Below, piece after piece: positions 1-60,000 of a stretch of 60,000 nucleotides of DNA (position 1 is the stretch's first letter; every line of letters starts with the position of its first letter). Under the pieces are notes generated by a model. The model was given only the letters and a program-made list of their open reading frames with translations. It was not told where the DNA came from and did not search any database. Position numbers and translations under genes: made by a program. The stretch comes from Strigamia acuminata (Eukaryota; Arthropoda; Chilopoda; Geophilomorpha; Linotaeniidae): NCBI GenBank assembly GCA_949358305.1, contig OX442317.1, positions 13,274,186-13,334,185 on the forward strand, in the 5' to 3' direction.

Positions 1-3000
1 GACATCACAGTTGACTTAGCACAAACACCACAAAACAATGTCTCTGAATGTTCTGAAATAGTGTTTAAACCTTAGTAGAAGGCTTCAATGTAAGTTTTAG
101 CAACATCCAAGCAATGATTTGGGAGAATAGACTTTTGATCTCATCACAGTTGACTTAGCACAAACATCACAAGACCAATGTCTCTGAATGTTTTGAAATA
201 GTGTTTAAACCTTAGTAAAAAGCTTTAATGTAAGTTTTAGCAACATCCAAGCAATGATTTGGGAGAATAGACTTTTGATCTCATCACAGTTGACTTAGCA
301 CAAACACCACAAGACCAATGTCTCTGAATGTTCTGAAATAGTGTTTAAACCTTAGTAGAAGGCTTCAATGTAAGTTTTAGCAACATCCAAGCAATGATTT
401 GGAAGAATAAACTTTTGATCCCATTTGACATCACAGTTGACTTAGCACAAACATCACAAGACCAATGTTTCTGAATGTTCTGAAATAGTGTTTAAACCTT
501 AGTAGAAAGCTTCAATGTAAGTTTTAGCAACATCCAAGCAATAATTTGAAAGAATAAACTTTTGATCTCATTTGACGTCACAGTTGACTTAGCACAAACA
601 CCACAAGACCAATGTGTCTGAATGTTCTGAAATAGTGTTTAAACCTTAGTAGAAGGCTTCAATGTAAGTTTTAGCAACATCCAAGCAATGATTTTGGAGA
701 ATAGACTTTTGATCTCATCACAGTTGACTTAGCACAAACATCACAAGACCAATGTCTCTGAATGTTCTGAAATAGTGTTTAAACCTTAGTAGAAAGCTTT
801 AATGTAAGTTTTAGCAACATCCAAGCAATGATTTGAAAGAATAAACTTTTGATCTCATTTGACATCACAGTTGACTTAGCACAAACATCACAAGACCAAT
901 GTCTCTGAATGTTCTGAAATAGTGTTTAAACCTTAGTAGAAAGCTTCAATGTAAGTTTTAGCAACATCCAAGCAATAATTTGAAAGAATAAACTTTTGAT
1001 CTCATTTGACGTCACAGTTGACTTAGCACAAACACCACAAGACCAATGTCTCTGAATGTTTAGAAATAGTGTTTAAACCTTAGTAGAAGGCTTCAATGTA
1101 AGTGTTAGCAACATCCAAGCAATAATTTGAAAGAATAAACTTTTGATCTCATTTGACGTCACAGTTGACTTAGCACAAACACCACAAGACCAATGTCTCT
1201 GAATGTTTAGAAATAGTGTTTAAACCTTAGTAGAAGGCTTCAATGTAAGTTTTAGCAACATCCAAGCAATGATTTGGAAGAATAAACTTTTGATCCCATT
1301 TGACATCACAGTTGACTTAGCACAAACATCACAAGACCAATGTTTCTGAATGTTCTGAAATAGTGTTTAAACCTTAGTAGAAAGCTTCAATGTAAGTTTT
1401 AGCAACATCCAAGCAATAATTTGAAAGAATAAACTTTTGATCTCATTTGACGTCACAGTTGACTTAGCACAAACACCACAAGACCAATGTGTCTGAATGT
1501 TCTGAAATAGTGTTTAAACCTTAGTAGAAGGCTTCAATGTAAGTTTTAGCAACATCCAAGCAATGATTTTGGAGAATAGACTTTTGATCTCATCACAGTT
1601 GACTTAGCACAAACATCACAAGACCAATGTCTCTGAATGTTCTGAAATAGTGTTTAAACCTTAGTAGAAAGCTTTAATATAAGTTTTAGCAACATCCAAG
1701 CAATGATTTGAAAGAATAAACTTTTGATCTCATTTGACATCACAGTTGACTTAGCACAAACATCACAAGACCAATGTCTCTGAATGTTCTGAAATAGTGT
1801 TTAAACCTTAGTAGAAGGCTTCAATGTAAGTTTTAGCAACATCCAAGCAATGATTTGGAAGAATAAACTTTTGATCCCATTTGACATCACAGTTGACTTA
1901 GCACAAACATCACAAGACCAATGTTTCTGAATGTTCTGAAATAGTGTTTAAACCTTAGTAGAAAGCTTCAATGTAAGTTTTAGCAACATCCAAGCAATAA
2001 TTTGAAAGAATAAACTTTTGATCTCATTTGACGTCACAGTTGACTTAGCACAAACACCACAAGACCAATGTGTCTGAATGTTCTGAAATAGTGTTTAAAC
2101 CTTAGTAGAAGGCTTCAATGTAAGTTTTAGCAACATCCAAGCAATGATTTTGGAGAATAGACTTTTGATCTCATCACAGTTGACTTAGCACAAACATCAC
2201 AAGACCAATGTCTCTGAATGTTCTGAAATAGTGTTTAAACCTTAGTAGAAAGCTTTAATGTAAGTTTTAGCAACATCCAAGCAATGATTTGAAAGAATAA
2301 ACTTTTGATCTCATTTGACATCACAGTTGACTTAGCACAAACATCACAAGACCAATGTCTCTGAATGTTCTGAAATAGTGTTTAAACCTTAGTAGAAAGC
2401 TTCAATGTAAGTTTTAGCAACATCCAAGCAATAATTTGAAAGAATAAACTTTTGATCTCATTTGACGTCACAGTTGACTTAGCACAAACACCACAAGACC
2501 AATGTCTCTGAATGTTTAGAAATAGTGTTTAAACCTTAGTAGAAGGCTTCAATGTAAGTGTTAGCAACATCCAAGCAATAATTTGAAAGAATAAACTTTT
2601 GATCTCATTTGACGTCACAGTTGACTTAGCACAAACACCACAAGACCAATGTCTCTGAATGTTTAGAAATAGTGTTTAAACCTTAGTAGAAGGCTTCAAT
2701 GTAAGTTTTAGCAACATCCAAGCAATGATTTGGAAGAATAAACTTTTGATCCCATTTGACATCACAGTTGACTTAGCACAAACATCACAAGACCAATGTT
2801 TCTGAATGTTCTGAAATAGTGTTTAAACCTTAGTAGAAAGCTTCAATGTAAGTTTTAGCAACATCCAAGCAATAATTTGAAAGAATAAACTTTTGATCTC
2901 ATTTGACGTCACAGTTGACTTAGCACAAACACCACAAGACCAATGTGTCTGAATGTTCTGAAATAGTGTTTAAACCTTAGTAGAAGGCTTCAATGTAAGT

Positions 3001-6000
3001 TTTAGCAACATCCAAGCAATGATTTTGGAGAATAGACTTTTGATCTCATCACAGTTGACTTAGCACAAACATCACAAGACCAATGTCTCTGAATGTTCTG
3101 AAATAGTGTTTAAACCTTAGTAGAAAGCTTTAATATAAGTTTTAGCAACATCCAAGCAATGATTTGAAAGAATAAACTTTTGATCTCATTTGACATCACA
3201 GTTGACTTAGCACAAACATCACAAGACCAATGTCTCTGAATGTTCTGAAATAGTGTTTAAACCTTAGTAGAAGGCTTCAATGTAAGTTTTAGCAACATCC
3301 AAGCAATGATTTGGAAGAATAAACTTTTGATCCCATTTGACATCACAGTTGACTTAGCACAAACATCACAAGACCAATGTTTCTGAATGTTCTGAAATAG
3401 TGTTTAAACCTTAGTAGAAAGCTTCAATGTAAGTTTTAGCAACATCCAAGCAATAATTTGAAAGAATAAACTTTTGATCTCATTTGACGTCACAGTTGAC
3501 TTAGCACAAACACCACAAGACCAATGTCTCTGAATGTTTAGAAATAGTGTTTAAACCTTAGTAGAAGGCTTCAATGTAAGTGTTAGCAACATCCAAGCAA
3601 TAATTTGAAAGAATAAACTTTTGATCTCATTTGACATCACAGTTGACTTAGCACAAACACCACAAACCAATGTCTCTGAATGTTCTGAAATAGTGTTTAA
3701 ACCTTAGTAGAAGGCTTCAATGTAAGTTTTAGCAACATCCAAGCAATGATTTGGGAGAATAGACTTTTGATCTCATCACAGTTGACTTAGCACAAACACC
3801 ACAAGACCAATGTCTCTGAATGTTTAGAAATAGTGTTTAAACCTTAGTAGAAGGCTTCAATGTAAGTGTTAGCAACATCCAAGCAATAATTTGAAAGAAT
3901 AAACTTTTGATCTCATTTGACATCACAGTTGACTTAGCACAAACACCACAAAACAATGTCTCTGAATGTTCTGAAATAGTGTTTAAACCTTAGTAGAAGG
4001 CTTCAATGTAAGTTTTAGCAACATCCAAGCAATGATTTGGGAGAATAGACTTTTGATCTCATCACAGTTGACTTAGCACAAACATCACAAGACCAATGTC
4101 TCTGAATGTTTTGAAATAGTGTTTAAACCTTAGTAAAAAGCTTTAATGTAAGTTTTAGCAACATCCAAGCAATGATTTGGGAGAATAGACTTTTGATCTC
4201 ATCACAGTTGACTTAGCACAAACACCACAAGACCAATGTCTCTAAATGTTCTGAAATAGTGTTTAAACCTTAGTAGACGGCTTCAATGTAAGTTTTAGCA
4301 ACATCCAAGCAATGATTTGGGAGAATAGACTTTTGATCTCATCACAGTTGACTTAGCACAAACACCACAAGACCAATGTGTCTGAATGTTCTGAAATAGT
4401 GTTTAAACCTTAGTAGAAGGCTTCAATGTAAGTTTTAGCAACATCCAAGCAATGATTTGGAAGAATAAACTTTTGATCCCATTTGACATCACAGTTGACT
4501 TAGCACAAACATCACAAGACCAATGTTTCTGAATGTTCTGAAATAGTGTTTAAACCTTAGTAGAAGGCTTCAATGTAAGTTTTAGCAACATCCAAGCAAT
4601 GATTTGGAAGAATAAACTTTTGATCCCATTTGACATCACAGTTGACTTAGCACAAACATCACAAGACCAATGTTTCTGAATGTTCTGAAATAGTGTTTAA
4701 ACCTTAGTAGAAAGCTTCAATGTAAGTTTTAGCAACATCCAAGCAATAATTTGAAAGAATAAACTTTTGATCTCATTTGACGTCACAGTTGACTTAGCAC
4801 AAACACCACAAGACCAATGTGTCTGAATGTTCTGAAATAGTGTTTAAACCTTAGTAGAAGGCTTCAATGTAAGTTTTAGCAACATCCAAGCAATGATTTT
4901 GGAGAATAGACTTTTGATCTCATCACAGTTGACTTAGCACAAACATCACAAGACCAATGTCTCTGAATGTTCTGAAATAGTGTTTAAACCTTAGTAGAAA
5001 GCTTTAATGTAAGTTTTAGCAACATCCAAGCAATGATTTGAAAGAATAAACTTTTGATCTCATTTGACATCACAGTTGACTTAGCACAAACATCACAAGA
5101 CCAATGTCTCTGAATGTTCTGAAATAGTGTTTAAACCTTAGTAGAAGGCTTCAATGTAAGTTTTAGCAACATCCAAGCAATGATTTGGAAGAATAAACTT
5201 TTGATCCCATTTGACATCACAGTTGACTTAGCACAAACATCACAAGACCAATGTTTCTGAATGTTCTGAAATAGTGTTTAAACCTTAGTAGAAAGCTTCA
5301 ATGTAAGTTTTAGCAACATCCAAGCAATAATTTGAAAGAATAAACTTTTGATCTCATTTGACGTCACAGTTGACTTAGCACAAACACCACAAGACCAATG
5401 TCTCTGAATGTTTAGAAATAGTGTTTAAACCTTAGTAGAAGGCTTCAATGTAAGTGTTAGCAACATCCAAGCAATAATTTGAAATAATAAACTTTTGATC
5501 TCATTTGACATCACAGTTGACTTAGCACAAACACCACAAACCAATGTCTCTGAATGTTCTGAAATAGTGTTTAAACCTTAGTAGAAGGCTTCAATGTAAG
5601 TTTTAGCAACATCCAAGCAATGATTTGGGAGAATAGACTTTTGATCTCATCACAGTTGACTTAGCACAAACATCACAAGACCAATGTCTCTGAATGTTTT
5701 GAAATAGTGTTTAAACCTTAGTAGAAAGCTTTAATGTAAGTTTTAGCAACATCCAAGCAATGATTTGGGAGAATAGACTTTTGATCTCATCACAGTTGAC
5801 TTAGCACAAACATCACAAGACCAATGTCTCTGAATGTTCTGAAATAGTGTTTAAACCTTAGTAGAAAGCTTTAATGTAAGTTTTAGCAACATCCAAGAAA
5901 TGATTTGGGAAAATAGACTTTTGATCTCATCACAGTTGACTTAGCACAAACACCACAAGACCAATGTCTCTAAATGTTCTGAAATAGTGTTTAAACCTTA

Positions 6001-9000
6001 GTAGACGACTTCAATGTAAGTTTTAGCAACATCCAAGCAATGATTTGGGAGAATAGACTTTTGATCTCATCACAGTTGACTTAGCACAAACACCACAAGA
6101 CCAATGTCTCTGAATGTTTAGAAATAGTGTTTAAACCTTAGTAGAAGGCTTCAATGTAAGTGTTAGCAACATCCAAGCAATAATTTGAAAGAATAAACTT
6201 TTGATCTCATTTGACATCACAGTTGACTTAGCACAAACACCACAAGACCAATGTCTCTGAATGTTCTGAAATAGTGTTTAAACTTTAGTAGAAAGCTTTA
6301 ATGTAAGTTTTAGCAACATCCAAGCAATGATTTGAAAGAATAAACTTTTGATCTCATTTGACATCACAGTTGACTTAGCACAAACATCACAAGACCAATG
6401 TCTCTGAATGTTCTGAAATAGTGTTTAAACCTTAGTAGAAGGCTTCAATGTAAGTTTTAGCAACATCCAAGCAATGATTTGGAAGAATAAACTTTTGATC
6501 CCATTTGACATCACAGTTGACTTAGCACAAACATCACAAGACCAATGTTTCTGAATGTTCTGAAATAGTGTTTAAACCTTAGTAGAAAGCTTCAATGTAA
6601 GTTTTAGCAACATCCAAGCAATAATTTGAAAGAATAAACTTTTGATCTCATTTGACGTCACAGTTGACTTAGCACAAACACCACAAGACCAATGTCTCTG
6701 AATGTTTAGAAATAGTGTTTAAACCTTAGTAGAAGGCTTCAATGTAAGTGTTAGCAACATCCAAGCAATAATTTGAAAGAATAAACTTTTGATCTCATTT
6801 GACATCACAGTTGACTTAGCACAAACACCACAAACCAATGTCTCTGAATGTTCTGAAATAGTGTTTAAACCTTAGTAGAAGGCTTCAATGTAAGTTTTAG
6901 CAACATCCAAGCAATGATTTGGGAGAATAGACTTTTGATCTCATCACAGTTGACTTAGCACAAACACCACAAGACCAATGTCTCTGAATGTTTAGAAATA
7001 GTGTTTAAACCTTAGTAGAAGGCTTCAATGTAAGTGTTAGCAACATCCAAGCAATAATTTGAAAGAATAAACTTTTGATCTCATTTGACATCACAGTTGA
7101 CTTAGCACAAACACCACAAACCAATGTCTCTGAATGTTCTGAAATAGTGTTTAAACCTTAGTAGAAGGCTTCAATGTAAGTTTTAGCAACATCCAAGCAA
7201 TGATTTGGAAGAATAGACTTTTGATTTCATCACAGTTGACTTAGCACAAACATCACAAGACCAATGTCTCTGAATGTTTTGAAATAGTGTTTAAACCTTA
7301 GTAGAAAGCTTTAATGTAAGTTTTAGCAACATCCAAGCAATGATTTGGGAGAATAGACTTTTGATCTCATCACAGTTGACTTAGCACAAACATCACAAGA
7401 CCAATGTCTCTGAATGTTCTGAAATAGTGTTTAAACCTTAGTAGAAAGCTTTAATGTAAGTTTTAGCAACATCCAAGAAATGATTTGGGAAAATAGACTT
7501 TTGATCTCATCACAGTTGACTTAGCACAAACACCACAAGACCAATGTCTCTAAATGTTCTGAAATAGTGTTTAAACCTTAGTAGACGGCTTCAATGTAAG
7601 TTTTAGCAACATCCAAGCAATGATTTGGGAGAATAGACTTTTGATCTCATCACAGTTGACTTAGCACAAACACCACAAGACCAATGTCTCTGAATGTTTA
7701 GAAATAGTGTTTAAACCTTAGTAGAAGGCTTCAATGTAAGTGTTAGCAACATCCAAGCAATAATTTGAAAGAATAAACTTTTGATCTCATTTGACATCAC
7801 AGTTGACTTAGCACAAACACCACAAGACCAATGTCTCTGAATGTTCTGAAATAGTGTTTAAACTTTAGTAGAAAGCTTTAATGTAAGTTTTAGCAACATC
7901 CAAGCAATGATTTGAAAGAATAAACTTTTGATCTCATTTGACATCACAGTTGACTTAGCACAAACATCACAAGACCAATGTCTCTGAATGTTCTGAAATA
8001 GTGTTTAAACCTTAGTAGAAGGCTTCAATGTAAGTTTTAGCAACATCCAAGCAATGATTTGGAAGAATAAACTTTTGATCCCATTTGACATCACAGTTGA
8101 CTTAGCACAAACATCACAAGACCAATGTTTCTGAATGTTCTGAAATAGTGTTTAAACCTTAGTAGAAAGCTTCAATGTAAGTTTTAGCAACATCCAAGCA
8201 ATAATTTGAAAGAATAAACTTTTGATCTCATTTGACGTCACAGTTGACTTAGCCCAAACACCACAAGACCAATGTCTCTGAATGTTTAGAAATAGTGTTT
8301 AAACCTTAGTAGAAGGCTTCAATGTAAGTGTTAGCAACATCCAAGCAATAATTTGAAAGAATAAACTTTTGATCTCATTTGACATCACAGTTGACTTAGC
8401 ACAAACATCACAAGACCAATGTCTCTGAATGTTCTGAAATAGTGTTTAAACCTTAGTAGAAGGCTTCAATGTAAGTTTTAGCAACATCCAAGCAATGATT
8501 TGGAAGAATAAACTTTTGATCCCATTTGACATCACAGTTGACTTAGCACAAACATCACAAGACCAATGTTTCTGAATGTTCTGAAATAGTGTTTAAACCT
8601 TAGTAGAAAGCTTCAATGTAAGTTTTAGCAACATCCAAGCAATAATTTGAAAGAATAAACTTTTGATCTCATTTGACGTCACAGTTGACTTAGCACAAAC
8701 ACCACAAGACCAATGTCTCTGAATGTTTAGAAATAGTGTTTAAACCTTAGTAGAAGGCTTCAATGTAAGTGTTAGCAACATCCAAGCAATAATTTGAAAG
8801 AATAAACTTTTGATCTCATTTGACATCACAGTTGACTTAGCACAAACACCACAAACCAATGTCTCTGAATGTTCTGAAATAGTGTTTAAACCTTAGTAGA
8901 AGGCTTCAATGTAAGTTTTAGCAACATCCAAGCAATGATTTGGGAGAATAGACTTTTGATCTCATCACAGTTGACTTAGCACAAACACCACAAGACCAAT

Positions 9001-12000
9001 GTCTCTGAATGTTTAGAAATAGTGTTTAAACCTTAGTAGAAGGCTTCAATGTAAGTGTTAGCAACATCCAAGCAATAATTTGAAAGAATAAACTTTTGAT
9101 CTCATTTGACATCACAGTTGACTTAGCACAAACACCACAAACCAATGTCTCTGAATGTTCTGAAATAGTGTTTAAACCTTAGTAGAAAGCTTTAATGTAA
9201 GTTTTAGCAACATCCAAGCAATGATTTGGGAGAATAGACTTTTGATCTCATCACAGTTGACTTAGCACAAACATCACAAGACCAATGTCTCTGAATGTTT
9301 TGAAATAGTGTTTAAACCTTAGTAGAAAGCTTTAATGTAAGTTTTAGCAACATCCAAGCAATGATTTTGGAGAATAGACTTTTGATCTCATCACAGTTGA
9401 CTTAGCACAAACATCACAAGACCAATGTCTCTGAATGTTCTGAAATAGTGTTTAAACCTTAGTAGAAAGCTTTAATGTAAGTTTTAGCAACATCCAAGCA
9501 ATGATTTGAAAGAATAAACTTTTGATCTCATTTGACATCACAGTTGACTTAGCACAAACATCACAAGACCAATGTCTCTGAATGTTCTGAAATAGTGTTT
9601 AAACCTTAGTAGAAGGCTTCAATGTAAGTTTTAGCAACATCCAAGCAATGATTTGGAAGAATAAACTTTTGATCCCATTTGACATCACAGTTGACTTAGC
9701 ACAAACATCACAAGACCAATGTTTCTGAATGTTCTAAAATAGTGTTTAAACCTTAGTAGAAAGCTTCAATGTAAGTTTTAGCAACATCCAAGCAATAATT
9801 TGAAAGAATAAACTTTTGATCTCATTTGACGTCACAGTTGACTTAGCACAAACACCACAAGACCAATGTCTCTGAATGTTTAGAAATAGTGTTTAAACCT
9901 TAGTAGAAGGCTTCAATGTAAGTGTTAGCAACATCCAAGCAATAATTTGAAAGAATAAATTTTTGATCTCATTTGACATCACAGTTGACTTAGCACAAAC
10001 ACCACAAACCAATGTCTCTGAATGTTCTGAAATAGTGTTTAAACCTTAGTAGAAAGCTTTAATGTAAGTTTTAGCAACATCCAAGCAATGATTTGGGAGA
10101 ATAGACTTTTGATCTCATCACAGTTGACTTAGCACAAACATCACAAGACCAATGTCTCTGAATGTTCTGAAATAGTGTTTAAACCTTAGTAGAAAGCTTT
10201 AATGTAAGTTTTAGCAACATCCAAGAAATGATTTGGGAAAATAGACTTTTGATCTCATCACAGTTGACTTAGCACAAACACCACAAGACCAATGTCTCTG
10301 AATGTTCTGAAATAGTGTTTAAACCTTAGTAGAAGGCTTCAATGTTAGTTTTAGCAACATCCAAGCAATAATTTGAAAGAATAAACTTTTGATCTCATTT
10401 GACATCACAGTTGACTTAGCACAAACACCACAAACCAATGTCTCTGAATGTTCTGAAATAGTGTTTAAACCTTAGTAGAAGGCTTCAATGTAAGTTTTAG
10501 CAACATCCAAGCAATGATTTGGAAGAATAGACTTTTGATCTCATCACAGTTGACTTAGCACAAACACCACAAGACCAATGTCTCTGAATGTTTAGAAATA
10601 GTGTTTAAACCTTAGTAGAAGGCTTCAATGTAAGTGTTAGCAACATCCAAGCATTAATTTGAAAGAATAAACTTTTGATCTCATTTGACATCACAGTTGA
10701 CTTAGCACAAACACCACAAACCAATGTCTCTGAATGTTCTGAAATAGTAATTAAACCTTAGTAGAAGGCTTCAATGTAAGTTTTAGCAACATCCAAGCAA
10801 TGATTTGGGAGAATAGACTTTTGATCTCATCACAGTTGACTTAGCACAAACATCACAAGACCAATGTCTCTGAATGTTTTGAAATAGTGTTTAAACCTTA
10901 GTAGAAAGCTTTAATGTAAGTTTTAGCAACATCCAAGCAATGATTTGGGAGAATAGACTTTTGATCTCATCACAGTTGACTTAGCACAAACATCACAAGA
11001 CCAATGTCTCTGAATGTTTTGAAATAGTGTTTAAACCTTAGTAGAAAGCTTTAATGTAAGTTTTAGCAACATCCAACAAATGATTTGGGAAAATAGACTT
11101 TTGATCTCATCACAGTTGACTTAGCACAAACACCACAAGACCAATGTCTCTAAATGTTCTGAAATAGTGTTTAAACCTTAGTAGACAGCTTCAATGTAAG
11201 TTTTAGCAACATCTAAGCAATGATTTGGGAGAATAGACTTTTGATCTCATCACAGTTGACTTAGCACAAACACCACAAGACCAATGTCTCTGAATGTTCT
11301 GAAATAGTGTTTAAACTTTAGTAGAAAGCTTTAATGTAAGTTTTAGCAACATCCAAGCAATGATTTGAAAGAATAAACTTTTGATCTCATTTGACATCAC
11401 AGTTGACTTAGCACAAACATCACAAGACCAATGTCTCTGAATGTTCTGAAATAGTGTTTAAACCTTAGTAGAAGGCTTCAATGTAAGTTTTAGCAACATC
11501 CAAGCAATGATTTGGAAGAATAAACTTTTGATCCCATTTGACATCACAGTTGACTTAGCACAAACATCACAAGACCAATGTTTCTGAATGTTCTGAAATA
11601 GTGTTTAAACCTTAGTAGAAAGCTTCAATGTAAGTTTTAGCAACATCCAAGCAATGATTTGAAAGAATAAACTTTTGATCTCATTTGACGTCACAGTTGA
11701 CTTAGCACAAACACCACAAGACCAATGTGTCTGAATGTTCTGAAATAGTGTTTAAACCTTAGTAGAAGGCTTCAATGTAAGTTTTAGCAACATCCAAGCA
11801 ATGATTTGGGAGAATAGACTTTTGATCTCATCACAGTTGACTTAGCACAAACATCACAAGACCAATGTCTCTGAATGTTTTGAAATAGTGTTTAAACCTT
11901 AGTAGAAAGCTTTAATGTAAGTTTTAGCAACATCCAAGCAATGATTTGGGAGAATAGACTTTTGATCTCATCACAGTTGACTTAGCACAAACATCACAAG

Positions 12001-15000
12001 ACCAATGTCTCTGAATGTTCTGAAATAGTGTTTAAACCTTAGTAGAAAGTTTTAATGTAAGTTTTAGCAACATCCAAGAAATGATTTGGGAAAATAAACT
12101 TTTGATCTCATCACAGTTGACTTAGCACAAACACCACAAGACCAATGTCTCTAAATGCTCTGAAATAGTGTTTAAACCTTAGTAGACGGCTTCAATGTAA
12201 GTTTTAGCAACATCCAAGCAATGATTTGGGAGAATAGACTTTTGATCTCATCACAGTTGACTTAGCACAAACACCACAAGACCAATGTCTCTGAATGTTC
12301 TGAAATAGTGTTTAAACTTTAGTAGAAAGCTTTAATGTAAGTTTTAGCAACATCCAAGCAATGATTTGAAAGAATAAACTTTTGATCTCATTTGACATCA
12401 CAGTTGACTTAGCACAAACATCACAAGACCAATGTCTCTGAATGTTCTGAAATAGTGTTTAAACCTTAGTAGAAGGCTTCAATGTAAGTTTTAGCAACAT
12501 CCAAGCAATGATTTGGAAGAATAAACTTTTGATCCCATTTGACATCACAGTTGACTTAGCACAAACATCACAAGACCAATGTTTCTGAATGTTCTGAAAT
12601 AGTGTTTAAACCTTAGTAGAAAGCTTCAATGTAAGTTTTAGCAACATCCAAGCAATAATTTGAAAGAATAAACTTTTGATCTCATTTGACGTCACAGTTG
12701 ACTTAGCACAAACACCACAAGACCAATGTGTCTGAATGTTCTGAAATAGTGTTTAAACCTTAGTAGAAAACTTCAATGTAAGTTTTAGCAACATCCAAGC
12801 AATGATTTTGGAGAATAGACTTTTGATCTCATCACAGTTGACTTAGCACAAACATCACAAGACCAATGTCTCTGAATGTTCTGAAATAGTGTTTAAACCT
12901 TAGTAGAAAGCTTTAATGTAAGTTTTAGCAACATCCAAGCAATGATTTGAAAGAATAAACTTTTGATCTCATTTGACATCACAGTTGACTTAGCACAAAC
13001 ATCACAAGACCAATGTCTCTGAATGTTCTGAAATAGTGTTTAAACCTTAGTAGAAGGCTTCAATGTAAGTTTTAGCAACATCCAAGCAATGATTTGGAAG
13101 AATAAACTTTTGATCCCATTTGACATCACAGTTGACTTAGCACAAACATCACAAGACCAATGTTTCTGAATGTTCTGAAATAGTGTTTAAACCTTAGTAG
13201 AAAGCTTCAATGTAAGTTTTAGCAACATCCAAGCAATAATTTGAAAGAATAAACTTTTGATCTCATTTGACGTCACAGTTGACTTAGCACAAACACCACA
13301 AGACCAATGTCTCTGAATGTTTAGAAATAGTGTTTAAACCTTAGTAGAAGGCTTCAATGTAAGTGTTAGCAACATCCAAGCAATAATTTGAAAGAATAAA
13401 CTTTTGATCTCATTTGACATCACAGTTGACTTAGCACAAACACCACAAACCAATGTCTCTGAATGTTCTGAAATAGTGTATAAACCTTAGTAGAAGGCTT
13501 CAATGTAAGTTTTAGCAACATCCAAGCAATGATTTGGGAGAATAGACTTTTGATCTCATCACAGTTGACTTAGCACAAACACCACAAGACCAATGTCTCT
13601 GAATGTTTAGAAATAGTGTTTAAACCTTAGTAGAAGGCTTCAATGTAAGTGTTAGCAACATCCAAGCAATAATTTGAAAGAATAAACTTTTGATCTCATT
13701 GACATCACAGTTGACTTAGCACAAACACCACAAACCAATGTCTCTGAATGTTCTGAAATAGTGTTTAAACCTTAGTAGAAAGTTTTAATGTAAGTTTTAG
13801 CAACATCCAAGAAATGATTTGGGAAAATAAACTTTTGATCTCATCACAGTTGACTTAGCACAAACACCACAAGACCAATGTCTCTAAATGCTCTGAAATA
13901 GTGTTTAAACCTTAGTAGACGGCTTCAATGTAAGTTTTAGCAACATCCAAGCAATGATTTGGGAGAATAGACTTTTGATCTCATCACAGTTGACTTAGCA
14001 CAAACACCACAAGACCAATGTCTCTGAATGTTCTGAAATAGTGTTTAAACTTTAGTAGAAAGCTTTAATGTAAGTTTTAGCAACATCCAAGCAATGATTT
14101 GAAAGAATAAACTTTTGATCTCATTTGACATCACAGTTGACTTAGCACAAACATCACAAGACCAATGTCTCTGAATGTTCTGAAATAGTGTTTAAACCTT
14201 AGTAGAAGGCTTCAATGTAAGTTTTAGCAACATCCAAGCAATGATTTGGAAGAATAAACTTTTGATCCCATTTGACATCACAGTTGACTTAGCACAAACA
14301 TCACAAGACCAATGTTTCTGAATGTTCTGAAATAGTGTTTAAACCTTAGTAGAAAGCTTCAATGTAAGTTTTAGCAACATCCAAGCAATAATTTGAAAGA
14401 ATAAACTTTTGATCTCATTTGACGTCACAGTTGACTTAGCACAAACACCACAAGACCAATGTGTCTGAATGTTCTGAAATAGTGTTTAAACCTTAGTAGA
14501 AAACTTCAATGTAAGTTTTAGCAACATCCAAGCAATGATTTTGGAGAATAGACTTTTGATCTCATCACAGTTGACTTAGCACAAACATCACAAGACCAAT
14601 GTCTCTGAATGTTCTGAAATAGTGTTTAAACCTTAGTAGAAAGCTTTAATGTAAGTTTTAGCAACATCCAAGCAATGATTTGAAAGAATAAACTTTTGAT
14701 CTCATTTGACATCACAGTTGACTTAGCACAAACATCACAAGACCAATGTCTCTGAATGTTCTGAAATAGTGTTTAAACCTTAGTAGAAGGCTTCAATGTA
14801 AGTTTTAGCAACATCCAAGCAATGATTTGGAAGAATAAACTTTTGATCCCATTTGACATCACAGTTGACTTAGCACAAACATCACAAGACCAATGTTTCT
14901 GAATGTTCTGAAATAGTGTTTAAACCTTAGTAGAAAGCTTCAATGTAAGTTTTAGCAACATCCAAGCAATAATTTGAAAGAATAAACTTTTGATCTCATT

Positions 15001-18000
15001 TGACGTCACAGTTGACTTAGCACAAACACCACAAGACCAATGTCTCTGAATGTTTAGAAATAGTGTTTAAACCTTAGTAGAAGGCTTCAATGTAAGTGTT
15101 AGCAACATCCAAGCAATAATTTGAAAGAATAAACTTTTGATCTCATTTGACATCACAGTTGACTTAGCACAAACACCACAAACCAATGTCTCTGAATGTT
15201 CTGAAATAGTGTATAAACCTTAGTAGAAGGCTTCAATGTAAGTTTTAGCAACATCCAAGCAATGATTTGGGAGAATAGACTTTTGATCTCATCACAGTTG
15301 ACTTAGCACAAACACCACAAGACCAATGTCTCTGAATGTTTAGAAATAGTGTTTAAACCTTAGTAGAAGGCTTCAATGTAAGTGTTAGCAACATCCAAGC
15401 AATAATTTGAAAGAATAAACTTTTGATCTCATTTGACATCACAGTTGACTTAGCACAAACACCACAAACCAATGTCTCTGAATGTTCTGAAATAGTGTTT
15501 AAACCTTAGTAGAAGGCTTCAATGTAAGTTTTAGCAACATCCAAGCAATGATTTGGGAGAATAGACTTTTGATCTCATCACAGTTGACTTAGCACAAACA
15601 TCACAAGACCAATGTCTCTGAATGTTTTGAAATAGTGTTTAAACCTTAGTAGAAAGCTATAATGTAAGTTTTAGCAACATCCAAGAAATGATTTGGGAAA
15701 ATAGACTTTTGATCTCATCACAGTTGACTTAGCACAAACACCACAAGACCAATGTCTCTAAATGTTCTGAAATAGTGTTTAAACCTTAGTAGACGGCTTC
15801 AATGTAAGTTTTAGCAACATCCAAGCAATGATTTGGGAGAATAGACTTTTGATCTCATCACAGTTGACTTAGCACAAACACCACAAGACCAATGTCTCTG
15901 AATGTTTAGAAATAGTGTTTAAACCTTAGTAGAAGGCTTCAATGTAAGTGTTAGCAACATCCAAGCAATAATTTGAAAGAATAAACTTTTGATCTCATTT
16001 GACATCACAGTTGACTTAGCACAAACACCACAAGACCAATGTCTCTGAATGTTCTGAAATAGTGTTTAAACTTTAGTAGAAAGCTTTAATGTAAGTTTTA
16101 GCAACATCCAAGCAATGATTTGAAAGAATAAACTTTTGATCTCATTTGACATCACAGTTAACTTAGCACAAACATCACAAGACCAATGTCTCTGAATGTT
16201 CTGAAATAGTGTTTAAACCTTAGTAGAAGACTTCAATGTAAGTTTTAGCAACATCCAAGCAATGATTTGGAAGAATAAACTTTTGATCCCATTTGACATC
16301 ACAGTTGACTTAGCACAAACATCACAAGACCAATGTTTCTGAATGTTCTGAAATAGTGTTTAAACCTTAGTAGAAAGCTTCAATGTAAGTTTTAGCAACA
16401 TCCAAGCAATAATTTGAAAGAATAAACTTTTGATCTCATTTGACGTCACAGTTGACTTAGCACAAACATCACAAGACCAATGTTTCTGAATGTTCTGAAA
16501 TAGTGTTTAAACCTTAGTAGAAAGCTTCAATGTAAGTTTTAGCAACATCCAAGCAATAATTTGAAAGAATAAACTTTTGATCTCATTTGACGTCACAGTT
16601 GACTTAGCACAAACACCACAAGACCAATGTCTCTGAATGTTTAGAAATAGTGTTTAAACCTTAGTAGAAGGCTTCAATGTAAGTGTTAGCAACATCCAAG
16701 CAATAATTTGAAAGAATAAACTTTTGATCTCATTTGACATCACAGTTGACTTAGCACAAACACCACAAACCAATGTCTCTGAATGTTCTGAAATAGTGTT
16801 TAAACCTTAGTAGAAGGCTTCAATGTAAGTTTTAGCAACATCCAAGCAATGATTTGGGAGAATAGACTTTTGATCTCATCACAGTTGACTTAGCACAAAC
16901 ACCACAAGACCAATGTCTCTGAATGTTTAGAAATAGTGTTTAAACCTTAGTAGAAGGCTTCAATGTAAGTGTTAGCAACATCCAAGCAATAATTTGAAAG
17001 AATAAACTTTTAATCTCATTTGACATCACAGTTGACTTAGCACAAACACCACAAACCAATGTCTCTGAATGTTCTGAAATAGTGTTTAAACCTTAGTAGA
17101 AGGCTTCAATGTAAGTTTTAGCAACATCCAAGCAATGATTTGGGAGAATAGACTTTTGATCTCATCACAGTTGACTTAGCACAAACATCACAAGACCAAT
17201 GTCTCTGAATGTTTTGAAATAGTGTTTAAACCTTAGTAGAAAGCTTTAATGTAAGTTTTAGCAACATCCAAGCAATGATTTGGGAGAATAGACTTTTGAT
17301 CTCATCACAGTTGACTTAGCACAAACACCACAAGACCAATGTCTCTGAATGTTTAGAAATAGTGTTTAAACCTTAGTAGAAGGCTTCAATGTAAGTGTTA
17401 GCAACATCCAAGCAATAATTTGAAAGAATAAACTTTTAATCTCATTTGACATCACAGTTGACTTAGCACAAACACCACAAACCAATGTCTCTGAATGTTC
17501 TGAAATAGTGTTTAAACCTTAGTAGAAGGCTTCAATGTAAGTTTTAGCAACATCCAAGCAATGATTTGGGAGAATAGACTTTTGATCTCATCACAGTTGA
17601 CTTAGCACAAACATCACAAGACTAATGTCTCTGAATGTTTTGAAATAGTGTTTAAACCTTAGTAGAAAGCTTTAATGTAAGTTTTAGCAACATCCAAGCA
17701 ATGATTTGGGAGAATAGACTTTTGATCTCATCACAGTTGACTTAGCACAAACATCACAAGACCAATGTCTCTGAATGTTCTGAAATAGTGTTTAAACCTT
17801 AGTAGAAAGCTTTAATGTAAGTTTTAGCAACATCCAAGAAATGATTTGGGAAAATAGACTTTTGATCTCATCACAGTTGACTTAGCACAAACACCACAAG
17901 ACCAATGTCTCTAAATGTTCTGAAATAGTGTTTAAACCTTAGTAGACGGCTTCAATGTAAGTTTTAGCAACATCCAAGCAATGATTTGGGAGAATAGACT

Positions 18001-21000
18001 TTTGATCTCATCACAGTTGACTTAGCACAAACACCACAAGACCAATGTCTCTGAATGTTTAGAAATAGTGTTTAAACCTTAGTAGAAGGCTTCAATGTAA
18101 GTGTTAGCAACATCCAAGCAATAATTTGAAAGAATAAACTTTTGATCTCATTTGACATCACAGTTGACTTAGCACAAACACCACAAGACCAATGTCTCTG
18201 AATGTTCTGAAATAGTGTTTAAACTTTAGTAGAAAGCTTTAATGTAAGTTTTAGCAACATCCAAGCAATGATTTGAAAGAATAAACTTTTGATCTCATTT
18301 GACATCACAGTTGACTTAGCACAAACACCACAAACCAATGTCTCTGAATGTTCTGAAATAGTGTATAAACCTTAGTAGAAGGCTTCAATGTAAGTTTTAG
18401 CAACATCCAAGCAATGATTTGGGAGAATAGACTTTTGATCTCATCACAGTTGACTTAGCACAAACACCACAAGACCAATGTCTCTGAATGTTTAGAAATA
18501 GTGTTTAAACCTTAGTAGAAGGCTTCAATGTAAGTGTTAGCAACATCCAAGCAATAATTTGAAAGAATAAACTTTTGATCTCATTTGACATCACAGTTGA
18601 CTTAGCACAAACACCACAAACCAATGTCTCTGAATGTTCTGAAATAGTGTTTAAACCTTAGTAGAAGGCTTCAATGTAAGTTTTAGCAACATCCAAGCAA
18701 TGATTTGGGAGAATAGACTTTTGATCTCATCACAGTTGACTTAGCACAAACATCACAAGACCAATGTCTCTGAATGTTTTGAAATAGTGTTTAAACCTTA
18801 GTAGAAAGCTATAATGTAAGTTTTAGCAACATCCAAGAAATGATTTGGGAAAATAGACTTTTGATCTCATCACAGTTGACTTAGCACAAACACCACAAGA
18901 CCAATGTCTCTAAATGTTCTGAAATAGTGTTTAAACCTTAGTAGACGGCTTCAATGTAAGTTTTAGCAACATCCAAGCAATGATTTGGGAGAATAGACTT
19001 TTGATCTCATCACAGTTGACTTAGCACAAACACCACAAGACCAATGTCTCTGAATGTTTAGAAATAGTGTTTAAACCTTAGTAGAAGGCTTCAATGTAAG
19101 TGTTAGCAACATCCAAGCAATAATTTGAAAGAATAAACTTTTGATCTCATTTGACATCACAGTTGACTTAGCACAAACACCACAAGACCAATGTCTCTGA
19201 ATGTTCTGAAATAGTGTTTAAACTTTAGTAGAAAGCTTTAATGTAAGTTTTAGCAACATCCAAGCAATGATTTGAAAGAATAAACTTTTGATCTCATTTG
19301 ACATCACAGTTAACTTAGCACAAACATCACAAGACCAATGTCTCTGAATGTTCTGAAATAGTGTTTAAACCTTAGTAGAAGACTTCAATGTAAGTTTTAG
19401 CAACATCCAAGCAATGATTTGGAAGAATAAACTTTTGATCCCATTTGACATCACAGTTGACTTAGCACAAACATCACAAGACCAATGTTTCTGAATGTTC
19501 TGAAATAGTGTTTAAACCTTAGTAGAAAGCTTCAATGTAAGTTTTAGCAACATCCAAGCAATAATTTGAAAGAATAAACTTTTGATCTCATTTGACGTCA
19601 CAGTTGACTTAGCACAAACATCACAAGACCAATGTTTCTGAATGTTCTGAAATAGTGTTTAAACCTTAGTAGAAAGCTTCAATGTAAGTTTTAGCAACAT
19701 CCAAGCAATAATTTGAAAGAATAAACTTTTGATCTCATTTGACGTCACAGTTGACTTAGCACAAACACCACAAGACCAATGTCTCTGAATGTTTAGAAAT
19801 AGTGTTTAAACCTTAGTAGAAGGCTTCAATGTAAGTGTTAGCAACATCCAAGCAATAATTTGAAAGAATAAACTTTTGATCTCATTTGACATCACAGTTG
19901 ACTTAGCACAAACACCACAAACCAATGTCTCTGAATGTTCTGAAATAGTGTTTAAACCTTAGTAGAAGGCTTCAATGTAAGTTTTAGCAACATCCAAGCA
20001 ATGATTTGGGAGAATAGACTTTTGATCTCATCACAGTTGACTTAGCACAAACACCACAAGACCAATGTCTCTGAATGTTTAGAAATAGTGTTTAAACCTT
20101 AGTAGAAGGCTTCAATGTAAGTGTTAGCAACATCCAAGCAATAATTTGAAAGAATAAACTTTTAATCTCATTTGACATCACAGTTGACTTAGCACAAACA
20201 CCACAAACCAATGTCTCTGAATGTTCTGAAATAGTGTTTAAACCTTAGTAGAAGGCTTCAATGTAAGTTTTAGCAACATCCAAGCAATGATTTGGGAGAA
20301 TAGACTTTTGATCTCATCACAGTTGACTTAGCACAAACATCACAAGACCAATGTCTCTGAATGTTTTGAAATAGTGTTTAAACCTTAGTAGAAAGCTTTA
20401 ATGTAAGTTTTAGCAACATCCAAGCAATGATTTGGGAGAATAGACTTTTGATCTCATCACAGTTGACTTAGCACAAACACCACAAGACCAATGTCTCTGA
20501 ATGTTTAGAAATAGTGTTTAAACCTTAGTAGAAGGCTTCAATGTAAGTGTTAGCAACATCCAAGCAATAATTTGAAAGAATAAACTTTTAATCTCATTTG
20601 ACATCACAGTTGACTTAGCACAAACACCACAAACCAATGTCTCTGAATGTTCTGAAATAGTGTTTAAACCTTAGTAGAAGGCTTCAATGTAAGTTTTAGC
20701 AACATCCAAGCAATGATTTGGGAGAATAGACTTTTGATCTCATCACAGTTGACTTAGCACAAACATCACAAGACTAATGTCTCTGAATGTTTTGAAATAG
20801 TGTTTAAACCTTAGTAGAAAGCTTTAATGTAAGTTTTAGCAACATCCAAGCAATGATTTGGGAGAATAGACTTTTGATCTCATCACAGTTGACTTAGCAC
20901 AAACATCACAAGACCAATGTCTCTGAATGTTCTGAAATAGTGTTTAAACCTTAGTAGAAAGCTTTAATGTAAGTTTTAGCAACATCCAAGAAATGATTTG

Positions 21001-24000
21001 GGAAAATAGACTTTTGATCTCATCACAGTTGACTTAGCACAAACACCACAAGACCAATGTCTCTAAATGTTCTGAAATAGTGTTTAAACCTTAGTAGACG
21101 GCTTCAATGTAAGTTTTAGCAACATCCAAGCAATGATTTGGGAGAATAGACTTTTGATCTCATCACAGTTGACTTAGCACAAACACCACAAGACCAATGT
21201 CTCTGAATGTTTAGAAATAGTGTTTAAACCTTAGTAGAAGGCTTCAATGTAAGTGTTAGCAACATCCAAGCAATAATTTGAAAGAATAAACTTTTGATCT
21301 CATTTGACATCACAGTTGACTTAGCACAAACACCACAAGACCAATGTCTCTGAATGTTCTGAAATAGTGTTTAAACTTTAGTAGAAAGCTTTAATGTAAG
21401 TTTTAGCAACATCCAAGCAATGATTTGAAAGAATAAACTTTTGATCTCATTTGACATCACAGTTGACTTAGCACAAACACCACAAACCAATGTCTCTGAA
21501 TGTTCTGAAATAGTGTATAAACCTTAGTAGAAGGCTTCAATGTAAGTTTTAGCAACATCCAAGCAATGATTTGGGAGAATAGACTTTTGATCTCATCACA
21601 GTTGACTTAGCACAAACACCACAAGACCAATGTCTCTGAATGTTTAGAAATAGTGTTTAAACCTTAGTAGAAGGCTTCAATGTAAGTGTTAGCAACATCC
21701 AAGCAATAATTTGAAAGAATAAACTTTTGATCTCATTTGACATCACAGTTGACTTAGCACAAACACCACAAACCAATGTCTCTGAATGTTCTGAAATAGT
21801 GTATAAACCTTAGTAGAAGGCTTCAATGTAAGTTTTAGCAACATCCAAGCAATGATTTGGGAGAATAGACTTTTGATCTCATCACAGTTGACTTAGCACA
21901 AACACCACAAGACCAATGTCTCTGAATGTTTAGAAATAGTGTTTAAACCTTAGTAGAAGGCTTCAATGTAAGTGTTAGCAACATCCAAGCAATAATTTGA
22001 AAGAATAAACTTTTGATCTCATTTGACATCACAGTTGACTTAGCACAAACACCACAAACCAATGTCTCTGAATGTTCTGAAATAGTGTATAAACCTTAGT
22101 AGAAGGCTTCAATGTAAGTTTTAGCAACATCCAAGCAATGATTTGGGAGAATAGACTTTTGATCTCATCACAGTTGACTTAGCACAAACACCACAAGACC
22201 AATGTCTCTGAATGTTTAGAAATAGTGTTTAAACCTTAGTAGAAGGCTTCAATGTAAGTGTTAGCAACATCCAAGCAATAATTTGAAAGAATAAACTTTT
22301 GATCTCATTTGACATCACAGTTGACTTAGCACAAACACCACAAACCAATGTCTCTGAATGTTCTGAAATAGTGTTTAAACCTTAGTAGAAGGCTTCAATG
22401 TAAGTTTTAGCAACATCCAAGCAATGATTTGGGAGAATAGACTTTTGATCTCATCACAGTTGACTTAGCACAAACATCACAAGACCAATGTCTCTGAATG
22501 TTTTGAAATAGTGTTTAAACCTTAGTAGAAAGCTATAATGTAAGTTTTAGCAACATCCAAGAAATGATTTGGGAAAATAGACTTTTGATCTCATCACAGT
22601 TGACTTAGCACAAACACCACAAGACCAATGTCTCTAAATGTTCTGAAATAGTGTTTAAACCTTAGTAGACGGCTTCAATGTAAGTTTTAGCAACATCCAA
22701 GCAATGATTTGGGAGAATAGACTTTTGATCTCATCACAGTTGACTTAGCACAAACACCACAAGACCAATGTCTCTGAATGTTTAGAAATAGTGTTTAAAC
22801 CTTAGTAGAAGGCTTCAATGTAAGTGTTAGCAACATCCAAGCAATAATTTGAAAGAATAAACTTTTGATCTCATTTGACATCACAGTTGACTTAGCACAA
22901 ACACCACAAGACCAATGTCTCTGAATGTTCTGAAATAGTGTTTAAACTTTAGTAGAAAGCTTTAATGTAAGTTTTAGCAACATCCAAGCAATGATTTGAA
23001 AGAATAAACTTTTGATCTCATTTGACATCACAGTTGACTTAGCACAAACATCACAAGACCAATGTCTCTGAATGTTCTGAAATAGTGTTTAAACCTTAGT
23101 AGAAGACTTCAATGTAAGTTTTAGCAACATCCAAGCAATGATTTGGAAGAATAAACTTTTGATCCCATTTGACATCACAGTTGACTTAGCACAAACATCA
23201 CAAGACCAATGTTTCTGAATGTTCTGAAATAGTGTTTAAACCTTAGTAGAAAGCTTCAATGTAAGTTTTAGCAACATCCAAGCAATAATTTGAAAGAATA
23301 AACTTTTGATCTCATTTGACGTCACAGTTGACTTAGCACAAACATCACAAGACCAATGTTTCTGAATGTTCTGAAATAGTGTTTAAACCTTAGTAGAAAG
23401 CTTCAATGTAAGTTTTAGCAACATCCAAGCAATAATTTGAAAGAATAAACTTTTGATCTCATTTGACGTCACAGTTGACTTAGCACAAACACCACAAGAC
23501 CAATGTCTCTGAATGTTTAGAAATAGTGTTTAAACCTTAGTAGAAGGCTTCAATGTAAGTGTTAGCAACATCCAAGCAATAATTTGAAAGAATAAACTTT
23601 TGATCTCATTTGACATCACAGTTGACTTAGCACAAACACCACAAACCAATGTCTCTGAATGTTCTGAAATAGTGTTTAAACCTTAGTAGAAGGCTTCAAT
23701 GTAAGTTTTAGCAACATCCAAGCAATGATTTGGGAGAATAGACTTTTGATCTCATCACAGTTGACTTAGCACAAACACCACAAGACCAATGTCTCTGAAT
23801 GTTTAGAAATAGTGTTTAAACCTTAGTAGAAGGCTTCAATGTAAGTGTTAGCAACATCCAAGCAATAATTTGAAAGAATAAACTTTTAATCTCATTTGAC
23901 ATCACAGTTGACTTAGCACAAACACCACAAACCAATGTCTCTGAATGTTCTGAAATAGTGTTTAAACCTTAGTAGAAGGCTTCAATGTAAGTTTTAGCAA

Positions 24001-27000
24001 CATCCAAGCAATGATTTGGGAGAATAGACTTTTGATCTCATCACAGTTGACTTAGCACAAACATCACAAGACCAATGTCTCTGAATGTTTTGAAATAGTG
24101 TTTAAACCTTAGTAGAAAGCTTTAATGTAAGTTTTAGCAACATCCAAGCAATGATTTGGGAGAATAGACTTTTGATCTCATCACAGTTGACTTAGCACAA
24201 ACACCACAAGACCAATGTCTCTGAATGTTTAGAAATAGTGTTTAAACCTTAGTAGAAGGCTTCAATGTAAGTGTTAGCAACATCCAAGCAATAATTTGAA
24301 AGAATAAACTTTTAATCTCATTTGACATCACAGTTGACTTAGCACAAACACCACAAACCAATGTCTCTGAATGTTCTGAAATAGTGTTTAAACCTTAGTA
24401 GAAGGCTTCAATGTAAGTTTTAGCAACATCCAAGCAATGATTTGGGAGAATAGACTTTTGATCTCATCACAGTTGACTTAGCACAAACATCACAAGACCA
24501 ATGTCTCTGAATGTTTTGAAATAGTGTTTAAACCTTAGTAGAAAGCTTTAATGTAAGTTTTAGCAACATCCAAGCAATGATTTGGGAGAATAGACTTTTG
24601 ATCTCATCACAGTTGACTTAGCACAAACATCACAAGACCAATGTCTCTGAATGTTCTGAAATAGTGTTTAAACCTTAGTAGAAAGCTTTAATGTAAGTTT
24701 TAGCAACATCCAAGAAATGATTTGGGAAAATAGACTTTTGATCTCATCACAGTTGACTTAGCACAAACACCACAAGACCAATGTCTCTAAATGTTCTGAA
24801 ATAGTGTTTAAACCTTAGTAGACGGCTTCAATGTAAGTTTTAGCAACATCCAAGCAATGATTTGGGAGAATAGACTTTTGATCTCATCACAGTTGACTTA
24901 GCACAAACACCACAAGACCAATGTCTCTGAATGTTTAGAAATAGTGTTTAAACCTTAGTAGAAGGCTTCAATGTAAGTGTTAGCAACATCCAAGCAATAA
25001 TTTGAAAGAATAAACTTTTGATCTCATTTGACATCACAGTTGACTTAGCACAAACACCACAAGACCAATGTCTCTGAATGTTCTGAAATAGTGTTTAAAC
25101 TTTAGTAGAAAGCTTTAATGTAAGTTTTAGCAACATCCAAGCAATGATTTGGAAGAATAAACTTTTGATCCCATTTGACATCACAGTTGACTTAGCACAA
25201 ACACCACAAGACCAATGTCTCTGAATGTTTAGAAATAGTGTTTAAACCTTAGTAGAAGGCTTCAATGTAAGTGTTAGCAACATCCAAGCAATAATTTGAA
25301 AGAATAAACTTTTGATCTCATTTGACATCACAGTTGACTTAGCACAAACACCACAAACCAATGTCTCTGAATGTTCTGAAATAGTGTTTAAACCTTAGTA
25401 GAAGGCTTCAATGTAAGTTTTAGCAACATCCAAGCAATGATTTGGGAGAATAGACTTTTGATCTCATCACAGTTGACTTAGCACAAACACCACAAGACCA
25501 ATGTCTCTGAATGTTTAGAAATAGTGTTTAAACCTTAGTAGAAGGCTTCAATGTAAGTGTTAGCAACATCCAAGCAATAATTTGAAAGAATAAACTTTTG
25601 ATCTCATTTGACATCACAGTTGACTTAGCACAAACACCACAAAACAATGTCTCTGAATGTTCTGAAATAGTGTTTAAACCTTAGTAGAAGGCTTCAATGT
25701 AAGTTTTAGCAACATCCAAGCAATGATTTGGGAGAATAGACTTTTGATCTCATCACAGTTGACTTAGCACAAACATCACAAGACCAATGTCTCTGAATGT
25801 TTTGAAATAGTGTTTAAACCTTAGTAAAAAGCTTTAATGTAAGTTTTAGCAACATCCAAGCAATGATTTGGGAGAATAGACTTTTGATCTCATCACAGTT
25901 GACTTAGCACAAACACCACAAGACCAATGTCTCTGAATGTTTAGAAATAGTGTTTAAACCTTAGTAGAAGGCTTCAATGTAAGTGTTAGCAACATCCAAG
26001 CAATAATTTGAAAGAATAAACTTTTGATCTCATTTGACATCACAGTTGACTTAGCACAAACACCACAAGACCAATGTCTCTGAATGTTCTGAAATAGTGT
26101 TTAAACTTTAGTAGAAAGCTTTAATGTAAGTTTTAGCAACATCCAAGCAATGATTTGAAAGAATAAACTTTTGATCTCATTTGACATCACAGTTGACTTA
26201 GCACAAACATCACAAGACCAATGTCTCTGAATGTTCTGAAATAGTGTTTAAACCTTAGTAGAAGGCTTCAATGTAAGTTTTAGCAACATCCAAGCAATGA
26301 TTTGGAAGAATAAACTTTTGATCCCATTTGACATCACAGTTGACTTAGCACAAACACCACAAGACCAATGTCTCTGAATGTTTAGAAATAGTGTTTAAAC
26401 CTTAGTAGAAGGCTTCAATGTAAGTGTTAGCAACATCCAAGCAATAATTTGAAAGAATAAACTTTTGATCTCATTTGACATCACAGTTGACTTAGCACAA
26501 ACACCACAAACCAATGTCTCTGAATGTTCTGAAATAGTGTTTAAACCTTAGTAGAAGGCTTCAATGTAAGTTTTAGCAACATCCAAGCAATGATTTGGGA
26601 GAATAGACTTTTGATCTCATCACAGTTGACTTAGCACAAACACCACAAGACCAATGTCTCTGAATGTTTAGAAATAGTGTTTAAACCTTAGTAGAAGGCT
26701 TCAATGTAAGTGTTAGCAACATCCAAGCAATAATTTGAAAGAATAAACTTTTGATCTCATTTGACATCACAGTTGACTTAGCACAAACACCACAAAACAA
26801 TGTCTCTGAATGTTCTGAAATAATGTTTAAACCTTAGTAGAAGGCTTCAATGTAAGTTTTAGCAACATCCAAGCAATGATTTGGGAGAATAGACTTTTGA
26901 TCTCATCACAGTTGACTTAGCACAAACATCACAAGACCAATGTCTCTGAATGTTTTGAAATAGTGTTTAAACCTTAGTAAAAAGCTTTAATGTAAGTTTT

Positions 27001-28488
27001 AGCAACATCCAAGCAATGATTTGGGAGAATAGACTTTTGATCTCATCACAGTTGACTTAGCACAAACACCACAAGACCAATGTCTCTAAATGTTCTGAAA
27101 TAGTGTTTAAACCTTAGTAGACGGCTTCAATGTAAGTTTTAGCAACATCCAAGCAATGATTTGGGAGAATAGACTTTTGATCTCATCACAGTTGACTTAG
27201 CACAAACACCACAAGACCAATGTCTCTGAATGTTCTGAAATAGTGTTTAAACCTTAGTAGAAGGCTTCAATGTAAGTTTTAGCAACATCCAAGCAATGAT
27301 TTGGAAGAATAAACTTTTGATCCCATTTGACATCACAGTTGACTTAGCACAAACATCACAAGACCAATGTTTCTGAATGTTCTGAAATAGTGTTTAAACC
27401 TTAGTAGAAGGCTTCAATGTAAGTTTTAGCAACATCCAAGCAATGATTTGGAAGAATAAACTTTTGATCCCATTTGACATCACAGTTGACTTAGCACAAA
27501 CACCACAAGACCAATGTGTCTGAATGTTCTGAAATAGTGTTTAAACCTTAGTAGAAGGCTTCAATGTAAGTTTTAGCAACATCCAAGCAATGATTTTGGA
27601 GAATAGACTTTTGATCTCATCACAGTTGACTTAGCACAAACATCACAAGACCAATGTCTCTGAATGTTCTGAAATAGTGTTTAAACCTTAGTAGAAAGCT
27701 TCAATGTAAGTTTTAGCAACATCCAAGCAATGATTTGGAAGAATAAACTTTTGATCCCATTTGACATCACAGTTGACTTAGCACAAACATCACAAGACCA
27801 ATGTTTCTGAATGTTCTGAAATAGTGTTTAAACCTTAGTAGAAAGCTTCAATGTAAGTTTTAGCAACATCCAAGCAATAATTTGAAAGAATAAACTTTTG
27901 ATCTCATTTGACGTCACAGTTGACTTAGCACAAACACCACAAGACCAATGTCTCTGAATGTTTAGAAATAGTGTTTAAACCTTAGTAGAAGGCTTCAATG
28001 TAAGTGTTAGCAACATCCAAGCAATAATTTGAAATAATAAACTTTTGATCTCATTTGACATCACAGTTGACTTAGCACAAACACCACAAACCAATGTCTC
28101 TGAATGTTCTGAAATAGTGTTTAAACCTTAGTAGAAGGCTTCAATGTAAGTTTTAGCAACATCCAAGCAATGATTTGGGAGAATAGACTTTTGATCTCAT
28201 CACAGTTGACTTAGCACAAACATCACAAGACCAATGTCTCTGAATGTTTTGAAATAGTGTTTAAACCTTAGTAGAAAGCTTTAATGTAAGTTTTAGCAAC
28301 ATCCAAGCAATGATTTGGGAGAATAGACTTTTGATCTCATCACAGTTGACTTAGCACAAACATCACAAGACCAATGTCTCTGAATGTTCTGAAATAGTGT
28401 TTAAACCTTAGTAGAAAGCTTTAATGTAAGTTTTAGCAACATCCAAGAAATGATTTGGGAAAATAGACTTTTGATCTCATCACAGTTG
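1..28488. repeat. Large satellite DNA array (140/147-bp monomers with higher-order repeats)
   Basis: Head-to-tail copies of an AT-rich monomer fill the first 28.5 kb and run off the left edge. The phase marker TTGACTTAGCAC recurs at 11, 150, 290, 437 and 584, giving two monomer lengths. The short form is about 140 bp. The long form is about 147 bp, with an extra TTTGAC-like block before CACAGTTG. At about 144 bp on average there are roughly 195-200 copies. Almost every monomer contains the palindrome GTTTAAAC, and many long monomers contain TGACGTCA. Shared rare variants show higher-order units of 1456, 1733 and 3152 bp and a 286-bp dimer present three times near 21515-22087. I see no open frame, interruption or inserted element. 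The right edge is abrupt, inside CACAGTTG at 28488. This is ordinary satellite behaviour, and a centromeric role cannot be judged from sequence. Confidence 0.97.
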
Positions 28489-30964
28489 TTGCAAGACAGC
28501 GTGGAAGAATTGTTGTGCTGAGATTTTGTCAATAAATATTACTAATTGCTTTGATTTGTTTAATTTTCCTTTAGTGTTTTATTTTTCATAATTAACTGAT
28601 ATTTTTCACTTTGCAGGAATTTTGACTTATTAAAATGTTTTTCACTGATTTTTATTGTCACTTTTCGATTTAATGTAGTGTTAATACCTTGCTATTATTT
28701 TATTCGTGTCCTTTTGAGTGCATTTTTGAACCTTTCTATTAATTTTCCCTGATTTTGTGTTTATTGCGTGCAGTTCTAATGTTTTCTTCGTTTTCTGGCA
28801 TACATTTGCGATGCTCGATACGTCATTTTTCGGTTCCTAGCGGACTTTTGCTTCCGTCTTCTAACCTTTCGTTTTGTGCTTTAGAATTCATTTGGATTTC
28901 TTTTTACTTTTGTTTCTGACTATTTCGAGTATGATCTTTCTTTCTGGATGCATTAGAACTGCCCAAATTGCTTCGATCGGTTGTTTCGAACGTTCGTTGT
29001 CGGCTGCCGTAAAAGCGTAGCCGAGAATGTTCGGTTCGATCAACAATTTCGTATTTATTAAACTTGTGTGTATTCATTCAGTATTTTGTGATGAGAATTA
29101 ATAATTATTCTTGTATTTTAATAGATACTTTATTCGTTATTTAAATTAAGTGCTTTTTATTCCAATTTCGAATTGTTTTGACGCTTTTGCAATGTTCGCC
29201 GGACGCCATGTTTGATCCAATACCTTTGTTATGTTCGCCGGTCACCATGTTTGTCCCAAGCGACGATTTCACATTGTAACCGTTATTTTTGTATTTTATA
29301 TTCTTATAATCTGCATTTACTATTTCATTTCGAAGTGTTTTCACCTGTATTCTTTGCTATTTTTGCATTTTTATTCCGTTCGGAATTCAAATGTTTTGAT
29401 TGCATCATTTTTGCTTGACGCTGATTGGCTGTCTCGATCGTCTGCTTGACGATCATTGTTTTCGCTCCGTTTGCACTGTTTTACTTTTTTGATCTTATTG
29501 TTGTGATTGGATGTATTGTTCCTGGTATTCTTGTGATCATTTTGGTATATCACAATCTTTATTTCGTGCAGTTTTTATGTAACTACAACTTTGCTGTGAT
29601 TTCGTTTCCTCCGTTGCTATGACAACGGAGTTTCTTGTGTATCTGTATTTCGCCGCTATCGGCTTGGCGCGTGCCGTAATTGGGTACTGCGCATGTGCGG
29701 TTCCTCAGGAGCCAATGTAATCAGTGTATTTTGTTCAGTTCTCAACCAACTTTTTAATAAACAAGTTGTTTTTTGTTAACTCCCGTGTTTTCTATTTTCA
29801 ACCTTAGTTTTCAATGTGTTGTGAGTAGTTAAGCCTTTCCCTGGATTAGTCATTGATTCAGCACTCCATTGGATATTAATCAACGGTGTTCCCATCAATG
29901 CTCCATGCATTCAACAATAGTTTTCAGTGCGGGTTTGTGTTCTCAGCGCGGTTTTCGTACGAATTTAACAATACGATCACTTGAGTTTTTAGAGGCGGGA
30001 AATTCAAATAGCCCCAACCCCATTCCTAGCTGTTTGGTGTTGACAGACCGCAACATCGAATACGTTCTTTTGGTGCACGTGACCAGGATTCCGTCTGAAA
30101 TCAGTAAGTTTTTCCGGTTCGTTTTGGATACGTTTCTTCGCGTGTTTGTTGCGACGGGAGAACAATACGTTCGTGATTCGTCGTCTGCTACGAGTGTCGC
30201 CGTTCAACGTGACAACAGTCACGACTGGGACAGCTCTTGCGTCGAGTGCGAACTTTTGTGTGTCATCAGCGGGATTCTACGGTCGCCATCTTGGTTTTGG
30301 ATAACACAACGCGCTGTGCTGAGAAGTCGATTCGCCCCTGGATTTATTGCTTTTCTTGTGTTTTATCATTCAGTGCATTTATTTTGGAGGTTTTGTTTGC
30401 ATGAGGGTATTGTTTTGGGTATTCTTTTTGGTGTTATTGCTGTTTCATATGCTAATCTTAAGGGAAATTTAGTAAAAGTGAATTTTATTGCAAATTGTTT
30501 TAGTGTTTTCTTTAATTTTATGCATGCATCTCCATATAACTGGCTTAACCAGGGGAGATTTAGATTTTTTGAAGCTAGTTACTGGTCAGTCTCTCATTGC
30601 AAGGGCTGTCAGTTATTAACGCTAATTTTTGATAGTGGTTTTCGTGCAAAATTCGTTCCAAACGAATCGCCGAAAATATTTCAAACTTGTGTAGGACTTT
30701 TTGAGTCACGTTTTTCATACGTGATCAAGGTCGCTCGTTTGTTTTAGCATCCTAGATTGTTAAAACACTCGATATTCTTGTGCATTTTCAATTGATTTTT
30801 TGTCATTTGGGCAATTAAACGTTGAAAAATTCTGTGTATTTTTTGGGGGATAAAATAACCAATTTTATTCTTTTAAAAATTGAAAGCGAAGTGTTTTTTG
30901 TCAAACGAGATTTTATCTTCCTTTTCGCAATTTGCAGCCGTGAATTTGTGAGAGGAGAGAAAAC
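28489..30964 (+). other. T-rich unique region between satellite and BEL gag; possible 5' LTR/leader
   Basis: No protein is recognisable here. The T-rich sequence lies directly upstream of the BEL/Pao gag gene on the same strand, so it may hold that element's 5' LTR and leader. An AATAAA at about 29756, followed by a GT/T-rich stretch and preceded by TCAGTT-type initiator motifs, is LTR-like. I could not find a second LTR copy or a convincing primer-binding site. A 39-bp-offset duplication of ATGTTCGCCGG lies at 29192 and 29231. An imperfect hairpin with CGGCT/AGCCG arms lies near 29000-29025. The longest open frame (29869-30747) starts without ATG and is rich in Phe and Val, as expected by chance from T-rich DNA. 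A splice-acceptor-like TTTGCAG occurs just before the gag ATG. Confidence 0.4.
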
Positions 30965-32959
30965 ATGGCAGATCCTTCCGAGCAAAACATGATCACTCCA
31001 GAACAACTCGAGATTCTGGAGACAAAATGGGAAGCGCTACTCACTTCACTCTCCGCTTTGCTGACTGTATCGGAGCAGACCAGCGACCCGGGAGAGTTGG
31101 AGGCGCTGCTATCTACAGCAAATATTCGAGAGACACGTGCTGTCAATGAACTCAATGATCTTCAAATACATTCTGAGCATGGATTTTATCTTGAAGCCAT
31201 TGAAAAACTCGAAGCAGTTCAAACAAGAGTGGATCTTCTTCGCGGACGTTGGGAAGTATCGAAACGGTCCCTTCCTACACTGGGAGGACGACTAAATATG
31301 TCAACTGCATCTGGCGGTCATACGACAATGAATGCTTCTTTCCGAAAAATCCAGAAGTTGCCAAAATTGGAGTCTGTGAAGTTTGATGGGGACATTTTGA
31401 AGTACAAGACCTTCAAAAGTAACTTTGAAACTTCAGTACATAAGGACCCAGACTTGAGCGACGTGGAGAAGCTTCAATATCTACAGACAATGTGTGTTGG
31501 TGAAGCAGCCACTTTGATTTCCACTTTTCCCCTGATCGAGGAATCATACCATTTGGCTCGTGAAGAGTTGGAGAGGAACTACGGGGATGAGGACGCACAG
31601 CAAACTGCCCTCATCAGATCAATTAGAGAAATGAAAATTGTTACGAGTGTCTATCCGACTAAAGCGTTAAGAACAAATTTAACCAAAATTTCTTCCACCG
31701 TCAGACTCCTCGAGCAGTTGAAAATACCCATACAAACTTCAGGTGCTTTTCTCATGCCGGATATTATTAGCAAATTTCCAACTCAGATGGCATTGCGTTT
31801 TTATCAAGTGCATGGAATTCAAAACAAAAACATTATGACACTACTTGACTTTTTCTTGAAAGAAGTAGCTATGGCGGAAAGAACTGACAATTCTTCTCAT
31901 TCTGAAAAAGTGAAGAAGGAGAAAACTGAAGTCGAAAAAGGCAAGCAAAAGGGTTCCATGACCACGTGTGCTGCGACTCAAGATTCTAAGCCGCAATCAA
32001 ATGCTAAAGTGAAGTCCGGAGAGTCCAAACAAGACAACAAATCTTCCAACTCGAAGACCATCAAGTGTATTTTTTGTGAAGAAGACCATTTGAATGGTTC
32101 ATGCAAAAAGGAATTCGAAGTTAATGCGAAGATTGAAATCATCAAAAAGAATAGACTTTGCTTCAATTGTTTTAGAACTGGCCATCGCGTCGGAGACTGT
32201 AAAGTGAAGTTTTCCTGCAAACATTGTGGCGGAAGACATCACTCCACCATTTGCAAAAAATCGGATGTGAAGAATTCATCAAGCGTTGTCGAGAAGCCCA
32301 AGGAGTCACAAGTGACAACACACGTCTCGTGCGCGATCTCCGCGACTCTTCAATTAATGATATTTACTGCGAACCTCAAAACCAAAAATGGAGGATCCCA
32401 CAACATCAGAGGAATGATAGATCCAGGCAGTCACCGATCCTTCATAACAACTGAGTTAGTAGAAAGAATCAAGTTGAAAAAGTGCGGCAGCATTTCGGCC
32501 ACGACACAACGCTTTAATGATTCTACTCCTGCTTCAACGGATTATGACGTTTTTAACGTTACTTTGAAAAGCAGAAATGACACGCAAGAAATCAAAATGA
32601 CAATGTTATCGGTCGAAAATCTACCAAAAGTGCAAGGAATTTTAAACTCCACTGTAATAGAGAAGGTGAAAGGATTAAATCTTGAGTTGGCTGAAGAATT
32701 GCCTGCCAAAACATCCCAAATTGACATTTTATTAGGAGTGGATGTTTGGTGGAAAATTCTCAAAGACGGCAAGAGGAAAATCAACGAGGATTTGGGCCTT
32801 ATAAACACTTTATTTGGCTGGGTTCTCACCGGTGCAGCTGGAAACATCGATTTATTTGATGATGAAGCCGACTTAACCACGTGTTGCAACACTTGCAACG
32901 TTGATATTGTTATGTGGGATTTAGGCCCACTTGAGGCTACCCACACAACTGGGATTTGA
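30965..32959 (+). pseudogene. BEL/Pao retrotransposon gag-protease fragment, truncated before reverse transcriptase
   Basis: A 664-residue frame begins at an ATG. The N-terminal half has the helical gag region of Pao-type elements: a KLPKL motif near residues 131-135, then a KFDGD motif and the conserved block through about residue 300. A basic, Lys/Ser-rich linker follows. Three Cys/His clusters come next, at about residues 368-380, 399-412 and 418-430; the middle one is a CX2CX4HX4C zinc knuckle. An aspartic-protease-like domain follows (about 480-600) with DPG at 486-488, where the family normally has DSG or DTG. The protein ends soon after the typical NTLFGWVLTG motif (about residues 616-626). 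BEL elements normally continue into reverse transcriptase, RNase H and integrase; none follow. The frame stops at 32957-32959 and the next DNA is unrelated AT-rich sequence. The copy is dead as an autonomous element. Family assignment is firm; the break point is inferred. Confidence 0.88.
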
Positions 32960-34459
32960 TAGGAAATAAAGAGTCATTTTAATTAGGTTTAAATTCAATC
33001 TAGTTTTTATTTAACCAGACAGCAAAGCTGTTTGATTATTCTTTCAAATGGATGAGTTTACTCTGTTTACATTGGCACAATTCTTAAACTCAAATAATGA
33101 ACTACATAAATTATATAAATTATATAAACTCTAATTATAAATCATAAGTGACACTCTGAATTGAGATGCAATCTGAAACTATTAAATAGTGATTAAATTA
33201 ATAACAATTTCTGCAGCCAGCCAAGAACAGGCTGACATTGGATAGGAGGGATTTGAGTTCACTCTCAAGTGAGAGCCAAAAGAGAACTGTCAAACTTGGG
33301 CGGATTCACTTCACAGGAAAGCTCCTGTTACCCCCTTTAACTAATTGATAAGTCCAGTGACGAGGCAATGATGTAATCGATTGCCAACGCCATCTATGGA
33401 CGAAATTTAGCAACTTTTATCCGAATTATAGCCGAATTACGCGATACGGGTCGTCCGTTGATCGGGACGGCCTGTACGCGTAGCAACTCCCTTTTTTGCG
33501 TAATTTTGGTCTCTAAAATTAAATTTCGGATGAAGACAATTCTTTTTTTACCAAATATTAGATCTCAATTCATAGTGTCAAATAAAACAATTTACATCTC
33601 TTTTTACTCCCTTTTAGATTAATGTACATACAAAAGAAAAATCTTAATCTGTTTCAAATACAATATTTCTCATATTGGTCATATTACTTCATAAATTATA
33701 CAATCATAATTTCCAACTTAACTTACTATTCAAGAAAAACTTACAAAACTTAAATTCAAAACTCAAATAAGAATGAAAATTAAACACTAATTAAACAATT
33801 CAAATTGGTTCGAATTATAATTAACCAAATTATTTCATCCATTTTTACAATAAACCTTCAGAAATAAAATACAACATTTAAATTTCACAATAAATTCTCA
33901 TAAAATAATTTAACTCTTTTCAAAAAATAAATTTGTTTTTGGTTTTCATTATTTTCTTTAAAAATTTGAATTCTCTTCTAAAACATCAACTCTCTAAATC
34001 CTAGAACATTTACAAAATTTTTGTGTTTGAAAATTTATTTACAATTCACATAATCAGTTTTATTCAAATTACGATAAACTTCACTAAATTCGCATTAATT
34101 ACTTCGCCTCGCGACCTCGGATTTTCGTGTCATCAAGTTCAACATTATTAAAAATTTTAAACTTACTAAAACCAATTTTTATCTGCTAATACTATGTAAA
34201 ATAACATTTCTAACATATTTTCCTATTCATTAGAATTAATCCAAAGTCTAAGAAAATTATCAGCACGAATGAACGAAGATCGCGATTTGTTTCGTTTTGC
34301 AAAGTTCGGTATTTTATACACTTTTAACCTAATATTTCAACTCAAAATCATACTAAAACACTTAAAATATGTTCACAAACCTCAAAAAACACAATTCAAT
34401 TCACGACACAACAAATAAATATCAAAATTTAAGCTTTGGTTCACGCAAAAAGCTCGCAT
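32960..34459. other. AT-rich non-coding region, probably 3' flank of the gypsy fragment
   Basis: No open frame of note is present. The region lies downstream of the minus-strand gypsy pol stop codon and may contain its 3' untranslated region and LTR. A possible polypurine tract, AAAGGGGG on the minus strand at 33331-33338, is followed by TAACAGG. The segment 32958-33330 could then be an LTR with TA at both ends and an AATAAA near its 3' end at about 33006. No second LTR copy exists in the window to prove this. The rest, about 33500-34450, is A/T-rich with homopolymer runs and shows nothing recognisable. Confidence 0.35.
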
Positions 34460-36745
34460 TCACCTCGGCGAAAATGTGGAGTAGCAATGGCGGTAGGATT
34501 TTCTCGCCTTCGGTCTGAGCTTGCGCGAACGATAGTCGTCGCTTTGTGTATCCGCGCCATCTAGTGGCGGGTTTTTAAGTTGTTTTTCAGTGTTTTCAAG
34601 TTCTGTTTGCGGTTCAAATAATGATTTGAGAGAAATTTGGTCACTATCATCGATATAACGTTCTTTTGCTTTGATTTGCTTTGTTTTTGTTGGTTTATCC
34701 AGAATTTCAACTGCAATTTCTCCTTTTTTACTGATTTTTTTCACTTTTTCAGCAAATTTCACTTTCTTTTCTGGCATCTCTTTCAAAGCTTCGTCTATGT
34801 CTTCTTCAATTCTTGCTTTATACGGTTTCAACCTTTCTACGTTAACAATATCACTTTTCTTTCGTGTGGAATTAATAATTTCATAGTCATTTGGAGCTGT
34901 TCGTCGCACAATCTCGTAAGGGCCGGAAAATTGAGATAAAAGCTTCTCTGACAGGCCAACTTTCCTATTTATGGTCTTCAAATAGACTAATTCGCCTGGT
35001 TCGAATTCTTTGTTGACTCTATCTTTGTCGAATCTTTTCTTACTTTTCTCAGACTGCTTTTGAAGTCGTTCATTTGCAATCTTCCTAGCCTGTTGCATGA
35101 ATTTTGATGTGCGTAACGTGAACTCTTTTTGGGGCAAATTTAGGTTAACATCTATTGTCAAATCCACATCATATCCTCGAAGAAGATAGTGCGGTGTGTA
35201 ACCTGTTGTTTCATGAACTCCCGTGTTGTAGGAAAACAGGACAAATGGCAGGAACTCATCCCAATCGGTGTGATCATCATTAACATAACTTTGCAACATT
35301 TTTGCGAATGTCGCATTAAATCTTTCTGTTAATCCATTGGTCCTTGGGTGGTATCCTGACGTTGTTTTATGCAAACTTTTGAATAAATTAGATACTTCTT
35401 CAATCATTTGGTTCCTGTATTCCGTTCCACGGTCGCTTAAAATTTCTCTTGGGCTGCCTTCCTTAAGAATCACTTCATAAACCAAAGTCTTTGCTGCTTC
35501 TAGAGCTGTTCCTACTGGTGCAGCTCTTGCAATCACAGATCTTGACAAATAATCAGTCACAACGAAAACGTGTTTATTTCCTAGTTTTGACAATGGGAAA
35601 GGTCCAAGTGTGTCCATTCCAATCCGCTCGAATGGTTTTGAGACGGTTGACCACGGTTGCATTAGTCCTTTAGCTGGAGTTGTCATCGATTTTGCTTTTG
35701 CGCAGTTTTGGCAGGACAAGACGTATTTTCTAACGTCGGTGTAAATTCTTGTCCAAAAGAATCTTGTTCTTATTCGTTTCCATGTTTTTGCCAAACCTAA
35801 GTGAGCTCCTAGTAATCCGTCGTGCATTTCATGCAATACATCCTTCTGGAGTTGTTTCGGAACTACTAGCAATAATCCTTCTGTATTTAGGGAACTTGAA
35901 GAGTTTTTCTTCCTAAATAACGTTTTCTCGTGGAGCACGTACTGCTTAAGCGGTCGTCTCCTCTTCTTTGGAAGTTGCTCTAGGTTTTCAACTGCTGTAA
36001 TTAGGTCCAGTAGTTTGGGATCCATCCTCTGTTGTGCAGGGAGGTCCAAATTTTCCAAGAAAAGCGAAGGTAATTTTTCTATTTCTTCTTCACTCATCTG
36101 GTCTGGTATCCTACTTAGTGCATCGGCGTCTGTGTGCTTTTTGCCGCTTTTATACACTATATCGAAATCAAAGTCTACTAATTGCAATGCCCACCTGGCT
36201 AAGCGTCCATTGGGGTTTCGGACTGACTTCAGCCATTGGAGGGGTTGGTGGTCGGTTATTATTTGGAATTTCTGTCCGTACAAGTAAGGTCTGAATTTCT
36301 GTACTGCAAACATTATAGCGAGACACTCTCTTTCAGTGGCGGTGTAGTTTTGTTCCGCTGTGCTCATCAGTTTGCTTGCATACGCTACAACTCGCTCCTG
36401 GTTGTTGATCTTTTGCTTCAGAATGGCTCCCATTCCATACGCACTTGCGTCGGTTGATACTATGAATGGCTGTGCAAAGTCTGGATGCGCCAACACCGGT
36501 ACTGTTATTAATGCATTTCGGAGTGTGATGAACGCTGTATCGTGGGGTGGTCCCCAGTCAAACTTCTCGTCCTTTTTAGTGAGATTCACCAGAGGTTTAG
36601 AAATGTCTGCAAATCCCTTGATGAATTTTCGGTAATAAGAGCAGAGTCCTAAAAAACCACGTAGTTGTTTAACGTTCACAGGAAGTGGAAACTTCGCGAC
36701 TGCTTCCAGGTTCCTGGGATCTGGTGAAACTCCATCAGCATCAAC
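34460..36745 (-). pseudogene. Ty3/gypsy pol 3' fragment (RT C-terminus, RNase H, integrase)
   Basis: An uninterrupted frame of about 760 codons encodes the C-terminal part of a gypsy Pol. It starts inside the reverse transcriptase with the ADGVSPDP motif, which in this family lies just after the fingers/palm; the YxDD catalytic centre is missing. Next come an RNase H with STDAS, ATERECLA and ITDHQPL motifs, an HHCC zinc domain (final pair CQNC), and an integrase core with D430, D490 and E526. The D-to-E spacing is 35 residues, as expected for DD35E (numbering from the upstream ATG at 36901). A basic tail follows, including a motif (PFEPGELV-like, 'EFEPGELVYL') common in gypsy integrases. The upstream boundary falls exactly at the copia LTR, so the frame reads 52 further codons into LTR sequence up to 36901. 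The pol portion has no stops, so loss is recent or the join is artificial. Confidence 0.93.
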
Positions 36746-37222
36746 TAAAGCGATTTCCTGGCCAAAACATCGGTTAGAAAGGAGTTGACGAGTGTCTAAA
36801 CAGGTGCGCGACCCCGACATGCGTGCGCCATGTTTAATATCACATAAAAGTGTACACGCTTCGAGGCTAACAACTGCACTCGGAAAAATAGGATAAATCA
36901 TTGTTGGATTTCAATGATTTGTCCTTTACATTATAAAATAAAAGCAATGACATTCATAATCGATAACTAAGCAATAATAACAATACAGGACTCGCTCTTT
37001 TGAGCAGACGATGTTATCAGCGCATGCTGCTAAATGGAAACGTTCAACCGCGGTACAGAACCAGCATTAATAAAAATCGAGATCGATTGAACGCGACATC
37101 GAGACATTAAATAGCAGCACCTTCATTACACATATCCGGAAAGTGTGTAATGTAAATATTCACAAACTATACAATATGGCGACAAACAACCAAACACACA
37201 ATATTTCCACCACAACTCAATA
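36746..37222 (-). repeat. 3' LTR of copia element
   Basis: This 477-bp LTR matches 43290-43766 throughout except for two substitutions, one near 36947 and one near 37121. On the minus strand it begins TATTGAG and ends GCTTTA, so it has TA...TA rather than the usual TG...CA ends. These limits are the extent of identity between the two copies. The 3' end abuts the gypsy pol fragment. An ATG inside it (36899-36901) opens 52 codons that read straight into gypsy pol. Confidence 0.93.
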
Positions 37223-37234
37223 TATCCCCCTTTG
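37223..37234 (-). other. Polypurine tract of copia element
   Basis: On the minus strand the sequence AAACAAAGGGGGATA leads directly into the 3' LTR start. The position and purine content fit the plus-strand DNA synthesis primer of copia elements. Confidence 0.75.
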
Positions 37235-37239
37235 TTTGG

Positions 37240-40200
37240 TTATTTGCGCCTTACAAATAAATGCTCACACAAGGTGTTAAGTCTGGGCTTGGGTAACCAT
37301 TTGGTCATCACATCGGCGACATTCAGGGCCCCTGGAATATGCTTAATAGCAAACGTTCCGCGCTCAAACCAGTCCCTGAGGAAATGAAGCTTTACGTCGA
37401 TATGTTTATTCGCCCTATTCTCTATTCGGTTTTTGGCGTATTGTATCGCGGGCATACTGTCCGCGTACACGCATGGGGTGTTCCGATTGATGCTGAACAT
37501 GATGTCGGCATCGTAAAGCCTCTCTAGCCATATAATCTCCTTTACGCCATCGACCACGGCCAGAAATTCACTCTCCATGATCGATAACGCAGTCATTGAC
37601 TGCTTATGGCAGTTCCACATGATCGGAACGCCACCCAAATAGACTATGTGACCCCCGAAGCTTCTCCTTTTGTCTGCATCGAGGGCAAACGACGCGTCGG
37701 TATACACAGTTAGATTATCATTTCGGCAATTGGAAAGATTAATCATATAATCCGACGTATTTGCCAGATATCGCAAAATTTGCAATAACATACTAATGTG
37801 ACGCGTCGAATGTTTCTCATTGTATTGTGAGAGGACAATGACCGAGAACAGGATGTCTGGCCTTGTCCTGCTCGCCAAGAACAAGAGACTTCCCACTAAG
37901 TTGCGATAGGGGAAAGTGGAATCAACCCGCTCCTTTTCCGTCACGCCCTGAATAATCGTTCCTGGCGTCCCAGGTACTCTAATCCGAAGGCATGAGTCGA
38001 CCCCATACAACTTACAAAGTTTTTCTATGTATGCCCTTTGATGGATCCTAATTTGGCCCCCAGACCTATCAAAGGCTATGCCTAACAAGAGGGTCACGGG
38101 ACCCAAATCAACCGTGTCAAAGGATTCCCTAATCCATCGAACAACGCATTCCTCGACGTAGTCATCCTTGGAGAAGAGAACTATGTCGTCCACGTAAAAG
38201 ATAAGAATTGCGTCGTTGTCTAACGCATAAACACAGTTAAGACCCAACAAGGGCACAAATCCCAGTTGGAGTAGACGGTCGTGGAGGGCTTGGTACCACA
38301 TCCGTCCACTCTGATGTAATCCATATAATGACTTCAACAGCATCCAACACTTATGTTGGTTTTCGGCTGTTCTGTAGCCCTTGGGAATCTCCATGAATTG
38401 GACCTTATCAAGGTCCCCGTACAAGTACGCGGCCTTGATGTCAAGGTGGACATCTCTCCAACCTTTCAGTATCACCAAGGTACAGAAAAACACTATAACG
38501 AGGACGAAATTGACTACGGGGGAAAATACCTCCGTAAAGTCAATGCCCGGCCTCTGCTTGAAGCCTTGTGCTACCAAGCGAGCCCGGTAGCGCGCGACTG
38601 CACCCGACTGGTCCCTTTTCATTTTATAAATCCATTTTGATCCCAAAAGCAACTCTCCTTCGGGCTTATCAATTTCTTTATAGACAGTTCGATCGTCGAA
38701 GATATCTGTCTCTTCTTTCATCGCCTTTTCCCAGTCCCGTTTGTTGGTGTGCCTCATTGCCTCCTCGTAGGTATCAGGCTCTACGGCACAGAAACCGGCA
38801 AAAGGGAGTTCGGGTTCTTCACCCTCTAAGGTTTTGAAGTCAAAAAGATCTGGGTCGTAGTGGTAACCCTCTGCGTCGCACCATCGCGCAACGTCAGTCC
38901 GACTTCTAAGTTTGTCTTCATTGGGCGAGAAATAAACCACATCAATTTTCCCAGCCGTTGCCCCGGCTTTCCGGACAGACTGGACCCGTCTCCACTTAGT
39001 CATATCCAGCGGCAGCGACAAAGGATCTTTGACCTTCTTTCCCTTTTTGCCCGAACCACGACGAGCTTGTATCGTAGGAGGAAGATCAACCTCCTCATCG
39101 TCGTCAGGATAAACATTGAAGTAATTCTCGCCATCGCCGTTATCCCCCTTCGCCCCACCAATTTCTTCAACTGGATTATCCCCAGCACCAGCATCCCCAA
39201 CCAAGTCACCTTCAACAGTTTCTATCGCAGGCTGTTGTATCGCTTGTTTTACAAGCGGCCTCAATTCAGGTCTGAAAACAGGCTTTGGGGTTGTGGGTAA
39301 AGGAGGCTTCTCCTTCGGAACCGGGGGTTCAACAGGGGGCGGAATAGGAGGTGGTAGTGCCTCTTGCACTTCCTCAACAATTTCAGGGATAGGGGCAACG
39401 GAATCATCATCATCTCCCTCGGTGTCCGAGGAAGAATCCCCAAAATGTTTGAATTGGCCACCCTGCGGTTGCTTGATGGGTTGTTGTAGCCGTTTGCCAA
39501 TCTCATACCAATATGAGTCTTCGAAAATTCGGACATGTTTGGACGCAAAAACTTGATTCCGTACAGGATCCCAAACCCTGTAGCCCCTAGTTGATATTGC
39601 GTATCCAATGAGTGCTCCCGCCCAAGCCCTTCCTTCCAGTTTGCCCTTTCTGACCTGGGACGGGATATGTACAAATGTCTTCGACCCAATACACCTGATG
39701 TGTCGCAAAGACAATTTCTTGCCGAAAAACACGGTATAGGGCACTTTTCCTCCAAGCCCTTCATGGGGGAATCGGTTCTTTAAGTAAACTATGGTCGTCG
39801 CTAATTCAGCCCAAAGGGGATAGGGGAAATCATTTTCCAACATTAAAGCTCTGACGCCACCGACAATGGTACGGTTTGCACGTTCTGCAACAGAATTCAT
39901 TTCCGGGCTATATGTATTCGTACGAATACATTTCAAACCAATTTTGGATGCATAATCATCCCAATTCCGCGAAATAAATTCTCCTCCATTATCAGTTTTA
40001 ATGCATTTCACTTTCCGTGATGTCGTTCTTTCGACTTCCGTCAACCAACGTTTAAAATGGCCCAAAACTTCCCCTTTGGTTTTCATCGTTATGATCCACA
40101 TATAACGTGAATAATCATCAACCAATATAAAGTAAAAATTAGCCCCACCCAAGGAAGTAGCTTGTGATGCCCCCCAAACATCCATGTGCACTAAATCTAA

Positions 40201-42111
40201 TACTCCCTTAGTGGAAATGGTAATTATCGGGGGAAAACTCGCCCTAGTGCTCTTAGCACGGGCACATGCGTCACAAGTGGATAATTCTTTGTTAGACAAA
40301 TTGATCCCAAAAACGTCCTCGGATTCGGTTAATTTAATAATGCCTTTAGCATTATGGTGGCCCATTCTGGAATGCCACGTGTCCATACTCTGGGATATTT
40401 CTTTCTTTCTCATTTTGATCCCAGTATCCCCGCTTTTGTTAACTTTCGCAGTCGCATTAGCTTCGGGAACAATAGCAGGAGGTGTCTGAACCTCATTCAC
40501 TGTTTTCTGTAAATTAATCGCCGCAGGCGCATTCGCTTTGGTTGGCTCGCTTACTTGCGTACTCAAATTAGATGCGGATTTTCCCATATCCGGCTTACAG
40601 AAACTTTTTAGTAAAGCTGACTTAAAATCTAAAATGGTTAGTAGCGGTTGTACAAATTTTTCATCCTTCACGGATGATTTGATTAAATCGAGGACAGCAG
40701 CTGTATCCTGTTGCGCAGTTAATGCAGCTGTGTTTACAGAATTAACCTCGACCCGGCAGTTGACTTTGTACAGCCTGTCGCTAGTCCGAACTGCCGAAAT
40801 CAATGGTTCCTCGATTTTATCTTTGAAAATACTCATCTTCCCATCTTTAACAATTGTGCACAACCCAGCCTCATCGGTGCGCCCGAGCGAAATAAGGTTT
40901 TTCCGAAAATTCGGTGCGAAGAATACATTCGTCAAAGTTATTTTCCTCGTTCTTTGTCCATAGAGCGAAGTGAGGACGATGTTGCCCACACCTTCAATCT
41001 TCGATTTTCCTTCTCCTTGTAGAACGCTGAAGTTAGACAACGGTTTGAAGTTTGAAAACCAATTCCGGTTGAAGGAAAAGTGGTCGGTCGCTCCCGTGTC
41101 CACGTACCACTGTGAATCGTAGTTTCCGTGCGACACAAGAGATAAGGGCACTGTGGGCTTCTCTTCCGACACCGCAGAATACAAAGTGTAGGGCTCATCT
41201 GTATAGGGGTCCAGTTGTGTGAGATTTGCTCTCTGTGGACCCCCTCTGCCTCGTCCTTTGCCACGGGTGCCTCCACGATTCAATTGGGCTGGCGAGCCAG
41301 CGCTGGCGGGGAAAGTCCCTTGCTGTTTCGGCGGCGATGGGCACTCCCTGGCGAAGTGTCCCGACCCACCGCAAGTAAAACATGTTCCACGCGAAGTTCC
41401 GGGGGAATTTGGGGTTTTTCCACGAGGTTTCCATTTCCCTTTAGTATAGAAAGCGGTAGTATTGTCTGCCAATACAGGTGGGACGCCAAATTCATTGGTC
41501 TGTTCATAAAGGCGATTGTACTCGCCAAGTAAACGTTCTTTAACGTTTTTCGCTGTGAATTCCGTATCCGACCAGTGATACGCGGTCTGTTTCACAGCCT
41601 CGTATTGTGGGGGCAGAAGATCTAAATATTGGAATGCCTGGAATTCATCGGTGACCTCAATTTTAACGTCCTTCAGTTCGACGATTTTGCGGTCGACCCG
41701 CCCGGTGAAAACTAGCATTTCCTCATTATCTCTAAGTTTCATGTTGAGGAATTCACGTCGCAACCGAGCACGACGTGCCCTCGTCGTCGGTTGATAAGCG
41801 TCCTTTAGGGCTTCCCAAACTTTAGCAGCGGTGGGGCAGGCAACAGCTATCACTTGCTGCGGCTCGGCGCAACTCATGCAAATAGTGGACATTGCCTTGT
41901 CCTCTCGAGCGTTAAACTCCCGCTTCTCTTTTGCAGTGGCTGTTGCAGCCAGTGGTGGCTCAGAGCCACTAACATGTCCCCAAACGCCGTTGTATTTGAG
42001 CAATAACTGGACCTGCACGGACCAGGTGGCATAGTTCGTGCCATCGAGCTTTTTAATATCCTTGTAATCGTCGTGTTTTGAAGCCATCGCGACGACACAA
42101 GGAAAATGCAC
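37240..42111 (-). CDS. Copia-type Gag-Pol polyprotein (gag, protease, integrase, reverse transcriptase, RNase H)
   Basis: The 1623-codon frame has no internal stop. The likelier start is the second ATG (about 42087, protein start MASKHDD), which gives the usual copia Gag beginning with an LDGTNYATW block. Order of domains: Gag to about residue 240; zinc knuckle CFTCGGSGHFAREC (244-257); RG-rich basic stretch; protease with DTG at 338-340; pre-integrase HHCC region (final pair CDAC) around 580-617; integrase core D644, D707, E743 with DD35E spacing; an acidic and proline-rich linker (about 895-945); reverse transcriptase with LDIKAAY (D1224) and YVDD (1306-1309); RNase H with TDAS, MESEF and YADS motifs; and the C-terminal MTKWLP motif. 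All catalytic residues I can place are present, so the copy could be competent. Expression would come from the minus-strand 5' LTR at 43290-43766. Confidence 0.96.
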   Translation of the reverse strand: MHFPCVVAMASKHDDYKDIKKLDGTNYATWSVQVQLLLKYNGVWGHVSGSEPPLAATATAKEKREFNAREDKAMSTICMSCAEPQQVIAVACPTAAKVWEALKDAYQPTTRARRARLRREFLNMKLRDNEEMLVFTGRVDRKIVELKDVKIEVTDEFQAFQYLDLLPPQYEAVKQTAYHWSDTEFTAKNVKERLLGEYNRLYEQTNEFGVPPVLADNTTAFYTKGKWKPRGKTPNSPGTSRGTCFTCGGSGHFARECPSPPKQQGTFPASAGSPAQLNRGGTRGKGRGRGGPQRANLTQLDPYTDEPYTLYSAVSEEKPTVPLSLVSHGNYDSQWYVDTGATDHFSFNRNWFSNFKPLSNFSVLQGEGKSKIEGVGNIVLTSLYGQRTRKITLTNVFFAPNFRKNLISLGRTDEAGLCTIVKDGKMSIFKDKIEEPLISAVRTSDRLYKVNCRVEVNSVNTAALTAQQDTAAVLDLIKSSVKDEKFVQPLLTILDFKSALLKSFCKPDMGKSASNLSTQVSEPTKANAPAAINLQKTVNEVQTPPAIVPEANATAKVNKSGDTGIKMRKKEISQSMDTWHSRMGHHNAKGIIKLTESEDVFGINLSNKELSTCDACARAKSTRASFPPIITISTKGVLDLVHMDVWGASQATSLGGANFYFILVDDYSRYMWIITMKTKGEVLGHFKRWLTEVERTTSRKVKCIKTDNGGEFISRNWDDYASKIGLKCIRTNTYSPEMNSVAERANRTIVGGVRALMLENDFPYPLWAELATTIVYLKNRFPHEGLGGKVPYTVFFGKKLSLRHIRCIGSKTFVHIPSQVRKGKLEGRAWAGALIGYAISTRGYRVWDPVRNQVFASKHVRIFEDSYWYEIGKRLQQPIKQPQGGQFKHFGDSSSDTEGDDDDSVAPIPEIVEEVQEALPPPIPPPVEPPVPKEKPPLPTTPKPVFRPELRPLVKQAIQQPAIETVEGDLVGDAGAGDNPVEEIGGAKGDNGDGENYFNVYPDDDEEVDLPPTIQARRGSGKKGKKVKDPLSLPLDMTKWRRVQSVRKAGATAGKIDVVYFSPNEDKLRSRTDVARWCDAEGYHYDPDLFDFKTLEGEEPELPFAGFCAVEPDTYEEAMRHTNKRDWEKAMKEETDIFDDRTVYKEIDKPEGELLLGSKWIYKMKRDQSGAVARYRARLVAQGFKQRPGIDFTEVFSPVVNFVLVIVFFCTLVILKGWRDVHLDIKAAYLYGDLDKVQFMEIPKGYRTAENQHKCWMLLKSLYGLHQSGRMWYQALHDRLLQLGFVPLLGLNCVYALDNDAILIFYVDDIVLFSKDDYVEECVVRWIRESFDTVDLGPVTLLLGIAFDRSGGQIRIHQRAYIEKLCKLYGVDSCLRIRVPGTPGTIIQGVTEKERVDSTFPYRNLVGSLLFLASRTRPDILFSVIVLSQYNEKHSTRHISMLLQILRYLANTSDYMINLSNCRNDNLTVYTDASFALDADKRRSFGGHIVYLGGVPIMWNCHKQSMTALSIMESEFLAVVDGVKEIIWLERLYDADIMFSINRNTPCVYADSMPAIQYAKNRIENRANKHIDVKLHFLRDWFERGTFAIKHIPGALNVADVMTKWLPKPRLNTLCEHLFVRRK

Positions 42112-43269
42112 AATAATAATTAGTTATGCACGGAGAAAACACAATTTCGGAATTTATTCCGCACAAACACTTCACAGGAGCACTTAATCACACAATGCAC
42201 AATTGTCTCTAGTCCCAAAAACCAAAAAGGAAGGCGAAAATACAGTTTCAACCCGGGGAATCTCAATAAGTGAGATTGGAAAACCTTGACTGGCAATCCA
42301 CCAACTCTTCCGTCCGACCTCCTGGGGTCGCGGGATGGTTGGGGGCCCTGGATAAGCCCAGCCAAGAATACAGTGTTACGTGCCCGACTGGACGTAGGGT
42401 AGCACCGAATCTAACAAGGGACCAACAACAAAAACTTAAAACTAACAAAGTTTCACGACAATATCTAATTAAATACACTTTTTCGTTGTTAAGTTGGGCG
42501 AATTGCGGGATCCGATCGTCGCAATCGCTTCCTCGTAGCGGTGAACGTCGGGTTGACGTTATTGGTGCACGGAACTGGGGCCGACGTGCTACCACTTGCA
42601 CACTTCCGTGCAAAAGTGGGGAAAAATAATCCAAAATCGTCGTTGCGCACGTCCGCGCCTTCGTGTAGCACACCGGGGTGCAAGCCACGGCTTTTCCGCT
42701 CAAAATTGGTCGTGTACGTAGGCTTATACGTACGCAGACACTCCCGATTGATTTCCACCGTCGGCAGCGATGAAAATCCAAACAAAAATGGCCGCTGGTG
42801 AGGATTTGTTCTTCACCAGCGATCCCACGATGATTTTCGTCCGTTTCGTGATGAAAAATCGTCGTTTCGGCGATTGAAGGCGCCGTTCCGCTGAGATACG
42901 CGTTGTCTCGTTGAAAATTGACGTTGTCTTGAAGAAACAACGTCGTGCGGGCGTGAATAGACCCGATACACGCTCTGGTCGGCTGGCTACGCTGCCTGGG
43001 CGATCCAAGATGGCCGCCGCACAAAAATTTTCAAAGTCGACGATTTTGGTGTTTATTTCACACCGAAAAATTGCAAAAACACACAGCTTACGCTTGTAAA
43101 TGTCCGAAATAATGTCCGCACACCCTGTCAATCCGTTTCAAGCGCGTTGGCGAGGTGAAACCCGTCCTGGTCGATCGAGTCGCGTTTGCGGCGATGTCGA
43201 GCGACGTCTGGGCTACGTTCGGTCTCCAAAAATGCCGAAAATCCTTTACAAACTGGTTGGGCCGTCGTC
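42112..43269 (-). other. Copia leader between primer site and gag
   Basis: The internal leader of the copia element runs from the primer-binding site to the gag start. At about 1.15 kb it is long for the family. It has several short overlapping frames on both strands, none with a recognisable product. It is more GC-rich than the surrounding satellite and AT-rich DNA. Confidence 0.7.
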
Positions 43270-43287
43270 AACCATCCTCTGCTACCA
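43270..43287 (-). other. Primer-binding site, initiator tRNA-Met
   Basis: The minus strand reads TGGTAGCAGAGGATGGTT, which is complementary over 18 bases to the 3' end (including CCA) of animal initiator tRNA-Met as I know it. It begins two bases inside the 5' LTR end, the position expected for priming minus-strand cDNA. Copia elements typically use this tRNA. Confidence 0.88.
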
Positions 43288-43289
43288 TA

Positions 43290-43766
43290 TAAAGCGATTT
43301 CCTGGCCAAAACATCGGTTAGAAAGGAGTTGACGAGTGTCTAAACAGGTGCGCGACCCCGACATGCGTGCGCCATGTTTAATATCACATAAAAGTGTACA
43401 CGCTTCGAGGCTAACAACTGCACTCGGAAAAATAGGATAAATCATTGTTGGATTTCAATGATTTGTCCTTTACATTATAAAATAAAAGCAACGACATTCA
43501 TAATCGATAACTAAGCAATAATAACAATACAGGACTCGCTCTTTTGAGCAGACGATGTTATCAGCGCATGCTGCTAAATGGAAACGTTCAACCGCGGTAC
43601 AGAACCAGCATTAATAAAAATCGAGATCGATTGAACGCGACATCGAGACATTAAATAGCAGCACATTCATTACACATATCCGGAAAGTGTGTAATGTAAA
43701 TATTCACAAACTATACAATATGGCGACAAACAACCAAACACACAATATTTCCACCACAACTCAATA
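43290..43766 (-). repeat. 5' LTR of copia element
   Basis: Same length as the LTR at 36746-37222 and differing at two bases. It should carry the element's promoter, reading leftward. Its outer edge (43766/43767) joins directly to the interior of a Rep-helicase frame. Confidence 0.93.
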
Positions 43767-44345
43767 CACCTCTGCCTCATCCACGACTGGGTGGAAAAAC
43801 GGATAGATGCCGTGGCTGCAACAAGCAGGCAACAGGCCCGACGGGCCCACATCGTAAGCAGGTACACCGTAATTCCAGGCACATGGGTTGCGCGCTTGTT
43901 GGATTTTTACGCCAGCATCGATCCGACGCATCCCGACCCGCGGAGAAAGAATGTGTACTTGCATGGTGCAGCTGGCACAGGAAAGACTCGCCTCACCGAG
44001 GCATTCTGCAGTCACGTGATCTCTGCCTTCATGCCTTCTATGAGTGAAGGTCAATTCGCGTTCAGCGGTTTGGGCAATCACTGTCGAGCTGTTTACATCC
44101 CGGATTGCCCCGCACACAGAATTGACAGCGATCCCATCGAAGGCATGATGCTCCGCCTTTTAGAAGGGGCTGAATTCTCTGCCGCGACAAAAAACTCAAA
44201 CCCCAAACTCATCACGGTTTCCATGCCTGTCATTGTCTGTTCAAATTACGAGCCGCCAAATAAGCCCCAATTCCAGAGACGATTTACCATCATAGAGGTA
44301 ACAGGATTCTGGAAGGAGTCGGTGACCCGCCTAGATGCACCATAA
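43767..44345 (+). pseudogene. Endogenous CRESS-DNA-virus-like Rep, SF3 helicase domain only
   Basis: The frame is open from the copia LTR edge to a TAA at 44343-44345. It encodes about 190 residues ending in a complete superfamily 3 helicase domain. Numbering from the GTG at 43791, a Walker A loop GAAGTGKT lies at 59-66. A Walker B-like VYIPDC lies at 101-106 with a single acidic residue. Motif C with the sensor Asn is at about 146-152 (IVCSN), and an arginine-finger-like RR at 163-164. This arrangement is characteristic of circular Rep-encoding ssDNA viruses, in which the helicase follows an HUH endonuclease domain. The HUH half is absent because the copia LTR begins there. No capsid gene is nearby. 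Lack of stops suggests recent capture or retained use, which I cannot distinguish. A Rep-coding plasmid or transposon origin is possible. Confidence 0.8.
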
Positions 44346-44736
44346 ATGTATAAAAAAAACCCGAATTATTAAAAACTGTTATATAAAAATTGAAATAATA
44401 TTTTTAATTCCTTCTTTAATAAAAATACAAAGTTGACATACTTCACCGACAGTTGGAGCGCAGCCAAGTAAATTTGGGGGACTATTTCAGCTGCAGAACC
44501 TGTAAAAAAAAAGAAAAGAAAACACAAAGAATCAAATTCATGACAGAAATGGCAAAAAACAATCAAAACAGGAAAATACTTATCTGAAATCTTTCTGTAT
44601 CGACCTAACACTCCTCAGGAACGTGTGAGCAGCCGGAAAGACCCAGAAATAAAAATAAAAATAAAAATAAAAATAAAAATTGTTTAAAAAATTCAAAAAA
44701 AAAGATAAAAATGCATTTCAAAAAACGGTTATTTAC
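44346..44736 (-). repeat. Degenerate edge unit of the mini-exon array
   Basis: After the Rep stop, the sequence from about 44440 aligns by eye with 47500-47710. Both share ACTTATCTGAAATC, then a block ending CTCAGG, and AACACAAAGAATC-like or CACAAAGAATC words. On the minus strand it keeps exon-like and intron-like parts, but the donor has decayed to ATAAGT. It is therefore an old, unamplified relative of both neighbouring arrays. Confidence 0.6.
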
Positions 44737-46296
44737 CTTTTCTGACGTCCAGCGTGGCCAAGGTGAGTTGGGGGCCCATCCAGTGGCCATTAGCAGGTCC
44801 TGAACACCTAGGAAATAAAGAAAAACGATCAAAAACGATCAAAATTTGAAGGAAAAGCATAAAAGATGCATAAAAATTAATTTCAAAAAATTGTTTCTCA
44901 CCTCCTATGATGGCCAGGGTGGTCTGGGTGAGTCCGGGACCCATCCAGTGGCCTCCAGCAGGTCCTAAACACCTAGAAAATAAAGAAAAAAGATGAAAAG
45001 TGATAACAATTTGAAGGAAAAGCTTAAAAATTAATAAAAACAAATTTACAAAAATGCCTTCTTACCTTTTATGAAGTCCAGCATAGACAAGGTGAGTCCG
45101 GGGCCCATCCAGTGGTCCTTGGCAGGTCTTGAATATCTAGAAAGGAAAAAAAAAAAAACGAAAAACCATTAAAATTTGAAAGAAAAGCTGGAAAAATGCA
45201 TAAAAACGAATTTCAAAAAATTCCTTCTTACCTTTTCTGATGTCCAGGGTGGTCTAATTGAGTCCGGGACCCATCCAGTGGTCCTTGACTGGTCTTGAAT
45301 ACCTAGAAAGAAAAGAAAAACGTTGAAAAACCATTAAAATTTGAAAGAAAAACTGGGAAAAATGCATAAAAACGAATTTCAAAAAATTCCTTCTTACCTT
45401 TTCTGATGTCCAGGGTGGTCTAATTGAGTCCGGGACCCATCCAGTGGTCCTTGGCTGGTCTTGAATACCTAGAAAGAAAAGAAAAACGTTGAAAAACCAT
45501 TAAAATTTGAAAGAAAAGCTGGAAAAATACATAAAAACGAATTTCAAAAAATTCCTTCTTACCTTTTCTGATGTCCAGGGTGGTCTAATTGAGTCCGGGA
45601 CCCATCCAGTGGTCCTTGGCTGGTCTTGAATACCTAGAAAGAAAAGAAAAACGTTGAAAAACCATTAAAATTTGAAAGAAAAACTGGGAAAAATGCATAA
45701 AAACGAATTTCAAAAAATTCCTTCTTACCTTTTCTGATGTCCAGGGTGGTCTAATTGAGTCCGGGACCCATCCAGTGGTCCTTGGCTGGTCTTGAATACC
45801 TAGAAAGAAAAGAAAAACGTTGAAAAACCATTAAAATTTGAAAGAAAAACTGGGAAAAATGCATAAAAACGAATTTCAAAAAATTCCTTCTTACCTTTTC
45901 TGATGTCCAGGGTGGTCTAATTGAGTCCGGGACCCATCCAGTGGTCCTTGGCTGGTCTTGAATACCTAGAAAGAAAAGAAAAACGTTGAAAAACCATTAA
46001 AATTTGAAAGAAAAACTGGAAAAATGCATAAAAACGAATTTCAAAAAATTCCTTCTTACCTTTTCTGATGTCCAGGGTGGTCTAATTGAGTCCGGGACCC
46101 ATCCAGTGGTCCTTGGCTGGTCTTGAATACCTAGAAAGAAAAGAAAAACGTTGAAAAACCATTAAAATTTGAAAGAAAAACTGGGAAAAATACATAAAAA
46201 CGAATTTCAAAAAATTCCTTCTTACCTTTTCTGATGTCCAGGGTGGTCTAATTGAGTCCGGGACCCATCCAGTGGTCCTTGGCTGGTCTTGAATAC
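44737..46296 (-). repeat. Tandem array A: ten 71-bp mini-exons with splice signals, 164-166-bp period
   Basis: Read on the minus strand, each unit has a T/C-rich tract ending in TTTCTAG or TTCCTAG, a 71-bp exon-like block, then AAAG followed by GTAAG or GTGAG. Exon-like blocks lie at 44737-44807, 44902-44972, 45066-45136, 45232-45302, 45398-45468, 45563-45633, 45729-45799, 45895-45965, 46060-46130 and 46226-46296. Each is exactly 71 bp, while the intron-like spacers vary from 93 to 95 bp. The three units at the low-coordinate end are clearly diverged in sequence yet keep both splice sites and the exon length. The other seven are near-identical. Exons of 71 bp rotate the frame on joining, and the amplified copies carry a TAG in one frame, so a spliced chain is not a long open frame. 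The older copies are open in one frame (HWMGP motif). Function is unknown; a non-coding transcript or a splice-signal-bearing satellite are both possible. Confidence 0.85.
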
Positions 46297-46744
46297 CTAG
46301 AAAGAAAAGAAAAACGTTGAAAAATGATTAGAAATGGGTAAAAATTGATGAAAATTGACAAACCGAAACTATAAACGACAGGATAACAATAAATGGCGGA
46401 GGCGTCCCGCTATGCGGTGGCAATCTTGGGTACTAGGGAAAGGGATGGAAGAGGCCAGATGCCCAGCTTTTTCCACCAACCACAGTCTGCCACAAGCCAA
46501 AACCTGCACCCTTTGCTGGTGAATCTAAAGATTTCTTGCTGAAGCAAATGATTATTTCAATGCTTATTGGCTAATTGGTGGAACCTCATTCATTCAATTG
46601 GTTAATTATTTTTCCCGCCAATTAGTTTTTTCTTCATTGATTGGTTCTTAAAATATAGTTTCTCCTTTCTCACACCAGGTGGCAAATAGAGGGCGTTGCT
46701 ACAGTCAAAGAAGCGGCAAATTTGAATGCTAACCTCAGCTTAGC
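46297..46744. other. Spacer between array A and the 24-bp repeats
   Basis: The first bases complete the pyrimidine tract of the last array A unit. The rest is single-copy sequence with no open frame or family I recognise. It contains a CCAGGTGGC motif near 46676 and short ATTGGTT/CCAAT-like words. Confidence 0.5.
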
Positions 46745-46970
46745 TAACCTAACCTAAATAAAATATGCTAACCTAACCTAAATAAAATATGCTAACCTAA
46801 TCTAAATAAAATATGCTAACCTAACCTAAATAAAATATGCTAACCTAACCTAAATAAAATATGCTAACCTAACCTAAATAAAATATGCTAACCTAACCTA
46901 AATAAAATATGCTAACCTAACCTAAATAAAATATGCTAACTTACCCTAAATAAAATATCCTAAAATATGC
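46745..46970. repeat. 24-bp minisatellite with telomere-like core
   Basis: About nine head-to-tail copies of a 24-bp unit, TAACCTAACCTAAA plus TAAAATATGC, are seen. Each copy holds two CCTAA words, the C-rich strand of the TTAGG telomere motif, interrupted by an AT-rich spacer. The last copies are degenerate. It looks like a minisatellite seeded from an interstitial telomere tract. Confidence 0.9.
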
Positions 46971-47260
46971 TGTAGATGGACATGGTAAGAGGTGACCAAC
47001 CATTTGTTTGAATTGATTTTTACCTATTTTTTGAGTTTTTTTTTCCATTTTGGATTGTTTTAACCATTTCTTTTTGTTCTTTAGCCTTTTACAACCTCCC
47101 AAAAGTTTCTGGATGGGTCCCGGCCACACATGGACCCCGGGCTGGACATGATAAAAGATGAATAACCATTTGTTTGAATAGATTTGTACCTATTTCTTTA
47201 GTTTTTTTTCCCATTTTTGATTGTTTTGGCTAAGAGAAACTCAATGTCCATCTGCCTGGA
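46971..47260 (+). repeat. Inverted, degenerate mini-exon units (plus strand)
   Basis: Here the array family appears in the opposite orientation. On the plus strand, TGGACATG is followed by GTAAGAGG at 46985. A long T-rich stretch then ends in TTCTTTAG at 47084. An exon-like block of 73 bp (47085-47157) shares CTGGATGGGTCCCGG and CTGGACAT with the 71-bp exons of array A. Its donor is decayed (ATGAAT). A second, similar intron-like stretch follows to about 47235. Confidence 0.65.
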
Positions 47261-48067
47261 AGCCAAAACAGCGGGTATCTCGGGGAAAACAAGGAGTTTT
47301 ACTCTTCACTAATGTAGAAAAATAAATCCAACAGGAGCAAAAAGAAAAACAACATCTTTAATGTAACGGTAAACATGCGTAACAACCAATAATATCAAAA
47401 TAGATAAAGAATAAATTGAAACGAATAAAAACATGAAAACAAATCTAAAAATAACATCCAAAACAAATTTTAAAAATTGCTGTTCATCTTCTGTTATGTC
47501 CTATGTGGTCCAGGTGAAGTTGGTGGGCGTCCAAAGGCCTTTGAGGTCCAGAACATACAAAAATGTAGAAAAAAAAATCACAAAGAATCGATTTCTTTGT
47601 TGAAATGCCCAAAAATCAACCAAAACAAGTAAAAACTTATCTGAAATCCATTTGATATTGACCCATCACTACTCAGGGCCGTTTGGGCAGTCGCAAATGC
47701 CTAGAAAATAGAACAAAAATGATTAAAAACATGAAAAATTGAAGAAAAGAAACGTCAAAAATAAATTTCAGAAAAAGCGGTTTACCGCCTGTGATGTTCC
47801 CCGCCGATCAGGCGCAGTCGTGGATAACCACACACCTTAGACCAATCAAAAATCCCTAGAAAATAAAACAAAAATAATAAACACTTTAAAATGCATCAAA
47901 ATGCATTAAAGAAAATGCTAAATTCAGGAAACTTAACCCCACGTGCAGTCCACGGCCGTTTGACAAGCTGGAATGCCTAGGAACAAAAAAAAATAAAAAT
48001 CACGTCCAAAAACGGCCAAAATCATGAAAAATTATCGACCATAAATCCCCAAGCAACCAACACTCAC
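47261..48067 (-). repeat. Old diverged units leading into array B
   Basis: Several decayed units precede the homogeneous part of array B. On the minus strand, TTTTCTAG acceptors precede exon-like blocks at about 47642-47700 and 47785-47850, and a CCTAG acceptor precedes a short block at about 47935-47977 containing GGCCGT and CACGTG. Donors are partly lost (ATAAGT, GTAAAC). Up to about 47480 nothing is recognisable. Confidence 0.55.
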
Positions 48068-50419
48068 CATGATGATGTCTCACGTGCTGTCCACGGCCGT
48101 ACACGGCCGTTTGGACAGGCTGGAATGCCTAGGAACAAAAAAAAATAAAAATCATGTCAAAAAACGGCCAAAATCATGAAAAATCATCGACCATAAATCC
48201 CCAAGCAACCAACACTCACCATGATGATGTCTCACGTGCTGTCCACTGCCGTACACAGCCGTTTGGACAGGCTGGAATGCCTGAGAACAAAAAAAAAAAA
48301 TTAAATCACGTCAAAAAACGGCCAAAATCATGAAAAATCATCGACCATAAATCCCCAAGCAACCAACACTCACCATGATGATGTCTCACGTGCTGTCCAC
48401 TGCCGTACACAGCCGTTTGGACAGGCTGGAATGCCTAGGAACAAAAAAAAATAAAAATCACGTCCCAAAACGGCCAAAATCATGAAAAATCATCGACCAT
48501 AAATCCCCAAGCAACCAACACTCACCATGATGATGTCTCACGTGCTGTCCACTGCCGTACACGGCCGTTTGGACAAGCTGGAATGCCTGAGAACAAAAAA
48601 AAAAAATTAAATCACGTCAAAAAACGGCCAAAATCATGAAAAATCATCGACCATAAATCCCCAAGCAACCAACACTCACCATGATGATGTCTCACGTGCT
48701 GTCCACTGCCGTACACAGCCGTTTGGACAGGCTGGAATGCCTAGGAACAAAAAAAAATAAAAATCATGTCAAAAAACGGCCAAAATCATGAAAAATCATC
48801 GACCATAAATCCCCAAGCAACCAACACTCACCATGATGATGTCTCACGTGCTGTCCACTGCCGTACACAGCCGTTTGGACAGGCTGGAATGCCTAGGAAC
48901 AAAAAAAAATAAAAATCACGTCCCAAAACGGCCAAAATCATGAAAAATCATCGACCATAAATCCCCAAGCAACCAACACTCACCATGATGATGTCTCACG
49001 TGCTGTCCACTGCCGTACACGGCCGTTTGGACAAGCTGGAATGCCTGAGAACAAAAAAAAAAAATTAAATCACGTCAAAAAACGGCCAAAATCATGAAAA
49101 ATCATCGACCATAAATCCCCAAGCAACCAACACTCACCATGATGATGTCTCACGTGCTGTCCACTGCCGTACACAGCCGTTTGGACAGGCTGGAATGCCT
49201 AGGAACAAAAAAAAATAAAAATCATGTCAAAAAACGGCCAAAATCATGAAAAATCATCGACCATAAATCCCCAAGCAACCAACACTCACCATGATGATGT
49301 CTCACGTGCTGTCCACTGCCGTACACAGCCGTTTGGACAGGCTGGAATGCCTAGGAACAAAAAAAAATAAAAATCACGTCCCAAAACGGCCAAAATCATG
49401 AAAAATCATCGACCATAAATCCCCAAGCAACCAACACTCACCATGATGATGTCTCACGTGCTGTCCACTGCCGTACACGGCCGTTTGGACAAGCTGGAAT
49501 GCCTGAGAACAAAAAAAAAAAATTAAATCACGTCAAAAAACGGCCAAAATCATGAAAAATCATCGACCATAAATCCCCAAGCAACCAACACTCACCATGA
49601 TGATGTCTCACGTGCTGTCCACTGCCGTACACAGCCGTTTGGACAGGCTGGAATGCCTAGAAACAAAAAAAAATAAAAATCACGTCCAAAAACGGCCAAA
49701 ATCATGAAAAATCATCGACCATAAATCCCCAAGCAACCAACACTCACCATGATGATGTCTCACGTGCTGTCCACTGCCGTACACGGCCGTTTGGACAAGC
49801 TGGAATGCCTGAGAACAAAAAAAAAAAATTAAATCACGTCAAAAAACGGCCAAAATCATGAAAAATCATCGACCATAAATCCCCAAGCAACCAACACTCA
49901 CCATGATGATGTCTCACGTGCTGTCCACTGCCGTACACAGCCGTTTGGACAGGCTGGAATGCCTAGGAACAAAAAAAAATAAAAATCATGTCAAAAAACG
50001 GCCAAAATCATGAAAAATCATTGACCATAAATCCCCAAGCAACCAACACTCACCATGATGATGTCTCACGTGCTGTCCACTGCCGTACACGGCCGTTTGG
50101 ACAAGCTGGAATGCCTGAGAACAAAAAAAAAATTAAATCACGTCAAAAAACGGCCAAAATCATGAAAAATCATCGACCATAAATCCCCAAGCAACCAACA
50201 CTCACCATGATGATGTCTCACGTGCTGTCCACTGCCGTACACGGCCGTTTGGACAAGCTGGAATGCCTAGGAACAAAAAAAAATAAAAATCACGTAAAAA
50301 AACGGCCAAAATCATGAAAAATTATCGACAAAAAAATCCCCAAGCGACCATCACTCACCATGATGATGTCACACGTGCTGCCCACGGCCGTACACGGCCG
50401 TTTGGACAAGCTGGAATGC
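48068..50419 (-). repeat. Tandem array B: sixteen 61-bp mini-exons with splice signals, 152-154-bp period
   Basis: On the minus strand each unit reads pyrimidine tract, TTCCTAG or TTCTCAG, a 61-bp exon-like block starting GCATTCC and ending CATCATG, then GTGAGTG. Blocks begin (low coordinate) at 48068, 48220, 48374, 48526, 48680, 48832, 48984, 49138, 49290, 49442, 49596, 49748, 49902, 50054, 50206 and 50359; the last ends at 50419. The acceptor alternates between two forms, but AG precedes G in every unit. Every block contains CACGTG, and some contain ACGGCCGT. Units alternate in a higher-order pattern: the AAGCTG/CTGAG variant recurs at 48573, 49031 and 49489 (458 bp, three units), then 306 bp later. 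Joining 61-bp blocks rotates the frame and meets a TGA, so no long protein results. The architecture matches array A although the exon sequence differs. Confidence 0.87.
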
Positions 50420-51220
50420 CTAGGAAGTTAGGTTTACAGATTAAGCCTTCGTTCTGACATATAATACACTGTATTATTTCAAATTGTTATGCTCTCGTGT
50501 CACGTATCTTTCTATTGTGACTAGAGATTTTCCTTACCTGCAAATAAAACACCAGCTGTTTAGTTACATTACTCTTCCTCTTCTCTTTCTACAATTGACA
50601 CTAAATATGCAGCGAAAAACGAATCCAAAAGATTCTAAGCCATACGACAATACCAATCACTCGTTGGTTCAAATCGTCCGCCATTTTCCTCCGCAAAAGC
50701 TACCGAGTCGTCACGTGACCAAAAACGAAATGGAAAATCAGTTTAGATGAGTTGTCTGACAATTAATTAATTAATTATTTCAATTTATTTACACCAAACA
50801 GTTTCTTATTAAAACGTTCATTTCCCCGATCCGAAATAATTTTCCTTGGTATCAGAGTAGACAGTTGTATCGGCAATGGACCCAATCGAACTCCCTGATT
50901 GGTCCATTCGAATTTGGCAACAAAGGCTTATTTTTTCCACGCCCTCTTTCCCACCTTATTTTTAGTTTGTCATTCCGTTTTTTCGTGAAAAAATGTGTAT
51001 TTATTCGCCCGTTTACCATTAATCCTCATAATTTGAAACAAATCGGCGTTGGGTTGTTTAAGTTAGTGCATTTCGCCCGCACCGTACACGTGATCAAAAC
51101 CTCCTCCCCTTCCCTCTTGTGATTGGTTGATTCGAAGTAGAGAGCAGACGATAGTTTGGATTTTCATAGTGTTATGATTTTCTTTGCTATTAAAATACTT
51201 TGTTATTATATATTTTTATA
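50420..51220 (+). other. Single-copy region with a possible copia-type LTR and primer site
   Basis: No gene is recognised. At 50846-50857 the sequence TTGGTATCAGAG resembles the copia-type initiator-tRNA-Met primer site, and an ATG follows at 50876 with about 30 open codons. An AATAAA at 50542 and a TATAATAC at about 50460 lie upstream, as in an LTR. No second LTR copy or downstream pol is present, so at best this is the remnant of an old element. Confidence 0.3.
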
Positions 51221-51348
51221 ACAAATGGCTTTCATGCTCCAAAACTGCATTTTTGGGACTCCAAAATGCATTTATTTCTGAAAACAAATGGCTTTCATGC
51301 ATCAAAACAGCATTTTCAGGGTAGAAAAATGCATTTGTTTATGTAAAG
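51221..51348. repeat. Two-copy 63-bp tandem repeat
   Basis: ACAAATGGCTTTCATGC occurs at 51221 and 51284, and each copy ends in AAATGCATTT(A/G)TTT. Within each copy the ends are partly inverted (ACAAATG against CATTTGT). Confidence 0.7.
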
Positions 51349-51970
51349 AAACATCTTAGGGACATAAAAGCTTCAATTTCTACTTCCAATATAATTTTGC
51401 TCTGGATTCAAAAGAAAGCAAGAACAGCAATTCACATAGTCCTGTGAGTTTCATGGTACAAAAACATACCACAGGAAAGCCCGAGGGCGGAGAAGGCAAG
51501 TGGGTTTTTCAAGCAAAGGGAAAAGGTTTTTAGTCTTAAACTGATGAAGTGGCAGCAAAAATGAGCAGTAAGTGTTGTAATTTCATAAATTAACCCTCAG
51601 AAGGATAACCCTATACCATTTTTGGGACAACACTCTTCTTGAATAGGAAAACGTTTTTTGGTTTAATATAATTAGCAGAAATTTTCTGGCTTTTTTCACA
51701 ACAATAATGTTTGTTTCCAAAAAAAATTGAAGTGTTCTGAACATTATTTGTTTATTTATTCACCTTGGAAAATTCGGCCCCTTAGAAATTCCAGCTTAAA
51801 TCTAAGTTGGCTTCTCTCAATCTTATAATAGCGCTTCTTCTTAGTGCTTCCAATTGGTATCAGCAGACACTGTATGGCGCTAGTAGTGCAACACAAAAAA
51901 TTACAAGGTTCTATTTCTGGCTAAAATATACATTAAAAATAAAATTATTTAGAATAACTTAAACTTTTTC
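51349..51970. other. AT-rich region without recognisable features
   Basis: About 620 bp of AT-rich sequence separates the 63-bp repeat from the 20-bp array. I see no gene, RNA or repeat in it. Confidence 0.5.
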
Positions 51971-52440
51971 ACCTAATATTAATTTTCTTGGTTAAAAATT
52001 AATTTTCTTGGCTTAAAATTAATTTTCTTGACTTAAAATTAATTTTCTTGGCTTAAAATTAATTTTCTTGGCTTAAAATTAATTTTCTTGGCTTAAAATT
52101 AATTTTCTTGGCTTAAAATTAATTTTCTTGGCTTAAAATTAATTTTCTTTGCTTAAAATTAATTTTCTTGGCTTAAAATTAATTTTCTTGGCTTAAAATT
52201 AATTTTCTTGGCTTAAAATTAATTTTCTTGGCTTAAAATTAATTTTCTTGGCTTAAAATTAATTTTCTTGGCTTAAAATTAATTTTCTTGGCTTAAAATT
52301 AATTTTCTTGGCTTAAAATTAATTTTCTTGGCTTAAAATTAATTTTCTTGGCTTAAAATTAATTTTCTTGGCTTAAAATTAATTTTCTTGGCTTAAAATT
52401 AATTTTCTTGGCTTAAAATTAATTTTCTTGGCTTAAAATT
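51971..52440. repeat. 20-bp minisatellite of a perfect A/T palindrome
   Basis: Twenty-three near-perfect copies of a 20-bp unit, TTAAAATTAATTTTCTTGGC. Each junction forms the 12-bp perfect palindrome AAAATTAATTTT. The period is close to two turns of the double helix, so the A-tracts stay phased. The left end is degenerate and the right end is sharp, before AACGCCC. Confidence 0.95.
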
Positions 52441-52955
52441 AACGCCCATTCATGCAATGAAAAGTGGTCAAAAAGGGCCAAACGGTCATTTTAAGCCAAA
52501 AACATAACAATATAAATTAAAAAAAGAGGAAATAAGCGCAAATAGAAGGCGCCTGGATCTCCAAAATGCACGTCAAAATTAAAAACCAATTAAATAAATT
52601 AAACAAATAGGATCAGCTAATAAACTAAAAACCTACAAAATCCAGCATCCACCTGAAATTGAAAAAACACCTAAAATTCCGTTAAAATTCTCTAAAAATT
52701 AGAATAAAATTCTATTTTAATTTCTCTGCAATCTCCCTAAAATTTCCCCAAAATTCTCCTAAAATGACAAATTTTACTTTTAAAAATTAAACAAACAGAA
52801 TCAGCTAATAAACGAACAAAAAACTTGCAAAGCCCATCCACCCGAAATTGAAAATACATCTAAACTTCCCCTAAAATTGCAAAAAAGTTGCCCAAAAAAA
52901 ATTCTTTTTTAATTTCCCTGTAATCTCCCTAAATGAAGCCAAAGAGTCAGGAAAA
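52441..52955. other. AT-rich region containing a 188-bp duplication
   Basis: Two diverged copies of a block are offset by 188 bp. TTAAACAAA(T/C)AG...ATCAGCTAATAAAC recurs at about 52599 and 52787, and CTGCAATCTCCCTAAA or CTGTAATCTCCCTAAA closes each copy. No coding sequence is visible. Confidence 0.55.
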
Positions 52956-53157
52956 ACGTGCGTTTTGGTCGCCAAAAACGTGCAGTTAAGCAAAAAAAAA
53001 ATGTATTGCCACCCAAAATGTGCGTTTTGGCCACAAAAAGTGCACCTTACACACCAAAAAGTGCTCTTCGGACACGAAAAGAACACTTGGCCAACCAAAA
53101 TGCACAATTTTGCTGCCAAAAAGTGCACTTTGGACAGGGAAAATGCACTTTTTACAC
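52956..53157. repeat. Degenerate ~20-bp repeats upstream of the recombinase gene
   Basis: Around ten imperfect copies of GTGC(A/G)TTTTGGCCACCAAAA are arranged head to tail. The unit is itself nearly self-complementary (TTTTGG/CCAAAA). Frames open through it are products of the periodicity. It lies just upstream of the first recognised exon of the recombinase gene and may cover an unrecognised upstream exon or promoter. Confidence 0.6.
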
Positions 53158-53188
53158 GTATGTGACTAATTTGTACATTTATGCGTAG

Positions 53189-56100
53189 GTCCAATCACTA
53201 CGGCCATTACGGCCACCCAGGATGAGGTCGGGGAAGACACCATCGAGAACGTCAATGGGCAGGTGTCTGTAGTTTGGGATGATACCAATTGGGTGCCAGA
53301 ATGCATGAGGGAATTTTTGGTACCGTCCTTGAACGAAGCCAGGCTGTGCAAATTTGAAGAATGGGCAGGCTACGACGCAGGACTTGGTCACTCGCAACAC
53401 ACGGCTGAGCAGCACAGGCGGCAAACAAAAGATTTCCTTGTGAAAACATGGGAGAGCAAGGAAGAAACGTTCCTCCAAGGAACGGAAACCTGGTTCTTGG
53501 CGATGTTAAAAGGATTTGCCCCGGGAACAATCGTGAGCTCGTTAAGTTCGATAAAGCACTATCTCTTTTACGTTGAACGCTCGCTAAAGAACCCCCCTGG
53601 CCCAGCCCGAGACCTCCTTAGGTCGATGACGGGTCAGTTGAAAATGTGGGGAGGCAATGTAAAAAAGCTTTGCGCACGCCGCCAAAGAGTGCTAGCTCGT
53701 AACGAACGAACAAAACTGCCGTGCAAGAAAGACGGCAAGTCGTTCATTTCCTCGCTGCACGTCCGCGAAGTCCACGCCTGGCTGGATCAGCCAAGCTCAA
53801 TTAAAAACTGGAGCATTAAGGTCGTTCCACATGCCAGAGACGTTCTGGTCACCGAATTGGTTATGGCAAATGCGGCTCGCCAGGGTTGTGCCACTCAAAT
53901 GACCCTCGGCGAGTGGCAAAACCGGGTGGTAGTCAGGGATTGCTTGGTGGTTGACGTGGCGAAAGTAAAAAACGCAGCGCAAAGGGGCGGCGCAGACGTG
54001 GTGGTGTCCAAAAGGCTAGAAAGCCGGATCCGAAGCTACATCAGGCACTTTCGGAGCCGTTGCTTTTTTGGCGAAAACAGTGAGGAACGGCGACGAGACA
54101 CGTCAACACCTCTGTTTGTCAACTCGGTGGGCAAACAGATGGATAAGTCGATGGCGGCCAACTGCGTTACAAATGCCTGGAAACGCGCCGGCCTCAAGCC
54201 AATGACGGCCACCCTTTATCGAAAGGGCGTCGTTACGGAGGTCCACCATCGGAACTATGAAATGGCAGCCGATCTGGCCAATCAAATGGGCCACAATGTG
54301 GCAACGGCAGACAAATATTACAGGTTGGCAGGATCTGCACGCCGATCGGTCAAAACTGTGCGGAGAATTGGAAAACTCATGGGGACCGGTGCACTACTGG
54401 ATAGCAGCGACGAAGGTAATACACTTAATGCCCAAAATTTTTTTCGCCCCTAAAGCTCATTATCCACTTACCATCAAAACAAGACGAACAAGAGAAAGCA
54501 GGGCGCGAGTCCGACACATCTGACGCGTCGTCCGAACGCAACGCGTCACATTCGCTACCGCCTTCTCGCAGACGAGTACCAGCGTCCACGTCGCGAACCG
54601 TCAAACGCACTCGTCAGGCGGGGCCATCTACCTCAGCGCGCCAAAGTGCAGCGTCCGGTATGCATAAAAAAAAATAATAACAATAAAGCAGTAATGATTA
54701 ATCAAATTGCACTAAACAGTGGAAGGTGATCGACACCAGTCCGCCACTTCCGACGCATCGCCCGAACGCAGCGCATCCCATTCGCAACCGCCCTCTCGCA
54801 GACAAGTACCAGCGTCCACGTCGCGAACCGTCAAACGCACTCGTCAGGCGGGGCCATCTACCTCAGCGCGCCAAAGTGCAGCGTCCGGTATGCATAAAAA
54901 AAAATAATAACAATAAAGCAGTAATGATTAATCAAATTGCACTAAACAGTGGAAGGTGATCGACACCAGTCCACCACTTCCGACGCATCGCCCGAACGCA
55001 GCGCATCCCATTCGCAACCGCCCTCTCGCAGACGAGTACCAGCGTCCACGTCGCGAACCGTCAAACGCACTCGTCAGGCGGGGCCATCTACCTCAGCGCG
55101 CCAAAGTGCAGCGTCCGGTATGCATAAAAAAAATAATAACAATAAAGCAGTAATGATTAATCAAATTGCACTAAACAGTGGAAGGTGATCGACACCAGTC
55201 CACCACTTCCGACGCATCGCCCGAACGCAGCGCATCCCATTCGCAACCGCTCTCTCGCAGACGAGTACCAGCGTCCACGTCGCAAACCGTCAAACGCACT
55301 CGTCAGGCGGGGCCATCTACCTCAGCGCGCCAAAGTGCAGCGTCCGGTATGCATAAAAAAAAATAATAACAATAAAGCAGTAATGATTAATCAAATTGTA
55401 CAAAACAGTGGAAGGTGATCGGCACCAGTCCACCACTTCCGACGCATCGCCCGAACGCAGCGCATCCCATTCGCAACCGCCCTCTCGCAGGCGAGCATCA
55501 CCGTCGGCGTCGCTCGGTGCCGCACCACTCAGTTCCCCCAGGTTGTCCAGATGGTCGTACTGTCCGGAGGGTTTAATGTCATTGTCACAAATGCAGGAGG
55601 CGGTGGAGGCATCCATTGGCTCCCGTTCGCAATTGCCAACCCGGCGACAATCGCTGCCATCTGTGTCGCTTGGCGCCGCACCACTCAGTCCAAGCAGTAC
55701 GGAAGCCTTTGGGTCATTGGCACAAACACGAGAGGCTCGTTCGTCCCTTGCTTCAGAGCCTGAAGGGACGAGTATGTATTCTGAAAGAGATATTCTAATA
55801 ATTATTCATTGTTTAATTCTGACAATTAATGCAGACGTCCGGTCAGGCCAGGAGCGGTTCGAAACAGAGGTGTTCAACGAATCGCCGACCAGACACCAAA
55901 AAACAACAAATCGCAGACTCGGTGAACAACTCTTGGTGAAACCCGCTCACCTATTGCTCACAGCATCCATGTCCATTCCGGATACTAGGGACCGGTCCAT
56001 CATTCCCACATCTGGTGAGCAAACTGGTATGTCCTCAGACGGAATAAAAACACACACACACATTTATTAATTACTTTGTTGTCTGTTTCAAACAGTGCCC

Positions 56101-56493
56101 ATTCCGCTTCTGCCAACCGTTGCCATCCCAGCCCCTCCCCTTGGGATGAACTGGAATGGCGTGTTCGCAGCATCGCTTGGTGTCCGCCAACAACCAGGAT
56201 TGGTTTTGCGTGCTGCGGCACAAAGTAATCGTAGGGTGGTCAAGCCACCTGCGAATCCCCAACCCAAGATCGGTGCCCGTACGTCATTTACACCGCAGCA
56301 TGCCAAACTAATCCAGGAGCACCTGCACCGATTTGTAGACAATAATGGAAAGTTTGTGTCCGATTTGATGCATCAAGCGCTGGAAGAAATTCCCGACCTA
56401 AAAGACATAAAGGATGGTTATAGGGCCAAGCAGATCCGAGATAAGGCGAGGGGCCTTCTAAAAAAAATGTGCATTTTATCGTGCAATGAATAA
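53189..56493 (+). CDS. Crypton-like tyrosine recombinase, multi-exon gene with duplicated middle exons
   Basis: Inferred exons: 53189-54415, 54484-54657, 54720-54887, 54950-55117, 55179-55346, 55409-55771, 55835-56026 and 56096-56493 (stop). All seven introns are GT-AG, 61-69 bp, phase 1. The first exon also opens in phase 1 after a TAG acceptor, so an upstream exon with the start codon is expected; the first internal ATG is at 53305. About 950 residues are encoded. The first exon has a core-binding-like region and a catalytic domain. Numbering from 53263: R206 (AARQG), a Lys-containing hairpin near 234-236, R320 in TLYRK, H344 in MGHN and the nucleophile candidate Y352/Y353 (DKYYR). The usual box II His is Thr (T317). 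A Ser/Arg-rich repetitive linker follows. The last exon has a helical, basic domain (about FTPQHAK to RGLLKKM) that resembles the Myb/SANT-like tails of related proteins. It probably belongs to a Crypton-type DNA transposon, though a domesticated gene is possible. Confidence 0.8.
54484..55408 (+). repeat. In-frame tandem exon-intron cassette (229-230-bp unit) in the recombinase gene
   Basis: Four exon-plus-intron units in a row, with donors GTATGC at 54658, 54888, 55118 and 55347 and acceptors AAACAG at 54719, 54949, 55178 and 55408. The last three exons are exactly 168 bp (56 codons) and nearly identical, as are all four introns (61-62 bp). The first exon is 174 bp and more diverged. A fifth partial copy starts exon 55409. 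Phase-1 borders make each cassette frame-neutral. Each 56-residue repeat is Ser/Arg/Thr-rich (for example SASHSQPPSRRR). Intron similarity as high as exon similarity points to recent unequal exchange. Confidence 0.88.
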
Positions 56494-56879
56494 GAAATGT
56501 TTTAAAACCAAATCATATTAGAAACCATTATTTTCACTATACTTTCAAGTCTCGCTCGTCTCGGCATCTCAGGCTTCCTTTCTTTTAGGAAATCTCGGTC
56601 TTGTTAAACCGAGATTTCTTCACAGGATTGTAAACGATATTGCAAAAAGAAAAAGTACACTTTACGTCACGAGTCGTAACGACTCATAACGTCGTTGTAA
56701 CGTTTTCTATTGTATTTCGTTTCACACGTGACAGCTACAAATGTGACAATTCGTCAACAAAACGTTTCTTTTTTTTTACTATATAACGAGAAAAAACAGT
56801 TTCTCTCAGAAACAGCGTTGTTTAAAAATTTACAAATAACAAATTAACCCAAATAAAATTTATTCTTCCTAAAAATTGG
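56494..56879. other. 3' flank of the recombinase gene with a hairpin
   Basis: AT-rich sequence follows the stop codon. A perfect inverted repeat, AAATCTCGGT at 56590-56599 and ACCGAGATTT at 56608-56617, would form a 10-bp stem with an 8-base loop. Possible poly(A) signals (AATAAA) first appear near 56851. I see no coding sequence. Confidence 0.5.
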
Positions 56880-57115
56880 TCTTTTTATGCCAAAAACATC
56901 TGAAATTACTAAAATCTTGAAAAAATCATCAAAAATGACAATGGCGTAAAAAATACATCTAAGATAACTAAAATCGTGCAGAAAGAAACACTGAAAATGA
57001 CATATTCGTGCATAAGAACGACTAAAATGATTAAATCGTGGCCAAAAAACATCAAAAATGACATTTTTGTCTAGAAAAAACATCGGAAATGACTAAAATT
57101 GCGCAAAAGTATGTT
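56880..57115. repeat. Degenerate ~30-bp repeats
   Basis: About seven imperfect copies of a unit like AAAAACATCAAAAATGACT plus AAAATCGTGC. Open frames crossing it reflect the periodicity. It ends shortly before a poly(A) run and the telomere-like tract. Confidence 0.6.
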
Positions 57116-57190
57116 TTTGGATCGAATCTAAATTTTGGACTCAGTCACGTACAAGATTGATCTCCAAAAAAAACAGAAAAAAAAAAAAAA

Positions 57191-57270
57191 AACCTAACCT
57201 AACCTAACCTAACCTAACCTAACCTAACCTAACCTAACCTAACCTAACCTAACCTAACCTAACCTAACCT
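57191..57270. repeat. Interstitial telomeric repeat (AACCT)16
   Basis: Eighty bases of uninterrupted AACCT, the complement of the arthropod telomere motif TTAGG. It is preceded by an A-rich run (about 57168-57190) and followed by unique sequence, so it is internal, not a chromosome end. Perfect copies imply it is young. Confidence 0.97.
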
Positions 57271-57329
57271 GTTCTGGATGCCTGACAGATGGACATTGAA
57301 TCTTCAAAGCCACTATACAAAATCAGCGG

Positions 57330-57839
57330 TCAAAAAGAAGGTCCTTTGTTTCTTAATTGGCCCAGCCCAGGCCAGTTGCAACAGCTAGCAACAGGGTCTG
57401 GACCATTCCACCAAAGGTGACTTGAAATCAAGGTCGGTACGTCGCAAGGACGTGTCAAAATGTCGGCAGGATTTTTTGCGGTTGGGACGTAAAACCATTG
57501 GTCAACCCTTGACTTGTCGAGGACCTCAGCCACTCGATTCGAAACATAGGGTTTCCAACGGTTCTTTTCCGATCGGATCCAACCCAATGCGACCATAGAG
57601 TCGGTAAAAAATCTTACACTCGAGATAGGAAAATCAGGTAAAAAATCGGTCTGAATGTATTCGAGCATGCGAACACAAATCACCGTGGCGGTTAGCTCAA
57701 GTCGCGGAAGCGTAAGCTTGTCCAACGGAGCGATCCTGCTCTTTCCGACGAGGAGCTTGCTTACACCGGAAGAATTCCGAATGTAAACTGCGCAGCCATA
57801 AGCTCGGGTGTTGCGAGCAGAAACGCAACAGAAATAATG
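57330..57839 (-). pseudogene. BEL/Pao pol fragment (RNase H region)
   Basis: The minus strand encodes about 170 residues, beginning HYFCCVSAR and running through RAYGCAVYIR, LTLPRLELTA, FFTDSMVALGWI, FYVPTAKNPADILTRP and LWWNGP. These blocks are the conserved RNase H-like part of BEL/Pao Pol. The fragment has no ATG; a TAA lies just upstream in the same frame (57840-57842), and it ends at a TGA at 57330-57332. Neither reverse transcriptase nor integrase accompanies it. It is on the opposite strand from the BEL gag fragment at 30965-32959 and 24 kb away, so the two are probably separate copies. Confidence 0.9.
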
Positions 57840-58013
57840 TTAAGTTGAAAAAAGAGCTTCAGTTTTTTTACCTGAATCGATGGAATATTCATGTTGTTTT
57901 TTCCTTTGTCGTAAGCTATTCGGATCTTTGTTTATTGGTCGGAATATATCGCAGCAGAATCTTAAGTCGTAGAATTTTCGCCAGTAGTTTGAGATTCGGG
58001 CGTGTCGCGTCAT
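57840..58013 (-). CDS. Small unassigned ORF adjoining the BEL fragment
   Basis: An ATG at 58011-58013 on the minus strand opens 57 codons, ending in the TAA that separates it from the BEL RNase H fragment in the same frame. The product is basic with many Arg, Lys and aromatic residues and matches nothing I recognise. An acceptor-like CCTTTGTAG lies shortly upstream and a CAG/GTAAAA donor-like site lies inside it. It could be part of a spliced gene or a chance frame. Confidence 0.22.
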   Translation of the reverse strand: MTRHARISNYWRKFYDLRFCCDIFRPINKDPNSLRQRKKQHEYSIDSGKKTEALFST

Positions 58014-58142
58014 CTTGTGTTAAGTTCGGGCATCGGACTTATCTACAAAGGAAAAGTTAAGGTTTTTAATTTCGGTTCCGGTTAGTTTGAATAGTTTTCG
58101 AGGATTTATCTGACACGGTACAGGCAGGCATTGGGTCGCTAA

Positions 58143-58413
58143 TTAAAGGCGATAACGGCGAGGATGGGTTTCAAAGCGAAAAGCGAAGTCGTCGCAGTTT
58201 ATCGAGCGGTTTGGTCTGGCGAAACTCGTAGCGCACCCGGGAAGATGTTGTTTGTACCTGTAAATTTAAATCCATTAGTTTAGAAACCACTCCAGTGATT
58301 AAATAAATAGTTTTAGTTGTAATTTACCGTGGATTAAAGTCCGATGATTCGGCGTTGGGCCGAGGCGAAGCTTCGTTGGTCACCAAGGAGCGTTGATCGG
58401 CTAGATTCGCCAT
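58143..58413 (-). CDS. Candidate two-exon small gene, unknown product
   Basis: On the minus strand an ATG at 58411-58413 opens an 86-bp exon (to 58328) ending at a GTAAAT donor. A 70-bp intron (58327-58258) ends in TTTACAG, and a 115-bp second exon (58257-58143) ends in TAA. The joined frame is 66 residues. The intron has the same size range as the recombinase introns, and both exons are GC-richer than the spacer. The first exon begins MANLADQRSL. No family is recognised. It may be the start of a decayed transposon gene. Confidence 0.25.
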
Positions 58414-60000
58414 TAGAAGACAGTTGTTTCTAGCAGTGCTTGAAGACCGTGTTGCACTCTAGAAGACATTTGAAAATGGTTAAAATAAATAACCCTATTT
58501 ACCAGAACTTGTGAAGAATCCCAAAGAAGAAAGTCCATTACAGGAAAAAACCTTGATGTGAAACCTGTAAAGTGAGCTGTGAACATGTTGGGACAATTCA
58601 ATACTATTGTGCTCAAGTTAGCACACAAAAACGAATTTATTGTAAGGTTAAAATCTATCAAAACATTACACATAAGAGAGGAGAAAATCAACGTTACTTA
58701 GGACTAGAAAAAACATATAACAAGTCAGAGTAGTTGCTGCGCAACCTACAACAATTAGAGCAGCGGCTCTTAGCAACGAGTGGCAACAATCACTCGCAAG
58801 AGGCGGATTGTCCCTCTAGTGACAAAATGATAAAGCGTATACAAGAAAATACACAGTTTCGAGTATAAAATCATTACAAAAGGCACAAAACCGTAATAAA
58901 TTAAGACAAAGTGTTTCAAATAAATAAACTAACTTAGGAACTAACAACAGCAACTCTTTGGACGAATCCAAGCAGTAAAACTCCAAAGAATCAAAGAAAA
59001 GATACAAGATTACCTTAAAAAAGACAGCTTAAATCAGGTAAAACATAACTCCCACGTCACAAACTACACGAAATTCATTTAACCTTTAGCCAAAACTTAA
59101 GCTGCACTATTAACTAAACACAAACTTAAATTAATGATTAATCAAAGCAAATCCGCTATTGCGATAGCAAAAATCCATGTTGCGCGTGCTCGCAACAGCG
59201 TTGCCGGCCAAAGAAGAAGGAAAGGCAAGGTAGAAAACCGTTGAAGGAATTCCCCATCAAAACCAAGAGAACGGGAAGAAAAAGTATCGAAGCCAAGCTC
59301 GACCTTGTAAAAGTCGCGAAGGCAAAACCATAGACACGAAGGCAAAAAGCTGTAACCTAAACATCCGAGACCTCTAGGAGCGTCCCAGGGTCAAGGGCAT
59401 CGAAGTCGGATCGCGGCCCAAAAACACCGGAGAGACGAAAGAAAAGAGAAGGGCCGTGCCACGATGACCTAGTCCAGACACCGAGGGGCTACGACGTCGC
59501 CAATAGACACGTGGCACACACACAAAATACTTTTAGAAAATCTGACTGAACGGGTTTTCTAACCGGAACAACGTGAGAACATTGCGGGAGCTTCTCAGAA
59601 AGCTCAGTCTGTCAACCCGTAGACAGACGATTAAACTAATGAAAGCTAAAAACAGGAAAACGAGAATCCTCGTCAAAGAGGAAGGAAAACTGTCACAAAA
59701 GCTCTTGAACGAGCATGGTCTCGCAAAGAACAAGACATGCATGAAGACTAGAAAGAAAACTTGGAACGCAAAAAGAGAACGGACTTGAGACACGGCAGGC
59801 TTCACCGCCTCGTTGTCCTCGAGCCAGCGCTCAAGTGACAGCGTACCACGGAAACCTGCATCCGCACTAAAACACGAGCTGCGAACTTAAACTTATTAAA
59901 CTATTAAAGACGACCCTTTTCTAGAAAACAAGAAAAATGCAAACTAAGGGAATGAATGCGTTGACCCAGACCTATCGTCTGACCAACCACCCAGCATTCG
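58414..60000. other. Unassigned sequence to the right edge
   Basis: No gene or repeat family is recognised. About 59150-59980 is purine-rich on the plus strand. The longest frame there (59573-59788) lacks an ATG at its start and encodes a Lys/Arg-rich chain typical of purine-rich DNA. Two short hairpins lie close together: GAGCTT (59588-59593) with AAGCTC (59600-59605), and GTCTGTC (59607-59613) with GACAGAC (59622-59628). Confidence 0.4.

Follow-up and report, generated by a model that had tools for sequence, protein, structure and literature searches.

Tandem mini-exon arrays in a telomeric element of the centipede Strigamia acuminata as a candidate telomere-directed, non-coding transcription unit

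Two tandem arrays in which every unit resembles a small exon between splice sites raise the question whether they are exons of a transcript or a satellite that carries splicing signals. The arrays were analysed in a window of 60,000 nucleotides of Strigamia acuminata (contig OX442317.1, positions 13,274,186 to 13,334,185); positions given without a contig refer to this window. They are:
48068 to 50419, minus strand: array B, with 16 exons, each 61 nt long, and introns near 91 nt
44737 to 46296, minus strand: array A, with 10 exons, each 71 nt long, and introns near 94-95 nt, last three units diverged

The 26 mini-exon units reported in the preliminary description were real, each of the 16 exons of B and 10 exons of A being preceded by AG and followed by GT in minus-strand sense. 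The AG/G acceptor claimed for every unit was generally present, but the A unit at 45136 reads AG/A; likewise, the claimed fixed exon length is kept in both window arrays, while in sister arrays some B' units have 59 nt and two of ten D exons have 70 nt. The splice sites were scored with a general animal consensus matrix against 3,417 GT and 3,082 AG control sites from both strands of positions 28481-60000. Every one of the 26 donors was at or above the 99.9th percentile of the control sites, as were 25 of the 26 acceptors; the exception, in the first B unit (50419), was at the 87th. The best acceptor and donor pair per unit was also compared with 300 dinucleotide shuffles. On the minus strand no shuffle reached the score of A or B (0/300 each), while on the plus strand 102/300 did so for A and 293/300 for B. 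Among the controls, the two strands of a 147-bp satellite had 8/300 and 195/300 shuffles as good, and those of a 230-bp repeat 25/300 and 45/300. The splice pairs of arrays A and B are stronger than chance on one strand only. The arrays B', D, E and F164 also exceeded their shuffles (1, 2, 2 and 3 of 300, respectively); array F144 was no better than shuffles (39/300) and array G136 (8/300) no better than the satellite control.

A genome search placed this DNA family at several contig ends, where the arrays are part of a repeated unit of 11-18 kb. Read in exon sense, the order of the unit is a promoter-like region, B, A, sometimes D, B' and TTAGG. The further parts of the element in the window are:
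50538 to 51150, minus strand: putative promoter and first exon
46743 to 46963, minus strand: 24-bp tandem repeat with TTAGGTTAGG, between arrays B and A
43766 to 44345, plus strand: C-terminal part of a Rep-like ORF, cut at 43766
53170 to 54453, plus strand: 427-aa ORF, tyrosine-recombinase-like (PF00589, E 0.039, below the cut-off)
57174 to 57270, plus strand: inner element end, where CAG-A16 runs into (CCTAA)n

The TTAGG repeats, in exon sense, follow directly after a 375-bp terminal segment in 20/20 copies. The tract has at least 150 bp in 9/20 copies; in 11/20 just 7-27 nt of TTAGG (7 nt in 5/20) stand before another element. Within the terminal segment an AATAAA signal stands immediately behind a possible acceptor (TTCTTCAG) and could stop a predicted RNA short of the telomere. 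The copy in the window lies inside its contig, 3.7 Mb away from the end, and the unit on contig C3 points away from an end without telomere repeats. The number of whole exons differs among near-identical copies, from 4 to 24 for A and from 8 to 21 for B by motif count, in which the window's B count includes one truncated unit. In a short form of the element, array A is joined to B' within an intron, so that the exon chain is preserved. The putative promoter and first-exon region contains the motif AAAATGGCGGAC at 50687 and a first-exon donor, CAG/GTAAGG, ending at 50538; positions 50500-51150 are 100% identical at 11 genome places, the window included.

The full Rep-like ORF has 428 aa (C6:3641-4924), its label resting on motifs read from an alignment. 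One metagenomic relative of 32% identity was found; scans of viral contigs with this relative and of phages with the ORF itself gave none, and the exon core had no match in viral contigs. The recombinase-like ORF had no homologue at E 1e-3 and none in the PDB by sequence, and its predicted fold was uninformative (pLDDT 34.5). Beyond these two, no long ORF was present in C6:1-10000 (ORFs of at least 90 aa) or in window positions 46400-57270 (at least 70 aa), and eight further element ORFs matched no Pfam family. In the window no Rfam family reached its gathering score, with two weak, irrelevant matches at E up to 5, and the tRNA search gave none.

Exons related to those of the arrays were found elsewhere. 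Exons A and D are homologous, both having 71 nt with 42/71 identities and no gap. A single-copy 71-nt exon at C8:14651325-14651395, with splice sites CAG/G and AAG/GTAAA, is gaplessly identical to A at 40/71 positions (0/5000 shuffles as good) and also aligns with B' and F (0/3000 each) and with B (55/3000). Direct homology of A and B was not supported, 1033/2000 shuffles being as good in local and 48/1000 in global alignment; their homology is indirect, via this single-copy exon. For array E, homology to the other arrays was not supported either. The C8 exon has 22 matches of at least 98%, all within about 100 kb of large-contig ends or on small contigs, and on the large contigs other than C3 all seven point to the nearer end. 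In the units of C118, C87, C70, C44 and C3 it lies 3,013-3,014 bp upstream of the match to a 3-unit A array on the same strand, after which the terminal segment follows, and these units have another 5' half. Among the matches listed, Rep-like genes of the 46% type stand beside only 2 of the 22 single-copy exons. The idea that the C8 exon belongs to a separate second element was abandoned, since in these five hybrid units the exon precedes A and B' arrays. Arrays of its own are also present in a relative whose Rep-like gene is 42% identical, and a related exon occurs in another element as well as in other 5' halves. Neither an exon-sized array nor an A-like exon was present in the sequence analysed beside the C1:44.4 Mb relative (8.4 kb of one flank), in the C8 stretch towards Rep or in the C1:36.5 Mb relic.

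Single exons and relics accompany the arrays in the window:
47786 to 47855, minus strand: single 70-nt exon between the arrays, acceptor and donor present
47480 to 47976, minus strand: relic exons downstream of array B (truncated B at 47976, B-like at 47700, A-like at 47558)
47085 to 47155, plus strand: inverted relic, D-type exon, acceptor AG retained, donor lost
44442 to 44645, minus strand: relics after array A (B-like at 44642 without AG, A-like at 44499 with AG and GTATGT)

The 70-nt exon resembles the C8 exon (5/3000 shuffles equally good). The relics at 47976 and 47700 retain AG, and a good donor is present in none of the three relics after array B. The relic stretches after the two arrays share 72% identity over 252 nt. 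Among the six single-copy relic exons of the window, four retain AG and two have a donor that reaches the 95th percentile.

The telomere-directed exon chains suggest that chromosome ends carry a gene for a spliced non-coding RNA. On balance we consider it probable that both arrays supply internal exons of a multi-exon, non-coding unit which belongs to a telomeric element and is directed toward the telomere. Transcription by RNA polymerase II would begin close to 50.7 kb, pass B, A, D (in long copies) and B' and, in telomeric copies, continue into (TTAGG)n. After splicing, the RNA would contain repeated exon blocks and possibly a TERRA-like UUAGG tail. Unequal exchange would add or remove exon copies, and as each unit has its own splice pair, any number of units could be spliced. 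The DNA shows the anatomy, the orientation, the changes in copy number and the homologous single-copy exon of other 5' halves; promoter, transcription, splicing, passage into telomere repeats and function are predictions from it. In favour of this reading are the one-stranded splice pairs, the terminal segments that all run into TTAGG, the homology of A, D and the C8 exon, the preserved exon chain of the short form and the antisense position of exons relative to Rep-like genes. Against it are the few relic exons with a good donor, the inverted D-type relic, the results for F144 and G136, the stretches of relatives that lack arrays, the few Rep-like genes next to single-copy exons, the 7-nt TTAGG stretches, the positions of the C3 and window copies, the AATAAA and the failure to find exon junctions in the genome. 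The first option of the preliminary description, a non-coding transcript of many exons that arose by amplification of the unit, fits because of the whole-exon number changes, the non-triplet exon lengths and the lack of a codon-position pattern, although transcription and splicing are here predicted from sequence. For removal from host RNA, which that description gave as one example of how a satellite might use splicing signals, no support was found.

The main rival to the telomere-directed unit is passive inheritance of the splice sites, which we regard as a lesser though serious possibility. An old spliced gene would have lain in the element, and tandem duplication of its exon and intron segments would have produced arrays whose sites are kept only by descent and homogenisation, with no RNA or splicing at present. 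This agrees with the near identity of the units inside one array, with element copies that are 98-100% alike and with the missing good donor in four of six relic exons; moreover, no spliced genomic copy (A-A, B-B or B'-B' exon junction, up to three mismatches) was found in the genome. The constant exon length is partly due to recent homogenisation. As claimed earlier, the three diverged A units keep exactly 71 nt, with no indel nucleotide in 204 exon positions, but the flanking introns had only one (207 positions) and the pyrimidine tracts one (36 positions). The length rigidity within array A is therefore not clearly exon-specific, indels being equally rare in the flanking intron. Against passive inheritance, splice-core bases were changed at 4/48 positions compared with 120/538 exon and intron bases, pyrimidine tracts left out (one-sided Fisher p = 0.013, on few changes). 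The single-copy C8 exon, which keeps exactly 71 nt and both splice sites, is only 56% identical to A and so was not homogenised along with it, and splice pairs are present in arrays of unlike sequence. On conservation of splice bases above their neighbours the signs are mixed: all six diverged 71-nt exon types retain AG and GT, but only two of the six relic exons have a good donor.

An improbable reading is a small-RNA precursor of the piRNA-cluster kind, in which a transcript of many exons, running antisense to the Rep-like gene, would feed silencing of the telomeric elements, and splicing or its suppression would decide its fate. In the main unit, on C8 and in the C1:41.5 Mb relative the exons do lie antisense to Rep-like genes, and the unit is multi-copy and located at contig ends. 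However, no sequence feature specific to such a precursor was seen. Protein-coding or mutually exclusive exons are very improbable. Equal exon lengths recall mutually exclusive exon clusters, and five of six 71-nt exons (A, A8, A9, D, C8) are open in frame 0, but A10 has a stop, B and B' have no open frame in common, and substitutions are even across the three codon positions (for example, D versus C8: 10, 8 and 11). A choice among the units of one array would gain nothing, as they are nearly identical. Neither the shared open frame nor the codon-position bias sought for mutually exclusive coding exons was found, and an ordinary protein gene was rejected on the same two points. A function at the DNA level (promoter, protein-binding or recombination repeats) with incidental splice motifs is hardly credible; the CACGTG and TGACGTCA palindromes of the B' exons speak for it, the one-stranded splice pairs in arrays of unlike sequence against it.

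The proposed telomere-directed unit was compared with known systems. TERRA starts in the subtelomere and runs toward the telomeric tract (PMC6874320). The unit shares with it, at the DNA level, a putative subtelomeric start and the orientation into the telomeric G-rich strand. The lncRNA-TARE of Plasmodium falciparum are non-coding RNAs from telomere-associated repeats of many ends, always telomere-ward, shown by RNA-seq; the consulted sections of that paper describe no near-identical exon arrays (PMC4465157). What is seen here is a DNA family at several contig ends, whose predicted transcription would likewise run telomere-ward. DDX11L is a transcript family across many human chromosome ends (PMC2705379) which, unlike the present element, derives from a host gene; its abstract mentions no exon arrays. 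The Terminons of bdelloid rotifers are giant telomeric elements in head-to-tail chains with Rep ORFs and C-rich telomere repeats at the inner end (PMC6431247). The present element likewise has a Rep-like ORF, forms tandem chains and bears C-rich telomere repeats inwardly. No counterpart of the Penelope-like reverse transcriptase of Terminons was found in the stretches searched, Pfam giving none among 12 element ORFs; a recombinase-like ORF is present instead. A hammerhead ribozyme of Terminon type was not detected by Rfam (E up to 5) in window positions 43500-57500, which include the inner end.

Firre-type lncRNAs have repeated exonic blocks, as the RNA predicted here would, but come from a single X-linked locus which is not telomeric. 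The Y' elements of yeast, tandem subtelomeric units between short telomere tracts with a helicase-type ORF, resemble the present unit, by description, in these features; we know of no mini-exon arrays in them. To our knowledge, TERRA is not known as a mini-exon chain, nor have telomere RNAs in general been so described. No such chain appeared for TERRA among the titles and abstract starts listed, and a search, mostly of the same kind, showed no paper with this array form among those listed.

More speculatively, and as a tentative idea, the chromosome ends may carry a spliced TERRA for which elements with interchangeable 5' halves give promoters and amplifying mini-exons. Transcription would run into TTAGG, and the RNA would be a concatemer of dozens of repeated blocks plus telomere repeats. 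Such an RNA would be multivalent, its valency varying with the count of exon copies, and the element would earn its keep through a service to the chromosome end. The DNA here predicts a telomere RNA in the form of a mini-exon chain, whose repeat number would differ from end to end and which would have a homologous exon in alternative 5' halves. If true, this would offer a natural system with varying exon number and splicing at chromosome ends, and telomeric mobile elements would be linked to telomere transcription.

The splice signals of the two mini-exon arrays were scored with a general animal consensus matrix, not one trained on the Strigamia acuminata genome. The arrays lie as follows.

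Window 44737-50419, minus strand: two mini-exon arrays, each exon between AG and a GTGAG, GTAAG or GTAAA donor

The preliminary description had recognised 26 units with splice-flanked exons of fixed length, and this was borne out, array A comprising ten 71-nt exons and array B sixteen of 61 nt. Every donor (26/26) and 25/26 acceptors scored at or above the 99.9th percentile of the control sites; the one acceptor that fell short belongs to the first B unit. The comparison with shuffled units and the plus strand, proposed at the same time as a check, also came out in its favour: shuffles were as good as the real splice pair in 0/300 cases for A, 0/300 for B, 1/300 for B' and 2/300 for D (further arrays of the same element), while the plus strand gave no excess over shuffles. 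The control 147-bp satellite gave 8/300 on one strand. Lengths of 61 and 71 nt shift the frame at every unit, copies differ freely in how many units they have, no open frame is common to B and B', and substitutions are even across codon positions; we therefore conclude that the exons are non-coding, and the earlier argument from these lengths against a long protein holds.

The arrays belong to an element repeated at contig ends in a genome of 237.5 Mb (157 contigs, here C1, C3 and so on) whose TTAGG telomeres would fit an arthropod. Exon A has at least 160 genome matches and exon B at least 241, B' units included. A 651-bp promoter-side stretch occurs at 11 places at 100% identity (two on C6, one each on C9, C11, C8, C3 and C5, the last being the window, and four on small contigs), and the 375-bp terminal segment at 20 places at 100% identity, the window copy not among them. 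Motif counts in nine contig stretches gave the order on the exon strand: a promoter-like region, 8-21 B exons, 4-24 A exons, 9-11 D exons in long copies, 3-6 B' exons, the terminal segment and TTAGG. On C133 array A is split into blocks of 24 and 11. A short form (C11, C148, C8, C16) is without D and without a Rep-like match among the matches listed; on C11 its A-to-B' junction falls inside an intron. Unit sizes are about 11.0 kb (C11) and 18.2 and 17.5 kb (C6). At the inner end, A16 is joined to CCTAACC and has equal length in 6/6 places read (window 57177; C11:19430; C6:587, 18819 and 36286; C16:2515); this end appears retrotransposon-like, though no reverse transcriptase was detected in the element. 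The open reading frames of the element and its surroundings are as follows.

C6:3641-4924 (contig stretch L009, 3641-4924), plus strand: Rep-like ORF of 428 aa, with HxH, YxxK and Walker motifs recognised by eye in the alignment
Within the element, plus strand: recombinase-like ORF, PF00589 below cut-off
Window 34460-36910, minus strand: retrotransposon-like long ORF, Gypsy- or Copia-like by eye
Window 37240-42123, minus strand: retrotransposon-like long ORF, Gypsy- or Copia-like by eye
Window 30944-32959, plus strand: retrotransposon-like long ORF with a DUF1759 match

PF00910 scored 22.0 bits against the window fragment of the Rep-like ORF and 20.2 bits against the full ORF (cut-off 21.5), and F replaces Y in the YxxK motif of one relative (stretch L066). 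This telomeric element (window 43766-57270) combines a Rep-like with a tyrosine-recombinase-like gene; we know of no named element group with both. Its break at 43766 may be an insertion cut. Tandem repeats of 20 bp (x23.5, window 51974-52442) and 230 bp (x4.4, window 54508-55513) lie within it, and the 147-bp satellite (196 copies, window 282-28480) adjoins it; similar sequence opens the small contigs C15 and C44.

The orientation towards the telomere was examined. The UUAGG sense coincides with the exon strand in 20/20 terminal segments. A TTAGG tract of at least 150 bp follows the segment in nine copies (C148, C136, C133, C11, C9, C8, C16, C87, C70), and a short TTAGG stretch and then another element in the other 11 (about 12 nt, C6 twice; about 27 nt, C3 four times; 7 nt, C118 twice and C87, C44 and C3 once each). 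Among the 11 promoter-side places, both on C6 and those on C9, C11 and C8 are aimed at the nearer contig end, the C3 copy is aimed away from a contig end that lacks telomere repeats, the window copy lies in the interior and four are on small contigs. At that kind of end, C3:37692520-37788348 carries telomeric units inverted in order and is perhaps a misplaced end contig.

Relatives of the exons were compared. A and D are identical at 42/71 positions without gaps, and a single 71-nt exon at C8:14651325-14651395, with splice sites CAG|G and AAG|GTAAA, aligns without gaps to A (40/71 identical) and to D (42/71), no shuffle of 5000 being as good. Its alignments to B' and to exon F of a relative element were matched by 0/3000 shuffles each, that to the single window exon at 47855 by 5/3000 and the weak one to B by 55/3000. 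The genome holds 22 matches to the C8 exon at 98% or higher, one of them partial. On large contigs except C3, 7/7 such matches are aimed at the nearer end (C1, C5 twice, C6, C8 three times); the six on C3 are split five to one between the strands. Two C8 copies lie about 7.6 kb from, and antisense to, a Rep-like gene with 46% identity to the main one, a gene type absent near the remaining 20 of 22 among the matches listed. Five units (C118, C87, C70, C44, C3) carry the C8-type exon 3,013-3,014 bp upstream of a 3-unit A array match, which the terminal segment follows, all in the same orientation; they are units of the same kind with a different 5' half. Since the C118, C87, C44 and C3 units differ in inner end (AAAAAAAAATGTTTTTGCACCTAACC) and 5' half yet share A, B' and the terminal part, their halves appear to have been swapped by recombination. 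At C1:41.5 Mb a relative (Rep-like gene 42% identical) carries, on the strand opposite to that gene, arrays E (141 bp x9.9), F and G; E (2/300) and F164 (3/300) were better than shuffles, G136 (8/300) equalled the satellite control and F144 showed no excess (39/300). Separately, C1:30924056-31003349 has 18 sequences, spaced about 4.6-4.7 kb, that match the donor of the single-copy 71-nt exon and the beginning of the intron after it, and is possibly a macrosatellite holding the same exon end.

The main rival explanation, which we regard as rather unlikely, is passive inheritance of the splice sites, and constraint on these sites was weighed against it. Observations on the expectation that they are more conserved than their flanks pointed both ways: comparing A with its three diverged units and B with B', pyrimidine tracts (8/48) left out, 4/48 splice-core positions were changed vs 120/538 in exon plus intron (one-sided p = 0.013, on few changes), but of the window's six single-copy relic exons (47976, 47855, 47700, 47558, 44642, 44499) two (47855, 44499) have a donor scoring no lower than the 95th percentile and four keep the AG. 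These donor and AG losses count against constraint, as does a D-type relic (window 47085-47155) that is inverted and has lost its donor. The stretches examined of other relatives (L065, the Rep side of C8; L066; L068) hold no exon-sized array or A-like exon, and the genome has no A-A or B-B exon-exon junction with up to 3 mismatches allowed.

Rotifer Terminons form chains at telomeres, carry Rep ORFs and have C-rich repeats on the inner side (PMC6431247). The element is not filed with them because the reverse transcriptase and hammerhead expected of a Terminon were not found by ORF lists, Pfam and Rfam over the searched stretches; nor is this DNA-level unit filed as TERRA (telomeric repeat-containing RNA). 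In Plasmodium, lncRNA-TAREs arise from telomere-associated repeats, with transcription heading for the telomere (PMC4465157). In Strigamia acuminata an AATAAA lies shortly after a possible last acceptor and could stop the RNA before the telomere repeats; direction and adjacency to TTAGG suggest that the transcript may instead run on into UUAGG in a TERRA-like manner. On balance we lean towards the arrays being part of a predicted telomere-directed, spliced non-coding transcript, the arrays themselves growing by unequal exchange between units.
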